Assembly: GCF_030758975.1 (NCBI RefSeq)
Contig: NZ_CP132359.1
Coordinates: 3,013,366-3,077,365, forward strand
Direction: 5' to 3'
Origin: Bosea beijingensis
GTDB lineage: Bacteria; Pseudomonadota; Alphaproteobacteria; Rhizobiales; Beijerinckiaceae
Length of the DNA stretch: 64,000 nucleotides
The notes beneath the pieces are model-generated. The model was given only the letters and a program-made list of their open reading frames with translations, did not search any database and was not told the origin of the DNA. This document shows, one piece after another, positions 1-64,000 of this stretch. Position 1 is the stretch's first letter, and the number at the start of each line of letters is the position of its first letter. A program made the position numbers and the translations under genes.

Positions 1-1308
1 CAGCGTGAAATCGGCGGAGTCGCCGGCCTTGGGCCAGGCCCGTTCGCCCTTGTCGGTGAGCGGGAGCACGCCGCCGGTCGCGATCGCCAGCGCGCGGGAC
101 AGGCGGAACTCGTCGCTGCCGCGATAGAGCTGCGCGTAGAGATTTGCCTTTTCCAGCATGTCGGCGCGGCCGAAGGGCGACCAGTGGTCGGTGACGCTGT
201 CGGTGCCGGTCATCACGAAGACGCCCTTCGCGCTGAGTTGCGGCAGCGGCATCGTCGAGGCGCCGAGCGGCACCGTCGAGGCGACGCTCATGCCTTGCGC
301 GGCCATGCGCGTGGCGGCTTCGTCGAGGGCGCCCGGCGACATCGTGGCCAGTGCGAAGCCGTGGCTGATCGTGACCTTGCCGCGCAAGGCCGGGTTCTTC
401 TCGACGGTGGCGATCATATACTGGATCGCGGCGACGCCGGCCGGGCTCGATTCGTGCAGGTGGATGTCGACGCCGGTATCGGTGTCGAGCGCGATCTGGA
501 ACATCGCGTCGAGCGACTTCTCCGTCGCGCCGTCGACATTGGTCGGGTCGAGCCCGCCGACATAGGCGACGCCCATGCTCATCGCCTCGCGCATCAGCTT
601 GTCGACCTTCGAGAGCAGCAGGCCATGCTGCGGGAAGGCGACGATCTCGCAAGAGAAGTCGTCGCGATGCTTCTCCAGGGCGCGCTTCAGGTTCTCCAGG
701 CTCTTCAGCCCGCTGACCGGGTCGATATTGCAGTGGCTGCGAGCGACCGTGGTGCCCTTGGAATGGAGCAGGGCGATGAGCTGCTCGGCATGCGCTTGCG
801 AGTCCGGCAGCAATTGCGGGAGCAGCTTCTCCTCGCGGGCGATCATGTCGAGGATGGTTTTGCCCTGCCGCGGCAGCGGCGCCTGCCAGGCGCGGCCGTA
901 GAAGGTCTTGTCGAGATGGATGTGCATGTCGCGCATCGCGGGCAGGGCGAGCTGGCCATGAGCCTCATAGCTCGGCACGCCTGCGGGCAGCGTGGCGTCG
1001 GCCGCATGGATCGCGGCGATCTTGCCGGCCTTGATCTCGAGGGTGTGGAGGCCCGAGCGCGTGCCCGTCACGACCTCGCCGTCATAGACGAAGCCTTCCT
1101 CGAGCCGGACATTGCTCAGGAGATAGTGCTGCTCGGTCGGAGCGCGCATGCCGGTCTTGGCCACAGGCTTGGCGGAAGCGGACTGGGCCGCGGCCGGCTG
1201 CGCCTTGGCAGCCCCGCCGGGAAGGCCCGCCATCACGGCGCAGGCGGTGGCGAGGCCACCCGTCCGGCCGATGAATGAACGCCTGCTCTGATGATGTGCC
1301 AGTTCCAT
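1..1308 (-). CDS. Tat-exported amidohydrolase (cytosine deaminase-like), C-terminus cut by window edge
   Basis: The frame is open from an ATG at 1308 to the left edge, so the last residues and stop are missing; the visible end (GDSADFTL) looks like the usual C-terminal strand of amidohydrolases. The N-terminus carries SRRSFIGR followed by a hydrophobic, Ala/Gly-rich stretch ending near AKAQ, a twin-arginine export signal, so the enzyme probably acts in the periplasm. Metal-site motifs of the amidohydrolase superfamily are visible: MHIHLDKTFYG near residue 105, a central DIHLHE, SHGFAL, and TGTDSVTDHWSPFG late in the protein. This is the pattern of cytosine deaminase and N-isopropylammelide-type hydrolases; the substrate cannot be read from sequence. 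It is a distant paralogue of the cytoplasmic amidohydrolase at 28209-29396. A LysR regulator lies 107 bp upstream on the same strand. Confidence 0.85.
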   Translation of the reverse strand, partial: MELAHHQSRRSFIGRTGGLATACAVMAGLPGGAAKAQPAAAQSASAKPVAKTGMRAPTEQHYLLSNVRLEEGFVYDGEVVTGTRSGLHTLEIKAGKIAAIHAADATLPAGVPSYEAHGQLALPAMRDMHIHLDKTFYGRAWQAPLPRQGKTILDMIAREEKLLPQLLPDSQAHAEQLIALLHSKGTTVARSHCNIDPVSGLKSLENLKRALEKHRDDFSCEIVAFPQHGLLLSKVDKLMREAMSMGVAYVGGLDPTNVDGATEKSLDAMFQIALDTDTGVDIHLHESSPAGVAAIQYMIATVEKNPALRGKVTISHGFALATMSPGALDEAATRMAAQGMSVASTVPLGASTMPLPQLSAKGVFVMTGTDSVTDHWSPFGRADMLEKANLYAQLYRGSDEFRLSRALAIATGGVLPLTDKGERAWPKAGDSADFTL

Positions 1309-1415
1309 GGTCGCCGCCTCCTTGTGACTGTTGCGGACGCCATAAGCCCGAACCCGGTCTTTTGGCAGCGATATTTGGCAATGCTGGCGATTGCGACTGG
1401 CAATGCTGGCGGCCT

Positions 1416-2273
1416 TCACGGCTCCAGATGACAATAGGCGATGAGCCGCTCGGCCAGAATCGCGGTCGCGACCGGGGCGTCGTCGCGGTGATAGAGCGCG
1501 AGCTCGAAATCGGTGATCTCGGCGAAGCCCTCGGCCGCGCCGAGAACCCTGTGACCGGGCAGGCGGCAGCTCGCGGGCAGAAGGGTCATGCCGAGCCCTG
1601 CGGCAGAGGCGGCGGCCAGCGCGGCAAGGCTGCCGCTGCAATAGCCGATGCGCCAGCGCATGCCGAGGGCATCGACGGCCTGGCACAGCTCATCGCGATA
1701 GAGCCCGCCGAGCGGAAACATCGCAAGCGATATGGGCGCGCGTTCGATCGCCGGATGCGCCAGACTGTCGAGCCAGAGCAGGGGCTCGCGCCTTGCGGCA
1801 CGGGGCGGCTGCCCGCGCCGCTGCTTCACCAGCACGAGGTCGAGTTCCTCGCGCTCATAGGCGCTGCGCAGATCGGCGCTCAGGCCGCTGCTGACATCGA
1901 GCCTGAGATGCGGATGCTGCCGGCCGAAATCGGCGAGCAGGTCGATGGTCGGCACGGCGAAATCCTCGGGCATGCCCAGCCGCAGCACGCCGTCCCGCCA
2001 GACGTCGGTCAGCGCGTCATGCGCCTCCTCGTTGAGGGCGATGATCCGGCGCGCATAACTCAGCAGCCGCTCGCCCTCCTCGGTGAGCTGGACCTGATGC
2101 GAGGAGCGTTCCAGCAACGGGCAGCCGAGCAGGTCCTCCAGGCGCTTGACCTGCAGGCTGACGGTGGATTGCGAAAGCGAGACGCGGTCCGCTCCGCGCG
2201 TGAAACTCAGGGTTTCGCAGACCGCGACGAAGCTGATCAGCACCTGCGGGTTGAACATCGGATAGCGATTCAT
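1416..2273 (-). CDS. LysR-family transcriptional regulator
   Basis: A 285-residue protein with the LysR winged helix-turn-helix at about residues 6-65 (SLSQSTVSLQVKRLEDLLG, then LLERSSHQVQLTEEGERLL) and a type 2 periplasmic-binding-like effector domain after it. The length is normal for the family. The first ATG gives MNRYPMFNPQ; the ATG at residue 6 is an equally plausible start. It reads in the same direction as the amidohydrolase 107 bp downstream, so it may control that gene rather than a divergent one. The effector is unknown. Confidence 0.9.
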   Translation of the reverse strand: MNRYPMFNPQVLISFVAVCETLSFTRGADRVSLSQSTVSLQVKRLEDLLGCPLLERSSHQVQLTEEGERLLSYARRIIALNEEAHDALTDVWRDGVLRLGMPEDFAVPTIDLLADFGRQHPHLRLDVSSGLSADLRSAYEREELDLVLVKQRRGQPPRAARREPLLWLDSLAHPAIERAPISLAMFPLGGLYRDELCQAVDALGMRWRIGYCSGSLAALAAASAAGLGMTLLPASCRLPGHRVLGAAEGFAEITDFELALYHRDDAPVATAILAERLIAYCHLEP

Positions 2274-2344
2274 GCGCTCGTCGCTCCGGGATCGCCGCGA
2301 ACTCCGTGATTATCCCGACAGGCGGTGCTGCTGCAACGAATGCG

Positions 2345-2941
2345 CTAGGCGTTCCAGTCGATTACGGCGCGGCCGCTGGTGAGATCCGTCACCAGCCGTG
2401 CGATGTCATCGGCTTCGGCCTTCGGGACGGAGACCGACAGCACGGCACCGGCATCGGTGAAAGCCTGGTCGCCGATCGTCACGCCGGGCAGCGCGCCGAG
2501 CCGCGCTCCCACGAGCGCCAGATCGCCGAAGCCGCAAGTGATCGCGGCCGAGATCGTCTCGATCAGTGGCAGCTTCTCGGCCTCGCGCAGGCACTGGGCG
2601 GCGCTGCCGCCATAAGCCCGGATCAATCCGCCGCTGCCCAGCAGGACGCCACCGAACCAGCGCGTGACGACCACGACGACACCGTCGAGCCCTTGCCCGT
2701 CGATGGCCGCGAGGATCGGCTTGCCGGCGGTGCCGCTCGGCTCGCCATCGTCGTTGAAGCGATAGTTCTGCCCGAAGCGCCAGGCCCAGCAATTGTGATT
2801 GGCCGCCGGATCGGACTGCGCGGCGATGAAATTCCTGGCCGCCGCCTCGCCGGCAACCGGACCGGCGACCGCGATGAAGCGGCTCTTCTTGATCTCCTGC
2901 CGGATTGTCGTGACCCCGACGAGGGTAAGGCGTGCGACCAT
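2345..2941 (-). CDS. YigZ/IMPACT family protein (UPF0029)
   Basis: A 198-residue protein with the IMPACT/YigZ N-terminal domain: the KKSRFIAVAGPV strand, then AAQSDPAANHNCWAWR and the glycine-rich DGEPSGTAGKPIL and TRWFGGVLLGSGGLIRAYG motifs typical of this family, followed by a ferredoxin-like C-terminal domain (DUF1949 type). Family members have been linked to translation and to proline dipeptidase-like folds, but the function here is unknown. I chose the ATG at 2941 because AGGAG sits six bases before it; an upstream ATG at 2956 adds five residues. It is divergent from the acyl-CoA synthetase at 3105, with about 160 bp between. Confidence 0.88.
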   Translation of the reverse strand: MVARLTLVGVTTIRQEIKKSRFIAVAGPVAGEAAARNFIAAQSDPAANHNCWAWRFGQNYRFNDDGEPSGTAGKPILAAIDGQGLDGVVVVVTRWFGGVLLGSGGLIRAYGGSAAQCLREAEKLPLIETISAAITCGFGDLALVGARLGALPGVTIGDQAFTDAGAVLSVSVPKAEADDIARLVTDLTSGRAVIDWNA

Positions 2942-3104
2942 GGGCTCCTGTAACACGCTCCGCTCGCAGGGGAAGCGGGGCCGAAGCTCAAGCGAAAACG
3001 CCCGGGATGTCTCGATGGACGGACCGGGCGCCCCTGGAACATGTCTGGCTTGATCGCGGAGAATCGCGTCTGCTGATCTTGCCTAGGACGGAAATGGCCG
3101 ATCG

Positions 3105-5675
3105 ATGACGCTCGCCCTGCTCAGACGTGCGCTTGAACCCATGACGGTGACGGCCATCGCCGGCACGCCCGAGACCGATGTGCTGGTGGCACAGATCCGT
3201 TCGGAGCCCTATCGCGGCGCGCTCACGGTGCTGCCAGATGCGAGCGGTCTTGCAGCGCTGCCGCCCTCCGACCTCCTCATCGCTCCGGCTGCGGTCGCGG
3301 AACAGGTGCTGGCGGCGGCGGCCGGGCGCGGATATGCCGGTCTCCTCGTGCCCGGCGGCGCTGCGGCCGATGCCGAGCGGCTGCGGAAAGCAGCGCGAGC
3401 CGCGGGCTTGCGCCTGATCGGGCCGTCCTCGCTCGGCCTCGCCGCGCCCCGTCTCGGCCTCAATGCGACGGCCGTTCCGGTGCATCTCGCGTCGGGCTCG
3501 CTGACTTTGATCGCGCAATCCAATTCGGTGGCGGCCGGCATTCTCGCCTGGGCGGCCGGGCGCGGGATCGGCTTCGCGGGGGCGGTGGTCCTGGGCGAGG
3601 GCGCCGATATCGATATCGCCGATTGCCTCGATCATTTCGGCGCCGACCCGGCAACCCGGACGATCCTGCTGGCAATCGACGACGTCAGCGATGCCGCGCG
3701 CTTCCTCTCGTCGGCCCGCGCCGCTGCACGGCTGAAACCCGTGCTGGTCCTGAGGCCGCCGCGTCTCGAGCCACCCTGGCCGGCCCTGACGCATTCGGCG
3801 TTGATCGTCACCAGCGACGCCGCGCATGATGCCGCCTTCCACCGGGCCGGCTTGCTCCGGGTCAGCGATCTCGACGAGCTCTTCGCTGCCGCCGAGACGC
3901 TCGGACGGGCGCGCGCCGCCGATGCCGGCCGGCTGGCGATCGTCAGCAATGGCGAAGGGCTTGCGGCCCTGGCCGCCGCCCGATTGCGACAAGTGGGCGG
4001 CGCGGACCGCCAGCTCAGGGAGCCCGTGATCGTTCGGACGGCGCAGGATTATCGCGAGGCCGCTGTTCGCCTGCTGGCCGAGAGCGACGTCGACGCCGTC
4101 CTGGCACTCAATGCCCCGCTCGCGCCGGACGATGCCGCCGATTGCGCGCGCGCCCTGGCTAAGGCGCGCTCGACCGGGCCGGCATCCAAGCCGGTGCTGG
4201 CGGTCTGGGTCGGCGGCGGCGAGGAGATGGCGGGGATTTTCGCGGCCGCCGGCATCCCGTCTTTCGCGACGGAGCAGGACGCGATCCTCGGCTTCCAGCA
4301 CCTGACGCGACATGCCCGCCTGCTCAAGGAATTGATGGCGACGCCGCCCGTGCTCGACGAAGACGATCAGCCGGATTTCGACGCCGCCACCGCGCTGGTC
4401 GAGCGGGCGATCGCGCAGGGCCGAGCCTGGCTCGAACCGGACGAGGTGGCGCTGCTCCTTGCCCTGTTCGGGATTCCGGCAATCGGCCTCGTCATCGCGG
4501 CGGATGCGGAGGCTGCCGCCGAAGCTGCGAGGGCGCAGTTCGCGGGGGGCCGCACCGTCGCCCTCAAGATCGTCTCGTCCGACATCGCGCATAAATCGGA
4601 TGTCGGCGGCGTCGAACTCGACCTCGCCAACGAGGGTGCTGTCAGGGAAGCCGCCGCCCGGATGGCCGAGCGCCTCCGGGAGTTGCGGCCTGACGCGCGT
4701 CTGGCGGGTTTCATGGTGCAGCCGATGGCGCACCGCGCCAAGGCGCGCGAATTGATCGCCGGCTTTTCCGTCGATCCCTGCTTCGGCCCGGTCATCGTCT
4801 TCGGGCGCGGCGGCACCGCTGCCGAGCTGATCGCCGATACGCATGTGGCGCTGCCGCCGCTCGACCTCGCGTCGGCCGAGGGCCTGATCGCCAGGACGCG
4901 GGTTTCCCGCATCCTGGCCGCCTATCGTGACGTGCCCGCAGCGGACCGGCGCGCGATCGCCGCCGTGCTGGTGGCGCTCGGCAATATCGCCTCGGCGCTG
5001 CCGCAGATCCGCGCGATGGACCTCAACCCGATTCTCGCCGATGCCAATGGCGCCATCGCGGTCGATGCGCGCGTCGTGCTGGAGCCGGACCCGGCGCGCC
5101 GCCGCCGCCCGGCGATCCGGCCCTATCCCGGCAACTGGACCTCGCAGCTCGCGCTCGGTGAGAAGCGCTTCCTCATCCGCCCGATGAAGCCGGAGGACGA
5201 GGTCCTGATCGGCGCGATGCTGTCCCGGGTCACGGCGGAAGACCTGCGCCTGCGCTTCTTCGCGCCGCTGAAATCGTTCAGCCACGCCTTCCTCGCGCGC
5301 CTGACCCAGCTCGACTATGCCCGGGAGATCGCCTTCATCGCGATCGAAGAGGGCAGTGGCGATGCGGCCGGCGCAGTTCGCCTGCATGCCGACCCCGGCC
5401 ATGTCGAGGCCGAGTATGCGATCCTCCTGCGCTCCGACCTCAAGGGCATCGGGCTCGGCCGCGCGCTGATGAAGCTGATCATCGATTGGGCCAAGGCCGA
5501 GACGCTGCAGCGCGTCCATAGCCAGGTCCTGGCGGAGAATGGACCGATGCTGGCGCTCTGTCGCGACCTGGGCTTCGAGATCACGCTCGACCCCGATGAT
5601 ATCTCCGTCAGGCGCGTCGCGCTCGACCTGAGCAAGGCCGGCGGCAAGGAGCCGGCAAAGCGCCGACGGCGTTGA
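3105..5675 (+). CDS. Acetyl-CoA synthetase-like (ADP-forming) / GNAT acetyltransferase fusion
   Basis: An 856-residue protein with the domain order of the Pat/YfiQ-type protein acetyltransferases: CoA-binding-like region (about 1-120), two succinyl-CoA-ligase-like domains (about 130-420; QSNSVAAGILAWAAGRGIGF and VLGEGADIDIAD), an ATP-grasp domain (about 430-660; ALKIVSSDIAHKSDVGGV, then FSVDPCFGPVIVFGRGGT) and a C-terminal GNAT domain (about 680-835; FLIRPMKPEDE and the acetyl-CoA loop KGIGLGRALM). Such fusions acetylate lysines of metabolic enzymes such as acetyl-CoA synthetase; that role is family knowledge, not shown here. The N-terminal CoA-binding domain lacks the usual GASDRPGS-like glycine loop and looks degenerate. 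A strong hairpin follows the stop codon. Confidence 0.87.
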   Translation: MTLALLRRALEPMTVTAIAGTPETDVLVAQIRSEPYRGALTVLPDASGLAALPPSDLLIAPAAVAEQVLAAAAGRGYAGLLVPGGAAADAERLRKAARAAGLRLIGPSSLGLAAPRLGLNATAVPVHLASGSLTLIAQSNSVAAGILAWAAGRGIGFAGAVVLGEGADIDIADCLDHFGADPATRTILLAIDDVSDAARFLSSARAAARLKPVLVLRPPRLEPPWPALTHSALIVTSDAAHDAAFHRAGLLRVSDLDELFAAAETLGRARAADAGRLAIVSNGEGLAALAAARLRQVGGADRQLREPVIVRTAQDYREAAVRLLAESDVDAVLALNAPLAPDDAADCARALAKARSTGPASKPVLAVWVGGGEEMAGIFAAAGIPSFATEQDAILGFQHLTRHARLLKELMATPPVLDEDDQPDFDAATALVERAIAQGRAWLEPDEVALLLALFGIPAIGLVIAADAEAAAEAARAQFAGGRTVALKIVSSDIAHKSDVGGVELDLANEGAVREAAARMAERLRELRPDARLAGFMVQPMAHRAKARELIAGFSVDPCFGPVIVFGRGGTAAELIADTHVALPPLDLASAEGLIARTRVSRILAAYRDVPAADRRAIAAVLVALGNIASALPQIRAMDLNPILADANGAIAVDARVVLEPDPARRRRPAIRPYPGNWTSQLALGEKRFLIRPMKPEDEVLIGAMLSRVTAEDLRLRFFAPLKSFSHAFLARLTQLDYAREIAFIAIEEGSGDAAGAVRLHADPGHVEAEYAILLRSDLKGIGLGRALMKLIIDWAKAETLQRVHSQVLAENGPMLALCRDLGFEITLDPDDISVRRVALDLSKAGGKEPAKRRRR

Positions 5676-5688
5676 TAGCGGGACGGAT

Positions 5689-5715
5689 GGGCCAGCCGGG
5701 GATGCCGGCCGGCCC
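5689..5715 (+). terminator. Hairpin after the acyl-CoA synthetase gene
   Basis: An 11-bp GC-rich stem with one mismatch (left arm GGGCCAGCCGG, loop GGATG, right arm CCGGCCGGCCC) starts 14 bp after the stop at 5675. No T-run follows, so it could be a rho-independent-like terminator or an mRNA-stabilising hairpin. It also lies where the leftward dadA remnant ends. Confidence 0.5.
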
Positions 5716-6108
5716 GTGCCGAAGGCCAGTTCTATGACGGGCTGTTGGGGCGCTGCGCGACAGTGCGCCGACGGCGTCGGCGGTCGCTGCCGACAAGGTC
5801 CAGCCGAGATGGCCGTGGCCCGTGTTGTAGAACACCCGCGGATTGCGGCCGGGCATGACGCGCGGAACCATGTCCGGCATCATCGGCCTCAACCCCGCCC
5901 AGGGGACCACCTGCCTCGTACTCGTCTTCGGGAACTGCTCGCGGCACCAGGCGATCGGGGGCTCGATGAGCGCGGCCCGGATATCCTTGTTGTAGCCGTT
6001 GAACTCCGCCGTGCCGGCGACGCGGAAGCGCGTCGTGCCCAAGCGGCTGGTGACGATCTTGGCCTGATCGTCGAGCAGGCTCGTCCAGCGCGCGGCATCC
6101 TTCGCGGT
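5716..6108 (-). pseudogene. Remnant of D-amino-acid dehydrogenase (DadA-type), C-terminal third only
   Basis: Translated leftward from about 6108, the frame reads AKDAARWTSLLDDQAKIV, then RFRVAGTAEFNGYNKDIRAA, VVPWAGLRPMMPDMVPRVMP, and YNTGHGHLGWTLSAATADAV. These are the closing segments of the D-amino-acid dehydrogenase small subunit, including the FAD-contacting GHGHLGWT motif. The preceding ~270 residues, with the N-terminal dinucleotide-binding fold, are absent, and a TGA stands just upstream of the remnant. After SAATADAVGAL the frame no longer follows the family. The remnant lies directly downstream of the peptide transporter operon and may be what is left of a last gene of that operon. 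Confidence 0.8.
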
Positions 6109-6149
6109 CCCTCAAAAAGACGCTTGGCTTAAACTTCACTCAAAGGCCT

Positions 6150-6175
6150 GGCTCGGCGAGCGGAAGGTCCGAGCC
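6150..6175 (-). terminator. Possible hairpin terminator of the GGT/peptide ABC operon
   Basis: A 7-bp inverted repeat (GGCTCGG and CCGAGCC, 12-nt loop) lies about 37-62 bp downstream of the last permease gene. On the minus strand it is followed by a short, weak T-containing tract. The call is tentative. Confidence 0.3.
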
Positions 6176-6211
6176 TGAGCGCGAGCGCTCGGGCCCGCCC
6201 TTTCGCGCCGA

Positions 6212-7093
6212 TCAGCGCGAGCGCGGATCGAGAGCGTCCCTCAGGCCGTCGCCCAGCAGGTTGAACGACAGGACCGTCGCGAAAATGGCGATGCCCGGCC
6301 AGAGCGCCATCCAGGGCGCGTTGCTGAGGAAGCGCTGCGCCGAGTTCAGCATCGAGCCCCAGGATGGCGCCGGCGGCTGAAGGCCGAGGCCGAGGAAGGA
6401 CATGCTGGCTTCCGCGATGATCGCCATCGCGATGGTCAGCGTCGCCTGGACCATGAGCTGCGGCAGGATGTTGGGCAGGATATGCCGCGCTGCGACGCGC
6501 CATTGCGGATTGCCCATGGCACGCGCCGCCTCGACATAGTCCTCGCCCTTGATCGACAGGACCTGGCCGCGCGTCAGGCGAATGAAGAACGGCGTGGCGG
6601 TGATGCCGATCGCCAGCATCGCATTCGTCAGGCTCGGCCCCAGGAAGGCGGCGAGCGCGATCGCGAGGATGAGGAACGGGCAGGCGAGCATCGCATCCGT
6701 GAAGCGGCTGATGAAGCCGTCGACGAAGCCGCCGAGGAAGCCTGCGGCGAGCCCGAGCGGCACGCCGATGGCCATGGCGATGCCGACCGAGGTCAGGCCT
6801 GCCATCAGGGAGGCGCGGGCGCCCCAGATGATGCGGGACAGGATATCGCGGCCGGCTTCGTCGGTCCCGAACCAATGCGCAACGGAGGGAGCCTTGCGTA
6901 CGGCCGTCCAGCTCTGGGCGGTTGGGTCATAGGGCGCGAGCAGCGGCGCGAAGATGGCTACGGATACCATGAACAGCACGACCGCGAGCCCGACCAGCGC
7001 GCTCTTGCGCTTCGCCAGGCGCTGCCAGAGCGGGTCGCGGAAGAGATTGGTCAAGGGATTGGCCGAAGGGGTGATTTTCGTCATCGTCGACAC
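6212..7093 (-). CDS. Peptide-type ABC transporter permease (DppC/GsiD family)
   Basis: A 293-residue inner-membrane protein of the binding-protein-dependent permease family. It has the N-terminal OppC-type segment (KRKSALVGLAVVLFM, first membrane helix) and PLLAPYDPTAQ before the core. It continues with HWFGTDEAGRDILSRIIWGA, typical of DppC/OppC proteins, and the ATPase-coupling EAA loop EAARAMGNPQWRVAARHILP, with about six membrane segments. It is the last intact gene of a leftward operon (gamma-glutamyltransferase, binding protein, DppB-like, this gene). It starts 5 bp after the upstream permease ends, so the two are probably translationally coupled. No ATPase gene follows. Confidence 0.92.
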   Translation of the reverse strand: MSTMTKITPSANPLTNLFRDPLWQRLAKRKSALVGLAVVLFMVSVAIFAPLLAPYDPTAQSWTAVRKAPSVAHWFGTDEAGRDILSRIIWGARASLMAGLTSVGIAMAIGVPLGLAAGFLGGFVDGFISRFTDAMLACPFLILAIALAAFLGPSLTNAMLAIGITATPFFIRLTRGQVLSIKGEDYVEAARAMGNPQWRVAARHILPNILPQLMVQATLTIAMAIIAEASMSFLGLGLQPPAPSWGSMLNSAQRFLSNAPWMALWPGIAIFATVLSFNLLGDGLRDALDPRSR

Positions 7094-7098
7094 GGGTG

Positions 7099-8040
7099 TC
7101 AGCTTCTCAGTCTCGGGTTGACGAGGATGTATCCGATGTCGGCCAGCAGATTGAGGATGATGTAGAACAGCGAGGTCACGAGCACGACGCCCTGCACCAC
7201 CGGATAGTCGCGGGTGAAGACCGCATCGACGATCAGCTTGCCGAAGCCCGGGATCGTGAAGATCTGCTCGGTCAGCACCGCGCCGGACAGAAGCGCGCCG
7301 AATTCCAGCGCACCCAGCGTGATGATCGGCGTCAGCGCGTTTCGCATCGCGTGCTTGAGCACGACGGTACGTTCGTTGAGCCCCTTGGCGCGTGCGGTAC
7401 GGACATAGTCGCTGCTGAGGGCCTGGAGCATCGCCCCACGGGTATGGCGCATGATGACGCCGGCGATCCCGGTGCCGAGCACGAAGGCGGGCATGATCGT
7501 GGTGGCGAGGTTCATCCTCAGGTCTTCCCAGGGGCTGACGAAGCCGGAAGCCGGCAGCCAGCCGAGATAGACCGAGAAGAACAGGATCAGCATGATGCCG
7601 AGCCAGAAGTTTGGCACCGAAATGCCGGCGAGCGACGCGATATTGGTCGCGTAGTCGATCGTGCTGTTATGGCGCAGTGCCGAGATCACGCCGGCCGCGA
7701 TGCCGACCACGAGCGCGATGCAGATGCCCATCACCGCGAGCTGCAGCGTCACCGGCAGCTTGAGCAGGATCAGCTCGAGCACGGGGCGGTTATGGCGCAT
7801 GGATTCGCCGAGATCGCCCGTCGCCACGCCCTTCAGCCAGTAGAGGTACTGGACGATCAGCGGCTGATCGAGATGATACTGGGCGCGGATGGCGGCGAGC
7901 GTCGCTTCGTCCGGATTCTCGCCGGCGAGCACCAGTGCGGGATCGCCCGGCAGGAGATGCTGCAGCGAAAAGATGATGATCGACAGCAGCAGGACTGTCG
8001 GCACGAGCTGCGCGAGGCGGCGGGCGATCAATGTCGTCAT
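7099..8040 (-). CDS. Peptide-type ABC transporter permease (DppB/GsiC family)
   Basis: A 313-residue permease with the DppB architecture: N-terminal membrane helix (RLAQLVPTVLLLSIIIFSLQ), the LLPGDPALVLAGENPDEATL periplasmic segment, a core of five or six membrane helices and the EAA coupling loop YVRTARAKGLNERTVVLKHA. It ends with the family signature FTRDYPVVQGVVLVTSLFYI followed by DIGYILVNPRLR. It would form the heterodimeric membrane channel with the DppC-like protein at 6212-7093. A 186-bp gap with a hairpin separates it from the upstream binding-protein gene. Confidence 0.92.
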   Translation of the reverse strand: MTTLIARRLAQLVPTVLLLSIIIFSLQHLLPGDPALVLAGENPDEATLAAIRAQYHLDQPLIVQYLYWLKGVATGDLGESMRHNRPVLELILLKLPVTLQLAVMGICIALVVGIAAGVISALRHNSTIDYATNIASLAGISVPNFWLGIMLILFFSVYLGWLPASGFVSPWEDLRMNLATTIMPAFVLGTGIAGVIMRHTRGAMLQALSSDYVRTARAKGLNERTVVLKHAMRNALTPIITLGALEFGALLSGAVLTEQIFTIPGFGKLIVDAVFTRDYPVVQGVVLVTSLFYIILNLLADIGYILVNPRLRS

Positions 8041-8074
8041 GGTTCAAGCGCCCGTCCTGCTCAGGCCCGGAGGA

Positions 8075-8101
8075 GCGACCGTGGCTTCGGGAGCCGGTCG
8101 C
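8075..8101. other. Intercistronic hairpin between binding-protein and permease genes
   Basis: In the 186-bp gap, GCGACC and GGTCGC close a stem that continues through GGCT/AGCC with a TCGGG loop and a two-base bulge. The run of Ts lies on the plus-strand side, where no gene needs a terminator. On the transcribed (minus) strand it is more likely an mRNA-processing or stability hairpin that keeps binding-protein transcript above permease transcript. Confidence 0.4.
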
Positions 8102-8226
8102 AGCTTTTTCGAGCGTTGGCAGAGGCATTTCACGGATAAGTCGATGTGCGGGCAGCCCCGGGCGCGGATGCGCCCGGAATCTGGATGGATCGGGGACGAG
8201 CTGTTCATCGCGGCCCCGATGCCGGC

Positions 8227-9747
8227 TTACTTCTTGCGGCTGACATTAGTCAGGCGGATGATGCCGTCCGGCGCCGGCTTGAAGCCGGTGAGCGCCGAGT
8301 TGTGCGCGAAGATCCATTGCGAGTGGTAGAGATAGACGATCGGCAGGTCCTTGAGCAGGATCGCGGTCGCCTTGGCGTATTCGGCCTTGCGCGCCTCGAC
8401 GTCGCCGAGCGAGCGGGCCTTCGCCAGGATCGCGTCGAGCTGCTCGTTGCAATACTTGGCGTCGTTCGTCGCGGCGCCGCAGGAGAGCATCGGCGTGACG
8501 TTGAGGTCGGGGTCGACACGGCCGCTCCAGCCGACGAGATGGGCCTGGAACTTGCCCTGGCGGGCGATGTCGAGCAGCGTCATCAATTCGGTCGGCTTGA
8601 TCGAGACCTTGATGCCGATCTCCTGCACCATCGCCTGGATGAGCTGGGCGACCTGCTGGCGCTCGGCATCGGTGGGGACCAGCAGTTCGAGATCGACCGA
8701 CTTCACGCCAGCCTCGGCCATCTTCTTCTTGGCGGCGGCGAGGTCACGGGCCGGGACCGGGAAGGTCTTGTCGTAGAACGGGCTGGACGGCGGGAACGGC
8801 TGGTTGCCGGTGCTGGCCTGGCCGTCGAAGACGACATTGCTGATCGCCTGGCGATCGATCGCGAGGCTGAAGGCTTCGCGGATCGCGGCCTTCTTGCCGG
8901 CGTCGAGATTGGCGCCGTCGCCGCCGATACTGAAGGTGATGCCGTAATAGCCGAGGCCGACCACGGGATCGACAGCGAGCGCCTTGTCCTTCTTGACCGC
9001 TTCGACGTCGGTTGCGGCCAGGCGCTCGATCAAGTCGAGCTGGCCGGAGCGCAGGTTGAGCAGGCGGACGTTGGAATCCGGCATACCGCGATAGATCAGG
9101 CGGTCGAATTGATATTTCGCCGCATCATAATATTGCGGGAACTTCTCGAGGACGATGCGGTCCTGGACAATGCGCTCCAGGAATTTGTAGGGGCCGGAGC
9201 AGACCGGCGCATCGGTGAACTTGTCACCGAGCTTGGCGCCCGCCGCCGGGCTGATGATCATGCCGGCGCGATCGCTGAGCGCGGCGAGCAGCGGAACCGA
9301 CGGCTCCTTGAGGTTGATCTTGACGGTCGTTGCATCGACGGCCTCGACGGTCTTGATCGCGCTGATCTCGGCCTTGCGGCGCGAGATGCCGGAGGTGAGC
9401 GCACGCTCCAGATTGTACTTGATCGACGCGGCGTCCACCGGCGTGCCGTCATGGAAGACGGCGTCCTTGCGCAGCTTCAGCGTCAGCACGGTGCTGTCCG
9501 GACTCCATTCCCAGCTTTCCGCGAGCATTGGGATGATTTTGCCGGTGTCGTCGATGTCGACGATCTTGTCGCAAAGCGACTGCAGGACATGGCGGCCGAC
9601 GAAGCTCCAGTTGGAGACAGGGTCGAGCGTATCCGGATCGTCCTGCAGGCCGATCTTCAGAACGGATTGAGCGGTGGCGGGAGCCGCCGTTACCGCGAGG
9701 TTGCCGAGGGCAAGGGCCGCGGCGAGAGCGAGCAATGCTGGTTTCAT
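8227..9747 (-). CDS. ABC transporter substrate-binding protein, family 5 (peptide/opine type)
   Basis: A 506-residue periplasmic protein. It opens with a Sec signal peptide (MKPALLALAAALALGNLAVT, cleavage near PATAQS), followed by the SBP_bac_5 fold: LQDDPDTLDPVSNWSFVGRH at the start of the mature chain, LAESWEWSPDSTVLTLKLRK, and FHDGTPVDAASIKYNLERAL, the family signature. Such proteins bind di- or oligopeptides, opines, nickel or related ligands; the ligand is not predictable. It lies 40 bp downstream of gamma-glutamyltransferase in one operon, which suggests gamma-glutamyl peptides or glutathione-like compounds as cargo (inference). Confidence 0.92.
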   Translation of the reverse strand: MKPALLALAAALALGNLAVTAAPATAQSVLKIGLQDDPDTLDPVSNWSFVGRHVLQSLCDKIVDIDDTGKIIPMLAESWEWSPDSTVLTLKLRKDAVFHDGTPVDAASIKYNLERALTSGISRRKAEISAIKTVEAVDATTVKINLKEPSVPLLAALSDRAGMIISPAAGAKLGDKFTDAPVCSGPYKFLERIVQDRIVLEKFPQYYDAAKYQFDRLIYRGMPDSNVRLLNLRSGQLDLIERLAATDVEAVKKDKALAVDPVVGLGYYGITFSIGGDGANLDAGKKAAIREAFSLAIDRQAISNVVFDGQASTGNQPFPPSSPFYDKTFPVPARDLAAAKKKMAEAGVKSVDLELLVPTDAERQQVAQLIQAMVQEIGIKVSIKPTELMTLLDIARQGKFQAHLVGWSGRVDPDLNVTPMLSCGAATNDAKYCNEQLDAILAKARSLGDVEARKAEYAKATAILLKDLPIVYLYHSQWIFAHNSALTGFKPAPDGIIRLTNVSRKK

Positions 9748-9787
9748 CGGTATTCCCCTCTTCTGTCCTTATGTGCCGACTGCGCGA

Positions 9788-11617
9788 TCAGCGGGCGACC
9801 GCGTAACCCTGGACGCCGCGTGGATTGGCGCCGGCCTTGATGAGCTGCACGTCCCCGTCCATCTCGCGCGCGACCGCCGAGAGACGCCCTTCCGACCAGG
9901 CGTCGCCGACCGTGATCTTGTGCCCCCGCGCCGCCAGGTCCTCGCGAACCGCCTCCGGGAAGCGGGATTCGAGCGTCACGGCGCCGTAGCTGATCTCGCG
10001 CGGCCAGAAGGATGAGGCGAGATGGTCGGTGTGGAAGGATGGAGCATCGATCGCTTCCTGCAGATTCATGCCCTTGTGCAGATGGCGCAGCAGCATGATG
10101 AGCTGCCACTGGTCCTGCTGGTCGCCGCCGGGCGTGCCGAAGGCCATGTAGGGCTTGCCGTCGCGATAGACGGTGGATGGCGTCAGGGTCGTGCGCGGCC
10201 GCTTCGACGGCGCCAGGGTCGAGTTCAGCCCCTCTTCTAGCCAGAACATCTGCGCGCGCGTGGTCAGGCTGAAGCCGAGGCCGGGAATGACGGGGCTCGA
10301 CTGGAACCAGCCGCCCGACGGCGTCGCCGAGACCATGTTGCCCCAGCGATCGACGGCGCTCACCTGCACGGTGTCGCCGCGCTGCGCGCCTTCGCGGGTC
10401 AATGCCGGCTCGCCCTGCCTGTCGTTCGGCAGCTTGGCCTCGCGGACGGTCGGCTCGCCGCCGCCGAGGCCAGGCTGCGCGATGGTGCCGACCTTGCGCA
10501 GCGGCGGCAGGTTTGGATTGCGGCCATCGGGTGTGCCGGGCAGCACCTCCATCGACGCCGCTCCCGTGATCAGCGCGCGCCGGATGTCGGCATAGCCGGA
10601 GGAGAGCAGCGCCTTGATCGGCACGTCGGAATTGTCGCCATACCAGGAATCGCGATCGGCCATCGCGAGCTTGGTCGCCTCGACGACGAGATGGACGAAA
10701 TCGGCGCTCATCGGGTCGAGATCGGCGATATCGGTGCCCTTGAGGATCTGCAACATCTGCAGCAGCACGGGGCCTTGCGACCACGGCCCGCATTTGAAGA
10801 CCTCGTAGTCGCCATAGGTCACGGAGACCGGCTTCTCGACCACCGGCTGGTAATCGGCCATGTCCTGGGCGGTGATCAGGCCCTTGTGATGGCGGCCCGA
10901 GACGTCCCAGACCTCCTCCGTCGCGCAGAACTTCTCGATCCGCTCGGCGACCGGCCCGCGATACCAGAAGTCGAGAGCCGCATTGATGCGTGCCTCCCGG
11001 TTCTTGCCGGATTTCGCGTGATCCAGAATCTGCTGGTAGAGCGCCGCGATCTGCGGATTGCGGAACAGCTTGCCGGACTGGGGCGCGACGCCGCCGGGCA
11101 AGTACAGCTCAGCCGAGCTCGGCCAGTGGGTTTCGAAAAGCTCGCGCATTTCGCCGATCGTCCGGGCGATGCGCGGCACCAGCGGATGGCCGGTACGGGC
11201 GTAGTAGATCGCCGGTGCGAGCACGTCCTCGAGTTCGGCCGTGCCGTAGTCGCGCAGCAGGGTCAGCCAGGCGCCGAAGGCGCCGGGGATGCAGGCGGCG
11301 AGCAGGCCGGTGCCCGGAATGATGTCGAGGCCGAGGCCCTTGAAATAGGCGACGGTCGCCCCGGACGGCGAGGGGCCCTGGCCGGAGATCACGATCGGCG
11401 TCTCGGCGCCGGCCGGCGTGACGATGATCGGCACTTCGCCGGCAGGGCCGTTGAGATGCGGCTCGACGATCTGGAGGACGAAGCCGGTGGCGACCGCCGC
11501 GTCGAAAGCCGTGTGCCCCTTTTCCAGGATGGACATGCCGACGGTCGAAGCCAGCCAGTGGGTCGAGGACACCGCCCCGAATGTGCCCCTGAGTTCCGGT
11601 CGCGTCGTGAATGTCAT
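9788..11617 (-). CDS. ggt: Gamma-glutamyltransferase family protein
   Basis: A 609-residue Ntn-hydrolase precursor. Thr416 in QRGDTVQVSAVD aligns with the autoprocessing nucleophile of gamma-glutamyltranspeptidases, and SATPSGGWFQSS and FGTPGGDQQDQW form the downstream donor-site motifs. The N-terminal half carries FDAAVATGFVLQIVEPHLNG and GPSPSGATVAYF. Family members cleave gamma-glutamyl bonds (glutathione, gamma-glutamyl peptides) and transfer or hydrolyse the glutamyl group. No signal peptide is visible at the start (MTFTTRPELRGTFG), so this is probably a cytoplasmic member acting on imported substrates. It is the first gene of the operon with the peptide transporter and is divergent from the GntR regulator at 11844. 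Confidence 0.9.
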   Translation of the reverse strand: MTFTTRPELRGTFGAVSSTHWLASTVGMSILEKGHTAFDAAVATGFVLQIVEPHLNGPAGEVPIIVTPAGAETPIVISGQGPSPSGATVAYFKGLGLDIIPGTGLLAACIPGAFGAWLTLLRDYGTAELEDVLAPAIYYARTGHPLVPRIARTIGEMRELFETHWPSSAELYLPGGVAPQSGKLFRNPQIAALYQQILDHAKSGKNREARINAALDFWYRGPVAERIEKFCATEEVWDVSGRHHKGLITAQDMADYQPVVEKPVSVTYGDYEVFKCGPWSQGPVLLQMLQILKGTDIADLDPMSADFVHLVVEATKLAMADRDSWYGDNSDVPIKALLSSGYADIRRALITGAASMEVLPGTPDGRNPNLPPLRKVGTIAQPGLGGGEPTVREAKLPNDRQGEPALTREGAQRGDTVQVSAVDRWGNMVSATPSGGWFQSSPVIPGLGFSLTTRAQMFWLEEGLNSTLAPSKRPRTTLTPSTVYRDGKPYMAFGTPGGDQQDQWQLIMLLRHLHKGMNLQEAIDAPSFHTDHLASSFWPREISYGAVTLESRFPEAVREDLAARGHKITVGDAWSEGRLSAVAREMDGDVQLIKAGANPRGVQGYAVAR

Positions 11618-11757
11618 GGCAGTTCCTCAATTCCAGCCGTTTGCAGCCACCTGAGAAGGGTGCCGGAAAGGCTGGATGTCGCGCGAGAGTGTAGGCAGGC
11701 CTCGGGAAGGCGTGCCGCATCACAGATGCGGCGGCACCTTTTTGTATATTATTTGTC

Positions 11758-11777
11758 CACAATGCAATAGGATTGTG
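11758..11777. promoter_or_regulatory. Candidate GntR operator (CACAAT-N8-ATTGTG)
   Basis: A perfect 6-bp inverted repeat, CACAAT and ATTGTG with eight bases between, sits in the AT-rich 226-bp gap between the divergent ggt operon and the GntR gene. Position and symmetry fit a dimeric FadR-type GntR repressor acting on one or both promoters. The assignment is inference. Confidence 0.45.
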
Positions 11778-11843
11778 TAATCTTCAGACGCGATCGCGAT
11801 GGTGGTCTCTGGATTGGTCGACGTGTGAGCAGAGGAGCGATCG

Positions 11844-12536
11844 ATGTCGGAGATATCCGCCGCCACCCGGAAAAGTCGCAGCGATTTCATCGCTGAACAG
11901 CTCGAAGAGGCTGTCATCAACGGCGCGTTTCCTGCCGGCGCACGGCTCGACGAAGCATCGATCGCCCTGCAGTTCGGCGTCTCGCGCACACCTGTCCGCG
12001 AGGCATTGCATATCCTGTGCGGGCGAGGATGGGCTGAGCGCGAACCCTTCAAGGGCGTGGTCGTGACGCAGATCTCGGCGGAGCGCATCGACGAGATGTT
12101 CGAGGCGATGGCCGAGCTTGAAGCGACATGCGGCCGGCTGGCCTCGCATCGGATGACGATGAGCGAACGCGGCGAACTCGAAAGTCTGCACCGCCGGATG
12201 AACGTGCTCGCCGAAGAGGGCGACAACGACACCTACAACGACCTCAACACGCGGTTCCACAACCTGCTTTTCCAGGGCAGCCACAACAGCGACCTGATCG
12301 CCGTCGCCCAGACCCTCCGATTGAAACTGGCGCCGTTCCGCAAGTTCCAGCTCAAGGACAAGGGGCGGATCAAGCAGTCCTGCCGCGAGCACCAGCGGAT
12401 CGTCGATGCGATTCTGGATCAGGACGCCAAGGCCGCCGAAAGCGCGCTGCGCCGCCATCTCGTCTCGGCAGCGCAGGAAGTCCTGAGCCGGCGGCAGCGG
12501 CAGGAAGACGAAACCGTCGCTGCAACCACCTCCTGA
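11844..12536 (+). CDS. GntR-family (FadR/FCD type) transcriptional regulator
   Basis: A 230-residue protein with an N-terminal winged helix (about residues 10-75: AVINGAFPAGARLDEASIA, then FGVSRTPVREALHILCGRG) and an all-helical FCD ligand domain (about 85-215) containing LHRRMNVLAEEGDNDTYNDL and, near its C-terminus, CREHQRIVDAILDQDA, whose histidine matches the metal-site helix of FCD proteins. The ATG follows a good AGAGGAG site. It is divergent from the ggt/peptide transporter operon, so local control of that operon is likely. Confidence 0.93.
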   Translation: MSEISAATRKSRSDFIAEQLEEAVINGAFPAGARLDEASIALQFGVSRTPVREALHILCGRGWAEREPFKGVVVTQISAERIDEMFEAMAELEATCGRLASHRMTMSERGELESLHRRMNVLAEEGDNDTYNDLNTRFHNLLFQGSHNSDLIAVAQTLRLKLAPFRKFQLKDKGRIKQSCREHQRIVDAILDQDAKAAESALRRHLVSAAQEVLSRRQRQEDETVAATTS

Positions 12537-12549
12537 AAGGAAATACGAC

Positions 12550-12951
12550 ATGTCCGATGCGGCCGACGTGGATGCCATCCGCACAATGATCGCCACCATG
12601 CAGGCGGCCTGGAACCGCGGCGACTTCCATGGCTACATGGCGGGCTTCGCCAATCCCGATGTCGTCTTCGTCTCGCGCGGGCGCATCCAGAAGGACTGGC
12701 AGGCGACGCTCGACCATTACATCGCCGATTATGGCGGCGCGCCCGGTTCGCAAGGGCAGCTCGCCTTCACGAATATCCGCGTCGAGATGCTGGCGCCGGA
12801 TGCCGCCCAACTGATCAGCGATTACAGGCTGGTGCGCGCCGCCGGCAACCAGACCGGCGTCAACACGCGCCTGATGCGCAAGCGCGACAACAAGTGGGTC
12901 ATCGCGCTCAATCACGTCTCCCAGATCGAGGATCGCGACAGCAAGGGTTGA
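12550..12951 (+). CDS. YybH/SnoaL-like (NTF2-fold, DUF4440) protein
   Basis: A 133-residue protein with the NTF2-like cone fold signature: DVDAIRTMIATMQAAWNRGD, FANPDVVFVSRGRIQKDW, and a C-terminal strand KRDNKWVIALNHVSQIED. The family includes small-molecule isomerases and proteins of unknown role. It starts 13 bp after the GntR gene with an AAGGAAA site, so the two are probably co-transcribed. Function is not predictable; a role with imported gamma-glutamyl compounds is only a contextual guess. Confidence 0.8.
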   Translation: MSDAADVDAIRTMIATMQAAWNRGDFHGYMAGFANPDVVFVSRGRIQKDWQATLDHYIADYGGAPGSQGQLAFTNIRVEMLAPDAAQLISDYRLVRAAGNQTGVNTRLMRKRDNKWVIALNHVSQIEDRDSKG

Positions 12952-13308
12952 CGGGCGGCGGAGCGCGCGGCGGGGTCTCAGCCATCGCCGCTCCTGCCGG
13001 CCAATGGCACGGACACCCTGAAAGTCGCACCATTCGGACCTTTCTGCCGGCGAGGCATGATCAGGGCCGCACCGACCGGTCGTGGCGGCAAGTCCTTGCT
13101 TGCCCTCGATGGTGGTCGAGATCGCTCGTTTCCTGATGATGACAACATTTATCCAACCGCAGGTTGGAATAACCTCGCGAATCACTTGTACTGGAGGTTG
13201 CAAGTATGCGCGGGTGCCTCAGCGCGCTCCGTCGGCGAGAGTAACCGCTCGTTAACCGGCGTTAACCGATGGTGAAGACATGACGATGCTGTACCGACAT
13301 CGGCACGC
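12952..13308. other. Intergenic region upstream of the cellulose operon
   Basis: This gap of about 360 bp has no credible gene. It contains a 6-bp stem with a 3-nt loop (CCAACC and GGTTGG, 13153-13167) and, close to bcsN, three 10-bp-spaced copies of a GTTAACCG-like element (13241-13270). It probably holds the promoter of the cellulose operon. Confidence 0.6.
13241..13270 (+). promoter_or_regulatory. Three helically phased GTTAACCG-like repeats upstream of bcsN
   Basis: GTAACCGCTC, GTTAACCGGC and GTTAACCGAT follow each other directly at exactly 10-bp spacing, 45-75 bp before the bcsN start. One-turn phasing is typical of cooperative binding sites on one face of the helix, so this may be an activator or repressor array for the cellulose operon. 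Confidence 0.45.
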
Positions 13309-13314
13309 GTGCCT

Positions 13315-14235
13315 ATGAGGGCCTTGAGCTTCATCGATCGGATGTCTTCCAACAGGCTCCGTGGCTTGTTCCGGCCTCTCGCGGGGGTGCTCGCGGCATG
13401 CGGGCTGCCTCTCGTCTTCGCGGGCTGCGGCGAGCAGCGGTTGTCGAGCGATGAACTCGTGTCGGCCTCGCGCGCGATCACCGTCGACGTGGGCCGCGCC
13501 CTGGCGTTGCCTCCTTCCGGCAGCCTGCCTGTGACCGGTGTCATCCAGAGAACCTATGAGAACGCCGTCTCGCAGACAGTCTCCCTGGCAACCCGTGGCC
13601 GGACGCCGGGAGAGAACGCGATCCATGTCGCTTTCTTCACGGCCGCGGATGTTCCCGAGGCTGCCGGCGTCGAGGGCAACCTGCTGAAGGATCCCGGCAT
13701 CGACGACTTCGCCATCGGCAAGGAGATGGAGGAGCGTCTTCCCGGTGTCGCGATGGCGCCCTCCGCCGTGTTTGTCCAGAACGGTTACGGTCCATTCGGC
13801 TATGCCGTCGGTCGCGGCACCGGCGGCGAGGCCTGCCTCTACGCCTGGCAAAGACTGGCGGGCAAGGACAGTCTCTTTCGCCCGAAATCGGGCATGATCT
13901 CGGTGCGCCTGCGCGTCTGCGACCCCGCCATGACCGAGGCCTCGCTTCTGCGCCTGGCCTATGACTACGCGTTCAACGTCAAGCTGAAGCGCCCCGGCTG
14001 GAATCCGATCGGCGATGCGCCCGCGCCGGCGCCTGAACTCGGCCAGGCCGGCGCCCCGATCTATCCACAGGCGCCCCAGTCTTCCTTTGGCGAGGCCCCA
14101 CAGCGCCCGCAAGCCGTCCGTCCGCGGCCGGAGCGCCGGCGCAGCGCGGTGCCCGCGGAGCCGCAGGCCTCCGATCCGATCCCGACCAAGCCGCTTGAAG
14201 GATACCCCACCGTCCCGCCGCCGCCCGCGCCCTGA
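13315..14235 (+). CDS. bcsN: Cellulose biosynthesis protein BcsN, lipoprotein
   Basis: A 306-residue protein counted from ATG 13315; a GTG at 13309 and an ATG at 13342 are alternative starts. A hydrophobic segment ends in a lipobox (LPLVFAGC, Cys38 from ATG 13315), which suggests an outer-membrane-anchored lipoprotein. The body matches the BcsN family found in rhizobial cellulose operons: ITVDVGRALALPPSG, VIQRTYENAVSQTVSLATRG, then NGYGPFGYAVGRG and CLYAWQRLAG. The C-terminal ~75 residues are Pro/Ala-rich and low in complexity. BcsN's molecular role is not established. It lies 25 bp before bcsA in one operon. Confidence 0.85.
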   Translation: MRALSFIDRMSSNRLRGLFRPLAGVLAACGLPLVFAGCGEQRLSSDELVSASRAITVDVGRALALPPSGSLPVTGVIQRTYENAVSQTVSLATRGRTPGENAIHVAFFTAADVPEAAGVEGNLLKDPGIDDFAIGKEMEERLPGVAMAPSAVFVQNGYGPFGYAVGRGTGGEACLYAWQRLAGKDSLFRPKSGMISVRLRVCDPAMTEASLLRLAYDYAFNVKLKRPGWNPIGDAPAPAPELGQAGAPIYPQAPQSSFGEAPQRPQAVRPRPERRRSAVPAEPQASDPIPTKPLEGYPTVPPPPAP

Positions 14236-14260
14236 ACCAACCCGGATTGCCGAGAGCCCG

Positions 14261-16444
14261 ATGCGAACAGCGAGCTACGTCATCTTCTGGGCCGTCACTG
14301 CGATGGTCGTTATCGCGCTGGTCGCCTTGCCGATCAGCCTGCAGGCGCATCTGATCGCCGGAGCCATCGTGGTGGGCGCGATGATGGTGCTGAAGTTCCT
14401 GCGGCCCTACGGCGTCTGGCGCCTGATCGCGCTCGGCTTGGGCACCGCGATGGTGCTGCGCTACGTCTACTGGCGCACGACCAGCACCTTGCCGCCAGTC
14501 AACCAGCTCGAGGATTTCATCCCGGGGCTGATCGTCTACCTCGCCGAACTCTACAATATCGGCATGCTGGGCCTCAGCCTCTTCGTCGTGGCGATGCCGC
14601 TGCCGAAGCGCAAGACGCCGCCAATCGATCTCGCTAACGCACCGACGGTCGACGTCTTCGTGCCGACCTACAACGAAGAGCCCGAGATGCTCGCGACGAC
14701 GCTCGCGGCGGCGCTGGCGATGGACTACCCGGCAGGGCGCCTGAACATCTTCCTGCTCGACGACGGCGGCACCGACGAGAAATGCAACGCCGACGACTTC
14801 GCCGCGGCCAGCGCCGCCCGCGAGCGCCGCGCGACGCTGACGAAGCTCTGCGAAGGGCTCGGCGTCACCTATCTCACACGCGAGCGCAATCTCAGCGCCA
14901 AGGCCGGCAATCTCAACAACGGCATCGCCAACTCGCAGGGTGAACTGATCGTCGTCTTCGACGCCGACCATGCCCCGGCCCGCAGCTTCCTGACCGAGAC
15001 GATCGGTTATTTCGGGCAGGACCCAAAACTCTTCCTGGTCCAGACCCCGCATTTCTTCATCAATCCGGACCCGCTGGAGCGCAATCTCCAGACCTTCCGC
15101 TCGATGCCGTCCGAGAACGAGATGTTCTACGGCATCATCCAGCGCGGCCTCGACAAATGGGACGCCTCGTTCTTCTGCGGCTCGGCCGCCGTACTCCGGC
15201 GCGCGGCGCTTGAAACCACCAACGGCTTCTCCGGACGCAGCATCACCGAGGATGCGGAGACCGCGATCACGCTGCACGCCACCGGCTGGCACAGCGTCTA
15301 TGTCGACAAGCCGTTGATCGCGGGGCTTCAGCCGGCGACCTTCACCAGCTTCATCGGCCAGCGCTCGCGCTGGGCACAGGGCATGATGCAGATCCTCATG
15401 TTCCACCGCCCGATGTTCAAGCGCGGCCTCTCGCTGCCGCAGCGGCTCTGTTACTCCTCGTCGGCGCTGTTCTGGCTCTTCCCCTTCGCGCGCCTGACCT
15501 TCCTGGTCGCGCCCCTGTTCTACCTGTTCTTCGGCCTGGAGATCTTCACCGCCTCCGGCGCGGAGTTCATCGCCTATGTGCTGAGCTACATGGTCGTGAA
15601 CCTGATGATGCAGAACTACCTCTATGGCCGCTATCGCTGGCCGTGGATCTCGGAGCTCTACGAGTTCATCCAGTCGGTCTACCTGCTGCCGGCCGTGGTC
15701 TCGGTGCTCATCAACCCGACCAAGCCGACCTTCAAGGTCACGGCCAAGAACGAATCCCTCGAGACAAGGCGCGTCTCCGAACTCGGCCGGCCGTTCTTCA
15801 TCATCTTCGCCGTGCTCACGCTCGGCCTCGTCGCCACCTATTGGCGCATCATCACGGAGCCCTACAACGCCGACATCACTTTTGTCGTGGGGCTCTGGAA
15901 CATCCTCAACCTGCTGATGGCCGGCTGCGCGCTCGGCGTGGTCTCGGAGCGGCCGGAAGGGCGCGGCGCGCGGCGCTTCGCCGTGAAGCGCCGCGGCGAG
16001 ATCGCAATCGACGGGCGCAAGGCCCGGATCGTCACCGAAAACGTCTCCGTCGATGGCATCGCCGTCCGCGTGATGGCGAAGGAATTCGACAGGCTGCCGG
16101 TCGGTTCGATCGGGGAGATCACCGTCGAGACCACGATCGACATGCCCCGGGGCGCCCTGCCTGTGCGCGTCCGCCGGCTCGTGCCCGACGAAAAGGGATT
16201 GCTGCTGGGCTGCAGCTACGAGCCGACGGAGCCGGTGCATAGCCGCATCATCGCCGATCTCGCCTTTTCCGATGCCGAGAACTGGAGCCGGTTTCAGAAG
16301 GCACGGCGCCACAATCCCGGTGTGATCTATGGGACGCTGCGCTTCCTGCGCCTCGCCATTTTCCAGACGAGCCGGGGGCTGTCCTATCTCTTCGGTCTCT
16401 ACCGCCTGTCCCGCTCGACCACCCGGCCGGGAGCAGCGGAATGA
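14261..16444 (+). CDS. bcsA: Cellulose synthase catalytic subunit (UDP-forming)
   Basis: A 727-residue membrane glycosyltransferase of family GT2. All processive-synthase motifs are present: VFVPTYNEEPE near residue 132, LLDDGG near 166, the DAD triad near 234, TED near 329, QRSRW near 366 and the gating-loop FKVTAK near 490. A C-terminal PilZ domain carries RGARR (RxxxR) near 567 and NVSVDG (NxSxxG) near 594, the c-di-GMP-binding signature, so synthesis should be c-di-GMP dependent. Several membrane helices flank the catalytic domain. The start at ATG 14261 follows the bcsN stop closely; a longer open frame upstream overlaps bcsN and is not used. Its stop overlaps bcsB by four bases. Confidence 0.97.
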   Translation: MRTASYVIFWAVTAMVVIALVALPISLQAHLIAGAIVVGAMMVLKFLRPYGVWRLIALGLGTAMVLRYVYWRTTSTLPPVNQLEDFIPGLIVYLAELYNIGMLGLSLFVVAMPLPKRKTPPIDLANAPTVDVFVPTYNEEPEMLATTLAAALAMDYPAGRLNIFLLDDGGTDEKCNADDFAAASAARERRATLTKLCEGLGVTYLTRERNLSAKAGNLNNGIANSQGELIVVFDADHAPARSFLTETIGYFGQDPKLFLVQTPHFFINPDPLERNLQTFRSMPSENEMFYGIIQRGLDKWDASFFCGSAAVLRRAALETTNGFSGRSITEDAETAITLHATGWHSVYVDKPLIAGLQPATFTSFIGQRSRWAQGMMQILMFHRPMFKRGLSLPQRLCYSSSALFWLFPFARLTFLVAPLFYLFFGLEIFTASGAEFIAYVLSYMVVNLMMQNYLYGRYRWPWISELYEFIQSVYLLPAVVSVLINPTKPTFKVTAKNESLETRRVSELGRPFFIIFAVLTLGLVATYWRIITEPYNADITFVVGLWNILNLLMAGCALGVVSERPEGRGARRFAVKRRGEIAIDGRKARIVTENVSVDGIAVRVMAKEFDRLPVGSIGEITVETTIDMPRGALPVRVRRLVPDEKGLLLGCSYEPTEPVHSRIIADLAFSDAENWSRFQKARRHNPGVIYGTLRFLRLAIFQTSRGLSYLFGLYRLSRSTTRPGAAE

Positions 16445-18894
16445 AGCGCCTTCGCTTCCCGGCCCGTCTCGCCGCGATCGCATCCTGCGCGCTGTTTGTC
16501 GGCTCGCCGATTCCGGCGCAGGAGCCTCCGCCCGTCCAGCCCGGCCCGGCGCCCTTCATGATTGCGCCGCCTGCGCCGACCCCCGCAAGCCCTGTGCCTC
16601 CCGCGACGCCGGCTTCGGTTCCGGTGCCTGAGACCAGCCCGACGCCAGCCTCGGCCCTGCTGTTCAAGCCGCTGTTGCCGGCGGCGCGCGTCACGCTGGA
16701 AGGCGAGAGCGATGTCCGCAGTTGGGCATTCTACCTGACGCAGGACGAGGCGGCGGCCGATCTGAATCTCGACGTGGCTTTCCAGAACGCCCTCGTGGTG
16801 ATGCCGGAAGCCTCGCGATTGACGGTGCGCATCAATGGCGAGCGCGTCAGCGAGATGCCGATCGCCTCCTCCGACCGCCTGAAGCGCAGCTCCATCGCCT
16901 TGCGCAAGGGCCTGCTCCGGACCGGGCAGAATACGATCAGCTTCGAGGCTATGCAGCGCCATCGCATCGATTGCACGGTCGGCTCGACCTATGAGCTCTG
17001 GACGCGCATCGACGGTGCCGGCACGCGCCTGGCTTTCAGGAATGCGAGCGCCCGGCCCTTCGCCCTGCGAAGCCTCGACGATCTGCCGGCCATCGGCGCC
17101 GATGAAGGCGGGCTGACGACGATCGCCATCGTCGCGCCCGGCGCCGGGCGCGCGAGCGCCGCGAACAGCATCCTCGCCGTCGCCCAGGCGCTGGCATTGC
17201 GCGGGCGCTACGGGCAGGTCGCGGTCAGCGTGACCGAGCAACTGCCCGCCCGCACCCGGCCGGGCACGCTGACCGTCGCGCTCGGCACGAGTGAGGAGAT
17301 GCGCGCGCTGCTCGGGGCACTGACGGCCGATGCGGGCGGCCGCAGCTTCGTCGGCTTCGTCCCGAATCCCCAGAAAAGCACCGATCTCCTGCTCGTCACC
17401 GGCGAAGGCTGGCCCGATCTCGAAGCCCTCATCGCCAAGTTCCTGACCGCGCCCGTTGCCCGGCCGGCCAACATCAACCGCAAGACCATGGAGACCGCGA
17501 GCTGGCACGTGCCGGACGCGCCCTTCATCTCGGACAAGCAGGCGATCCGCTTCTCCGAGCTCGGCATTCCCACCCAGGAATCGACCGGGCGGCGCATGCG
17601 GGTGCGCGCCATCGTCGCGATGCCCGGCGATTTCTACGCCAATGCCTATGGCGAGGCGACGCTCTATCTCGACGGCGCCTATTCGCAGGAGGTCCTGCCG
17701 GGCGACAGCCGTATCGAGGTCTTCGTCAACGGCAACGTCGCGGCAACCGTGCCGCTGAATGCGACGACAGGTGGGTTGCTCCAGCAGTTCCCGATCACGG
17801 TCCCGCTGCGGCATTTCCGGCCGGGGATCAACGAGATCTGGATCGAGGCGGTGACGCTGGCCAAGTCCGATCTCGCCTGCGGCCCGGGCGCGACCCTGGC
17901 CGGCAAGAGCCGCTTCGCCCTGTTCGACACCACCGTCCTCTCGATCCCGAACTTCGCCAAGATCGGCGTCAGTCCCAATCTCGGGGCCGTCGCCGGCACC
18001 GGCTTCCCCTATTCGGTCGCCTCCCGCGTCGCGCTGGTCATGGGCCGCCAGGACAATGCCAATCTCAGCGCGGCCGCCACCCTGCTCGCGCGCATTGCCC
18101 GCAATGCCAGCCGCCCGCTTGCCGTCGATCTCCTCGCCGGGACAGCGGCCGTGGGCGACAGGCCGGCACTGATCGTCGGCGCCGCCGGCCAGATGCCGGC
18201 CGGCCTGCTGCCGCGGATCGGCATCGCCGACAATGTCCGCGCCACCTGGCCGCAGCGCGCCGATGCCGTGGTGGTGACGCCGGATGCCGAGGGCGCGGCC
18301 GTCTTCGACGCCGTCATCAACCGCCTGCAGGGTCGGGAGGCCACGCCCGAAGCCTCCGGCGGCGACGCGCCGACGACCGAAGCGATCCGCGATCGCTGGC
18401 GCAGCTCGCTCGGCGGCCCGCTGGCACGCTATTTCATCGGCTTCGACCAATGGCTCCAGCGCACCTTCGATCTTTCCTTCGCGCAATTGCGGGCCCCGTC
18501 GCGCGCGCCCTCTCTCTACGAACCGGCGGAGGGGACGGAGCTGATCGCAGCCCAGGCCGCCGATCCCGACACGCGACAGGTCTGGACCGCCTTCATCGCG
18601 CGCCGCGACGAGACCTTGCAGAGCGCCGTCAGCCGCATCGTCTCGCCTGGAAACTGGGCGGGCATGGCCGGCAAGATCACGGCCTTCCGCGGCGCCCAGG
18701 AGGCGCATGTCATCTCAGCCGACAGCACCTCCTTCGTCATGACGCGGCCCTTCAACCTCGCGAATATGCGGCTCGTCTTCGCCAACTGGATGTCCAGCAA
18801 TATCGGCATCTACGCGCTGGCGCTGCTGATCGCCTGCATCGGGCTCGGCATTGGAACCTCCCTGATGCTCGGGCGGTTGGGTCGGCGATCATGA
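16441..18894 (+). CDS. bcsB: Cellulose synthase regulatory/periplasmic subunit BcsB
   Basis: An 817-residue protein with a signal peptide (MKRLRFPARLAAIASCALFV), a Pro-rich linker, then the BcsB body of alternating jelly-roll and flavodoxin-like domains. Recognisable stretches are LEGESDVRSWAFYLTQDEA, RLTVRINGERVSEMPI and VPLRHFRPGINEIWIEAVTL. One C-terminal membrane helix (IYALALLIACIGLGIGTSLM) anchors it beside BcsA. BcsB guides the nascent glucan through the periplasm and is required for BcsA activity. The ATGA overlap with bcsA and the TCATGA junction with bcsZ indicate translational coupling. Confidence 0.95.
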   Translation: MKRLRFPARLAAIASCALFVGSPIPAQEPPPVQPGPAPFMIAPPAPTPASPVPPATPASVPVPETSPTPASALLFKPLLPAARVTLEGESDVRSWAFYLTQDEAAADLNLDVAFQNALVVMPEASRLTVRINGERVSEMPIASSDRLKRSSIALRKGLLRTGQNTISFEAMQRHRIDCTVGSTYELWTRIDGAGTRLAFRNASARPFALRSLDDLPAIGADEGGLTTIAIVAPGAGRASAANSILAVAQALALRGRYGQVAVSVTEQLPARTRPGTLTVALGTSEEMRALLGALTADAGGRSFVGFVPNPQKSTDLLLVTGEGWPDLEALIAKFLTAPVARPANINRKTMETASWHVPDAPFISDKQAIRFSELGIPTQESTGRRMRVRAIVAMPGDFYANAYGEATLYLDGAYSQEVLPGDSRIEVFVNGNVAATVPLNATTGGLLQQFPITVPLRHFRPGINEIWIEAVTLAKSDLACGPGATLAGKSRFALFDTTVLSIPNFAKIGVSPNLGAVAGTGFPYSVASRVALVMGRQDNANLSAAATLLARIARNASRPLAVDLLAGTAAVGDRPALIVGAAGQMPAGLLPRIGIADNVRATWPQRADAVVVTPDAEGAAVFDAVINRLQGREATPEASGGDAPTTEAIRDRWRSSLGGPLARYFIGFDQWLQRTFDLSFAQLRAPSRAPSLYEPAEGTELIAAQAADPDTRQVWTAFIARRDETLQSAVSRIVSPGNWAGMAGKITAFRGAQEAHVISADSTSFVMTRPFNLANMRLVFANWMSSNIGIYALALLIACIGLGIGTSLMLGRLGRRS

Positions 18895-19910
18895 GATGGA
18901 CGCTGGCAGCGATGGTCGCGACCTTCCTCGGCCTGGCGCCGGACGTGCGCGCGGCCGTGCCGGCTGATGCCTGGGCGCTCTATCGGCAGAAATTCGTCAC
19001 GGCGGAAGGGCGGGTCGTCGACGATCTCAACGGCGGCATCAGCCATAGCGAAAGCCAGGGCTACGGCCTGCTGCTGGCCTGCCTCGCCGACGATCGCGCC
19101 ACCTTCGCCAGCATCTTCGCCTTCACCCGTACCGAGCTTCTGATCCGCGACGACGGGCTCGCGGCCTGGCGCTGGGACCCGAAGGCGAGCCCGCATGTCA
19201 CCGACATTAACAATGCCAGCGACGGGGACCTGCTGATCGCAGATGCCCTCGCTTGCGCAGGCAGGCGCTGGAACATGCCGGCCCACAGCGCCGCCGCGCG
19301 CCAGATCGCGACCTCGCTCGCAAAGGTCGCGTTGCGGCAGCACACCGGCCAGACCTGGCTCATGCCGGGCGCTGTCGGCTTCTCGGAAAAGGACCGGGCC
19401 GACGGGCCGGTGATCAATCCGTCCTATTGGGTCTTTGAAGCCTTCCCGACCTTGGCGAAGCTGACCGGGGACCAGCGCTGGATGCAGGTCCAGGCCAGCG
19501 GCCTGAAGCTGCTCGACGATCTAGCCAAGCGGAAGATGCCGGCGCCGGAATGGCTCTCGATCAAGGCCGAGCCGAAGCCTGCGGAAGGTTTTCCACCCCA
19601 GTTCGGCTACAACGCCATCCGCATCCCGCTCTACCTGCTGCGCGCCGGGCTTGGCGACAAGGCACGGCTCGCCCCGTTCCGCCAGGTTTGGGCCGGTGGC
19701 ACGGCGGTGGTCGATGTCGCCAGCGGCAAGCCGGTCGAGCCCTTGCAGGACGCGGGTTACCGCATCCTTTCCGCGGCCATGGCCTGCGCGCTCGACGGCA
19801 CGCCGATCCCGGCCGAGCTCAAGGCCTTCCAACCCACCGCCTATTACCCGTCGACGCTGCATCTCCTGTCCCTCTCGATGCTGGGCGAGAGGTATCCGCA
19901 ATGCCTGTGA
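18891..19910 (+). CDS. bcsZ: Endoglucanase of the cellulose operon (GH8)
   Basis: A 339-residue secreted endo-beta-1,4-glucanase. The signal peptide is MRWTLAAMVATFLGLAPDVRA. The GH8 general acid is Glu54 in NGGISHSESQGYGLLL, and the acidic motif NNASDGDLLIADAL (Asp111/Asp113) supplies the partner carboxylate. BcsZ trims cellulose chains during export. The true start is the ATG at 18891, overlapping the bcsB stop by four bases; the open frame runs further upstream inside bcsB but without family similarity. The stop overlaps the next gene by 10 bp. Confidence 0.94.
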   Translation: MRWTLAAMVATFLGLAPDVRAAVPADAWALYRQKFVTAEGRVVDDLNGGISHSESQGYGLLLACLADDRATFASIFAFTRTELLIRDDGLAAWRWDPKASPHVTDINNASDGDLLIADALACAGRRWNMPAHSAAARQIATSLAKVALRQHTGQTWLMPGAVGFSEKDRADGPVINPSYWVFEAFPTLAKLTGDQRWMQVQASGLKLLDDLAKRKMPAPEWLSIKAEPKPAEGFPPQFGYNAIRIPLYLLRAGLGDKARLAPFRQVWAGGTAVVDVASGKPVEPLQDAGYRILSAAMACALDGTPIPAELKAFQPTAYYPSTLHLLSLSMLGERYPQCL

Positions 19911-22051
19911 AGCCTATCCTCATCGCTGCCGCCGTCTCGGGCCTCGCCTTCTACGCCCTTGGACGGTACGGCCATGACACGGTCTCGCGCGAACCCGCGC
20001 CGGCGATGATCCAGCCTGCCTTGGCGCAGGGGCCGCAACGGCCGCCGCAAGCTCTGGCCGAGGTCGCCCCGGCGCCGGTCGAGCCGGGGCAGAGCGGCGC
20101 ACCGAACCGCCCGGCAACGACCCAGCCAACGCCGCCGAAAGTCGATGAAGCCGCCTTGCGTTATTTCGCGGCACAGGGCGATACCCGCCGCTACGAGGCG
20201 GAGCTCGCCCGGCTCAGGGCGCTCTATCCGGAATGGAAGCCTCCGACCGACCTCACCTCGCAGGGCCAGGCCGGCGACCCCGAGCTGGAGCGGATGTGGC
20301 GGCTCTTCGCCGAGGGCAAATACGGCGAGGTCCGTGCCGCGATCGCCCAGCGCGGCAGCGCCGATCCGAACTGGCGCGCGCCGGCCGATCTAGCCGCCCA
20401 GCTCGACACCACCGAAGCGCGGCAGCGCCTCGTCAACGCCTCGAACGCACGGCAATGGGAGCAGGTCATCCGGCTGGGTACCGAGACGCCGGCCATGCTG
20501 ACCTGCGCCAGCGTCGATGCGCTCTGGCGCGTCGCCGAGGCCTTCATCCAGACCGGCAAGCCCGAGCGTGCGCGCGATGCCTATGCCTATGTCCTGACCA
20601 ATTGCGCCAATCCGGCCGAGCGTACCGGCACGATGCAGAAGGCGCTCGCCACCCTGCCGGAAAACCTCGTCGAAGTCTTGCTGTCGCAGGAACAACAGAA
20701 CGAGTTCGCGAGCATCCGCGACGAGATCGCGAGGCGCCATATCGGCAAGGCCGCCGACGATCAGACGCAGAAGGCGACGCCTGCCGAAATCCAGCGCATC
20801 GAGGCTCTGGCCAATGCGGCCTCGACGCCCGACGACGCCATCCTGCTCGGCTTCTACACGCTCCACCATGACGAGCCGGCCAAGGCCGCTGCCTGGTTCC
20901 AGACGGCGCTCGCGCGCAATGGCGGCGCCAAGGCGGCCGAGGGAGCTGTGCTCGCCTTGGGCGAGACCAGGAAATACCAGGAGGCCGAAACGCTCGGCGC
21001 GCAGTGGCTCGAAGCCGGCCCGGCCAATCGCAAGGCCTATCTCGACGCCATCACCGCGCTGCTCACCCAGGAGCCGCCACCGCGCCTGGACCGCGCCGTG
21101 ATCGAGCGCATCGTGAAAGCCGTGGGGCAGGATAAATACGCAGCCGGCGCCGGGGCGCTCGGCTGGTATGCCTATAATGCCGGACAGATCGGCCCGGCGG
21201 GAACCTGGTTCGAAACGGCGCTCTCCTGGGATCGTGGCAATGAGCCGGCGGCTTACGGGCTGGCCCTGGTCCGCGAACGCCTGCGCGATCGGGTGGGCTT
21301 GCGCACCCTCGTTGCAGAATGGGGCAGCCGTTCGCAGAGGATCGCGGAGGTCCTCAATCCCCGGCGCGCGCGGGCGGCTCCCACAGCCGAGCAGCAGCGC
21401 AAAACACGTCAGACGCCAGCGGCGGAATCGGCCGATCGCCGACCAACACCCATCGTCAGGGCCGGCCGCGACGAGCCGATCGCACGTGATGCTGCCTCGG
21501 CTCCGGAGCCCGCGAGACGGTCGGACGCTCCCCGTGCAACTGGTGGCAATTGCGGAGGCGGTGGCTCAGGCGCCGCCGCCTTGCAGCGGGGCTGGTGCCT
21601 CCTCAATCTCAAGCGGCCGGTCGCGGCAGCCCAGGCTTTCGAAGCCGCGCGGCGCGACGGCAATGCGCAGGTCTCCTCCGATGCCGCTGCAGGTCTGGCT
21701 TATGCCAAGATGCAGCAGGGACTGACGACCGAAGCGACCGTAGCTGCCAGCGCCGCCAACCTGCCGCCGGCGCGCCGCAAGGAGCTGTCCACGCTGCTCC
21801 TCGCCGAACAATTCTATGCCCAGTATGACGCCAAGGATTTCAACGGCGCGCTCATCACCTTGTCGCAGCGCCGCCGCCTGGCGCCCGAGACGACCGACCT
21901 GATGCTGATGCGCGGGTGGTCCTATTACAATCTCGGCCGATACGGGGACGCCTCGCATATCTTCGAGACGCTGTACAAGGTCAACAAGTCGCCCGAGGCC
22001 CTGTCCGGCCTGACGGCGATCCGGGATGTCACCAAGCTCAACGCCCAGTGA
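19901..22051 (+). CDS. TPR-repeat protein of the cellulose operon (BcsC/BcsK-like)
   Basis: A 716-residue protein with one N-terminal hydrophobic segment (PILIAAAVSGLAFYALGRYG), a Pro/Ala-rich linker, and repeated helical TPR-like units such as AYVLTNCANPAERTGTMQKA, ILLGFYTLHHDEPAKAAAWF and LMLMRGWSYYNLGRYGDASH. A low-complexity insert lies around residues 480-550. It is far shorter than enterobacterial BcsC (about 1150 residues) and shows no C-terminal outer-membrane barrel, so it probably acts as a periplasmic scaffold and export needs a separate pore. It overlaps bcsZ by 10 bp and closes the operon. Confidence 0.82.
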   Translation: MPVKPILIAAAVSGLAFYALGRYGHDTVSREPAPAMIQPALAQGPQRPPQALAEVAPAPVEPGQSGAPNRPATTQPTPPKVDEAALRYFAAQGDTRRYEAELARLRALYPEWKPPTDLTSQGQAGDPELERMWRLFAEGKYGEVRAAIAQRGSADPNWRAPADLAAQLDTTEARQRLVNASNARQWEQVIRLGTETPAMLTCASVDALWRVAEAFIQTGKPERARDAYAYVLTNCANPAERTGTMQKALATLPENLVEVLLSQEQQNEFASIRDEIARRHIGKAADDQTQKATPAEIQRIEALANAASTPDDAILLGFYTLHHDEPAKAAAWFQTALARNGGAKAAEGAVLALGETRKYQEAETLGAQWLEAGPANRKAYLDAITALLTQEPPPRLDRAVIERIVKAVGQDKYAAGAGALGWYAYNAGQIGPAGTWFETALSWDRGNEPAAYGLALVRERLRDRVGLRTLVAEWGSRSQRIAEVLNPRRARAAPTAEQQRKTRQTPAAESADRRPTPIVRAGRDEPIARDAASAPEPARRSDAPRATGGNCGGGGSGAAALQRGWCLLNLKRPVAAAQAFEAARRDGNAQVSSDAAAGLAYAKMQQGLTTEATVAASAANLPPARRKELSTLLLAEQFYAQYDAKDFNGALITLSQRRRLAPETTDLMLMRGWSYYNLGRYGDASHIFETLYKVNKSPEALSGLTAIRDVTKLNAQ

Positions 22052-22141
22052 TCAGGACGCCCTGCGAAGCTCCGTGCCGACGATCGCTTATGGCGCTGGC
22101 ACGGCCGCAGGGGACATGCGGAAAAGCCCCCCTGGTTTCGA

Positions 22142-22240
22142 TCAGCGGGCTGATGTGGCGCCCCGGATGATGTCGACCGGGTTGAGCCGGGCCGGCACGT
22201 ATCCGGCGGTGTTGGCCGAGACCAAAGCGAAACCGGCGGC
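22142..22240 (-). pseudogene. C-terminal remnant of an ABC permease (MacB/FtsX type)
   Basis: The last ~32 codons of a leftward frame read LIAAGFALVSANTAGYVPAR and then LNPVDIIRGATSAR before a stop. This is the closing motif of FtsX/MacB-family permeases (A-R-L-x-P-V-x-x-I-R-G). Nothing of the rest of the gene is present; sequence upstream belongs to an integrase remnant, so two truncated genes abut here. Confidence 0.6.
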
Positions 22241-22242
22241 GA

Positions 22243-22395
22243 TCAGATAGTGCGATGATCCGAGACCAGTTTCTGGACCGCCGGACGGTAGAGTTTCCGG
22301 CCTTCGATCACGACGACAGGCTGGGTAAGCGGAGGAACATCCTTGCGGCGGATGCGGACTTGGAACTTGCCTCGATGTTTGCGGATCGTGGCCAT
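22243..22395 (-). pseudogene. N-terminal remnant of a phage-type tyrosine integrase
   Basis: Starting at the ATG at 22395, the leftward frame reads MATIRKHRGKFQVRIRRKDV and PPLTQ, the arm-binding N-terminus of rhizobial tRNA-targeting integrases. The similarity fades after about 25 residues and the frame stops after some 50, so the catalytic domain (R-H-R-Y) is missing. It lies just beyond the 3' end of tRNA-Arg, the usual site of an integrase gene in a tRNA-integrated island. Confidence 0.6.
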
Positions 22396-22497
22396 GATTT
22401 CCCTCAGTGGTGCCAGATTGGGACCAAGCAAGAGAAATCACTGATACTCGGGGAGGGCCTGAGATCTACTAAATTAGCAATCTCAACGGTTTAGATT

Positions 22498-22574
22498 TGG
22501 CGCGCCCGACACGATTCGAACGTGTGACCTTTGCCTTCGGAGGGCAACGCTCTATCCAGCTGAGCTACGGGCGC
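22498..22574 (-). tRNA. tRNA-Arg (anticodon CCG), intact
   Basis: Read on the minus strand, a full cloverleaf is visible: acceptor GCGCCCG paired with CGGGCGC, D-arm GCTC...GAGC, anticodon stem TTGCC/GGCAA around the loop CTCCGAA (anticodon CCG, reading CGG), T-arm ACACG-TTCGAAT-CGTGT, discriminator G and an encoded CCA. The gene is bordered downstream by an integrase remnant and upstream by its own promoter. Confidence 0.97.
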
Positions 22575-22634
22575 TAACCGTGCAGGCTGGATAGCCGATC
22601 CCCGCCGCTTCGGCAATGCGGGATTTTGGATGAG
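22535..22634. repeat. 100-bp direct repeat, copy 1 (tRNA-Arg 5' half plus promoter)
   Basis: This segment, from the tRNA anticodon loop through its promoter, recurs in the same orientation at 26718-26817 with one mismatch in 100 bases. The two copies bound a 4.1-kb block holding bgsB and bgsA. Confidence 0.93.
22588..22616 (-). promoter_or_regulatory. Promoter of tRNA-Arg
   Basis: On the minus strand, TTGCCG (22611-22616) and TATCCA (22588-22593) are separated by exactly 17 bp and end 13 bp before the tRNA 5' end, a good match to a housekeeping sigma promoter. The same promoter is copied at 26771-26799 with one change in the -10 box. Confidence 0.65.
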
Positions 22635-22938
22635 GCGATGAGATTTCCGCGCTGGATATGGCTCTGTTGTGCCGATCGCCGCTCAGGGAGCTCGACAGGA
22701 TATCAGGATACCTGGTCCATCAAAGGGTTCCGAAGATCCCGCGCTCCGCCTGGATCCGCCTTCGGTAGGCAACGCTCTCTCAGGCGCCGGCAGGATACTG
22801 AGTTTATCCGGCGCATGCGGACTTGGCACGAGACCTACTGCTGTGATCCGCTCGCGCTCAGGACACGCGCTACATTCGCCGACGTCGAGAAGACCGCGCG
22901 CCGCGGCCGATCGCTCTGCCACGACCCGCCTTCGGGCT
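22635..22938. other. Intergenic region between tRNA-Arg promoter and bgsA
   Basis: About 300 bp between the repeat and the end of bgsA. I see no credible coding frame, RNA or strong hairpin here. Confidence 0.6.
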
Positions 22939-24894
22939 TCAGTCGAAAAGCCTGCGCACGACGGCGGTGGTCACTCCCAATGTCGCGACTTGCGCAAAGG
23001 CTCTGACATAGTTGCCGGCATAGAAGCCCCGGATCATCTCGATGCGCGTCTTCAGCTCCTCGTCGAACTTGATCGCGAAACCATTCGCCAGCTTGCGAAC
23101 GATCGTGCCGCGGACAGCGCGCCCGCCGATCGTGCAGATGACGGCCGTGCCCAGCGGTGCAGGAGGTTCGCCGCGCAGCCCAGCCCCGGTGATGGAAATG
23201 TCCGTCAGCCGCAGGATCAGGCTTTGCCCGGCACATTCGAGCATGACCGCCTCGTCCGTCGCGAAGCGCTCCGCCTTGCGGCGGCGTGGCTGTTCGATGC
23301 AGACGAAGCATACGATGATGAGGACAACGAGATTATACCAGCTCCAGGCGAAGGCCAGGCCTCCCGAAGTCAGGCTGTCGCCGCGCACATGGATCGCGAA
23401 GGCGTAGACCAGCCCTGCCAGGGTGAGGAGAATGATGCTGCCGTAGATCTTGACGAGCGGCCATTCGATGAAGCGCTGGCCCCGGTCGCCGCCTTTCGCT
23501 GTGACCTTGAATTTCTGGTTCCGGGGTCGCAACAGCCCGGTGAAGACCGCTTTCAGGATTGCCGGGGCCGCGATGAACTGGGACACGTCGGTCATGAAGA
23601 CCAGCGAGCGACCGCGCGAAATCCAGCTCATGGTGACCGAGTGCCACAGGAAGAACGGCAGGAAATAGCCGAGCAGGTCGTAGAGATCGGCATCGACGGT
23701 ATGGATGCCGAACAGCAGGTAGCCGACCGGGACGAGCAGTCCGAGCAGCTTCGCGATATAGACCGCAGTCCAGTTGAGGAATGTGTCCACCAATGACAGG
23801 CGGTCGATGAAGGTGAGGCTCGATGTGCGCGAGAATGGGCCGCTGCGCCCGCGCGTGATCTGCATGAAGCCCAGGCACCAGCGGCCGCGCTGCGTGATGT
23901 ATTCCTTGAGGCCTTCGGGAGCGAGCCCGAGCGTGAGCGGCTCGTTCAGATAGGCGGTGGTGAAGCCTGTCTCCTTCAGCCGCAGTGTCAGCAGATAGTC
24001 TTCCGTGACGGAATCGGTCGGAAAGCCGCCGATCCGCATCAGCGGCTCGAAGCGTATGACCGACGAGGTGCCGCAGCAGAACGCCGCGCCCCAGGCATCC
24101 TTCGAGGCGAGCACGACATCGAAGAAGAAGCGCTGCTCGTCCGGCCAGACATGGGCGGCGGCGAGATTGGTCTGGATCGGGTCGGGGTTGATGAAATGCT
24201 GCGGCGTCTGCACCAGACCGACGCCGGGATCCCGGAACAGGCACAGCGCTCGCGACAGGAAATCCGGGAGCGGGACAAAATCCGCGTCCAGGATCGAGAT
24301 GAACGCCGGAGGATCCGGCAGGGTCGCCAGATGCGCCAGAGCGTGATTGATGTTGCCGGCCTTGGCATGGCTGTTGTCCGGCCGGGTCAGATAGCGGCAA
24401 CCCAGGCGCTGCGACAGCTCCTCGAGCCACGGCCGGCGCCCGTCGTCGAGCACCCAGACGCGGTAATTGCCGTGATTCATCCCGGTCGCGCCGATCATGG
24501 TGCGCTCGAGGATCGCCTCTTCCTCGTTGTAGGTGCAGATCAGGACGTCGACCAGCGGCGGCTCCAGGCTCGCGAGCCAAGCCTTGTTCGCCTCGACGTC
24601 TGTCGAACGGTTCCGTGTCCGGCACAGGAAGATCGAGGCCAGGATCGCCGCCAATAGCGACGCCGCTTCCGCTGCGAGGAAAATGCTGCCCGCCGCGAAA
24701 TCGGCGGTCCAGCCGATCGGCGGCAGCGTCGACGTCACCCGCCAGTGGAAATAGCGCAGCAGCAGCAAGAGCCCGACGCCGACCATAAGCATACGCGATG
24801 GCGTCTGGTCATGCCTCAGCAACGGCGTGAGCATGACGGCAAGCCCGGCTGCGGCGAGGCCAGGCGCAAGCGCAGTCAGGAGATCTTGCGTCAC
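22939..24894 (-). CDS. bgsA: Processive GT2 beta-glucan synthase, BgsA-like, with PilZ motif
   Basis: A 651-residue membrane glycosyltransferase distinct from BcsA of the neighbouring operon. Synthase motifs are all present: ICTYNEEE at 119-126, Asp150-Asp151, DAD at 203-205, TED at 297-299, QRGRW at 335-339 and gating-loop FKVTAKG at 462-468. About seven hydrophobic helices flank the catalytic domain. The C-terminal domain has RRKAER (RxxxR, Arg539-Arg543) and DISITG (DxSxxG, 565-570), the c-di-GMP-binding PilZ signature. The nearest known pattern is the Sinorhizobium mixed-linkage beta-glucan synthase BgsA or the curdlan synthase CrdS. The order (membrane-fusion gene first, 4-bp overlap) matches the bgsBA operon. 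The polymer made is inferred, not shown. Confidence 0.8.
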   Translation of the reverse strand: MTQDLLTALAPGLAAAGLAVMLTPLLRHDQTPSRMLMVGVGLLLLLRYFHWRVTSTLPPIGWTADFAAGSIFLAAEAASLLAAILASIFLCRTRNRSTDVEANKAWLASLEPPLVDVLICTYNEEEAILERTMIGATGMNHGNYRVWVLDDGRRPWLEELSQRLGCRYLTRPDNSHAKAGNINHALAHLATLPDPPAFISILDADFVPLPDFLSRALCLFRDPGVGLVQTPQHFINPDPIQTNLAAAHVWPDEQRFFFDVVLASKDAWGAAFCCGTSSVIRFEPLMRIGGFPTDSVTEDYLLTLRLKETGFTTAYLNEPLTLGLAPEGLKEYITQRGRWCLGFMQITRGRSGPFSRTSSLTFIDRLSLVDTFLNWTAVYIAKLLGLLVPVGYLLFGIHTVDADLYDLLGYFLPFFLWHSVTMSWISRGRSLVFMTDVSQFIAAPAILKAVFTGLLRPRNQKFKVTAKGGDRGQRFIEWPLVKIYGSIILLTLAGLVYAFAIHVRGDSLTSGGLAFAWSWYNLVVLIIVCFVCIEQPRRRKAERFATDEAVMLECAGQSLILRLTDISITGAGLRGEPPAPLGTAVICTIGGRAVRGTIVRKLANGFAIKFDEELKTRIEMIRGFYAGNYVRAFAQVATLGVTTAVVRRLFD

Positions 24895-26309
24895 GGAGCG
24901 GAAACCTGCTCGCCGAACACGACGCGGCCGGTGCGTCCCACGGCACAGACCTGTCCGGTGCCGAGGTCAGGCACGGAAACCGTAACCCGGTACGGTTCCT
25001 TGCTCAGCGCGGCGGGTTCGATCGCAAGATTCGCCGCTGCGGTGGCACGGCCAGTCAGGTTGACGACCTTGCCTTGCAGATCAGTGCCGCCATCGGCCGG
25101 AACGAAGCGGGCGGAGCTGCCGACCGAGAGGCGGTTATAGACGGATTCCGTGACATTCGCCGTCACGACCGCCGTCGAGCAATCGATCAACCGGGCGAGG
25201 TCCTGGCCGACGCGAACCTGTTCGCCGGGGGAGACCATGGCCTCCCAGATGCGTCCGGTGACCGGTAGCGTCATGGCGACGTCCGACTGGGCCTGATGGC
25301 GCGCACGTGTCGTGGCGAGCGCGGCTTCCAGCTGTTTCGTTTCCGCATCGAGGCCCGTCAGTTCCGAGCTGAGATCGGCGATGCGCTGGCGCATCTCGTC
25401 GCCGCGCTGCACCGAGCTCGGCCGGTCGTTGTAGCTGTCGCCGAGGAAGATGCGGTTGCGCGCGGCTGCAAGCTCGACGGTCGCGGCCGTGAGCCGATGG
25501 CGCGTCGAGGTTTCGGTCCCTGTCGCGATTGCGACCTCGCGCGACAGGCGGTCGAACTCTGCGGCCGTGACGTTCCCGGTCCGCGCCAATGTTTCGGCCC
25601 GGCCATAGGCGGCCGTCGCCTCCTCGCGTCTGGCGACGGCGACGCCGATCTGGCTTTCGAGCTCGGCCGCACGGGCGGTCAACTGCTCGATCCTGCCCAG
25701 CCTGAACGCCTCGGCCTGCCGGTCGAGATCAGCCTCGGCGCTCTGCGCACTTGCGAGCTTGCTGCTCATCGTCACCCGCTGGCTCGCCAGCCTGCCGAGG
25801 GCCTGCTCCAGCTCGTCGAGCCGGCCGCGATCAGCTCGCGGATTGACGATGCGGAGCAAGGTCGAGCCTTGCGCAAGAGCATCGGACGTTGCCAGTGCCG
25901 CCGTCGATGCGACGACCTCGCCCGCGATGGGCGAGCGCAGCGTCATCAGCCGTGCGTTGACTACGGCCTCGACGCTGGAGGTCTGAAGCAGCGTGCGCAA
26001 CGGCACCAGCCCAAAAACGGCGACAACGGCCGCCCCCAGCATAACCTTTCCAGCTCGCCGGACGGCAGGCGTCAGCGCAGGCCGCCTGGCCGGCTGCTGC
26101 GCAACGCTTCCCGCCTCGGGCTTGGGTTCGCCGCCGTCGACATATTGTTTCAGTCTGCTCTGCAGGGCGCGGGCGTCCTGAGGCTCCGGACCACCGACAG
26201 ACGTAACCGGAGAAGCAGCGTCGCGAGCCGCCGCCGCAGCTTGACGCGCTTTCGCGTTGCCGGCTTCAAAGCTTCTGGATTCCTTGGAGCGAAGACCTTG
26301 ATGCGCCAT
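24891..26309 (-). CDS. bgsB: HlyD-family membrane fusion protein, BgsB-like
   Basis: A 472-residue protein with a cytoplasmic N-terminus of about 85 residues, one membrane helix (VMLGAAVVAVFGLVPLRTLL) and a large periplasmic part. That part has a split lipoyl-like domain (LMTLRSPIAGEVVASTAALA, then LPVTGRIWEAMVSPGEQV), a long coiled coil (about residues 165-330) and a C-terminal beta-barrel region (CSTAVVTANVTESVYNRL). It has the layout of BgsB from the rhizobial mixed-linkage glucan operon, thought to carry glucan across the periplasm. It is the promoter-proximal gene of the pair and overlaps bgsA by four bases. Confidence 0.8.
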   Translation of the reverse strand: MAHQGLRSKESRSFEAGNAKARQAAAAARDAASPVTSVGGPEPQDARALQSRLKQYVDGGEPKPEAGSVAQQPARRPALTPAVRRAGKVMLGAAVVAVFGLVPLRTLLQTSSVEAVVNARLMTLRSPIAGEVVASTAALATSDALAQGSTLLRIVNPRADRGRLDELEQALGRLASQRVTMSSKLASAQSAEADLDRQAEAFRLGRIEQLTARAAELESQIGVAVARREEATAAYGRAETLARTGNVTAAEFDRLSREVAIATGTETSTRHRLTAATVELAAARNRIFLGDSYNDRPSSVQRGDEMRQRIADLSSELTGLDAETKQLEAALATTRARHQAQSDVAMTLPVTGRIWEAMVSPGEQVRVGQDLARLIDCSTAVVTANVTESVYNRLSVGSSARFVPADGGTDLQGKVVNLTGRATAAANLAIEPAALSKEPYRVTVSVPDLGTGQVCAVGRTGRVVFGEQVSAP

Positions 26310-26717
26310 CTGCTACGTCCCTGTTAGCGAACGGGACGATCGAGCAGAGCGCTTTCTGGAACCTTAAATCTGGGTCCCTAGCCAAACGAACGCAAGAATG
26401 AGGGAAACAAGAGATGAAGCGGTTCAGGCGGAATTGTTGAAGATATCATTAACCTAGCGCAGCTCGACAAGCTTGCTCGGCCCCTCAACCGCTCGTCGAT
26501 CTCGAAGGAGCGGACGCTTGCATCGCGAAGTCGTGGAATAGTCGGTGTGGCACAATCCCCAAATTCAGAGGGGGTATGATCTCCGACACTGTCTGGCTCA
26601 ACGGCCGTGGCGTGATTGTGCCGATGTTGATCGCTCGCTGCCTCGCATCGACGAAACTTTGAGTAATAGATTGAAATATAAGATATATTTTGAGGCGCTC
26701 TAAGCTGCGATTCCCCG
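26310..26717. other. AT-richer intergenic region upstream of bgsB
   Basis: About 400 bp with no convincing gene. Composition is clearly more AT-rich than the surroundings, most strongly at about 26650-26705, which suggests foreign or decayed DNA. The bgsBA promoter should lie here. Short open frames on either strand match nothing I recognise. Confidence 0.55.
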
Positions 26718-26817
26718 CTTCGGAGGGCAACGCTCTATCCAGCTGAGCTACGGGCGCTAACCGTGCAGGCTGGACAGCCGATCCCCGCCGCTTCGGCAAT
26801 GCGGGATTTTGGATGAG
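26718..26817. repeat. 100-bp direct repeat, copy 2 (tRNA-Arg 5' half plus promoter)
   Basis: It equals 22535-22634 except one base. The left end is exactly the anticodon loop (CTTCGGAG); the tRNA 5' half occupies 26718-26757 on the minus strand and the promoter follows at 26771-26799. The single change turns the -10 box TATCCA into TGTCCA. Confidence 0.93.
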
Positions 26818-26869
26818 ACGCAGTTCTCCGAAGGCAAAGGTCACACGTTCGAATCGTGTCGGGCGCGCC
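26718..26869. pseudogene. Split tRNA-Arg(CCG): 5' half and 3' half in opposite orientation
   Basis: The 5' half with promoter lies on the minus strand (26718-26757) and the 3' half on the plus strand (26826-26869). Both break at the anticodon loop and share the 8-bp inverted repeat CTTCGGAG (26718-26725) and CTCCGAAG (26826-26833). Inverting the 116 bp between these ends would place the 5' half directly before the 3' half on the plus strand and restore every stem of the cloverleaf seen in the intact gene at 22498-22574. The rebuilt gene would end in GCCG rather than an encoded CCA. As it stands neither half can give a tRNA. Confidence 0.88.
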
Positions 26870-26958
26870 GCGGCTGTGGCAGGGCCGCCACGCAGGGATG
26901 GACAGCCTGTGCCTGCTGTCTATCCTCTTCATCCGTTTAGCAACATCGCGGGCCTCCC

Positions 26959-27675
26959 ATGCGCACAGCCGAGTTTGCAGTTCAGGCTCCTTCTCCAACG
27001 ACTTTGCCGGTCTTCGGAGCTTTCACTCGCTTTCCCGTTCGACGAATCTACTGCATCGGCCGCAACTATGTCGCGCATGTCCGCGAGATGGGCGGCAACG
27101 AAACGCGCGATTTTCCCTTGATCTTCCAAAAGCCAGCCGATGCAGTTGTGCAGGACGCTGGCGTCGTTCCCTACCCCCCGATGACCGATGATTTCCATTT
27201 CGAGCTGGAACTCCTGGTCGCGATGAAGTCAGGAGGCTACGATATCCGTCAGGAGTCCGCGCTTTCGCATGTTTATGGCTACGGCATCTGCCTGGATATG
27301 ACCCGCAGGCGCCTGTTGGATACGCCGGCCGGTCCCGGCCTCCCGTGGGAGCTGAAAAAGTCCTTCGATCACTCGGCGCCCTGTGGATCGATCCATCCGG
27401 TCGAGCAGGTAGGGCATCCGGCGAGCGGCCGCATCAGGCTTGAGGTCGATGGCCGAGTTAAGCAGGATTCTGACCTTTCTCTGATGATCTGGCGCACGCC
27501 CGAGATCATTGCGACCTTGTCGAAATACTATGCGCTCGAGGCGGGCGATCTGATCATGACAGGAACTCCGCACGGTGTCGGTCCTGCTCTTCCGGGCAAT
27601 GTCTTGGTCGGCACGATCGAGGGCCTCGGGAGCTTGACGGTAACCATCGGCGATAAGTCGAATAAGCCCAACTAA
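26959..27675 (+). CDS. Fumarylacetoacetate hydrolase (FAH) family protein
   Basis: A 238-residue protein with the FAH fold: RRIYCIGRNYVAHVREMG, PLIFQKPADAVV, a metal-binding acidic segment DDFHFELELLVAM, the GYGICLDMTRRRL stretch (normally GYxxxNDxxxRD), and the closing signature EAGDLIMTGTPHGVGP. Members cleave C-C bonds in beta-diketo acids or act as acylpyruvases or isomerases in aromatic degradation; the substrate here is unknown. It stands alone, lying between the split tRNA-Arg and a third, 25-bp copy of the tRNA-upstream repeat, so it may have arrived or been moved by recombination there. Confidence 0.87.
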   Translation: MRTAEFAVQAPSPTTLPVFGAFTRFPVRRIYCIGRNYVAHVREMGGNETRDFPLIFQKPADAVVQDAGVVPYPPMTDDFHFELELLVAMKSGGYDIRQESALSHVYGYGICLDMTRRRLLDTPAGPGLPWELKKSFDHSAPCGSIHPVEQVGHPASGRIRLEVDGRVKQDSDLSLMIWRTPEIIATLSKYYALEAGDLIMTGTPHGVGPALPGNVLVGTIEGLGSLTVTIGDKSNKPN

Positions 27676-27707
27676 TCCCTTCGACCGCAGATTGCTTCGC
27701 GTTAGCG

Positions 27708-27732
27708 CGCTTCGGCAATGCGGGATTTTGGA
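27708..27732. repeat. Third, 25-bp copy of the tRNA-Arg upstream region
   Basis: Twenty-five bases identical to 22606-22630 and 26789-26813, in the same orientation, covering the -35 box side of the tRNA promoter. No tRNA sequence accompanies it. It lies 33 bp after the FAH gene. Confidence 0.75.
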
Positions 27733-27964
27733 GGAAGCGCGATTCTTCGCGGGCTAGCGGCACTTGCTCGCATCGTCTCGCGCGTCGCGCGGTCGCGGCT
27801 CAGGCCACTGCTACTGAACGCCCATAGTGGGCGGGCACGAAGCCAACAGCCAGGCTCAGGCATGTGCGCCTACGCCCACGCCGCGACTGTCGGGAAACCG
27901 ACGAGAATGGCCATTTCAGGGTGTGAACCCGACTTGGGAATCCGTCGTTAAAGCCTTAGTTACC

Positions 27965-28198
27965 ATGCTGATCGCGCCCGGCGCCATCGCGTTCCTGCTG
28001 CTGTTGTCGATCGTCTTCGTCATCGCGCTTGTCCGGGCCAGCCGGAGAGCGCCCGAGGTGCCGGCCCAAGGCGCCTTGGCGATGCCGGGTTTTGCTTTTC
28101 CAGAGCACCGGCGGACTATCCTATTCGGTCTGATGCTCTGGATCTTTGTTTTTGCATCGCTTTGCCGGAAAGCCGCGTCACACCTGCCGGGCCGATGA
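27965..28198 (+). CDS. Small hypothetical membrane protein
   Basis: A possible 77-residue protein starting MLIAPGAIAFLLLLSIVFVI, with one clear N-terminal membrane helix, a basic loop (RASRRAPEV) and a second hydrophobic stretch (TILFGLMLWIFVFASL). The frame extends upstream without similarity. No family is recognised and no strong ribosome-binding site is seen, so it could be spurious. It is convergent with the amidohydrolase at 28209. Confidence 0.35.
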   Translation: MLIAPGAIAFLLLLSIVFVIALVRASRRAPEVPAQGALAMPGFAFPEHRRTILFGLMLWIFVFASLCRKAASHLPGR

Positions 28199-28208
28199 CT
28201 TGGGGTCT

Positions 28209-29396
28209 TCAGTCGGCCCACTTGCCGTCGCGGGCGACGATGCGACCGCTCTTCACCACCAGCGCGCGCTTCGGCCGGTCCACGACGATCTGGGCCAGGT
28301 TCTCGCCCTCAATCAGGACGAGGCTGCCCTCGCAGCCGATCTCCAGGCCGTGGCCCTGCAGGTCGAGCAGCTCGGCGCCCCGGCGCGTTCCCATGTCGAG
28401 GCATTCGACCAGTTTGCCGTCGGTCCGGCTGCCGGTCCGGTAGGCGAGCAGCCAGCAGCGCTCCAGCATGTCGCCATTGCCGTGCGGATTCCAGGTGTCG
28501 CGCAGCGAATCCGAGGCGATGGCGCATTTCACGCCGCGCCGCGCCAGCTCGAACATCGGCGGAAACACATTGGCTCCGGGGACGGACGAGATGATGCCGA
28601 TCCGCGCTTCGACGACCATGTCGATCATGCGCTCGACCTTGTCGCGCTGGGAATCGCCCAGGCAGAACGCGTGGCTGACGACGACACGCCCCTGCATGCC
28701 GAGCGCTTTGGTCCGCTCCACGATCAGGCCCATCTCGAACAGGCCGAGGTCGCCGGCCTCGTGCAGATGGATGTCGATCTTGGCGCCCTTGCGGCTGGCG
28801 ATGTCGAAGATCGTGTCGAGATGACCCTTCGGGTCCCCGTCGATGCCGCCGGGGTCGATGCCACCGATCACCGAGGCGCCTTCGTCGAGCGCCGCTTCCA
28901 TCAGATCGGACGTGCCCGGATCGATCATCATGCCGGTCTGCGGGAAGGCGACGAGCTCCAGCCCGACGGCGTGTTTCGTCTTCTCCCAGGCCGCGAGCAC
29001 ACCATGCAGGTTGTCGAGCTTGTACTCGGTCGAGATGTCGATATGGCTGCGGATATGCGTCGAGCCCATCGCGACGCACTGGCGCATGAGATTGCCGGCC
29101 CGCTCGGGCACGCCCCAGGGCAGGTTCCGGCGAATCTCGACCTCGTTGTCGATCATCTCGCGCAGGGTGCGGGGAACGTTGATGCCGTGCCAGGGCAGGC
29201 CCCAGAGGATCTTGTCCAGATGCACATGCGGCTCGATGAAGGGAGCGATGGCGATGGCATTGGCGCCGTCATGGACCTGCATCCCGGGCTCGCGCGGCAG
29301 ATTGGGCGCGACCGCGGCGATCCGGCCATTCCGGATCAGGATATCCGACGTGGCCTTCGCGTCGGGGCGGACGTTAGTGACGAGCAGGTCGGTCAT
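28209..29396 (-). CDS. Cytosine deaminase-like amidohydrolase
   Basis: A 395-residue cytoplasmic metal-dependent hydrolase. Motifs of the CodA/AtzC branch are visible: IEPHVHLDKILWG, THIRSHIDIS, the metal-site KIDIHLHEAGD, VVVSHAFCLG, and CAIASDSLRDTWNPHGNGDM, with the usual two-part beta-sandwich at the ends (MTDLLVTNVRPD and GRIVARDG). The substrate may be a cyclic amidine or amide; it cannot be fixed from sequence. The start is the ATG at 29396; the frame extends 37 codons upstream without similarity. It is a distant paralogue of the exported enzyme at 1-1308. Confidence 0.87.
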   Translation of the reverse strand: MTDLLVTNVRPDAKATSDILIRNGRIAAVAPNLPREPGMQVHDGANAIAIAPFIEPHVHLDKILWGLPWHGINVPRTLREMIDNEVEIRRNLPWGVPERAGNLMRQCVAMGSTHIRSHIDISTEYKLDNLHGVLAAWEKTKHAVGLELVAFPQTGMMIDPGTSDLMEAALDEGASVIGGIDPGGIDGDPKGHLDTIFDIASRKGAKIDIHLHEAGDLGLFEMGLIVERTKALGMQGRVVVSHAFCLGDSQRDKVERMIDMVVEARIGIISSVPGANVFPPMFELARRGVKCAIASDSLRDTWNPHGNGDMLERCWLLAYRTGSRTDGKLVECLDMGTRRGAELLDLQGHGLEIGCEGSLVLIEGENLAQIVVDRPKRALVVKSGRIVARDGKWAD

Positions 29397-29778
29397 TACG
29401 GCTCCTGGTTTACGACGTGGCTGTCTGTCGTGCGGATTGCGGGTATGGCTGCTCGCCATACCGGTGTAGCTCGCCCGCGCGCGCGCCGCAGCCGCGCTTC
29501 GGAGCATAGGTGCATCTCCGTTTCATGCGCATCGGCGCAACAGACGCATGCCCCGCGTCTCGGTCCACGCTGTTAGCAATGGTTGCAGGGTCCAATGCCG
29601 CACTGAGGAAGCGCTTCCATCTCGGTTCGCGCCAATGCGCACAACGCCCGGTTCGTAACAACGACGGGCGGAGCGGCGCTATCGCTGCCTGAGCCGAGCA
29701 CGGAAACGCGCCGCGCCGTATGCGACAAGCTAGACGACCGGCCCCTGCCTCGTTGGCGCGGTCGACGCATCTCCGTGT
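29397..29778. other. Intergenic region, nothing recognised
   Basis: About 380 bp upstream of the amidohydrolase and downstream of the LysR gene. No gene, RNA, repeat or strong hairpin was identified; the amidohydrolase promoter presumably lies here. Confidence 0.5.
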
Positions 29779-30657
29779 CTACCGAACTCGGCCCGGTTCC
29801 CGCTCTGCTTCCTCGCGCAAGAGACTCAGGAACGCTTCTGCCTCTCGCGACACGGTCCTGCGGCGTGTCAGCACCCCGATCTGCCGATGGAAGGTGTCTT
29901 CACCCAGATTGAAGATGGTCACACGCTCCGTCGTCTCCGCGTCATCAGGATGCGGGATCAGCGCTACGCCCATGCCTTCGGCGACGAGAGCTATCATCGT
30001 GTCGAGAAAGTTGATCCAGATGTTCTCGGAGACGGCCGTGCGCGTGCTTTCGAGGAAGGCATCGATCTGCCGCCCACTGACTGTCGAGTGGTCGTAGCGT
30101 AGCAGCGGCAGCCTGCTCAGAGCCTCTCGCCAGTCGGCCGCTTGCAACTCGCTCGGCGCAATCAGCACGAAGGGCTTTGACAGCAAGGGGTGCCAAGAAA
30201 CGTTGCTCAGCAGCTCGCCGGAAGGCTGAATGACGACGGCAAGGTCAAGCTCTTCGCGCTCGACCTGACCTAGCAGGTCATCTTCACCTCGTGTCGACCG
30301 TAGCGTGACGCCCGGGAAGCGACGGTGAAAGGCGAGCATGGATCGAGCGATCAGGCCCGAGTGAAGCGAGGCGATCGTTCCGACACGCAAGGTCGTCCGC
30401 ACCGTAGAGACGGCATGGCGCCCCCGCATCTCCGCCACGATAGACATCAACTGGTCAGCCAACGGAATGAGATCCTGCCCCGCCGCATTGATTGTCGCGG
30501 AGCGACCGGTGCGGAAGAAGAGTCGGTGACCGACGAAATCCTCGAGCCGTTTGATCTGCTCGCTCACGGCGGATTGGGTCAGCCCGAGGCGCCGCCCGGC
30601 TTCCGTAAAGGTGCCGTAGCGCGCGGCAGCCAGAAAAGTGTCGATCTCGCGCAGCAT
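29779..30657 (-). CDS. LysR-family transcriptional regulator
   Basis: A 292-residue regulator from ATG 30657; an upstream ATG at 30693 would add 12 residues of poor similarity. The winged helix is at residues 1-60 (FLAAARYGTFTEAGRRLGLT, then QSAVSEQIKRLEDFVGHRLF) and the effector domain follows (LRVGTIASLHSGLIARSMLA). It is divergent from the amino acid ABC transporter operon starting at 30793, its most likely target, with a candidate operator between them. Confidence 0.92.
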   Translation of the reverse strand: MLREIDTFLAAARYGTFTEAGRRLGLTQSAVSEQIKRLEDFVGHRLFFRTGRSATINAAGQDLIPLADQLMSIVAEMRGRHAVSTVRTTLRVGTIASLHSGLIARSMLAFHRRFPGVTLRSTRGEDDLLGQVEREELDLAVVIQPSGELLSNVSWHPLLSKPFVLIAPSELQAADWREALSRLPLLRYDHSTVSGRQIDAFLESTRTAVSENIWINFLDTMIALVAEGMGVALIPHPDDAETTERVTIFNLGEDTFHRQIGVLTRRRTVSREAEAFLSLLREEAEREPGRVR

Positions 30658-30683
30658 GGTCGTTCCTTTATCGGGCCACTCAG

Positions 30684-30708
30684 CAAATTCCATTCCGAGT
30701 ATCGAATT
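30684..30708. promoter_or_regulatory. Candidate LysR operator (AAATTC-N13-GAATTT)
   Basis: A perfect 6-bp inverted repeat spaced by 13 bp lies in the divergent gap between the LysR gene and the amino acid transporter operon. It contains the T-N11-A pattern typical of LysR-type sites. Confidence 0.45.
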
Positions 30709-30792
30709 TGGCGATGCTCAGGCCAATGATTATTCGTTTTCGCAGCGCAGCACTGCATGTTTAGCTCCCTTTATAAACAAAGGGGAACCGTA

Positions 30793-31626
30793 ATGAATCG
30801 TTGGATGTCGGCTATCTTCGGTGGTGTCACGGCTCTGACTCTCGGGCTGAATCAGCCCGCTGCCCATGCCCAGGAATCCCGGCTCGAAACCATCGTGAAA
30901 CGCGATAAGGTGATCGTCGCCGTTTCGAGCACGGCCCGCCCGAACGGCTTCGTCGACGAGGCGGGCAAGTTAACGGGCTTCGAGGTCGAGTTTGCTCGGC
31001 TCATGGCGAAGGCTTTGGTCGGCGACGCCAACAAGGTCGAGCTGATGACCACGACGGTGGACGGCCGCTTTCCGGCTGTGTTGTCGGGCAGAGCGGATTT
31101 CGGCATCTCGACGGCGACGATCTATCCGGACCGCGCAGTGCGCCTGGCCTTCACGCGCCCTTATATCGATTCCAGCACGCTCGTCGTGGTGCCCAAGGCC
31201 TCCCCGATCAAGACGCTGGCCGATCTCGACAATGCCAACGTCGTCTTCGGCTCGACCAACAGCGCCGCCATGGTCGACCGCGCCAAGCGCTACGCGCCCA
31301 AGGCCCAGGCTGTCTTCTTCGACACCGATAGCGCTGCGGCGTTGGCGTTGAAGAGCGGGCGCTCCGCGGCCTGGCAAGCCGATTCCGCCGCCGCCAATTA
31401 CTTCGTCGGCCAGAACCAGGCCGATTTCCGGCTGCTGGAAGGCTCGCTCGGTACGATCAACAACAACGCGATCTTCATGAAGCCCGGGGACTTCCAGCTC
31501 TGGCTGGCGCTCGACACCATCGTACGCGAATACGTCAATGGCTCGCGGTATGGCGAGTATCAAGCGCTCTACAAGACCTGGTTCGGCAAGGATGCGCCAC
31601 CGCAGCGCCCCTTCAACCAGAACTGA
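30793..31626 (+). CDS. Amino acid ABC transporter substrate-binding protein (family 3)
   Basis: A 277-residue periplasmic protein with signal peptide MNRWMSAIFGGVTALTLGLN (cleavage near AHAQ) and the SBP_bac_3 body: GFVDEAGKLTGFEVEFARLM, MTTTVDGRFPAVLSGRADFG, and IDSSTLVVVPKASPIKTLAD. The start at ATG 30793 is set by AGGGGAA just upstream and by the signal peptide. It is the first gene of a four-gene polar amino acid uptake operon followed by a racemase-like gene. Confidence 0.93.
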   Translation: MNRWMSAIFGGVTALTLGLNQPAAHAQESRLETIVKRDKVIVAVSSTARPNGFVDEAGKLTGFEVEFARLMAKALVGDANKVELMTTTVDGRFPAVLSGRADFGISTATIYPDRAVRLAFTRPYIDSSTLVVVPKASPIKTLADLDNANVVFGSTNSAAMVDRAKRYAPKAQAVFFDTDSAAALALKSGRSAAWQADSAAANYFVGQNQADFRLLEGSLGTINNNAIFMKPGDFQLWLALDTIVREYVNGSRYGEYQALYKTWFGKDAPPQRPFNQN

Positions 31627-31649
31627 ACCGTCAGTTAGGGCGAGCCGCC

Positions 31650-32300
31650 GTGGACTTCGCTTTCATCAGAACGAACGCCCCCCTCCTGATGGAGGGGGCT
31701 GTGATGACCCTCGCGCTGGCGGCGCTGGCGCTGATCGGCGCAACGTTCGGCGGCGTCGTCGTCGCCGCGCTCACGACGAGCCGCTTCAGTGTGCTGCGCG
31801 GGGTCGGCCGGGGCTTCGTGGAGCTGATGCGGAACACGCCGATCCTCGTGCAGATCTTCGTGCTGTACTTCGGAATGCCGACGCTGGGCCTGCGGCTCTC
31901 GGCGTTCTCCTCCGCCGTGCTGGCGCTTTCGCTCCAGAACAGCGCCTATATCGGCGAGATCTATCGCGCCGGTCTCGAATCCGTGCATATGCGCCAACGC
32001 GAAGCGGCGCTGGCGCTCGGCATGCTGCCACGCACCGCGCTTTGGACGATCATCGCGCCTCAGGCTTTCCGACGGATCGTGCCGCCGCTCGGCAATCAGC
32101 TCATCATCATCGTCAAGGACACCTCGGTCGCTTCGACGATCGCCGTCGCCGAGCTGACGCAGGCCGGCAAGCTGCTGCTCGATCGCAGCGCGGCGCCTTA
32201 CGAGACCTTCGCGACGGTGGCCCTGTTCTACCTCGCCATCAGTGCCGCGATCGCCGGCATCCTGAAGCTCGTCGCGCTTCGCCTACCGGTGAGGGTGTGA
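31650..32300 (+). CDS. Amino acid ABC transporter permease (HisM/GlnP family)
   Basis: A 216-residue inner-membrane permease: short N-terminus, helix MTLALAALALIGATFGGVVV, the family segment FVELMRNTPILVQIFVLYFG, and the EAA coupling loop REAALALGMLPRTALWTIIA followed by PQAFRRIVPPLGNQ. About five membrane helices. It lies 23 bp after the binding-protein gene and its stop overlaps the start of the second permease, so the two probably form a heterodimer. Confidence 0.93.
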   Translation: MDFAFIRTNAPLLMEGAVMTLALAALALIGATFGGVVVAALTTSRFSVLRGVGRGFVELMRNTPILVQIFVLYFGMPTLGLRLSAFSSAVLALSLQNSAYIGEIYRAGLESVHMRQREAALALGMLPRTALWTIIAPQAFRRIVPPLGNQLIIIVKDTSVASTIAVAELTQAGKLLLDRSAAPYETFATVALFYLAISAAIAGILKLVALRLPVRV

Positions 32301-32950
32301 TGATGCTCAGCGCCGCACTCACTGCCGCGGTGACCTATCTCGGGCAGGGAGCGGTCGTCACGATCGGGTTGTCTCTTGCGACAATCCTGGTCGCTGCCGC
32401 TGCCGGCCTGCCGCTTGCTGTGATCGGCCTTTATGCCTGGGCTCCCTTGCGCTGGCTCGCGGCGCTGTATGGGCTCGTGATCCGCGGCGTTCCGCTTCTG
32501 GTCCTTCTCGTCGGCAGCTATTTCAGCTTGCCCTATCTCGGCTTCGACCTGCCGCTGCATTTCGTCGTGATCCTCGTCGGCGGCCTCTATTTCGCGGCTT
32601 ACGCGGCCGAGGTGTTCCGGGCAGCGCTCGCCGCGGTTCCAAAACAGCAGTGGGATGCCGGGAGAGCCCTCGGCATGCGCCGGCTCCAGCTCTTCACCAT
32701 CGTCATCCTCCCCCAGGCACGACGCTTGAGCATCGCTCCCTTCGTCAATGTCGCGCTCGTCGTGGTGAAGAACACCTCGCTGGTTTCGGCGATTGGCGGC
32801 TGGGAACTTGTGGCCGCTGGCCGCGAGATCGGCGAGCGCACGATGGAGATCCTCCCCGCTTATCTCGCGGTCGCCGCCTTCTACTTCGTGATCTGCTTCA
32901 CGCTCTCGCGGATCGGTCGCCACATCGAACAGAGAACCCGCCATGGTTGA
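32300..32950 (+). CDS. Amino acid ABC transporter permease, second subunit
   Basis: A 216-residue permease from ATG 32300 (a second ATG at 32303 is equally possible), overlapping the previous stop. It has the same architecture as its partner: YGLVIRGVPLLVLLVGSYFS, YFAAYAAEVFRAALAAVPKQ, the coupling loop QWDAGRALGMRRLQLFTIVI, and five membrane helices. The open frame extends far upstream inside the first permease but only the part from 32300 resembles a permease. It overlaps the ATPase gene by 8 bp. Confidence 0.92.
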   Translation: MMLSAALTAAVTYLGQGAVVTIGLSLATILVAAAAGLPLAVIGLYAWAPLRWLAALYGLVIRGVPLLVLLVGSYFSLPYLGFDLPLHFVVILVGGLYFAAYAAEVFRAALAAVPKQQWDAGRALGMRRLQLFTIVILPQARRLSIAPFVNVALVVVKNTSLVSAIGGWELVAAGREIGERTMEILPAYLAVAAFYFVICFTLSRIGRHIEQRTRHG

Positions 32951-33749
32951 TCGTCAGAACCCTTCGGAACCGGCGCCGCTCGTCATCGTCGATCATGTCG
33001 GCAAATCCTTCGGCGCGATCGAGGTGTTGAAAGACATAACCCTCACGGTCCAGAGCGGGGAGGTGCTGTCGCTCATCGGCCCCAGCGGCTCCGGCAAGAC
33101 CACGCTGCTGCGCTGCGTGAACTACCTCGAAACCTATGAGCGCGGGCTGATCACCATCGCCGGTGAGAGCGTCGGGGTGCGCATCGCGCCGGATGGCGGC
33201 CGGCGCCGCAAGCCCGACCGCGAGATTGCAGCGCTACGCGCGCAGGTCGGGATGGTGTTCCAGCACTACAATCTCTTTCCGCATCTGAGCGTGCTGGACA
33301 ATCTGACCGTCGCCCCGCGCCGGGTGCGCGGGGAGGCGACAGCGCCCGTGCGCGAGCGGGCACTCGCCCTGCTGGCGCGCGTCGGCCTCGCCGACAAGCG
33401 CGACCGCTACCCGTCGGAGCTCTCGGGCGGACAGCAGCAGCGCGTCGCGATCGCGCGCGCGCTGACGATGCAGCCCAAGATGCTGCTGCTCGACGAGGTG
33501 ACGTCCGCGCTCGATCCGGAATTGGTCGGCGAGGTGCTCGACGTGATCGGCTCACTCGCGGCCGACGGCATGACCATGATGATCGTCACCCATGAAATGC
33601 AGTTCGCGCGGGAGGTATCGAGCAGGGTCGCATTTATGGCGGATGGCCTGCTGATCGAGAGCGGTCCGCCCGGCGAGATTTTCGGGGCGCCCAAGCATGA
33701 GCGACTCCGGGCTTTCATGCAGCGCTACCGCGCCGGCAACCGCCTCTGA
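32943..33749 (+). CDS. Amino acid ABC transporter ATP-binding protein
   Basis: A 268-residue ATPase of the GlnQ/HisP class: Walker A GPSGSGKTT, Q-loop VGMVFQHYNLFPHLSV, signature LSGGQQQR, Walker B MLLLDEVTSALD and switch histidine IVTHEMQFA. A 25-residue insert (VGVRIAPDGGRRRKPD) after the first strands is slightly unusual. It energises the two permeases immediately upstream, completing the transporter. Confidence 0.95.
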   Translation: MVDRQNPSEPAPLVIVDHVGKSFGAIEVLKDITLTVQSGEVLSLIGPSGSGKTTLLRCVNYLETYERGLITIAGESVGVRIAPDGGRRRKPDREIAALRAQVGMVFQHYNLFPHLSVLDNLTVAPRRVRGEATAPVRERALALLARVGLADKRDRYPSELSGGQQQRVAIARALTMQPKMLLLDEVTSALDPELVGEVLDVIGSLAADGMTMMIVTHEMQFAREVSSRVAFMADGLLIESGPPGEIFGAPKHERLRAFMQRYRAGNRL

Positions 33750-33775
33750 CCCCATTTCACGGACGGATCATTGTT

Positions 33776-34894
33776 ATGGATTCAGTTGAATTGCGCCCGA
33801 CATGGTGCGAGATCGATCTCGCCGCCATCACGCACAACCTCACGCAGATGCGCGGTCTGCTCGGCCCTGACGTAGCAATCTATATCTGCCTCAAGGGCGA
33901 TGCGAACGGCTGCGGGGCCGTGGAGATCGCAAAGCGTGCCGCCGCACAAGCAGCGGGTTTCGCGTTCGGTAACATCGACAGCGCCATCGCCTGTCGGAGA
34001 GCCGGTGTTTCCAATCCGATCCTGCTGTATCCGACCTGCCTGCCGGAGATCGCGCCGCTGCTGGAGCGCGAGCATCTGATGCCCACTCTGTCCACGCTGG
34101 CGGATGTCGAGTCGTGGGATGGGGCGGCGCAGCAGCGCCTGCCTGTGTTCCTGAAGATCGACGCGGGCGGCTTTCGGGCCGGCGCCTTGCCGCATCATGC
34201 TGCCGAGATGGCCCGCGCTATCGTCGCGAGCCGCCGCCTCGAGCTGGCAGGCATCTATGGCCACCCGATGACGAGCTACGGTTTCGATGACGAGGCTTAC
34301 ACGGTTGCCCAGTTGGGAGCTTTCCGGCAGGCACTAGCGGCCATCGACGAAGCCGGCATTCCGGTGCCGATACGGATGGTTTCGAGTTCGGCCATTCTCC
34401 TGGGGTATCCGGAAGCCGACTTCAACGCGGTTGACCCGGGCCGGCTTGTGCTCGGCCTTTCGTTCCCCGCGGCTGCCGAACGTCAGGCGACTTGGCAGCC
34501 GGCGCTGGTCGGCCTGAAGAGCAGGCTTGTCATGGTCAAGTCTCTCGCCGAGACCGGGGGGGTCCCGCCCGCGCCCTTCATACGGCTGAAGCCGGACATG
34601 CGGTTGGGCCTGATCCCTTTCGGCTGGAGCGACGGTTATCCCAAGCGGATGCCAAAGGATGCGATGGCTCTGATCAGAGGGCGCCGGGCACCTCTGATCG
34701 CTCCGACGCATTCTGAGCTTATACGGGTCGATCTGACGGACATCCCGGAAGCCGAAGTCGGCGACGAGGTGGTTCTGCTCGGACGGTCAGGCGATGTCGA
34801 AATCAGCCTTGCGGAATTAGCGAAGCAGTGGGGCGTCTCGACATACGACCTTTCCCCTGCGATCGGGAAGACGTTGCCACATCGGTACATCTGA
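33776..34894 (+). CDS. Alanine racemase-like PLP enzyme (divergent active site)
   Basis: A 372-residue protein with the alanine racemase fold: an N-terminal PLP barrel (WCEIDLAAITHNLTQMRGLL, PLP-lysine motif CLKGDANGCGAVEIA, FLKIDAGGFRAGAL) and a C-terminal beta-domain (GLIPFGWSDGYPKRM, then APLIAPTHSELIRVDLTDI). The segment that normally holds the second catalytic base, a tyrosine in a YG-x-T context, reads ETGGVPPAPFIRLKPD here, and the usual RICMDQ motif is replaced by THSELI. It may be an amino acid racemase or epimerase of other specificity, or a PLP enzyme of different function. It lies 26 bp after the amino acid ABC operon and probably acts on its cargo. Confidence 0.75.
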   Translation: MDSVELRPTWCEIDLAAITHNLTQMRGLLGPDVAIYICLKGDANGCGAVEIAKRAAAQAAGFAFGNIDSAIACRRAGVSNPILLYPTCLPEIAPLLEREHLMPTLSTLADVESWDGAAQQRLPVFLKIDAGGFRAGALPHHAAEMARAIVASRRLELAGIYGHPMTSYGFDDEAYTVAQLGAFRQALAAIDEAGIPVPIRMVSSSAILLGYPEADFNAVDPGRLVLGLSFPAAAERQATWQPALVGLKSRLVMVKSLAETGGVPPAPFIRLKPDMRLGLIPFGWSDGYPKRMPKDAMALIRGRRAPLIAPTHSELIRVDLTDIPEAEVGDEVVLLGRSGDVEISLAELAKQWGVSTYDLSPAIGKTLPHRYI

Positions 34895-35029
34895 CCGAGA
34901 TCGCCTTGAGCGGCCCGGGCCGACGCGACCTGACGTTGAAAGGTCTGAATTTGCTGCGGGAGGCTGAGGCAGCCTTATAGTGATACCTCGTTGGGCAGTC
35001 GATCAATCCATGCGCCTGTCATGACGAGC

Positions 35030-35947
35030 TCAGAAATATTCCCTCCTGAAGCTATCTCTAACAATATCCAGATACTTCAGTGCCTTCTCATTCCCATGCC
35101 TTGAGAACACAACATATCGATAAGTGGCCCCTGGGCGAAATGGGATGAATGCAAGGTCTAGCCCTAGCGTCGCGTACTGCTTTGCAGTGAATTCGTTATC
35201 GACCGATACGCAAAGGCCATTTGCGATGTACATCGCGCCCAACCCCACGGAATCGACATAAATATTGGCTGAGGAGGCGTTTCGCCGCCTATTGGAAACG
35301 CTCGACCCCAGAGGGTTGGCTGCATATTCGCGCTCGATCGACAGCAATTTCTGGCTGGCGAGATCCTCCTCGGTGATGAAATCCTTGTGGGAAAGCGGGT
35401 GGCCGGCGCTCATGATGCAGACGCTCCGGATTTCGGCGATCACCTGCCAATAAAAAAACCGCTCGTCGAGCGGCAGGCGGGAGATGCCCAGATCGGCCTC
35501 GCCGGTCAGCAGACTATGGGCGATCTGATCATATCGCTCTGCTTTGACGTGAAGCTCCAAAGTCCTGTCGGCACGATCCAATTCCAGAGCAAGCTTCGGG
35601 ATGAAGCTCAAGCAAGTGATATGCGGCGCGCTTATCGTCAGAGTGTTTCGCGTCGCCGAGAACGAGTCCAGGATTTCGTCCTCGATATGCTGCAATGTTT
35701 CAAAGTACCGGTCGATGCGATTGTAGATTTCAATTGCGTTCGTCGTCGGAATTAGGCCGCGACCGTCTCGCACGAAAAGCTTCTCGCCGACCGCATCCTC
35801 GAACTGTTTGAGATGCTGGCTGACCGCCGACTGGGTCACGCCCAGCGCCTTTGCCGCACGCCTCGTCGAACCGGCCCTGATGATCTCGCGAAAGATCTGT
35901 GCCGGCCTCAGCCCGATCGATCCGGCCAGTCGGGCGATATCCTTCAT
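35030..35947 (-). CDS. LysR-family transcriptional regulator
   Basis: A 305-residue protein. The DNA-binding domain is at about residues 14-75 (AQIFREIIRAGSTRRAAKAL, then GVTQSAVSQHLKQFEDAVGE) and the effector domain follows (NTLTISAPHITCLSFIPKLA). It is divergent from the dipeptide ABC transporter operon at 36123 and its probable regulator, with a short palindrome in between (35989-36003). Confidence 0.92.
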   Translation of the reverse strand: MKDIARLAGSIGLRPAQIFREIIRAGSTRRAAKALGVTQSAVSQHLKQFEDAVGEKLFVRDGRGLIPTTNAIEIYNRIDRYFETLQHIEDEILDSFSATRNTLTISAPHITCLSFIPKLALELDRADRTLELHVKAERYDQIAHSLLTGEADLGISRLPLDERFFYWQVIAEIRSVCIMSAGHPLSHKDFITEEDLASQKLLSIEREYAANPLGSSVSNRRRNASSANIYVDSVGLGAMYIANGLCVSVDNEFTAKQYATLGLDLAFIPFRPGATYRYVVFSRHGNEKALKYLDIVRDSFRREYF

Positions 35948-35988
35948 CTTTCTTTCCTGGAGCCGGAGGGCACATTGCGATGAGGGAT

Positions 35989-36003
35989 ATTAGCAGAACT
36001 AAT
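35989..36003. promoter_or_regulatory. Candidate LysR operator (ATTAG-N5-CTAAT)
   Basis: A perfect 5-bp inverted repeat around CAGAA contains TTAG-N5-CTAA and fits the T-N11-A form. It lies about 40 bp from the LysR start and 120-135 bp before the transporter operon. Confidence 0.45.
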
Positions 36004-36122
36004 CTGCCTTGCAGAAACTTAATAAATTGACCCGTTCAGCCACCTCTTCGATTGTTCGTCACAGAGAGTTCCACAGGACCTCTGCGGCATAGCATCCCGC
36101 TTCGCCCGGCTTCTGCAACGAC

Positions 36123-37745
36123 GTGGGAGCGCCAATAAAAATGAGGGGTATCGTCTTGAAACACCTGTCTTTTCTTCGCATCCGGCTTGCCTTGGCTGCG
36201 AGCGCCCTTGCCGGCCTCGCTACCCTGTCTCAGCCCGTCGCCGCCCAAACGTTGCGGGTCGCGACCTCGTATAAGCTGATGACTCTCGATCCCCATTATG
36301 CAGATCTGAACGAGAACAATTCCCTCCTGTCGCATGTCTACGAGCGCCTGGTGAACCAGGACAGCCAGCTCGATCCGCAGCCGGGCCTCGCGACCTCGTG
36401 GAAGCGCCTTTCGGACACGCGATGGGAATTCAAGCTGCGCGAAGGAGTCCGCTTTCATGACGGCTCACCCTTCACCGCGCGGGACGTGATCTACTCGCTC
36501 ACGCGTATCCGGGATTTCCTGACGCCGCCGAGCGGCGGCTACCGGTCCTATGCGAAGGCGATGAAATCCATCACGGCGCCGGACCCGTTGACCGTCGTCA
36601 TCGAAACGAACACCGATTCCCCGACGCTGCCGCTTTCGCTGGCCGCGATCTTCATCATGCCGCACAAGGCGGACGGGTTCGCCTCAACCGATGAATTGAA
36701 TGCCGCGGCACGGCCAATTGGGACCGGACCCTACAGGTTCCAGAACTGGCAGTCCGGTGAAACTTTCCGCCTGACGCGGAACGACGGGTACTGGGGCGGG
36801 ACACCGGCATGGGCCGAGGTGACCTTCAGGGTAATCGAGAGCCCTGCCGCGCGCGTCGCCGCGCTGACGACGGCCGATGTCGATGTTGCCGACTATGTTC
36901 CGGCGCGAGACGTTCCCGGCCTCAAGCAGCGCGGCCTCAAGATCGAGAGCACCAGTGCCGCGCGCTCGAACTTCCTCCAGTTCGACATCGAACGGGAAAC
37001 CGCTCCCGGCGTGACCGACAAATCCGGCAATCCGATCAAGAACCCCTTCCGCGACAAGCGCGTACGCCAGGCTCTCTCCATGGCCACCGACCGCCCCTTC
37101 ATCGTGGAGAAAATTCTTCTTGGATACGGCACTGCGGCCACTCAGATATTTCCGGGCGGCCTGTCCGGAACCTCTCCGAATCTCAAGGTCGCCGCTCCTG
37201 ACTACGGCGCCGCGAAAGCCTTGCTGGCCGAGGCCGGCTTTCCCGACGGGTTCAACGTCGTGCTGGCCGGGCCTGCGGGGCGTTATCCCGGCGACAGCGA
37301 GTCACTTCAAGCGATCACGCAGAACTGGGCGCGGATCGGTGTGCGCGCCCAGCCGGCCGTCGCTCCGTTCTCGGTTTTCGCCACGCAGCGGGCCAAGGGC
37401 GAGTATCCTGTCTGGTACGGCGGCTGTTCGGGCGATGCTGTGTCGTTCTGCCTGGATGCGCTGCTTGCATCCCCGAATGTCGAGTTGGGTACGGGCTCGT
37501 TGAACTACGGCAAATACTCCAATCCGCAATTCGACGCGAAGCTGGCGACGGCGAAGACGATCGAGGAAGGGCCGGCGCGCAGCGCCGCACTCGCGGCCGC
37601 GACGGAGTTCGTCATGGCCGACTATCCGATGCTGCCGCTCTACCATTTTAGCCTGATCACCGGGCATGGGCAGAAGGTGCGCTCCTATGCCGTGCATCCA
37701 CGCGGATGGACGACCGCCATGCAGGCCGTCCCCGCGGGACAGTGA
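36123..37745 (+). CDS. ABC transporter substrate-binding protein, family 5 (dipeptide type)
   Basis: A 540-residue periplasmic binding protein with a signal peptide (HLSFLRIRLALAASALAGLA, cleavage near PVAAQT) and the SBP_bac_5 landmarks KLMTLDPHYADLNENNSLLS, LREGVRFHDGSPFTARDVIY and IGTGPYRFQNWQSGETFRLT. The start is uncertain: the first ATG at 36123, an ATG at 36141, or a TTG at 36156 that gives the most compact signal peptide. It is the first gene of a complete dipeptide-type uptake operon. The ligand is unknown. Confidence 0.92.
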   Translation: MGAPIKMRGIVLKHLSFLRIRLALAASALAGLATLSQPVAAQTLRVATSYKLMTLDPHYADLNENNSLLSHVYERLVNQDSQLDPQPGLATSWKRLSDTRWEFKLREGVRFHDGSPFTARDVIYSLTRIRDFLTPPSGGYRSYAKAMKSITAPDPLTVVIETNTDSPTLPLSLAAIFIMPHKADGFASTDELNAAARPIGTGPYRFQNWQSGETFRLTRNDGYWGGTPAWAEVTFRVIESPAARVAALTTADVDVADYVPARDVPGLKQRGLKIESTSAARSNFLQFDIERETAPGVTDKSGNPIKNPFRDKRVRQALSMATDRPFIVEKILLGYGTAATQIFPGGLSGTSPNLKVAAPDYGAAKALLAEAGFPDGFNVVLAGPAGRYPGDSESLQAITQNWARIGVRAQPAVAPFSVFATQRAKGEYPVWYGGCSGDAVSFCLDALLASPNVELGTGSLNYGKYSNPQFDAKLATAKTIEEGPARSAALAAATEFVMADYPMLPLYHFSLITGHGQKVRSYAVHPRGWTTAMQAVPAGQ

Positions 37746-37755
37746 GGGCACGGCC

Positions 37756-38724
37756 ATGACGAGCGCCATCGTCGGAAGGCTGTCGCAGGCCTTCCTCGTC
37801 CTCCTCGCCCTGTCGGTGATCGGTTTTGCCGGAATCCACAGCGTCGGCAATCCCGTCTACAACGTCGTCAATATCGAGACGGCCACCGCCGAGGACATCC
37901 GCAACGCGACCATCGCGCTCGGCCTCGATCAGCCGCTCTGGTGGCAATATTACCGCTTCATGAGCAACGTTCTCGCCGGCAACTTCGGGACGTCCTACAT
38001 ATATCACCTGCCGGCTTTCGCGCTGGTCATGAGCAAGCTGCCCGCGACGCTCGAACTCGCGACGATAGCCATGCTGATCGCCGCGCCCTGCGGCACCCTG
38101 CTCGGCCTGCTGGCAGGCCGCCGGCAGGGCGGATGGATCGATCGCGCGGTCCTCAAGACGAGCGTGTTCGCGCTCAGCATCCCGTCCTTCTGGCTGAGCA
38201 TGATGCTGATCCTTCTCGGCGCTGTTGCGATGGGCTGGTTTCCGGCAAGCGGGCGCGGATCGACCGTCCTGCTGATGGGCCAGGAATGGAGCTTCCCGAC
38301 GCTGAACGGGCTGCGCCACCTGGCGCTCCCCGCCCTGACACTCGCGATCCCCAATGTCGCATTGATCGCGCGGCTGGCACGGGCGGGAACGATCGAGGTC
38401 GAGAAACAGGATTTCGTGCGGTTCTGCCGGGCGAAGGGCCTCTCATCCGGGCGCATCCTGTTCAGGCACACCTTGCCGAACATCAGCATCCCGATCGTCA
38501 CGATGATCGGGATGCAGTTCGGCGGGATGCTCGCCTTCGCGGTGATCGTGGAGACCATCTTCGCCTGGCCGGGCATCGGCAAGCTGCTGATCGACTCCAT
38601 CCAGTTGCTCGACCGCCCGGTCGTGATGGCAACCCTGACCTTCGTCTCGGTCGTCTTCATCGGACTGAACGCCCTGGTCGACCTGTTCTACGCCGTGCTC
38701 GACCCGCGCGTGCGCCTGTCGTGA
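37756..38724 (+). CDS. Dipeptide-type ABC transporter permease (DppB family)
   Basis: A 322-residue permease: N-terminal helix (LSQAFLVLLALSVIGFAGIH), periplasmic segment with IALGLDQPLWWQYYRFMSNV, core helices, coupling loop QDFVRFCRAKGLSSGRILFR and the family ending LDRPVVMATLTFVSVVFIGL and DPRVRL. The start at ATG 37756 leaves a 10-bp gap after the binding-protein gene; the longer upstream frame lies inside that gene and is discounted. Its stop overlaps the next start (GTGATGA). Confidence 0.93.
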   Translation: MTSAIVGRLSQAFLVLLALSVIGFAGIHSVGNPVYNVVNIETATAEDIRNATIALGLDQPLWWQYYRFMSNVLAGNFGTSYIYHLPAFALVMSKLPATLELATIAMLIAAPCGTLLGLLAGRRQGGWIDRAVLKTSVFALSIPSFWLSMMLILLGAVAMGWFPASGRGSTVLLMGQEWSFPTLNGLRHLALPALTLAIPNVALIARLARAGTIEVEKQDFVRFCRAKGLSSGRILFRHTLPNISIPIVTMIGMQFGGMLAFAVIVETIFAWPGIGKLLIDSIQLLDRPVVMATLTFVSVVFIGLNALVDLFYAVLDPRVRLS

Positions 38725-39605
38725 TGAAAGCTGTAATCATGCGCGCTCTTTGGAAGCGCCCGGAACGAAGGCGCGTCGGCCTCGCCAAGCTCGTGCTCGC
38801 CGCTTATGCCCTGCTGGCGCTCGCCGCGCCCGCCATCGTTCCCCAGAACCCCTACGACCCCCTGCAGATCTTCGGATGGGAGGCGTCATCGCCACCTGGC
38901 ACCGCGAGCGGCGGCGGCTATGTCTATCTTCTGGGAACAGACGGCCTCGGGCGCGATATCGTCAGCACCATCCTCTACGGTCTGCGCATCAGCCTCGTCG
39001 TCGCCGTCACCAGCACCGCGATCGCGGCCCTGATCGGCGTCACGGTCGGTGTCAGCGCAGCCTATTTCGGCAAATGGGTCGACGCCGTGATGATGCGCAT
39101 CGTCGATCTCCAGCTCAGCCTTCCGACCATCCTCGTGGCCCTGATCGCCATCGTCACGCTCGGCCCGGGTATCGATCGCATCATCCTCGCGATTATCATC
39201 GTGCAATGGGCGACCTATGCGCGGATCGCGCGCGGCGTCGCCCTAAGCGAGATCGGAAAGCCCTACCTCGATGCGACACGGCTGCTGCGTCTGCCCAACG
39301 GGCGGATCATCTTCCGGCATCTCCTGCCCAACAGCATCGCGCCGGCGATCACGCTGATCCCGATCGAGCTCGGGCATGCGGTCGCCCTCGAAGCGACCCT
39401 GTCCTTCCTCGGCCTGGGCGTGCCGATCGACAAGCCCTCGCTCGGCTCGACGGTGGCGAACGGCTTTCAGTACCTGCTGACCGGCCAGTACTGGATCAGC
39501 CTGTTTCCCGGCCTGGCGCTGTTCGGCCTGATCGCAAGCATCAACTTCGTAGGCGAAGACGTCCGGCGCAACCTGGATCCGAGGAGCCGTTCCCATGACG
39601 CATGA
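38724..39605 (+). CDS. Dipeptide-type ABC transporter permease (DppC family)
   Basis: A 293-residue permease with an N-terminal helix (KLVLAAYALLALAAPAIVPQ), the DppC signature LLGTDGLGRDIVSTILYGLR, core helices, coupling loop LDATRLLRLPNGRIIFRHLL and the LEATLSFLGLGVPIDKPSLG motif seen in DppC proteins. It starts at the ATG overlapping the DppB-like stop; the much longer upstream frame is antiparallel noise in the neighbour. It overlaps the ATPase gene by 11 bp. Confidence 0.93.
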   Translation: MKAVIMRALWKRPERRRVGLAKLVLAAYALLALAAPAIVPQNPYDPLQIFGWEASSPPGTASGGGYVYLLGTDGLGRDIVSTILYGLRISLVVAVTSTAIAALIGVTVGVSAAYFGKWVDAVMMRIVDLQLSLPTILVALIAIVTLGPGIDRIILAIIIVQWATYARIARGVALSEIGKPYLDATRLLRLPNGRIIFRHLLPNSIAPAITLIPIELGHAVALEATLSFLGLGVPIDKPSLGSTVANGFQYLLTGQYWISLFPGLALFGLIASINFVGEDVRRNLDPRSRSHDA

Positions 39606-41265
39606 TCGCGCGCCGCCAACGCTGCTCACCGTCCGGAACCTCACCCTCAAGCATCGCGGCACGACGGCGATCCTGCATGACGTAAGCCTCGACCTGCACC
39701 GCGGCGAAGTTCTCGGCCTCATCGGCGAGTCCGGAGCAGGCAAGTCGACCCTCGGTAACGCCATCCTCGGCCTGCTGCCGGTCGAGTTCGAACGGACAGG
39801 CGGCACGATCCTGTTCGAGGGAGAAGCGCTCCACGCTTCGGACGGGCGCCAGTGGGAGCGGATCAGGGGGCGCAGGATATCCGCGATCTTCCAGGATCAT
39901 ACCGCATCGCTCGATCCTCTGATGGCGATCGGCCCTCAGCTCGAAGAAACGATCCTGGCCACCAACGACGGGATCTCGCGTCAGGATGCGCGCGTTCGCG
40001 TCATCGACCTGCTGACCCGCGTCGGCATTCCAGAAGCGAACGAGCGCTATCACAGCTACCCGCATCAGTTCTCCGGCGGGCAACGTCAGCGCGTCGTCAT
40101 CGCGATCGCGCTTGCCGGATCTCCCGACATCATTATCGCGGACGAGCCGACCTCCGCCCTCGACGCAACAGTCCAGAAGCAGATCCTTAATCTCCTGCGC
40201 GAGCTCGTCGATGAAATCGGGGTGGCCATCATCCTCGTCACGCACGACATGGGCGTCGTCTCGGATATCACGGACCGTGTCGTCGTGATGCGCCACGGGA
40301 GGGTCGTGGAGCAGGGGGTGACGTCCTCGCTCCTGGATGCACCCAGAGAGACGTACACCCAGAGCCTGCTCGCAGCGGTGCCGCGATTGCGTCTGTCCGC
40401 CCCCGGAACACGCCAGGAAAGCCTCGATGGTTTGGGAGGTCCGCCGTCTACCCAGATGCAGGAAGCCTCGGGCGCGCGGCCGCTTCTCGTCGCAAGCGGA
40501 GTCGGGAAGACCTTCTCCGGGCGCTCGCTCACATGGTTTCGCAAGGGAAGCGCGAAGCCGGCGCTGCAGGATGTCACGGTCCAACTGGAGCATGGCGCAA
40601 TCACCGGTATCGTTGGGGAAAGCGGTAGCGGGAAGAGCACGATGGGCCGGATCATCGCGGGCCTGGAAACCGCGGGCAACGGCACGCTCGACATCGAAGG
40701 CACAGCTTTCGACATCGCGCGTTCCGGCTCGCGCAGCGGGTTGCTGGGCAAGGTACAGATGATCTTCCAGGATCCTGCTGTCTCGCTGAATCCACGCATG
40801 TCGGTCGGCGAGACGCTGCGGGAAAGCGTCCGCTTCGGCACTGCCCGGCCCGGGAGCCAACGCCCGGACGTGGCCGCGATGATGGACCGGCTCGGGCTGG
40901 CACGCAGCTTCCTCGACCGATACCCGCATCAGCTATCAGGCGGGCAGAAGCAGCGCATCTGCATCGCGCGCGCGCTCCTCGCCAGCCCACGGATCATCGT
41001 CGCGGACGAGCCGACTTCCGCGCTCGACGTCTCGGTGCAGGCGGAGATCGTCAAGCTGCTGAGGGAGAATGTGGCCGATCAGGGCATCGCGATGCTCTTC
41101 ATCTCCCACGATCTCGCGCTCGTGCAGGAGCTCTGCAGCGAGATCTACATATTCAAGGACGGAAAGGTGGAGGATGAGGGCCCTGCGGATTTCATCTTCG
41201 CGCAGTCCAGAAATCCCTACACCCGAAGTCTGATCGACGCGCGTCCCCGGCGTTTCACGCAATGA
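39595..41265 (+). CDS. Fused double ATP-binding protein of the dipeptide ABC transporter (GsiA/DppD-DppF type)
   Basis: A 556-residue protein with two complete nucleotide-binding domains. N-terminal domain: Walker A GESGAGKST, signature FSGGQRQR, Walker B IIIADEPTSALD. C-terminal domain (from about residue 300): Walker A GESGSGKST, signature LSGGQKQR, Walker B IIVADEPTSALD. This is the usual fused form replacing separate DppD and DppF. It completes the transporter encoded just upstream and is the only peptide-type ATPase in the window, so it might also serve the ATPase-less operon at 6.2-11.6 kb (inference). Confidence 0.94.
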   Translation: MTHDRAPPTLLTVRNLTLKHRGTTAILHDVSLDLHRGEVLGLIGESGAGKSTLGNAILGLLPVEFERTGGTILFEGEALHASDGRQWERIRGRRISAIFQDHTASLDPLMAIGPQLEETILATNDGISRQDARVRVIDLLTRVGIPEANERYHSYPHQFSGGQRQRVVIAIALAGSPDIIIADEPTSALDATVQKQILNLLRELVDEIGVAIILVTHDMGVVSDITDRVVVMRHGRVVEQGVTSSLLDAPRETYTQSLLAAVPRLRLSAPGTRQESLDGLGGPPSTQMQEASGARPLLVASGVGKTFSGRSLTWFRKGSAKPALQDVTVQLEHGAITGIVGESGSGKSTMGRIIAGLETAGNGTLDIEGTAFDIARSGSRSGLLGKVQMIFQDPAVSLNPRMSVGETLRESVRFGTARPGSQRPDVAAMMDRLGLARSFLDRYPHQLSGGQKQRICIARALLASPRIIVADEPTSALDVSVQAEIVKLLRENVADQGIAMLFISHDLALVQELCSEIYIFKDGKVEDEGPADFIFAQSRNPYTRSLIDARPRRFTQ

Positions 41266-41368
41266 CGCGGCAATAGCTCCGGAACGCAGCCGCAACAGCG
41301 CTCCGGGCATCCGTTCAACCCCACCCCGTTCACGCTGCGACGTGCCGCGGCGCAGGAGAGGCTTTGCC

Positions 41369-42604
41369 ATGACCAACACGTTCACGATCGCCGTCACCGG
41401 GCAGTCGCTCATCAAGCGCGACATCCGCGGCGTGGATAAGCCCGGATTTCAAGGCGTCCGCGAGGTGCTCGGACGCGCCGATCTGCGCTTTACCAATTTC
41501 GAGAGCACCATCCTCGGCGCCCATGGCGGCTGGCCGCTGAAGGGGCGCTTCTTCGGATGCAGCCAGCCCGTCGTTCTCGGTGCGCTCCAGGACCTCGGCT
41601 TCCAGGCTCTCTCGTTGTCCAATAACCACGCCTTCGACCTCGGACCGGCCGGCATTCTGTCGACACTGGAGGAGGTCGACAAACGCGGCTTCCTTCATGC
41701 CGGTATCGGGCGCAACCACACGCTGGCCGGCCGGGCGGCCAAGGGAGAGTTCGCCGGGCGAAAGGTGGCGCTCATCGCCATGGATGGCGGGCCGGGGCCG
41801 GATTTCATGTATGCCGCCGATTCCGCGGATGGCCGCCCCGAACGCCCGGGCGTCAATCGCCTGAAGCTGGGCAAGGTCATCGATGTCGATGCCGAGGCTT
41901 TCGAGCAGTTGCGCATGATCCGCGACAAGGTCGGCTACACGCTGATGGATCTCGGCAATGACAGCCAGCCGGACGACCGGCCGGAGGTCGATCTCGAAAC
42001 CGAGATCAGCATCGCGCGGGCCATCTTCCGGCGCTCGGACGGGTTCGGCCGGCGCGTCAAGGTCGATGCCGCAGACATCGCCCGAAACACAGCGGCCATT
42101 ACGGCGGCGGCCGAAGAGGGATACCTGGTCATAGCCTATCTGCATCACCACCACTGGGCGTCGGACTGGTACCAGGTGCCTGACTGGGTCGGGGCCGTCG
42201 CTAAGACGTGCATCGATGCCGGCGCGGCCATGTTCGTCAGCCATGGCGCGCCGGTTCTCCAGCCCATCGAGATCTACAAGGGCCGGCCGATCTTCTACAG
42301 CCTGGGCAACTTCATCTTCCACGTCCGCTCGGAGAAGTCGCCGTGGATGGCGCGGGAAGTGTGGGAGAGCGTCATCGGGCTCTGCTCCTTCGGCGAGGAC
42401 GGCGAACTTGCCGGCCTGTCCTTCCATCCGGTCGTGGTCGGCGGCAGTGAAAGCGCGAGCAGCGACATCCTGGAGCAGCGGCTGGTGCCCGAGCTCGCTG
42501 ACGACGCCGATGCGGACCGGATCCTGAGGCGCTTCAGGGATCATTCGGCGAAGCTCGGCATACGGATCGACATCGAGAACGGTGTCGGCACGCTTCGTCT
42601 GTGA
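41369..42604 (+). CDS. CapA-family metallophosphoesterase-like protein
   Basis: A 411-residue protein of the bacterial capsule synthesis protein CapA family (calcineurin-like fold). Motifs in order: IAVTGQSLIKRDIR, FTNFESTILG, the metal-site ALSLSNNHAFDLGPAGIL, YLHHHHWASDWY, and SHGAPVLQPIEIYKGRPIFY followed by SLGNFIF. CapA is needed for poly-gamma-glutamate export in Bacillus, but most proteobacterial members are of unknown role. No signal peptide is visible. The start at ATG 41369 is preferred to 41342, which adds nine basic residues without similarity. It lies 103 bp after the ABC ATPase gene and is probably in the same operon. Confidence 0.87.
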   Translation: MTNTFTIAVTGQSLIKRDIRGVDKPGFQGVREVLGRADLRFTNFESTILGAHGGWPLKGRFFGCSQPVVLGALQDLGFQALSLSNNHAFDLGPAGILSTLEEVDKRGFLHAGIGRNHTLAGRAAKGEFAGRKVALIAMDGGPGPDFMYAADSADGRPERPGVNRLKLGKVIDVDAEAFEQLRMIRDKVGYTLMDLGNDSQPDDRPEVDLETEISIARAIFRRSDGFGRRVKVDAADIARNTAAITAAAEEGYLVIAYLHHHHWASDWYQVPDWVGAVAKTCIDAGAAMFVSHGAPVLQPIEIYKGRPIFYSLGNFIFHVRSEKSPWMAREVWESVIGLCSFGEDGELAGLSFHPVVVGGSESASSDILEQRLVPELADDADADRILRRFRDHSAKLGIRIDIENGVGTLRL

Positions 42605-42664
42605 GCGGCGCGCATCCGGCGGTCGTCAGCAGCCTCAATATTCTGTCGCGGGGAGAAGCCTGCC

Positions 42665-43390
42665 TTGAGTTCCGATTGCTTGCTGCTTGTCCAGGTAGGC
42701 ACGCCTCCCGACGATATTCGCGGCCCGCTGGGTGACTTTCCCCTCTGGTTCCATCGCGCTCTGCGGCAGCCCGGCGAAACGCTGCAAGTCGTCCGTGTCT
42801 TCGAGGGGGAGCATTTGCCTCCCCCCGAAACCGTTCGCGGCGCGATCATCACAGGATCGTGGCACATGGTGACGGAGCTCCTGCCATGGAGCGAGGCGGC
42901 CGCGCATTGGATACGCGACGCCATGGCGATCGAGCTGCCGCTCTTCGGCGTCTGCTACGGCCATCAGTTGATGGCCCATGCTCTCGGGGGGCGCGTGGAT
43001 TATCACCCTGACGGACGTGAAATCGGCACGCAGACGATCCGTCTGCTGGCAGGGGCGGAGGATGATCCCCTCCTCAAGGCGATGCCTGTTCGGTTCTCGG
43101 CGCATCTGACACATATGCAGACGATCATCGACCTGCCGACCTGTGCATGCGCTCTCGCAGTTTCAGATCACGACCGGCATCAGATTGTTCGCTACGGATC
43201 AAATGCAATCTCGACGCAGTTCCATCCTGAATTCACGCCGGAGATTTGCGCAGCCATTATTCGCCTGCGCACCGAAACGCTGCGCGACGAAGGCCGAGAC
43301 CCGACCTCGTTGCTTGCTGCAATCGATGATGCACCTGAGCCAGCCCGGCTACTCCGCAGGTTTGCCATGCCGGTCTTGAGATCGTTATAG
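42665..43390 (+). CDS. Class I glutamine amidotransferase-like protein
   Basis: A 241-residue GATase1-fold protein with a full catalytic triad pattern: Cys97 in LPLFGVCYGHQLMAHALGG and His/Glu in TQFHPEFTPE near residues 186-190. The start appears to be TTG at 42665. Stand-alone members of this group resemble GMP synthase amidotransferases and gamma-glutamyl hydrolases such as the gamma-glutamyl-GABA/polyamine type. No synthetase partner is adjacent. It follows CapA in the dipeptide transporter operon, so a hydrolase acting on an imported gamma-glutamyl or amide compound is plausible but unproven. Confidence 0.86.
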   Translation: MSSDCLLLVQVGTPPDDIRGPLGDFPLWFHRALRQPGETLQVVRVFEGEHLPPPETVRGAIITGSWHMVTELLPWSEAAAHWIRDAMAIELPLFGVCYGHQLMAHALGGRVDYHPDGREIGTQTIRLLAGAEDDPLLKAMPVRFSAHLTHMQTIIDLPTCACALAVSDHDRHQIVRYGSNAISTQFHPEFTPEICAAIIRLRTETLRDEGRDPTSLLAAIDDAPEPARLLRRFAMPVLRSL

Positions 43391-43584
43391 GCCCCTGGGG
43401 CCAACGGTTCCTCGGCTCTGCGGCCGACATGGTCGATATCTTCTAGACGCGCCATAAGCGAATATTGAGCGACTGCCCGGCAGCGGACAGTCCTCGCCCC
43501 TATTCGGGACGGCAACTCGCGATCCGTTGCCAACATTGGTTCGTGACTGGCTTTCAGGTGCGCGTTGAAGTGAATCTTTGGGCC

Positions 43585-44922
43585 TCAGATCGGCACAAGC
43601 AGCGATGCCAGCTCAAGCCGATTTGGCCGGTCAGGTTCGGCGAGCTGCATGCAACCGATGCCTATGACCGAAGCTTCGCCATCAAGTGCATCAGTCAGAA
43701 GATCAAACTTCGAAAGCATCTCGGCATCCGACAACGGTTCCATCCGATCGCCGCGAGCGACTGTATCTGCTGAGGCCAGTATTTGCCCGGACTTCAGCGT
43801 GATATGCAGGCGCGCCACTCTTTCGGCCGGGAAACGCCGAGACAATAGAGGCGCTTCGACAAGCCGGACCCGGCTCAGAAGATCGCCGATGGTAGGGTCA
43901 GCCAAGCCGTCCGGGCCGATTTCGGCTGCGCCAAGCCGTCCGCGAACCAGGTAGGCGGCGACCGGAAAGCCGATGGCGTACTGGGCGGCCTCGGTGGTGG
44001 TCGGCAATTGCGCTCCCAGGCGCACAGCTTCGTGGAAGGTCTCGACCTCGACGCTGTCGATATCAGCCGCCGCGAACGCATGTTCCGCCATCAGGCGGCT
44101 CGCTGCCTCGATCGCGGGCTGCGCCCAGCGGCAAACCGGCCAAGGCTTGAAGTACTGGTCGAGGATGAGCCAGCGTTCTCCCAGGTCCGCCCAGACCTGC
44201 GCCTGGTCCGGCGCCTCCATGGTGATGGCCGGAGCGCCGGTGAAGCCGTCCCGTGCCAGGTAAGCCGCGCTAACGCCCGCAAGCGCTCCCCATCCAGAGC
44301 CGTCCTTCACCATCGTCGGGTGGTCGATGCAGCGCATCATTTGGCTGCGCGGGCCGTGATACTCGGCGATCCCGAGAGCATGGCGCGTCTGCTTGGGCCC
44401 AAGGCCGAGCAGACGCGCGGTGACGGCTGCGCAGCCGAGCGCGTTCCAGGCTCCGGAGGTATGGTAATCGCAGGCGCTGGCGTGCAGGGCGATGCCGGCG
44501 CGTGTCGCGATCTCGTAGCCCAGCACAAGGCTGGTCAACAGAGCTTCTCCATCGAGGCTGTCGCCATCCAGCAGGCCTTCGGCATCCGCAACCGCCAGGA
44601 TGGTCGGGAGGATGGCGACACCGGCATGGCCCTTGGTCAGGGCGTGGCCGTCATGGGCATCGAAGGAATCGATCGTCGTCGCGCCGGCAAATGCCGCCCC
44701 CGAGGCGCTGGCCCTGCGCCCGTCGAACAGGAGACGGGCTCCCTTGCGGCCGCTCCCGAGATGGTCGACGGCGAAATCATGAGCGATCCGCGACAGCTCG
44801 GTCCGGCGCCCGCTCGCTGCGACGCCGATCAGGTCGAGCAGGCAGCGCCGGGCCTGATGACGCACCTCGGCCGGCAATTGGGCAAAGCTGAGCCGGTGAA
44901 TGAAATCGATCGGATCGGTCAT
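43585..44922 (-). CDS. MmgE/PrpD family protein
   Basis: A 445-residue protein with the MmgE/PrpD fold: RCLLDLIGVAASGRRTELSR at the start, TIDSFDAHDGHALTKGHAGV, SGAWNALGCAAVTARLLGLG, the MVKDGSGWGALAGVSAAYLA stretch, YFKPWPVCRWAQPAIEAASR and a small C-terminal domain. Family members include 2-methylcitrate dehydratase and cis-aconitate decarboxylase; the substrate of this one is unknown. The start is ATG 44922, overlapping the nitrilase-family stop by four bases; a longer upstream frame lies antisense within the neighbour and is discarded. It is the last gene of the betaine-type ABC operon. Confidence 0.9.
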   Translation of the reverse strand: MTDPIDFIHRLSFAQLPAEVRHQARRCLLDLIGVAASGRRTELSRIAHDFAVDHLGSGRKGARLLFDGRRASASGAAFAGATTIDSFDAHDGHALTKGHAGVAILPTILAVADAEGLLDGDSLDGEALLTSLVLGYEIATRAGIALHASACDYHTSGAWNALGCAAVTARLLGLGPKQTRHALGIAEYHGPRSQMMRCIDHPTMVKDGSGWGALAGVSAAYLARDGFTGAPAITMEAPDQAQVWADLGERWLILDQYFKPWPVCRWAQPAIEAASRLMAEHAFAAADIDSVEVETFHEAVRLGAQLPTTTEAAQYAIGFPVAAYLVRGRLGAAEIGPDGLADPTIGDLLSRVRLVEAPLLSRRFPAERVARLHITLKSGQILASADTVARGDRMEPLSDAEMLSKFDLLTDALDGEASVIGIGCMQLAEPDRPNRLELASLLVPI

Positions 44923-45773
44923 GGAGCAGGGCCCTCGCCCTTTGAGATGTTTGCCAACAGGGCGCGCACCAGCGCGGGATCGCTGTCGCGCACTGTGGGC
45001 AGCCGGCGCCGGGCCACTTCGCCCTCTGCCTGCTCCAATGACGCGATGATGAGTTCCGGTGCGGCGCCCGCGCGCGCGATTTCGCGCCCGGAGGCATCGA
45101 GAATGCGTGAGCCGCCCCAGAACGCGACGTCGCCGCGGCTGCCACAATGATTGGCGAAGAGCGTCGGCAAGCCATAGGTCAGAGCCGTGTGTGCGAGATT
45201 GACGATCCAGCCGCTTGGATTGTCGAAGCCGTCGCCCACCGCTCCGAGCGCCGAGGCGGCCGGCAGCAGCAGCAGGTTGATGCCGGACAAGGCAGCGAGC
45301 CAGGGCAAGGCGGGATTCCAGGCATCGGCACAGATCAGTGTGGCTGCGCGCCAGCCGCGCTCCAGCACGGTCGGCGCAAGAGCATTTCCGCGTGCGTAGA
45401 CGCGGTCCTCCCGCAGGGCGCCGTAGCCGGGCAGGTTCAGCTTTCGGTGGACCGCCAGCACCTTGCCGTCGTGGAACAGGCCCTGCGCATTGAAGAAGCG
45501 GCCGTCCCGGTCGCGCTCGATAAAGCCGGCGGAGATCGTGATCCCGCGCGCAGCCTTGGCGAGGCCGAGCAATTCCTGCGAGCCCTGCTCCAGCGCGAGC
45601 GCCTCGCAATCGGGCGCGGACAGGTAATCCGTCAGCGACAGCTCGGGGAAGAGCAGCAGTTCGACCCCGGCCTCGCGGGCGGCCGCTATCGTCGACAGAT
45701 GCATGGCGAGATTGGCCGGCACATCCCCCGGTTCGCAGCGGATCTGGGCAACGGCGACTTTCAGCGACGGCAT
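44919..45773 (-). CDS. Carbon-nitrogen hydrolase (nitrilase superfamily)
   Basis: A 284-residue nitrilase-superfamily hydrolase with the whole catalytic set: Glu44 in LLLFPELSLTDYL, Lys111 in VHRKLNLPGYG and Cys148 in ATLICADAWNP. The AHTALTYGLPTLFANHCGSR segment fits the amidase/carbamoylase branches rather than true nitrilases. It presumably hydrolyses an amide or carbamoyl compound. It lies between the betaine-type binding protein and MmgE/PrpD genes, 57 bp after the former with a strong hairpin in the gap, and is translationally coupled to the latter. Confidence 0.9.
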   Translation of the reverse strand: MPSLKVAVAQIRCEPGDVPANLAMHLSTIAAAREAGVELLLFPELSLTDYLSAPDCEALALEQGSQELLGLAKAARGITISAGFIERDRDGRFFNAQGLFHDGKVLAVHRKLNLPGYGALREDRVYARGNALAPTVLERGWRAATLICADAWNPALPWLAALSGINLLLLPAASALGAVGDGFDNPSGWIVNLAHTALTYGLPTLFANHCGSRGDVAFWGGSRILDASGREIARAGAAPELIIASLEQAEGEVARRRLPTVRDSDPALVRALLANISKGEGPAP

Positions 45774-45790
45774 GGCGGCTCTCGGGCGGA

Positions 45791-45815
45791 GCCGGAAGCG
45801 CGCTGCGCTTCCGGC
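45791..45815 (-). other. Perfect intercistronic hairpin after the binding-protein gene
   Basis: An 11-bp perfect stem (GCCGGAAGCGC, loop GCT, GCGCTTCCGGC) lies between the binding-protein stop and the nitrilase-family start. Such hairpins usually protect the upstream message or partly terminate transcription, giving more binding protein than enzyme. Confidence 0.6.
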
Positions 45816-45829
45816 ATGTCGGGCCGGCT

Positions 45830-46720
45830 TCAGACCAGCGATTGCGCCTTGAGGAAGCCGGCCGCGACGTCCTCGACGGTCTTCTTGTCGACATCGACCG
45901 AGGCGTTGAGCTTGGCCATGGTCGCGTCGTCGAGCTTGGCGGAGAGCCCGTTCAGGATCTCGGCGAGCTTCGGGTTCTTGTCCAGCGTCTCCTTGCGGAT
46001 GACCGGCGTCATCGCATAGGTCGGGAAATAGCCCTTGGTGTCGGTCAGGATGACGAAATCGAAGGCCGGGACGCGCCCGTCCGTCGCGAAGACGAGGCCG
46101 ACATCGACCTGGGAATCACGCAGTGCCTGATAGACCAGGCCGGTATCCATGCGTACGACGTTCTCGCGCCCGAACTCGAAGCCATAGGCCTTCTGCAGCG
46201 GGACGAGTCCGTCCGGGCGGGCGTAGAACTCGGCATTGCAGCCGAACTTCAGGCCCTCGCCGCCCTTGGCCTTGCTGGCGAGGTCGTCCAGCGTCTTGAT
46301 GCCCTTGGCGTCGGCGTCCTTCTTGCGCATCGCGAGCGCATAGGTGTTGTTGGCCTTCGAGGGGTTCAGCCAGACAAGGCCCTTCGCGGCGTCGAGTTCC
46401 TTGACCTTGGCATAGGTCGCGTTGGCATCGAGCTTGTCGGTGACCTTGTTGAAGGTGATCAACGAGGTGCCGGTATATTCCCAGTAGACGTCGATCTGCC
46501 CGGCTTCCTGCGCCTGGCGCAGCGGCGCCGTGCCGAGGCCGGCGCGCTTGTCGACCGTGAAGCCCTTGGCCTTGAGCAACTGCGTCGTCATCTCCGCCAT
46601 GAGCTGTTGCTCGGTGAAGTTCTTGCCGCCGACGACGACGGTCTGCGCCTGCGCGGCGAGCGGCAGGGCCGCGAAGGCCAGCGCGGCGGAAGCGAGGCGG
46701 AGGAAACTGCGCTTGAGCAT
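45830..46720 (-). CDS. Betaine-type ABC transporter substrate-binding protein (OpuCC/OsmF family)
   Basis: A 296-residue periplasmic protein. Signal peptide MLKRSFLRLASAALAFAALP ends near AAQAQT; the mature chain opens with VVVGGKNFTEQQLMAEMTTQ and has AGQIDVYWEYTGTSLITFN, both hallmarks of the OpuAC/OsmF quaternary-ammonium binding family. The ligand is probably a betaine, choline-like or other osmolyte/nutrient amine; with the demethylation genes nearby, catabolic import is favoured (inference). It is the fourth gene of the leftward operon that begins at 49250. Confidence 0.9.
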   Translation of the reverse strand: MLKRSFLRLASAALAFAALPLAAQAQTVVVGGKNFTEQQLMAEMTTQLLKAKGFTVDKRAGLGTAPLRQAQEAGQIDVYWEYTGTSLITFNKVTDKLDANATYAKVKELDAAKGLVWLNPSKANNTYALAMRKKDADAKGIKTLDDLASKAKGGEGLKFGCNAEFYARPDGLVPLQKAYGFEFGRENVVRMDTGLVYQALRDSQVDVGLVFATDGRVPAFDFVILTDTKGYFPTYAMTPVIRKETLDKNPKLAEILNGLSAKLDDATMAKLNASVDVDKKTVEDVAAGFLKAQSLV

Positions 46721-46757
46721 GGTCGTAATCCTCTTTTCTGGTTGAACGGATCGCTGC

Positions 46758-47486
46758 TCAGCGCAGCGGGTTGACGCCTCGCGGAACCAGCCAGAACTGG
46801 ATCTGGCCGATCAGGAAATCGACGAGCACGGCGAGCAGCGCGGTCGGAATCGCGCCGGCGAGCAGCATGCTCGGCTCCATCAGGTCGATGCCGGTGAAGA
46901 TCAGTTCGCCCAGCCCTCCGCCGCCGATCAGGAAGGCCAGCGGCACGGTGCCGATATTGATGGCGAAGGCAGTGCGGACGCCCGCCAGCATCACAAAGAC
47001 GGCGTTGGGCAGTTCGACGCGCCGCAGAATCTGGCCGGGCGTCATGCCCATGCCCCGCGCGGCTTCGATCAGATGCTGCGGCACGGAGCGCAGGCCGGCG
47101 ATGGTGTTGAGCACGATCGGCAGCAGCGTCAGCACGAACAGCGCGAAGACCGCCGGCGGCGAGCCGATGCCGAGGAAGGACATCGATATCGCCAGCAGCG
47201 CCAGCGTCGGGATGGTGGTGCCGAGATTGACGATCTGCGTCACGGCATCCGCGAAGATCTCGAAGCGCGGGCGGGTCAGGACGATGCCGAGGGGGGTGCC
47301 GACGACGAGCGCTATCGCGCCCGACATCGCCGCCAGCGCGAGATGCTGGCGGATGAGATAGGTGACGTCGCCGGAATGGCTGAGGATCGCGGGAATGGTG
47401 CCGCGCGCCTGCAGCCAGGCGCCGAGCGCGAAGGCGCCGAAGACCACGAGCCAGCGAAGCGTTCCGGCGAGGCCCGCGCGCGCCAT
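46758..47486 (-). CDS. Betaine-type ABC transporter permease (ProW/OpuCB family)
   Basis: A 242-residue permease with about six membrane helices. It has GAIALVVGTPLGIVLTRPRF, VNLGTTIPTLALLAISMSFL and the coupling loop IEAARGMGMTPGQILRRVEL, followed by PNAVFVMLAGVRTAFAINIG, as in OpuCB/OpuCD permeases. It pairs with the second permease at 48591-49250 around the shared ATPase; the ATPase ends one base before this gene starts. Confidence 0.93.
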   Translation of the reverse strand: MARAGLAGTLRWLVVFGAFALGAWLQARGTIPAILSHSGDVTYLIRQHLALAAMSGAIALVVGTPLGIVLTRPRFEIFADAVTQIVNLGTTIPTLALLAISMSFLGIGSPPAVFALFVLTLLPIVLNTIAGLRSVPQHLIEAARGMGMTPGQILRRVELPNAVFVMLAGVRTAFAINIGTVPLAFLIGGGGLGELIFTGIDLMEPSMLLAGAIPTALLAVLVDFLIGQIQFWLVPRGVNPLR

Positions 47487-47487
47487 C

Positions 47488-48594
47488 TCAGCTTTCCCGA
47501 TAGGTCGCGCCGAGCACCTGGGTGATGCTCTTCTGGGTGATGTAGCCCTTGTAGAAGCCGTCGTCGTCGACGCAGGCGAGCCAGGTCACGCCATGGGTGA
47601 ACATCTGCGAAACGGCGGTGCGCAGGTCATCGCGGATGTTGACGACGCCCGGCAGCGGCTCCTGATGCTCGCCGACCGTGCCTTTGCGCTCGCGCGCCTC
47701 TTCGAGCCGGATGACGCCGCGCGCCCTGCCTCGCGGGCCAACCATCACGACCGAGACATGGCCGTGCTCCTCCATCAGCCTGACGGCGGTATCGAGCGTG
47801 TCTTCCGCGCGGACGCGCGGAGGATCGGCCATCATCGCATCCGCGACGCGGATCAGGCGCAGCCGCTTCAGCGTGCGGTCCGAACCGACGAATTCCGAGA
47901 CGAAGGCATCCACCGGATGGGCGAGGATGTTGTCGGGCGTGTCGTACTGGATCAACTTGCCGTCGCGGAAGATCGCGATGCGGCTCGCCATCTTCACGGC
48001 CTCGTCGATGTCGTGGCTGACGAAGACGATGGTCTTCTTCAGCTCCGCCTGCAGCTTCATGAACTCGTCCTGGATCACCTCGCGGTTGATCGGGTCGATG
48101 GCGCCGAAAGGCTCGTCCATGAGCAGAACCGGCGGGTCGGCGGCGAGAGCGCGCACCACGCCGACGCGCTGCTGCTGCCCGCCGGAGAGTTGCTTGGGAT
48201 AGCGCTTGAGGAAGACGGACGGGTCGAGATTGACCATGTCGAGCAGTTCGGCCGCGCGCTTGCGCGACTTCGCCGTCGGCCAGCCCAGCAGGTCCGGCAC
48301 GACGCAGATGTTCTCCTCGATCGTCATGTTGGGAAACAGGCCGATCTGCTGGATGACGTAGCCGATGGAGCGGCGCAGCGTGACCTCGTCGACACCCGCC
48401 GTATCCTTGCCATCGACATAGATCTTGCCGGATGTCGGCGGGATCAGCCGGTTGATCATCTTCATCGTCGTGGTCTTGCCGCAGCCCGAGGGGCCGAGCA
48501 GGACGCAGACGGCGCCGGCCGGCACCTCCATGTCGATGCGGTCGACGGCGACCATCGTCCCGAAATGCTTGGAGACCTGCTCGAGACGGATCAT
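47488..48594 (-). CDS. Betaine-type ABC transporter ATP-binding protein with CBS domains (ProV/OpuCA family)
   Basis: A 368-residue ATPase: Walker A GPSGCGKTT, IGYVIQQIGLFPNMTIEENI, signature LSGGQQQR, Walker B LLMDEPFGAID and FVSHDIDEAVKMA, then two C-terminal CBS modules (about residues 250-360; HGHVSVVMVGPRGRARGVIR and CVDDDGFYKGYITQKSITQV). CBS modules in OpuA/OpuC-type ATPases sense ionic strength or nucleotides and gate transport. Four-base overlap with the upstream permease. Confidence 0.95.
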   Translation of the reverse strand: MIRLEQVSKHFGTMVAVDRIDMEVPAGAVCVLLGPSGCGKTTTMKMINRLIPPTSGKIYVDGKDTAGVDEVTLRRSIGYVIQQIGLFPNMTIEENICVVPDLLGWPTAKSRKRAAELLDMVNLDPSVFLKRYPKQLSGGQQQRVGVVRALAADPPVLLMDEPFGAIDPINREVIQDEFMKLQAELKKTIVFVSHDIDEAVKMASRIAIFRDGKLIQYDTPDNILAHPVDAFVSEFVGSDRTLKRLRLIRVADAMMADPPRVRAEDTLDTAVRLMEEHGHVSVVMVGPRGRARGVIRLEEARERKGTVGEHQEPLPGVVNIRDDLRTAVSQMFTHGVTWLACVDDDGFYKGYITQKSITQVLGATYRES

Positions 48595-49250
48595 TTCAGC
48601 TTCAATCCCGGCGAGGTGAGGACGCGCTGCGCGAAGAGCAGGCCGTAATCGGCGATGATCGCGAGCAGGCTGACCGCGATGGCGCCGGTCAGGAGCTGGC
48701 GGATATCGGTCTGCGAGATGCCACGCGATATGAAGGTTCCGAGCCCGCCGGCGCCGATATAGGTCGCGATCGCAGCGATCGCGATATTGAGCACGACGGC
48801 GCTGCGCACTCCGTTGAGGATGACCGGCAGGGCCAGTGGCAGCTCGACCCGGCGCAGCCGCTCCAGCGTCGTCATGCCCATGCCGCGTGCCGCCTCGCGC
48901 AGGGCCGGGTCGACATTCATGATCGCCGTGTAGGTGTTCCGGATGATCGGCAGTTGCGCATAGAGGATCAGCGCGATCACCGCCGGCAGGTAGCCGATGC
49001 CGTGGCCGATCGTCGACAGGAGTGGAATCAGGATGCCGAACAGCGCGATCGAGGGGATCGTGATGATGATCGAGGCGATGTAGAGGACGAGATCGGCCGC
49101 GCGCCTGCTCTGCGTGATCGCGATGCCGGTCGGCACGCCGGTCATGATCGCGACGCCGACCGAGACGCCGACAAGCCAGACATGCTCGAGCATCCGCTGC
49201 CCGATCACGGTGAGATTCGCCATGATGAAGGCGATCGTCTCCACTGCCAT
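48591..49250 (-). CDS. Betaine-type ABC transporter permease (OpuCD family), first gene of operon
   Basis: A 219-residue permease with about six helices: VSVGVAIMTGVPTGIAITQS, IASIIITIPSIALFGILIPL, coupling loop REAARGMGMTTLERLRRVEL and the LPLALPVILNGVRSAVVLNI stretch common to OpuCD/YehY permeases. It is the promoter-proximal gene of the leftward permease, ATPase, permease, binding protein, hydrolase, MmgE/PrpD operon. A palindromic site lies 71 bp upstream of its start. Confidence 0.92.
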   Translation of the reverse strand: MAVETIAFIMANLTVIGQRMLEHVWLVGVSVGVAIMTGVPTGIAITQSRRAADLVLYIASIIITIPSIALFGILIPLLSTIGHGIGYLPAVIALILYAQLPIIRNTYTAIMNVDPALREAARGMGMTTLERLRRVELPLALPVILNGVRSAVVLNIAIAAIATYIGAGGLGTFISRGISQTDIRQLLTGAIAVSLLAIIADYGLLFAQRVLTSPGLKLK

Positions 49251-49320
49251 CCCCTGTCGACGGTTATCCGCCTTGTCCGGGAAGTGTCGATCAGAACCGT
49301 TCCAAGCTCGGGCCGGGAAA

Positions 49321-49337
49321 GCGACATCGCATGTCGC
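49321..49337. promoter_or_regulatory. Palindrome GCGACAT-N3-ATGTCGC upstream of the betaine ABC operon
   Basis: A perfect 7-bp inverted repeat with a 3-bp spacer, 71 bp before the first permease start. Related inverted repeats occur before the Rieske gene (50448-50465) and before the FAD oxidase operon (55839-55854), so it may be a shared operator. Confidence 0.5.
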
Positions 49338-49373
49338 GCTTGCGACGCCGCATCACGAGATATCCCCGCCGTT

Positions 49374-50369
49374 TCAGAGAGGCGGCGGCGGCGCCGCCTC
49401 TTCGGCGGTTGCCGGACGCCCGCGCAACTGGCTCGGCCGCAGGCCCTGCAGCTTCTTGAACCAATGGGCGAAATGGGAGGTCGAGGTGAAGCCTGCCGCG
49501 ATCGCGACTTCCAGGATCGGTCTGTCGGAATAGAGCAGCAGCTCACGCGCACGGTCGATCCGCAGCGACAGGTAATAGCGTGCAGGCGAAGTCTGGAGGT
49601 AGCGCAGGAAAAGCCGTTCGAGCTGGCGCGGGCTCATGCCGACCGTCTCCGCGATGTCGGCGATCGAGATGGTGTCCTCGACATGGCGCTGCATGAGGCG
49701 CACCGCGCTGCGTACGGCAGGCGGCAGGTTCGACAGGCGCTCCAGCCGGCCACCGCTCTGGTTGTCGCGGTCATCACGGATGCGATCGTGATGGAACTGG
49801 TTGGCGACGCGCCGGGCAAGGTCGGCGCCGTGGCGCTCCGTGATGAGATGCAGCATCAGGTCCATGGCTGCCGTGCCGCCGGAACAGGTCATCCGGTCGC
49901 GGTCGATTTCATAGAGCTTGTCGGTGCAGATCAGGCCGGGGAACTCCTCCTGAAAGGCCGGGCGGTTTTCCCAGTGGATCGTCGAGCGATAACCGTCGAG
50001 CAGGCCGGCGCGCGCCAGCAGATAGGTCCCTGTCGAGAGCGAACCGACACGGATGCCGTAGCGGACCGCCTTGCGCAGAACCGCAAGATAGCGCCGCTCG
50101 TCGACCGACTGGATGCGCAGGCCGCCGCAGACGAAGAAATAATGCGAGCCGGCCAGCGCGCTTTCCGCAGCTTCGGTCGGGATCGGAATGCCGTTCGAGG
50201 CGGCGAGAACGCCTCCGTCCAGGCTCGCCAGCCGCCAGCGCCAGGCCTCGCGGTCGATCAACCTGTTGAGGGAGCGCAGCGGTTCGATCGCCGAGGCGAC
50301 GCTCATCATCGAGAAGCCTTCGACGAGCAGTAGGGTGACGATCTGCGTGCCGGCCGGCGCCTCGCTCAT
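49374..50369 (-). CDS. GlxA-type AraC-family transcriptional regulator (DJ-1/PfpI N-domain)
   Basis: A 331-residue regulator with an N-terminal DJ-1/PfpI-like domain (IVTLLLVEGFSMMSVASAIE, then TGTYLLARAGLLDGYRSTIH and CSGGTAAMDLMLHLI) and a C-terminal double helix-turn-helix AraC domain (ISIADIAETVGMSPRQLERL, then ILEVAIAAGFTSTSHFAHWF). This is the layout of glycine betaine and carnitine regulators GbdR and CdhR. It is divergent from the Rieske monooxygenase gene and follows the same strand as the betaine ABC operon, so it is the likely regulator of both. The start is ATG 50369; the upstream extension lacks similarity. Confidence 0.93.
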   Translation of the reverse strand: MSEAPAGTQIVTLLLVEGFSMMSVASAIEPLRSLNRLIDREAWRWRLASLDGGVLAASNGIPIPTEAAESALAGSHYFFVCGGLRIQSVDERRYLAVLRKAVRYGIRVGSLSTGTYLLARAGLLDGYRSTIHWENRPAFQEEFPGLICTDKLYEIDRDRMTCSGGTAAMDLMLHLITERHGADLARRVANQFHHDRIRDDRDNQSGGRLERLSNLPPAVRSAVRLMQRHVEDTISIADIAETVGMSPRQLERLFLRYLQTSPARYYLSLRIDRARELLLYSDRPILEVAIAAGFTSTSHFAHWFKKLQGLRPSQLRGRPATAEEAAPPPPL

Positions 50370-50447
50370 GGGCTCGATCTCCTCGCTTGCATGATCCAAT
50401 CTGGAGTCGATCCAAGGAAGCGGATTTCCGACATTGTTGCAATGAAA

Positions 50448-50465
50448 GCGACGCCGGTTCGTCGC
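50448..50465. promoter_or_regulatory. Inverted repeat GCGACG-N6-CGTCGC in the GlxA/Rieske divergent gap
   Basis: A perfect 6-bp inverted repeat 79 bp upstream of the GlxA-type gene and 90 bp upstream of the Rieske gene. It shares the GCGAC half-site with the palindromes at 49321 and 55839. Confidence 0.42.
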
Positions 50466-50554
50466 AAAGCTTGTCAGCAAAGTCGCAATATTCCGGTCCT
50501 CGCCGGGCAGGGTGGCCCACAATCGCGATCCTCCGTCCGCAGGGTCCTCCGCCG

Positions 50555-51793
50555 ATGATCGATCGCGACCGCATCCGACAGCTTCTGGCCGAGCGCCGCG
50601 AGGGCTTCAGCCTGCCGCAGGCCTTCTATGTCGATCCGGCGATGCACGAGACCGATATCAAGGCGGTATTCGAGACGGATTGGCTGTTCGCCTGCAATGC
50701 CTGCGAGATCAGGAAGCCCGGCGACTACCTGACGCTGGCGATCGGCGAAAATCCGGTCGTCATCCTCAGGGACCGCGACGGGCAGGTCCGCGCCTTCCAC
50801 AATAGCTGCCGCCATCGCGGCTCGCGGATCTGCGGCCATGAGAAAGGCCGCGCCAACCGCCTCGTCTGCCCCTATCACCAATGGGTCTACGAGCTCGATG
50901 GTTCGCTCATCAACGCGCGTCAGATGCCGGCCGATTTCGACCGCTCGGAGCACGGTCTGAAGCCCGTCCATGTCGAGGTGATCTGCGGCATGGTCTATAT
51001 CTGCCTGGCCGACGATCCGCCGGACCTGACGCGGTTTCGGGAGGCGGTGACGCCCTATATCGCGCCGCATATGCCGGAGCGCACCAAGGTCGCCTTCGAG
51101 ATGACGCTGATCGAGGATGCGAACTGGAAACTCGTCATCGAGAACAACCGCGAGTGCTATCACTGCGCCGGCAACCATCCGGAACTGCTGGTGACGCTGG
51201 TCGAGTTCGCACTGCCGAACGACCCGCGCGGCCCGGCGGAGTTCAAGGCGTTGATGGATCGCAAGACGGCGAAATGGGACGCGCTCGGCCTCCCCCACCA
51301 GCCGGCTGACGGAGGGGAGGAGTTCCGCTGCATCCGCCTGCCGTTCCATGAAGGCGCGGTGTCCTTCACGATGGATGGCGGCCCGGCCTGCAGGAAGCTG
51401 CTTGCCGATTTCACCGAGCCGGACCTCGGCTCCGTCCGCATGTTCCGCGTCCCCAACAACTGGAACCACTTCCTGGCGGATCACATCATCCATTTCCGGG
51501 TCTTGCCGCTCTCGCAGGACAAGACCGCGGTAAGGACGACCTGGCTGGTACACGAGGACGCGGTCGAGGGCGTCGATTACGACATCGACCGCCTGACCGA
51601 GGTCTGGATCGCGACCAACGCGCAGGATGCGGAACTCGCGGCAGTGAACCATGCCGGCATCCGCTCCATGGGTTACCAGCCCGGCCCCTATGCGCCGTCC
51701 GAGTTCATGCTGACCAACTTCACCAACTGGTATGCCGGCAAGATGGCGGCCTATGCCGGCAGCCCGACGCCGATCAGGCTCGCGGCGGAATGA
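50555..51793 (+). CDS. Rieske non-heme iron oxygenase, GbcA/stachydrine-demethylase-like
   Basis: A 412-residue oxygenase component. The Rieske [2Fe-2S] ligands are Cys85/His87 (NSCRHRG) and Cys105/His108 (CPYHQW). The mononuclear iron site is the NNRECYHCAGNHPEL helix (His203, His208), in the glutamate-containing form seen in enzymes that demethylate trimethylammonium compounds. The nearest families are GbcA (glycine betaine to dimethylglycine), proline betaine demethylase and carnitine monooxygenase. The start is ATG 50555; the frame upstream to 50387 lies in the promoter region. The ATGA overlap with the reductase gene gives a two-component system. Confidence 0.88.
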   Translation: MIDRDRIRQLLAERREGFSLPQAFYVDPAMHETDIKAVFETDWLFACNACEIRKPGDYLTLAIGENPVVILRDRDGQVRAFHNSCRHRGSRICGHEKGRANRLVCPYHQWVYELDGSLINARQMPADFDRSEHGLKPVHVEVICGMVYICLADDPPDLTRFREAVTPYIAPHMPERTKVAFEMTLIEDANWKLVIENNRECYHCAGNHPELLVTLVEFALPNDPRGPAEFKALMDRKTAKWDALGLPHQPADGGEEFRCIRLPFHEGAVSFTMDGGPACRKLLADFTEPDLGSVRMFRVPNNWNHFLADHIIHFRVLPLSQDKTAVRTTWLVHEDAVEGVDYDIDRLTEVWIATNAQDAELAAVNHAGIRSMGYQPGPYAPSEFMLTNFTNWYAGKMAAYAGSPTPIRLAAE

Positions 51794-52845
51794 CGGCCGA
51801 CATCCTCGAAGCGGCCGATCGCTCCTCGCCATCGCGTGATCTGCTGCAATTGACCGTGGTCGAGATTCGCGACGAGACGCGCGACATCAAGACATTCGTC
51901 TTTTGCCCGGAAGGCGGCGTTCCCGCCTATTCGGCCGGACAGTCGATGACGCTGAAGCTCGAACTCGGCGGCGAGACGCTGTTCCGGACATTTTCCCTCG
52001 CGTCGGCCCCGGATGCGAGCGGCACCTTGGCGATGACGATCAAGGCTCATGCCAAGGGGCGTGCGACCCGCTGGCTGCACGACGAACTCAAGGTCGGCGC
52101 GAAACTCGAAGCCCGGTCGCCGAAAGGGCGCTTCACCATCGAGGGCCGCCGGACGGACAGGCTGGCGCTGATCTCGGCCGGATCGGGCGCCAGCCCGTTG
52201 ATGGCGATGCTGCGTCATCTCGCGACCATGGCCCCCGATACCGACATCCACTGGCTTCATGCCGCCCGCATGCCCGGCGATGTGCTTTTCGCCCAAGAAC
52301 TCGCTGCATTGCAGGCGCGGATGCCGCGCCTCAGGGTCTCGATTCTGGTCAGCCGGCCGGAGCCGGGCTGGTTCGGCTTCAGCGGCCGGTTGGGCCGGCG
52401 GCTGGTCTCGGTCGCACTGCCGGATTTCGGACGCCGCGAAGTGTTCTGTTGCGGCCCCGCCGGCTTCATGGAGGAGGCCCGGCTGATCCATGCCGCCGAG
52501 GGCGGTGCCCGGGACATGTTCCATGTCGAGCATTTCGGCGCGATCGTGCCGGCTTCACCGCCGCCGGCCCCGGTCGATGCGCCGGCGCAGGGCTATGCAG
52601 TCACCTTCGGCGACAAGCAGTTCACTGCCCAGTCCGGGGAGACGCTGCTGCAGGCAGCGACGCGCCAGACCATCGTCATTCCCTGCGGCTGCGCCTCGGG
52701 CATGTGCGGTACCTGCCGGGTCAGCCTCGTCGAAGGATCGGTCGACATGCAGCACGATGGCGGCATTTCGCCGGAAGAGGAGGCGCAAGGCTATATCCTC
52801 GCCTGCTCCTCGCGCCCGCGTTCGGATGTGACGATTGCCCTGTGA
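51790..52845 (+). CDS. Ferredoxin-NADP reductase-type electron-transfer component (GbcB-like)
   Basis: A 351-residue reductase with an FAD domain (QSMTLKLELGGETLFRTFSL near residue 55), an NAD-binding domain (ALISAGSGASPLMAML, later FCCGPAGFMEEA) and a C-terminal plant-type ferredoxin whose Cys301, Cys306, Cys309 (CASGMCGTC) and Cys339 hold a [2Fe-2S] cluster. It passes electrons from NAD(P)H to the Rieske partner encoded just before it, with which it overlaps by four bases. Confidence 0.92.
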   Translation: MTADILEAADRSSPSRDLLQLTVVEIRDETRDIKTFVFCPEGGVPAYSAGQSMTLKLELGGETLFRTFSLASAPDASGTLAMTIKAHAKGRATRWLHDELKVGAKLEARSPKGRFTIEGRRTDRLALISAGSGASPLMAMLRHLATMAPDTDIHWLHAARMPGDVLFAQELAALQARMPRLRVSILVSRPEPGWFGFSGRLGRRLVSVALPDFGRREVFCCGPAGFMEEARLIHAAEGGARDMFHVEHFGAIVPASPPPAPVDAPAQGYAVTFGDKQFTAQSGETLLQAATRQTIVIPCGCASGMCGTCRVSLVEGSVDMQHDGGISPEEEAQGYILACSSRPRSDVTIAL

Positions 52846-52925
52846 GGCGTTTCCGTCGTGCTCGCCCCTTGTGGCGGGCATCCGCGTCTCGAACACGGCA
52901 CATGATCCGTGAAGCGAAGACATGG

Positions 52926-52948
52926 ATGGTCGGGCCATGCCCGACCAT
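52926..52948. terminator. Perfect hairpin between convergent genes
   Basis: ATGGTCGGGC, loop CAT, GCCCGACCAT forms a perfect 10-bp stem in the 124-bp gap between the convergent reductase and FAD oxidoreductase genes. It may act as a bidirectional terminator; its form also resembles the short GGCCGGGC-type REP elements of this clade. Confidence 0.5.
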
Positions 52949-52969
52949 GACGGCCTGACCGTTCGGCTC

Positions 52970-54136
52970 TCAGGCCGCGAGCGCCTCAGTTGCCGCCGTC
53001 ACCTGCCAACCCTGCAATTCCCGCCAGTTCGGCTCCAGCTCGGCGAAGCGCGAGAGCTTGAAGGTCGAGATATCGGCGAAGCTGCAGGCCCCGTCGAGCA
53101 CGAGGTCGCGGATCGCATGACCGCTCGCCGGGGACAGGCCGAAGCCGACGCTCGACAGCGTCGCGACGACGACATTCGCCTGCGAATCGAGCCGGTCGAT
53201 CACCGGGCGCCCGTCCGGCGTGTTCTCGATCACGCCGGCCCAGGAGCGGATGATGCGTGCATGGGCAGCCTTCGGCAGAAGTTCCGCGAGACGGCGACCC
53301 ATATGCAGCATCAGCGGCGTCGTCGGCTTGGCCGGCGTGCCCTGCTCCGCCATGGCGAGCCACTCATGCGGCCCGCCGCCATAGGCCAGATTGCCGCGCA
53401 GCGTCTGGCGGCCATAAAGGCCGCAGCCGTCGACCCCGCCGAGCGGCATCAGCGGCAGCGGCTCGGTCACGATCATCTCGCAGCGGGCCGACTGCACCGG
53501 CACCTCCTGCCCGAGCATGGCCGAAAGGCGCCCGGTCTGCGGACCGGCCGCCAGAACGAGGCTGTCGCATCCGATCGGGCCGCGATCGGTCTCGACGGCG
53601 GTCACCCGGTCGCCCTCGCAGCGGAAGCCGGTAACGGTCGTATGCTGGAGCACGCGCCCGCCATGGTCCTGCATCGCCCAGGCGTAGCCCTGCACAGTGC
53701 GATGCGGATTAGCATGGCCGCCGAACTTGTAGTGGTAGCCACCGACGATGGTGTCACCGGCCAGAGGCACCATCTCCTTGGCCTGCTTGACGTCGAGCAC
53801 CTCGGACGCGAAGCCCTGCCGCTCGGCGTTCCGCAATGCGCGACCATAGAGCATCATCTGGTGCTCGCTGGCGGCGAGGCGCACCCGCCCGCCGCTGAAC
53901 TCGGTCGGGTATCCCAGCAGTTCGTCCATGATCGGCCACAGCCGCTGCTCTTCGGCAAAGAGCGGCGAGTGATGGTGAGAACAGCCGCCACCGTTGCGGC
54001 CCGAAGCCTCCCAGCCGATCATGCCCTTCTCGATGACCAGTACGTCGACGCCGTCGCGCGCCAGCCACCAGCCGGCGGAAAGGCCCGTGACGCCGCCGCC
54101 GACGATGACGACGGACGCTCCCTTGATCTCGCTCAT
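52970..54136 (-). CDS. FAD-dependent oxidoreductase, beta-like subunit (DAO family)
   Basis: A 388-residue flavoprotein of the D-amino-acid oxidase family: dinucleotide fold VVIVGGGVTGLSAGWWLARD, substrate-channel segment SGRNGGGCSHHHSPL, and C-terminal VVVATLSSVGFGLSPASGH that contacts FAD. The upstream neighbour encodes an FAD/[2Fe-2S] alpha-like subunit, and together they resemble two-subunit opine, hydroxyproline or cyanide-synthase-type (HcnB/HcnC) dehydrogenases. The ATG at 54136 is used; a GTG at 54148 that overlaps the previous stop is possible. Substrate not predictable; an N-substituted amino acid fits the context. Confidence 0.87.
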   Translation of the reverse strand: MSEIKGASVVIVGGGVTGLSAGWWLARDGVDVLVIEKGMIGWEASGRNGGGCSHHHSPLFAEEQRLWPIMDELLGYPTEFSGGRVRLAASEHQMMLYGRALRNAERQGFASEVLDVKQAKEMVPLAGDTIVGGYHYKFGGHANPHRTVQGYAWAMQDHGGRVLQHTTVTGFRCEGDRVTAVETDRGPIGCDSLVLAAGPQTGRLSAMLGQEVPVQSARCEMIVTEPLPLMPLGGVDGCGLYGRQTLRGNLAYGGGPHEWLAMAEQGTPAKPTTPLMLHMGRRLAELLPKAAHARIIRSWAGVIENTPDGRPVIDRLDSQANVVVATLSSVGFGLSPASGHAIRDLVLDGACSFADISTFKLSRFAELEPNWRELQGWQVTAATEALAA

Positions 54137-54144
54137 GATCGCTC

Positions 54145-55755
54145 TCACTCGCTTGCGACAGGGCCGGTCGCATCATTGGTCGCGACGGTGTAGCGCTCCG
54201 GCACCTCCCAGAACGGGACCCATTGCGCATGCATGCCGAACCAGGTGTCCCAATGCTCCGCCTGTTCCGGCGCTTCGGGCACATGCATCGTCATCGATAG
54301 GGGCATCGGCCGCGTCGGAGCGCGGTAGCCCGCAAGCGGGATGGCGGAAAGGGGCTGCGCCGCGCCGAGCGCCAACAGTGCCGAGACCTGCTCGCGGCAA
54401 CGACGGCCCTGGCACGGCCCCATGCCGGCCCGCGTCAGCCGCTTGACCTGATCGGGGTTGGGCGGCCCTTTCCCGAGCAGCGCGGAGAGCGAGCGGTCGT
54501 TACGGCGCTCGTTCTGCCAGTCGAGATAGCGCGGCGGACGGATTTCGAGGACCTCGCGGGCCGTGACCTCCTCGCACTGGCAGACATGGAACTCGGCACG
54601 CGCCTCGACGACGCTGGCCCGGACCCAGGCCAGGCGATAGGCGGAGATGTCGTATTCCGGCGAAGGCGGCGCCTCGGCTCGCCCCTCTGCCGCCGCCCTG
54701 CCGAGCGCGGCGACGGCGCGTGCGGACTCCGCCTCGGCGATCGCGCGGTCACGCGTCTTGGCCGCCCAGATGCCGGCGCAGTCGCCGACCGCGTAGACAT
54801 TGGCGATGCTGGTGCGCTGGCTGGCGTCGAGGATCGGCGCATAGCCGCCGCGCTCGGGCTGGAACGCGACCTTGCAGCCGGCAGCATCGATGAGGTCGAT
54901 CACGGGCGTGGCCCCGACCGCGAGCACGATGCCGTCGCAGGCGATCCGGCGCTCGTCGGATACCGGGTGGCCCTCGTGGTCGAGCGCCGCGACGAGAGCC
55001 GCCTCGACGGCCTCGCGCCCGGAGGCCTCGCGTACGACATGGCTCGTCAGGATCTCGGTCCCGCCGTCGCGCAGGCTCGCCAGCAGTGCCGCATCGCCGA
55101 CGGCTTCGCGCGCCTGCTCGACGACCGCCGCAATCTCGACGCCGGTCTCGCGCAGGGCCAGCGCCGTGGTCAGCGCCTCCGTGCCGGAGCCGAGAACGAC
55201 GACCCGACGCGGGCCGAGCGCGCCATACCGCGTGGCGAGGCTGAGCGCCGCGGTTGCGCCTATCACGCCGGGCTTCTCCCAGCCGGGGAAGCCGAGCCCC
55301 ATGTCGCGCCTGCCGCAGGCGAGGATGACGTGCTCGGCCTCGACCAGAAAGCTGCGTTCATCATCGGCCAGCCCGGCGACCAGCCCCGGCATCCAGCCCA
55401 GCGCGGCGCCGTTGGCATAGAGCCCCCAGCAGGCCGTGCCGAGGCGCACGTCGATGCCGGCCTCGAAGGCCTCCTCGATCCGTGGCTCGGAAGCGACGAA
55501 CGCCTCCATCATCGCGTTGCGGTTGCGGGCATTGGCGGCCATGCCCTGTCCAAAGTGCAGCGGCACCTCGTCGCCCATCGTCTTGATGGACACCGGGTTC
55601 TCGTCGACGAGCAGCACACCGAAGCCGCGGGCGGCTGCCCCGATAGCCGCTTCAAGCCCGGCTGCGCCGCCGCCTATGACGAGCACATCCACCTTTTCGT
55701 CGATGACCAGCGGCTTGCCGGTGACGGATTTCGGGTCTGAGGCCGGACTGTTCAT
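54145..55755 (-). CDS. FAD/NAD-binding oxidoreductase with BFD-type [2Fe-2S] site, alpha-like subunit
   Basis: A 536-residue protein with an N-terminal FAD fold (VDVLVIGGGAAGLEAAIGAA at 22-41), a second nucleotide-binding fold (VVVLGSGTEALTTALA at 185-200), the NVYAVGDCAGIW motif and a C-terminal bacterioferredoxin-ferredoxin-like cluster domain with Cys392, Cys394 (HVCQCEEVT) and Cys448, Cys453 (GPCQGRRC). It matches alpha subunits of octopine/nopaline oxidases, HcnB and the N-terminal half of SoxA-type proteins. It is the first gene of the pair with 52970-54136 and has a palindrome 84 bp upstream. Confidence 0.88.
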   Translation of the reverse strand: MNSPASDPKSVTGKPLVIDEKVDVLVIGGGAAGLEAAIGAAARGFGVLLVDENPVSIKTMGDEVPLHFGQGMAANARNRNAMMEAFVASEPRIEEAFEAGIDVRLGTACWGLYANGAALGWMPGLVAGLADDERSFLVEAEHVILACGRRDMGLGFPGWEKPGVIGATAALSLATRYGALGPRRVVVLGSGTEALTTALALRETGVEIAAVVEQAREAVGDAALLASLRDGGTEILTSHVVREASGREAVEAALVAALDHEGHPVSDERRIACDGIVLAVGATPVIDLIDAAGCKVAFQPERGGYAPILDASQRTSIANVYAVGDCAGIWAAKTRDRAIAEAESARAVAALGRAAAEGRAEAPPSPEYDISAYRLAWVRASVVEARAEFHVCQCEEVTAREVLEIRPPRYLDWQNERRNDRSLSALLGKGPPNPDQVKRLTRAGMGPCQGRRCREQVSALLALGAAQPLSAIPLAGYRAPTRPMPLSMTMHVPEAPEQAEHWDTWFGMHAQWVPFWEVPERYTVATNDATGPVASE

Positions 55756-55838
55756 GAGGCTCGCTCTCGAATGACGGGAGGCATTCTTGGGCTCATGGAC
55801 CGCATTGGCCGGCTGGTTTGCGACATCGGCCGGCCGGG

Positions 55839-55854
55839 ACGCGACATGTCGCGT
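55839..55854. promoter_or_regulatory. 16-bp perfect palindrome ACGCGACATGTCGCGT upstream of the FAD oxidase operon
   Basis: A perfect 16-bp palindrome 84 bp before the alpha-subunit start, in the 98-bp gap before the ABC ATPase stop. It is built from the same GCGACA/TGTCGC half-sites as the palindrome at 49321. Confidence 0.5.
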
Positions 55855-56612
55855 CAGAGCACCTGGTCCAGGAAGGCGCGGGTGCGGGCCTCGCGCGGCG
55901 CGCCGAAGAATTCGGCCGGCGGCGCATGCTCGACGATCACGCCGCCATCGGTGAAATAGACGCGGTCCGCGACTTCGCGGGCGAAGCCCATCTCATGAGT
56001 AACGAGGATGCAGGTCATGCCCTCGGCCGCGAGATCGCGGATGGCGACGAGCACCTCCTTCTTGGTCTCCGGGTCGAGCGCCGCGGTGACCTCGTCGAAC
56101 AGCATCACCTTCGGGTTCATCGCGAGCGAGCGGGCGATCGCGACGCGCTGCTGCTGGCCGCCCGAGAGTTCGCCGGGATAGGCGTCGTGCTTGTGCGACA
56201 GGCCGACCTTGGCGAGCAGCCGCTTGGCCCGCTCCTCGACCTCGGCCCGGTCCTGCTTCAGCACATGGATGGGCGCCATCATCACGTTCTGCAGCGCCGT
56301 CTTGTGCGGAAACAGGTTGTATTGCTGGAAGACGATGCCGACGTCCCGGCGCAGCGCGAGCTTGTCGAGCGCGGGATCGTTGACCTGCCGGCCGGCGACG
56401 GTGATCGAGCCCTTGCTGATCGGCACCAGCGCGTTGATGCAGCGCAGCAGCGTGGACTTGCCCGAGCCGGACGGGCCGATGATGCAGACGGTCTCGCCAC
56501 GGCGGATGGTGAGGCTGACATCCTTGAGGACCGGGAAGGCGCCGAACGCCTTCTCGACGCCTTCGACGACGACGACGGGCTCGCCGAGTTGATGCCTGGC
56601 GACCATGGTCAT
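55854..56612 (-). CDS. Amino acid ABC transporter ATP-binding protein
   Basis: A 252-residue GlnQ/HisP-class ATPase: Walker [30 protein letters not shown], signature LSGGQQQR, Walker [13 protein letters not shown], switch VTHEMGFA. The ATG at 56612 overlaps the permease stop by four bases; the longer frame upstream lies within the permease gene. It is the last gene of a four-gene amino acid uptake operon (binding protein, two permeases, ATPase) that directly precedes the FAD oxidase genes on the same strand, so cargo and oxidase substrate may be the same compound. Confidence 0.94.
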
Positions 56613-57460
56613 CCCTTCACGTTGAAGCGGCGTTCGAGCGCCATGGTGAGGCGCGCGATCGGGTAGCAATAGGCGAAGAACATCAGCAGGAGCAGCAGGT
56701 ACATCGGCAGCATCAGCTCGGGCCGGCTCTCGGCGACGAGGGCGGCGCGCGTCACCGTCAGCCCGTCCTGGATGCCGACGACCGAGATCAGCGTCGTCGC
56801 CATGGTCAGGATGGCATAGAGATTCATCCAGGGCGGGATCATCCGCTTGAAGGCCTGCGGCAGGATGATCATCCACATCGTTTGGCGGCGGCTGAAGGCC
56901 AGGGATTCGGCGGATTCCCACTGGCCCGAGGGGATCGAGCGGATGCCACCGCGCACGATCTCGGAGACATTCGCCGCGACGGGAAGCGCCAGCCCGATGA
57001 TCGCCTTGATCCAGGCCGGGAACGCGATGGAGATCGGCCCAAGCCTGATCTCGAAGGGCAGCAGGAACATCGCGTAGAACAGCAGGACGAGCCAGGGCGC
57101 GTTGCGGAAGAACTGCGTCGCGGCCCAGGCCGGCTTGCGCAGGGCCGCGGAGGGCGAGACCTGGCCGATACCGAACAGCACGCCGACGGCCGTTCCCAGC
57201 GCCATCGACAGGAAGCTGATCAGGAGGTTGAAGAGGAAACCCTGGAAGATCAGCGGCGCCCAGCGCCACAGGATCGTGACGGCGCTGTCGCGCGTGGCCG
57301 GCCCGGTCGCCTGCGCCAGGGCGAGCGACCCCGCAAAGACGATCGCGGCGCCGGCAATGAGGCCGGCACTCAGCAGCAGCGGGGCCGCCAGCCCGCTCGG
57401 CGCGATCGGCCCGGCACGGAACGGCTTCAGGACCGGAAGGTCTGTGGCGCCCACCCTCAT
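56609..57460 (-). CDS. Amino acid ABC transporter permease
   Basis: A 283-residue permease of the HisM/GltK family with an N-terminal extra helix ([20 protein letters not shown]), the [20 protein letters not shown] segment, coupling region [20 protein letters not shown] with [15 protein letters not shown], and a C-terminal helix. It pairs with the permease at 57457-58206, overlapping it by four bases. Confidence 0.93.
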
Positions 57461-58206
57461 GGCATGTAGCCCGGAATGCGCATGGCCTTCTCCCAGCGGT
57501 GCATGATCCAGACCAGCACACCGACGAGCAGCACATAGACGACGAGCAGGACATTCATCATCTCGCGGACATTGAACATCTCAGACCAGATCTGCGAGGC
57601 CGCATAAAGCAGCTCGGGCACGCCGATCGCGTAGGCGAGCGTGGTGGTCTTCACGAGGTTGACGAGGTTGTTGTTCAACGCGGGCAGGCAGATGCGAAAG
57701 GCGAGCGGCAGCACGATCTGGCGCCAGAGCTGGAACCGCGTGTAACCGAGGGATTCCGCCGCCTCGACCATCGTCTCGGGAACGGCCTCGATGCCGGCTC
57801 GGAAGATCTCGACATTGAAGGCCCCGGCGAAAAGAGAGAAGGCGATGATGGCCCAGCCCGTGCCGCTGATCAGCGGAGATTGGCCGCCGAAACCATCCGA
57901 AACCGTCGGCAGCACGCCGCCGACGGCAAAGTAGAAGAACGAGAGCTGAACGAGCGGCGGGGTGTTGCGGAAGAATTGGACGTAGGTCCGCACGAGAAGT
58001 CGGCCGAGCCGCGAGCCGCTGCCGGCGATCCAGACGCCGATGAGCCCGATCGCGAGCGAAGCCAGGATCGAGGCGACGCAGATATAGGTCGTCGTCCACA
58101 GGCCCGTGAGGAAGCGCGAGCGGTCGAAGGCATCGTAGAAGATCGAGAAATTGAGCCCCTGCGTGTCGTTCAGGCGCTCGAAGAAGGCTGCGATCATTTG
58201 GGACAT
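57457..58206 (-). CDS. Amino acid ABC transporter permease
   Basis: A 249-residue permease: [20 protein letters not shown] helix, [40 protein letters not shown], coupling loop [20 protein letters not shown], and [20 protein letters not shown]. It matches the GltJ/HisQ type. It is preceded, 120 bp upstream, by the binding-protein gene; the gap holds a palindromic repeat element. Confidence 0.93.
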
Positions 58207-58223
58207 CTCGGGGAGGATTGGAG

Positions 58224-58317
58224 CGTCATGGCCGGGCTTGGCCGGGCCATCTCGAAAACCAGAAATCTCCGGTCATGAGATTCCCGGGTCGAGACCACGC
58301 CTCGCCCGGGAATGACG
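58224..58317. repeat. REP-like double palindrome between binding-protein and permease genes
   Basis: Two hairpins lie in the 120-bp gap: ATGGCC/GGCCAT around GGGCTTGGCCG (58228-58250), and a strong stem ATTCCCGGG/CCCGGGAAT extended by CGAG/CTCG (58280-58313). The sequence style (GTCATGGCCGGGC and CCCGGGAATGACG) is that of dispersed palindromic elements common in Bradyrhizobium-related genomes. It probably affects transcript stability inside the operon. Confidence 0.65.
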
Positions 58318-58326
58318 AGCCGTCCC

Positions 58327-59148
58327 TTACGAGCCGCCCTTCAGCTTCTTGTTGGTCTCGATCAGGTAGGGGCTCTGCTTGATGCCCCACTTGCTCTCGA
58401 GCGCCAGCAGCTTGCCGCTCTTGTGCCATTCGACCGACATGTCCTTCAGCAGCTTGCCGAAAGCGCCGTCGAGATCGTCGAGCCGCACGGCCACGGCCCA
58501 GAGCTGCGGGTCTTCCGAGTTGAGCGGCATCTCGTAATTGGCCCATTTCGGATCTCCGCCCGAGAGCGTCGAAACGATGAGCGTGTCGTCGAAGAGGAAG
58601 GCGACGCAGTTATTGCCCTGCAGCGCGTTGAGACCGTCCGGCACCGAGGGGAAGACGACGAGCTCAGGCGAATAGACCTGTGAGACGCGGCGATTGTAAT
58701 AAGCGCCCTGCACGGCGCAGACCTTGCGGCCCTTCAGGTCTTCCCACTTCTTGAGGCCGGCGCTCTTCGGCGCGAGCACATTGGTCGCGCCGGCATAGTA
58801 GTTCGGCTCGATCATGCCGATCTGCTTGCGCCGCTCGGCGGTGTCGCCCAACGTCGCGATCATCAGGTCGATGCGCCCTTGACGAAGGAACTCGATGCGA
58901 TTGGCGGCGATGACCGGGATCATCTCGAGCTTGACGCCGATCTTGTCGGCAACCTCCTGAGCGAGGTCGATCTCGAGCCCGACGATCTTGCCTGACGGAT
59001 CGAGGAAGCCCCAGGGCTTGTAGTCGTTCTTGACGCCGACGGTGAGAACGCCCTTCTCCTTGATCTTGGCCAGGGTGTCCTGAGCGAAGGCAGGCGCCGC
59101 GGCGAGCGTCGCGGCGAATGCCAAAGCGAGAGCGGTGAGTTTCTTCAT
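58327..59148 (-). CDS. Amino acid ABC transporter substrate-binding protein (family 3)
   Basis: A 273-residue periplasmic protein with signal peptide MKKLTALALAFAATLAAAPA (cleavage near FAQD) and the SBP_bac_3 landmarks KEKGVLTVGVKNDYKPWGFL, GLEIDLAQEVADKIGVKLEM, and EFLRQGRIDLMIATLGDTAE. It is the first gene of the leftward transporter operon, with the operon promoter in the 89 bp before the GlxA-type gene's stop. Ligand unknown. Confidence 0.93.
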   Translation of the reverse strand: MKKLTALALAFAATLAAAPAFAQDTLAKIKEKGVLTVGVKNDYKPWGFLDPSGKIVGLEIDLAQEVADKIGVKLEMIPVIAANRIEFLRQGRIDLMIATLGDTAERRKQIGMIEPNYYAGATNVLAPKSAGLKKWEDLKGRKVCAVQGAYYNRRVSQVYSPELVVFPSVPDGLNALQGNNCVAFLFDDTLIVSTLSGGDPKWANYEMPLNSEDPQLWAVAVRLDDLDGAFGKLLKDMSVEWHKSGKLLALESKWGIKQSPYLIETNKKLKGGS

Positions 59149-59237
59149 CGGTCGCGATCCCCTGTGTTTTATTTGAACCCTTAGAGTTCCGGCGGATCGG
59201 TCTGCGTAATTGATCGCATGCGACGCGTTCTTGACGT

Positions 59238-60239
59238 TTAGCGTCGAGTGATCGCGTCGCGCGTCAGCCGCTCGGACCTTGGGGAATGGCCGAAACGCCC
59301 GCTATAGCTGCGGGAGAAATGACTCGCGCTGGCGAAGCCGCATGCCAGCGCGACTTCGAGGATCGAAAGGCTGGTCTGACGCAGCAGGTCACGCGCGCGA
59401 TCGATGCGCAGAAGCATGTAATGCTCGCCGAGCGACCTCCCGAGATGCTGGCGGAACAGGCGTTCGAGCTGCCGCAGGGAGACATTGGCGAGCCTCGCCA
59501 GGTCCTCGCGTGCCTCAGGATGTTCGATGGTCTGCTCCATGCGGCTGATGACGCGCAGCAAGGGTGCGTGCGCGATGCCCAGCCGCTCGCGCAAAGGCAT
59601 GCGTTGCGGACCAGCGCCTTCGCGGACATGGGTCTGAAGGAACCATTCGCTGACGGCGAGCGCGAGTTCGCTGCCATGCTCGCGTGCGATCACGCCATGC
59701 AGCATGTCGAGCGGAGCGGTGCCGCCGCTGCAGGTCAGGCGATCACGATCGATCTCGTAGAGCGAGCGGCGCAGATCAAGGTCCGGATATTCTTCAAGGA
59801 AGGCCGGCGCATGTTCCCAGTGAAGTGTAAAGCGATAGCCAGTCAGCACGTTTGCGCGGGCCAGCAGGTAGGCTCCCCCCGAAATGCCGCCGATCCGCAC
59901 GCCACGCCGCGCTAGCTGGCGCAGCCAGGCAAACGTGGGCTGATGGTGAAACAGCGCGGGATTGCCGCCCGCACAGACGAACAGATAATCGAGCCGCAGA
60001 TCGGCGCCGACACTCGCATCGGCCGCGATGGCGACGCCGTTCGAGGCCGAGGCCGGCGCTCCATCGATCGAGACATGGCTCCAGCGATAAAGTTGCCGAC
60101 CCGAAAGCCGATTGGCCGCCCGCAGCGGCTCGATCGCCGAGGCATAGGGCAGCAGCGCAAAATCCGGGATCAACAGGAAGCCGACATGAGCCGGGGCGCT
60201 GTCGTCGCTCGCAGGCAATCTCATGTCGCTGTCGTGCAT
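59238..60239 (-). CDS. GlxA-type AraC-family transcriptional regulator (DJ-1/PfpI N-domain)
   Basis: A 333-residue regulator; the second methionine at residue 6 is an alternative start. N-terminal DJ-1/PfpI-like domain (HVGFLLIPDFALLPYASAIE, GGISGGAYLLARANVLTGYR, CSGGTAPLDMLHGVI) and C-terminal AraC domain (DLARLANVSLRQLERLFRQH, then ILEVALACGFASASHFSRSY). It is related to the regulator at 49374-50369 and similar to GbdR/CdhR-type sensors. It sits divergently to soxBDA and in line with the amino acid ABC/FAD oxidase operon, so it may regulate either. Confidence 0.93.
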   Translation of the reverse strand: MHDSDMRLPASDDSAPAHVGFLLIPDFALLPYASAIEPLRAANRLSGRQLYRWSHVSIDGAPASASNGVAIAADASVGADLRLDYLFVCAGGNPALFHHQPTFAWLRQLARRGVRIGGISGGAYLLARANVLTGYRFTLHWEHAPAFLEEYPDLDLRRSLYEIDRDRLTCSGGTAPLDMLHGVIAREHGSELALAVSEWFLQTHVREGAGPQRMPLRERLGIAHAPLLRVISRMEQTIEHPEAREDLARLANVSLRQLERLFRQHLGRSLGEHYMLLRIDRARDLLRQTSLSILEVALACGFASASHFSRSYSGRFGHSPRSERLTRDAITRR

Positions 60240-60294
60240 GTCACGGAGCCTATGTCGTTCAATCTCCAGATGACAAGCCCGTCCGGATCCTTCG

Positions 60295-61545
60295 ATGCGC
60301 TATTCAGTCTTCTCGCTGCTCACTCAGGCCCTGCAAGGGCACAAGGGTTGGACGCCGGCCTGGCGCGATCCCGCGCCGAAGCCGGAATATGACGTCGTCA
60401 TCATCGGCGGCGGCGGGCATGGCCTCGCCACGGCGCATTACCTCGCCAGCCGGCACAACATCACCAATGTCGCGGTGCTGGAGAAAGGCTATCTCGGCTC
60501 CGGCAATGTCGGGCGCAACACCACGATCATCCGGTCGAACTATCTCCTGCCAGGCAACACGCCTTTCTACGAACTCTCCATGAAGCTCTGGGAAGGGCTC
60601 GAGGAGGACCTGAACTACAACGCCATGGTCAGCCAGCGCGGCGTGATCAATCTCTACCACTCCGATGCGCAGCGGGACGCCTTTGCCCGGCGCGGCAACG
60701 CGATGCGGCTCGCAGGCGTCGATTCCGAACTGCTCGGCCGCGAGGAGGTGAGGGCGATGCTGCCCTATCTCGACCACGACAATGCCCGCTTCCCGATCCA
60801 CGGCGGACTCTTGCAGCGCCGCGGCGGCAGCGCCCGGCATGATGCGGTCGCCTGGGGCTATGCCCGCGCCGCCGATAGCCGCGGCGTCGACATGATCCAG
60901 AATTGCGAGGTTACCGGCATTACCATGGTCGGCGGGCGTGCCGTCGGCGTCGAGACGTCGCGCGGTCCGATCCGTGCCAAGAAGGTCGCGATGGCGGTGG
61001 CCGGTAATTCATCCCGGGTGGCGGCCATGGCGGGCCTGCGGCTGCCGATCGAAAGCCACGTGCTCCAGGCCTTCGTATCGGAAGGGCTCAAGCCCCTGAT
61101 CGACACCGTCGTCACCTTCGGCGCGGGCCACTTCTACATCAGCCAGTCGGACAAGGGCGGGCTCGTCTTCGGCGGCGATATCGACGGCTACAACTCCTAT
61201 GCCCAGCGCGGAAACCTGCCCGTCATCGAGGACGTCATGGAATCGGCGATGGCGCTCTGGCCGGGCCTCGGCCGGGTGCGCATGCTGCGCCACTGGGGCG
61301 GGGTCATGGACATGTCGATGGATGGCTCGCCGATCATCGACTTAACGCCCGTAGACGGGCTCTACCTCAATTCCGGCTGGTGCTATGGCGGCTTCAAGGC
61401 GACGCCGGCCTCCGGCTTCTGCTTCGCCCATCTGATCGCGACGGGAGAGCCGCATCCGGTCGCGACTGCCTATCGGCTCGATCGCTTCGCCACCGGGCGC
61501 CTGATCGACGAGAAGGGCGCCGGCGCCCAGCCCAACCTGCACTGA
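60295..61545 (+). CDS. soxB: Sarcosine oxidase beta subunit
   Basis: A 416-residue flavoprotein matching heterotetrameric sarcosine oxidase beta: FAD fold YDVVIIGGGGHGLATAHYLA, the VLEKGYLGSGNVGRNTTIIR segment, GLLQRRGGSARHDAVAWGYA, and the FAD-contacting C-terminal LNSGWCYGGFKATPASGFCF. It oxidises the N-methyl group of sarcosine and binds FAD and, covalently, FMN at the interface with the alpha subunit. It begins the soxB-soxD-soxA operon, 55 bp from the divergent GlxA-type regulator. Confidence 0.96.
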   Translation: MRYSVFSLLTQALQGHKGWTPAWRDPAPKPEYDVVIIGGGGHGLATAHYLASRHNITNVAVLEKGYLGSGNVGRNTTIIRSNYLLPGNTPFYELSMKLWEGLEEDLNYNAMVSQRGVINLYHSDAQRDAFARRGNAMRLAGVDSELLGREEVRAMLPYLDHDNARFPIHGGLLQRRGGSARHDAVAWGYARAADSRGVDMIQNCEVTGITMVGGRAVGVETSRGPIRAKKVAMAVAGNSSRVAAMAGLRLPIESHVLQAFVSEGLKPLIDTVVTFGAGHFYISQSDKGGLVFGGDIDGYNSYAQRGNLPVIEDVMESAMALWPGLGRVRMLRHWGGVMDMSMDGSPIIDLTPVDGLYLNSGWCYGGFKATPASGFCFAHLIATGEPHPVATAYRLDRFATGRLIDEKGAGAQPNLH

Positions 61546-61569
61546 CCGCGCGCTGCCGAGGACCTTTCC

Positions 61570-61845
61570 ATGCGCATTAACTGCCCCCATTGCGGCGCGC
61601 GCGACGCCCAGGAATTCAGCTATCTCGGCGCGGCCGACCCGCAGCGCCCGAACGGCCTCGCGGCCACAGAGGCGGCGATGACCGACTACGTCTATCTGCG
61701 CGACAATCCGGCCGGGGTGAATCGCGAGCTCTGGTATCACGGGGCCGGCTGCCATTCCTGGCTGGTCGTGACGCGCGATACCCGCACCCACGCGATCACG
61801 GCCGCCGAGCCGGCAAAGGTGCGCAAGGCAGGAGCAGCGGCATGA
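61570..61845 (+). CDS. soxD: Sarcosine oxidase delta subunit
   Basis: A 91-residue subunit with the zinc site of SoxD: Cys5 and Cys8 (INCPHCGARDAQEFSY), His57 and Cys61 (ELWYHGAGCHSWLVVTRDT). Its size and order between soxB and soxA are standard. Its stop overlaps the soxA start by four bases. Confidence 0.95.
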   Translation: MRINCPHCGARDAQEFSYLGAADPQRPNGLAATEAAMTDYVYLRDNPAGVNRELWYHGAGCHSWLVVTRDTRTHAITAAEPAKVRKAGAAA

Positions 61846-64000
61846 GCGGGCAGCCTTTCCGCCTCGCCTCCGGCGGCCTGATCAATCGCGCCAGGACGCT
61901 GAGCTTCAGCTTCGACGGCAAGCCGTACCGGGGGCATGCCGGCGACACGCTGGCCTCGGCCTTGCTCGCCAACGGCGTCCGGCTCGTCGGCCGCTCCTTC
62001 AAGTATCACCGGCCGCGCGGCATTCTCTCGGCCGGGCCGGAGGAGCCCAACGCCCTCGTGGAGCTGCGCTCGGGCGCACGTCGCGAACCCAATACGCGGG
62101 CCACGGTGGTCGAGCTGTTCGACGGGCTCGACGCTGCGAGCCAGAACCGCTGGCCCTCGCTCGCCTTCGACCTGCTCTCGATCAACGGTCTATTCTCGCC
62201 GGCGCTCGTGGCGGGCTTCTACTACAAGACCTTCATGTGGCCGGCGGCTTTCTGGGAGAAGCTCTACGAGCCGATCATCCGCCGCGCTGCGGGGCTGGGT
62301 CGTGCCGCCGGAGCCGAAGATCCCGACCATTACGAAAAGGCCTTCGCCTTCTGCGACCTGCTGGTGATCGGCGGCGGTCCTGCGGGGCTCGCCGCGGCGC
62401 TGGCGGCAGGGCGCAGTGGTGCCCGCGTCATCCTCTGCGACGAGGATTTTCGCCTGGGCGGGCGGCTGCTTGCCGAAAAGCGCGAGATTGCCGGCAAGCC
62501 GGCCAGCGAATGGCTGGCCTCGACGCTGGCCGAACTCGAAAGCATGCCCCAGGTGCGGATCATGTCCCGCACGACCGTCTTCGGGCTCTATGACCATGGC
62601 ATCTATGGCGCGGTCGAGCGCGTCGGCGACCATCTGCCCGAGCCGGCAGCCCATGAGCCGCGCCAGCGCGGCTGGCGCATCTATGCCCAACGCGCGGTCC
62701 TGGCCGCGGGCGCGCTGGAGCGGCCGATCGTCTTCCCCGGCAACGACACGCCCGGCGTCATGCTCGCCGGCGCGGCGCGCGCTTATGTCAATCGCTACGG
62801 CGTTTTGCCGGGACGCGAGACTGTGCTGTTCACCGCCGGCGACGATGGCTGGGCGACCGCGCGCGACATCGCCGCTGCCGGCGGAAAGGTCGCGGCGATC
62901 GTCGATAGCCGCGTGGATGGCGACCCTGCACGCAAGGCGCTGGCCGAGAAGCTCGGTGCGCGGCTGTTTGCGGGCGGCGTCATCGAGAATGCGCGCGGGG
63001 GCCGCCAGCTCAGGGGCGTCACCATCCGCGATGCTTCCGGTGGTACGACGGCGGTCGACTGCGACCTGCTGGCGGTCTCCAACGGCTGGAACCCGACCCT
63101 GCACCTGACTTCGCATCAGAACGGCAAGCCGGCTTGGGATGAGGCTCAGCAATGCTTCGTGCCGGGCGCCTTGCCGGCGGGTCTCTCCGTCGCCGGCAGC
63201 GCGGCCGGCCATTTCACCCTGGCACAGGCGCTGGACGATGGTGCAAGGCTTGGCCGGGAGGCTGCCATCGAAGCAGGGCTGTCCCCTGCCGGCGCAGAGC
63301 CCGTCCCGGCGACCGATCCCGAGGCGGCAGGGCTGCAGCCGGTCTGGCGCGTGAAGGGCGCGAAGGGCAAGGCCTTCGTCGATTACCAGAACGATGTGAC
63401 CGACAAGGATGTCGAGCTTGCGGCCCGCGAGGGTTTCCGTCCGGTCGAACATCTCAAGCGCTATACGACGCTCGGCATGGCGACCGACCAGGGCAAGACC
63501 TCGAATCTCGGCGGCCTCGCCATCATGGCCGAGCAGACGGGCAAGACGATCCCGCAGACGGGGACGACGACGTTCCGGCCGCCCTATACGCCGGTCGCGA
63601 TCGGCGCGCTCGCCGGCCATCACCGCGGCAAGGATTTCAAGCCGGTTCGCCTGGCGCCGACCCATGCCTGGTCGCGCGAGCAAGGCGCGGTCTTCGTCGA
63701 GACCGGCCAGTGGCTGCGGGCACAGTATTACCCGAGGCCCGGCGAGAATGACTGGCTGACGACGGTCAATCGCGAGGTCCTGGCCGTTCGCGCCGGCGTC
63801 GGCATCTGCGATGTCTCGACGCTGGGCAAGATCGACATCCAGGGCGCAGACGCGGCCGAATTCCTCGAGCGCGTCTATACAAACGGCTGGAAGGCCCTGC
63901 CGGTCGGCAAGGCGCGCTATGGCCTGATGCTGCGCGAGGACGGCTTCGTCATGGACGACGGCACGACCTCCCGCCTCGGCGAGCAGCATTTCCTGATGAC
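61842..64000 (+). CDS. soxA: Sarcosine oxidase alpha subunit, C-terminus cut by window edge
   Basis: The first 719 residues of a protein normally near 1000. N-terminal ferredoxin-like domain (SFDGKPYRGHAGDTLASALL, then SFKYHRPRGILSAGPEEPNA), NAD-binding fold (DLLVIGGGPAGLAAALAAGR), the central VFPGNDTPGVMLAGAARAYV, the linker GKTSNLGGLAIMAEQTGKTI and the start of the C-terminal GcvT-like folate domain (VGICDVSTLGKIDIQGADAA). This subunit binds NAD and channels the C1 unit to tetrahydrofolate. The gamma subunit gene (soxG) is expected just beyond the window. Confidence 0.95.
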   Translation, partial: MSGQPFRLASGGLINRARTLSFSFDGKPYRGHAGDTLASALLANGVRLVGRSFKYHRPRGILSAGPEEPNALVELRSGARREPNTRATVVELFDGLDAASQNRWPSLAFDLLSINGLFSPALVAGFYYKTFMWPAAFWEKLYEPIIRRAAGLGRAAGAEDPDHYEKAFAFCDLLVIGGGPAGLAAALAAGRSGARVILCDEDFRLGGRLLAEKREIAGKPASEWLASTLAELESMPQVRIMSRTTVFGLYDHGIYGAVERVGDHLPEPAAHEPRQRGWRIYAQRAVLAAGALERPIVFPGNDTPGVMLAGAARAYVNRYGVLPGRETVLFTAGDDGWATARDIAAAGGKVAAIVDSRVDGDPARKALAEKLGARLFAGGVIENARGGRQLRGVTIRDASGGTTAVDCDLLAVSNGWNPTLHLTSHQNGKPAWDEAQQCFVPGALPAGLSVAGSAAGHFTLAQALDDGARLGREAAIEAGLSPAGAEPVPATDPEAAGLQPVWRVKGAKGKAFVDYQNDVTDKDVELAAREGFRPVEHLKRYTTLGMATDQGKTSNLGGLAIMAEQTGKTIPQTGTTTFRPPYTPVAIGALAGHHRGKDFKPVRLAPTHAWSREQGAVFVETGQWLRAQYYPRPGENDWLTTVNREVLAVRAGVGICDVSTLGKIDIQGADAAEFLERVYTNGWKALPVGKARYGLMLREDGFVMDDGTTSRLGEQHFLM

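Follow-up and report, generated by a model that had tools for sequence, protein, structure and literature searches.

The window, by which we mean the whole 64,000-nucleotide stretch of Bosea beijingensis DNA analysed here, contains a split tRNA-Arg(CCG) site in which the 5′ half lies on the minus strand and the 3′ half on the plus strand (Table 1). An earlier note on the sequence had placed the halves at 26718-26757 and 26826-26869, which we confirmed, and its observation that both breakpoints carry the same eight bases in inverted orientation is borne out (CTTCGGAG and CTCCGAAG). The displaced 5′ half is preceded by a copy of its promoter region (P), which ends 5 bp short of the inverted 3′ half (hereafter 3inv). 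An exact 44-nt copy of the tRNA would be expected about 4e-20 times in the genome for random sequence, and the match is therefore far beyond chance. Scripted inversion of 26718-26833 gave a product that ARAGORN recognised as a complete 76-nt tRNA-Arg(ccg), as had been worked out by hand in the earlier note, and the same program found no tRNA at the split site in its present orientation. The open reading frame at 26735-26998 encodes an antisense-tRNA peptide (GAPDTIRTCDLC) and was taken as spurious.

An intact tRNA-Arg(CCG) gene, overlooked previously, lies inside the same window about 4.1 kb from the displaced half, and is the one intact copy found in this genome among the matches listed. Two repeats relate it to the split site: 22535-22637 matches 26718-26820 in direct orientation over 103 nt at 98% identity, and 22499-22542 matches 26826-26869 perfectly, in inverted orientation, over 44 nt. 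The order along the plus strand is intact tRNA, glycosyltransferase, HlyD, element end, 5′ half, P copy, 3′ half and FAA-hydrolase-family (FAA) gene. In plus-strand reading, the intact P has a -35 box CGGCAA (22611-22616) and a -10 box TGGATA (22588-22593) at 17-bp spacing, the boxes being assigned by eye from conservation. Of the 52 units of P and tRNA sequence (modules) compared across Bosea, 50 retain GCTAT in the -10 region, the exceptions being our displaced copy, with an A to G change in its -10, and an eroded displaced copy in genome G009. Because its -10 is altered, the displaced unit of the window is probably silent.

Table 1 Features of the tRNA-Arg(CCG) region (window coordinates)
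Feature	Position	Strand	Remarks
Integrase-like N-terminal stub	22220..22395	minus	MATIRKHRGKFQVRIRRK..., 50 aa then stop; adjoins tRNA 3′ end
Intact tRNA-Arg(CCG)	22498..22574	minus	CCA encoded; read as reconstituted attR
Promoter region P of intact gene	22575..22637	minus
Element body	22885..26717	minus	common to sister genome G072, 88% over 22885-26736
Cargo: family-2 glycosyltransferase with PilZ domain	22939..24894	minus
Cargo: HlyD-type protein	24891..26309	minus
Element left end	26658..26717	minus	minus reading CGGGGAATCGC...AAAATAT...; outer limit approximate
Displaced 5′ half of tRNA-Arg(CCG)	26718..26757	minus	exact nt 1-40; read as attL, crossover within CTCCGAAG
Displaced promoter P	26758..26820	minus	-10 now TGTCCA (plus-strand TGGACA 26771-26776)
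Displaced P, -35 box	26794..26799		plus-strand CGGCAA; assigned by eye
Inverted tRNA 3′ half (3inv)	26826..26869	plus	44/44 nt tRNA-identical; part of conserved module upstream of P
Outer 11 nt of 3inv block, GCGGCTGTGGC	26870..26880	plus	conserved, not tRNA-derived
FAA-hydrolase-family gene beside att site	26959..27675	plus
Decayed 3inv-P module without 5′ half	27708..27799	minus	P cut off beyond -35 region; probable older att site

An element remnant between the two sites

Between the intact tRNA and the displaced 5′ half lies an element of about 4.2 kb carrying the HlyD and glycosyltransferase genes, which we regard as a remnant without the integrase of the Bosea elements. Sister genome G072 shares this body and its left end, which lie beside the tRNA-Arg gene there; a decayed 3inv is kept at that tRNA, and the displaced 5′ half is only a stub. 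A cellulose-synthase-like cluster (glycosyltransferase with PilZ domain, BcsB and TPR protein; 14015-22051, plus) adjoins the tRNA hotspot.

There are traces of further insertions. At 22758-22781 (minus), 24 nt match the anticodon region of the tRNA at 88% and are perhaps what is left of an older displaced 5′ half. By its likeness (by eye) to the start of a MATIRK-type tyrosine integrase, the stub at 22220-22395 is a probable relic of an element on the 3′ side, and since it adjoins the tRNA 3′ end, that side would also have taken up elements. Displaced 3′ halves in tRNA orientation occur in G009 and G015. On the same side, G024, G005 and G034 have what appears, by eye, to be the end of a large serine recombinase.

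Displaced 5′ halves run into a shared element end

We searched 67 Bosea genomes with the junction pattern GAGCGYTGCCCTCCGAAGCKGGRWWT, allowing one mismatch. This gave 20 junctions in 18 genomes, our own copy included, and none with the reversed-pattern control. In a collection of named genomes, from which records very near our genome may be absent, the pattern matched 11 loci, all in Bosea. A 76-nt tRNA query against 61 genomes likewise returned, among the matches listed, extra same-orientation 5′ halves (nt 1-40) besides the intact gene in many Bosea genomes. Beyond CTCCGAAG, 16 of 18 displaced 5′ halves at the loci compared run into a shared CTGGG(TTT/AAT)CGC...AAAAT; the next five bases are CTGGG in 14, CTGGA, CGGGG and CTCGG in one each, and unrelated in G015. 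The left end in the window resembles these ends but is the one that reads CGGGG rather than CTGGG. The displaced 5′ half lies 2.0-51.4 kb from the intact tRNA in 13 genomes (4.1 kb in ours), a list that leaves out a fourteenth entry, G015, measured between two 5′ halves. An intact tRNA with a same-orientation 5′ fragment upstream is the layout of a tRNA genomic island that displaces the 5′ part of its target.

We conclude that 26718-26820 is very probably a displaced attL, left when an integrative element recombined with tRNA-Arg(CCG) at the anticodon loop, with no need for a local inversion. The anatomy of the site, the junctions, their distribution and the sister comparison are observed; the identity of the recombinase, the direction of insertion and any role of 3inv are inferred. 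Weighing against this reading are the CGGGG left end, the missing 3inv at our intact tRNA and at other modules, and the position of the integrase in related elements together with its absence from some of them. A tyrosine integrase would probably recombine the element at the loop. The right end of these Bosea elements appears to hold a promoter and a 5′ half of the tRNA, which on insertion would join the native 3′ half, so that in the working gene at 22498-22574 the promoter and the 5′ half would come from the element. The old promoter and 5′ half would remain at the opposite end, directed into the element, and the 3inv at 26826-26869 would already have lain upstream of P before insertion.

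The origin of the promoters may be blurred. Of 17 pairs of P copies within a genome (15 displaced-intact and 2 displaced-displaced), 10 match at 94-100%, against a between-genome mean of 77%, and this near-identity could reflect gene conversion between promoter copies or old, vertically inherited elements. The best P match lies within the same genome for only 19 of 31 modules, ties included.

In G015, the tRNA-Arg(ccg) gene (L050 8475-8551, G015:C1) is only 82% identical to ours among the matches listed. Two perfect 5′ halves lie upstream of it, and two 3′ halves, likewise perfect, are found at a distance of 46-60 kb. Its native tRNA may have been replaced by a carried gene.

An integrase family accompanies the attL junctions

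Relatives of a 331-aa G010 protein, a Phage_integrase (PF00589), were found at 76% identity or more in 9 of the 67 genomes. All nine are among the 18 attL genomes and none is among the other 49 (Fisher 1e-6, a p value that is only a guide as the genomes are related). In eight of the nine, the gene or a fragment of it lies between attL and the intact tRNA, always on the tRNA strand; the G034 copy has a stop and sits on another contig. The G022 and G064 copies are fragments, and the gene is open at full length inside six integrated elements (G006, G007, G010, G018, G024 and G075). Weaker matches occur in G008 and G017 (37-38%), in G083, G065 and G061 (28-29%) and in G030 (35%, partial), and G024 has an additional 63% fragment.

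The family is present in 8 of the 13 elements compared and, because the other five (our own element included) lack it, the integrase could be cargo. Its distance from the left end is 4-37 kb, and from the right end it is also separated by kilobases, the G022 fragment excepted; such a position is unusual. As the gene is thus usually not adjacent to an element end, its role is one that we infer. Furthermore, of 8000 proteins scored, 6521 matched this large family at E 1e-20 or better, so the presence of an integrase proves little by itself; the few named relatives among the best 120 matches belong to genera such as Methylobacterium and Mesorhizobium.

A DnaQ-like exonuclease (RNase_T) is encoded in 15 of the 67 genomes, namely in 11 of the 18 with attL versus 4 of the 49 others. 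In 3 of the 13 elements (G009, G019 and G024) the gene starts 219-220 bp in from the left end; in those of G006, G010 and G064 it lies deeper. Our genome has one at G000:C1:3090733-3091353 (L137), 74% identical to the element type and about 50 kb from the att site, which perhaps marks further element remains.

These data bear on whether a mobile element is needed at all. If homologous recombination had simply duplicated a segment around the tRNA, a 103-nt direct repeat such as the one observed would result, and our genome indeed gave no match to the G010-type integrase family. However, the breaks fall exactly at the anticodon loop and are joined to a conserved end in 18 genomes, and an integrase lies inside eight of these elements. 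We consider such a duplication very improbable.

The inverted 3′ half is a recurring module

A unit of 3inv, P and 5′ half recurs in tRNA orientation at both intact genes and displaced sites. We scored the 48-bp 3inv block at a cut-off of 40, the best of 260 shuffles reaching 34, and of the 52 modules, drawn from 36 Bosea genomes, 37 have it upstream of P (25 of 34 intact and 12 of 18 displaced). Another 15 fall short of the cut-off, 9 of the 34 intact, our own among them, and 6 of the 18 displaced. Accordingly, the region upstream of our intact tRNA has no 3inv, and our displaced site has a perfect one.

Conservation was calculated from the 37 modules of the loci compared, excluding the 15 below the cut-off. 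Mean pairwise identity is 0.33 in the flank, 0.71 in the outer 11 nt, 0.83 in the acceptor and T-arm, 0.75 on the anticodon-stem side, 0.39 in the loop, 0.56 in the linker and 0.93 in the -35. The loop (0.39) thus appears to vary freely while the arms (0.75-0.83) are kept. By eye, changes in the T-stem of 3inv are mostly uncompensated, which bears on the idea of an RNA hairpin. We also considered 3inv as coding sequence and rejected it, the variable positions showing by eye no three-base period.

Copies also occur outside complete modules. A pattern of the outer part of the block and the T-arm, with three mismatches allowed, gave 33 matches in 20 of 67 genomes and none with the reversed control, more eroded copies exceeding this limit. 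A module profile built from 31 sequences, which also matches the tRNA 3′ half itself, was run on 17 regions of 16 genomes. Decayed modules without a 5′ half were seen at 27708-27799 in our window, twice in G024 and twice in G010, and 3inv with little or no P three times in G078:C2, three times in G064 and once in G019. Solitary copies, all in one orientation, divide blocks of 0.4-1.6 kb in L106 (G078:C2:135291, 136034 and 137281) and L111 (G064:C1:4405583, 4406031 and 4407712); two of those in G064 are, by eye, alike on one side only.

In 14 order-level or basal genomes, we scored the 190 nt that precede the tRNA gene and did not find 3inv, the best score being 30 (G030 is left out of this set, a second copy in G025 has 19 nt upstream, and one G057 row is a 5′ half). 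A P with -35/-10-like boxes is recognisable by eye in G025, G030 and G033. Since P is seen in these outgroups and no 3inv scores above 30, P looks native and 3inv an addition made in Bosea.

Two explanations of the module may be weighed. It may have arisen once, early in Bosea, by inversion or fold-back, the elements then inheriting a neutral scar. The outgroup result agrees with this, as do the 15 of 52 modules that have lost or eroded 3inv and the likeness of 3inv to the tRNA, which extends weakly past the anticodon loop into the D-arm (in G021 over a 60-nt match of 87%, among the matches listed). Against it, the block, including its 11 non-tRNA nucleotides, is better conserved (0.71-0.83) than the loop or the linker, unless gene conversion acts. 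A single neutral origin is therefore a tentative proposal, which we put at somewhat less than an even chance. Alternatively, 3inv could be a working second, inverted core-like site of the attachment site, about 110 bp from the crossover, that positions the recombinase or folds a single-stranded attP. Conserved arms, a free spacer and a 48-bp block with its own non-tRNA outer part would suit such a function, and solitary copies of 3inv could then also delimit small gene blocks. We consider this unlikely. If it were true, a matching spacer, as in the window, could let the promoter and 5′ half flip.

A 116-bp inversion accounts poorly for the site

The earlier note had proposed a fossil integrase-mediated inversion or an invertible tRNA locus, with the anticodon loop as the crossover site. 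Recombination at the loop did shape the site, but an inversion as its outcome is not supported. We examined a version in which a complete tRNA-Arg(CCG) once stood in front of the FAA gene and an integrase or RecA turned 116 bp of it around, either in the recent past or as a reversible event. The complete tRNA in the inverted product speaks for it, as do the full 8-bp inverted loop and the perfect 44-nt half at our own site. However, tRNA-Arg(CCG) has not been lost, the intact copy being in the window, and each half is explained separately by a conserved module: the 5′ half meets a conserved element end found in 18 of 67 genomes, and 3inv recurs. The flipped product would end in ...GCGCGCCG and not in the CCA encoded by all 34 intact modules of the Bosea loci compared, and the promoter of the flipped gene would keep the mutated -10. 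Inverted sites with an identical spacer are present in the window, yet only 2 of the 37 aligned modules retain the complete inverted loop; three more were read by eye, in the attL of G022, in a truncated copy of G071 and in one solitary copy of G078:C2.

The note had suggested a comparison with sister strains. A pattern that links the end of the 5′ half to the 3′ half and to GCGG, the flank of 3inv in the window, was searched in the 67 genome assemblies with three mismatches allowed, flips with a more eroded flank escaping it. The 12 matches were 11 ordinary intact genes with CCA and our own unflipped copy, so no flipped signature was detected in these assemblies, and the two orientations expected of a tyrosine-recombinase switch were not seen among them. 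We consider this inversion very improbable.

Displaced attL remains the reading that we adopt, and the sister loci indicate a separate, larger rearrangement. Our left flank (L138 and window 1-5649) is colinear with G071 over about 22 kb. In G071 (G071:C1:709797-715432 versus window 1-5649) the flank ends about 0.4 kb from the module upstream of the tRNA, and in our genome the tRNA points the opposite way, with 16.8 kb of other DNA between it and the flank. Because the G071 flank lies directly upstream of its tRNA, our tRNA region is inverted relative to the left flank. This rearrangement, a point against the attL reading, is larger than, and distinct from, a 116-bp flip. We also considered whether our tRNA is the flipped state of the G071 arrangement, and rejected this, as GCGG still flanks 3inv and CCA is still encoded in the intact gene.

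The FAA gene has an 81% homologue in G078:C2 that lies between a 3inv on its 5′ side and a piece of P behind it, so that gene and 3inv boundary seem to travel together. Against this, eight more FAA matches of 76-78% (L070-L077) start inside the gene without a module.

Comparison with known systems

In the invertible promoter or gene switches of tyrosine recombinases, short inverted sites flank the promoter. Unlike these, the Bosea sites show no second orientation, and the spacer is unconserved in most copies. Integron cassette arrays combine attC sites, genes in one orientation and IntI. The 3inv copies share one orientation per array, but the neighbouring genes in G078:C2 point both ways (one judged by eye), unlike those of a cassette array.

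Suicidal integrase elements of the pTN3 type have the att site inside the integrase gene, which is split on integration. In Bosea, a full-length open integrase is found in six integrated elements. Archaeal pTN3-like plasmids target the 5′ half of a tRNA gene, and the restored gene uses the integrase promoter (PMC8371274). According to the same review, 5′-half targeting of this kind is seldom met in bacteria, and in its Thermococcus nautili example the integrase is split into int(N) and int(C), whereas the Bosea integrase is whole and internal (PMC8371274). Insertion at the 5′ end of a gene with supply of a new promoter is described for dusA islands and for ICE SXT at prfC (PMC8409611); these differ from the Bosea elements in targeting protein genes and not a tRNA.

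Literature searches, whose coverage left out most subscription papers, returned no description of an inverted tRNA 3′ half in such sites, no close match among work on tycheposons and, among the papers listed on islands, none naming Bosea. Islands that displace a tRNA promoter and 5′ half are known, and the inverted 3′ half in their sites is the part we did not find described. It is rare for an island to replace these parts of a tRNA gene, and the result is a chromosomal tRNA under an element promoter. Bosea offers a series of such insertions at tRNA-Arg(CCG), intact and decayed, many keeping an inverted tRNA fragment.

A close parallel is provided by the Islander database, which records a 5′ tDNA fragment in 159 of 3919 islands (PMC4383910). 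As in those islands, the Bosea sites combine an intact tRNA with a same-orientation 5′ fragment upstream and a crossover in the anticodon region. Unlike them, the Bosea sites have a recurring inverted 3′ half, which would not be recorded there as an island end, the orientation filter rejecting fragments in the opposite orientation (PMC4383910). Because island finding of this style discards inverted fragments, similar sites may be overlooked elsewhere.
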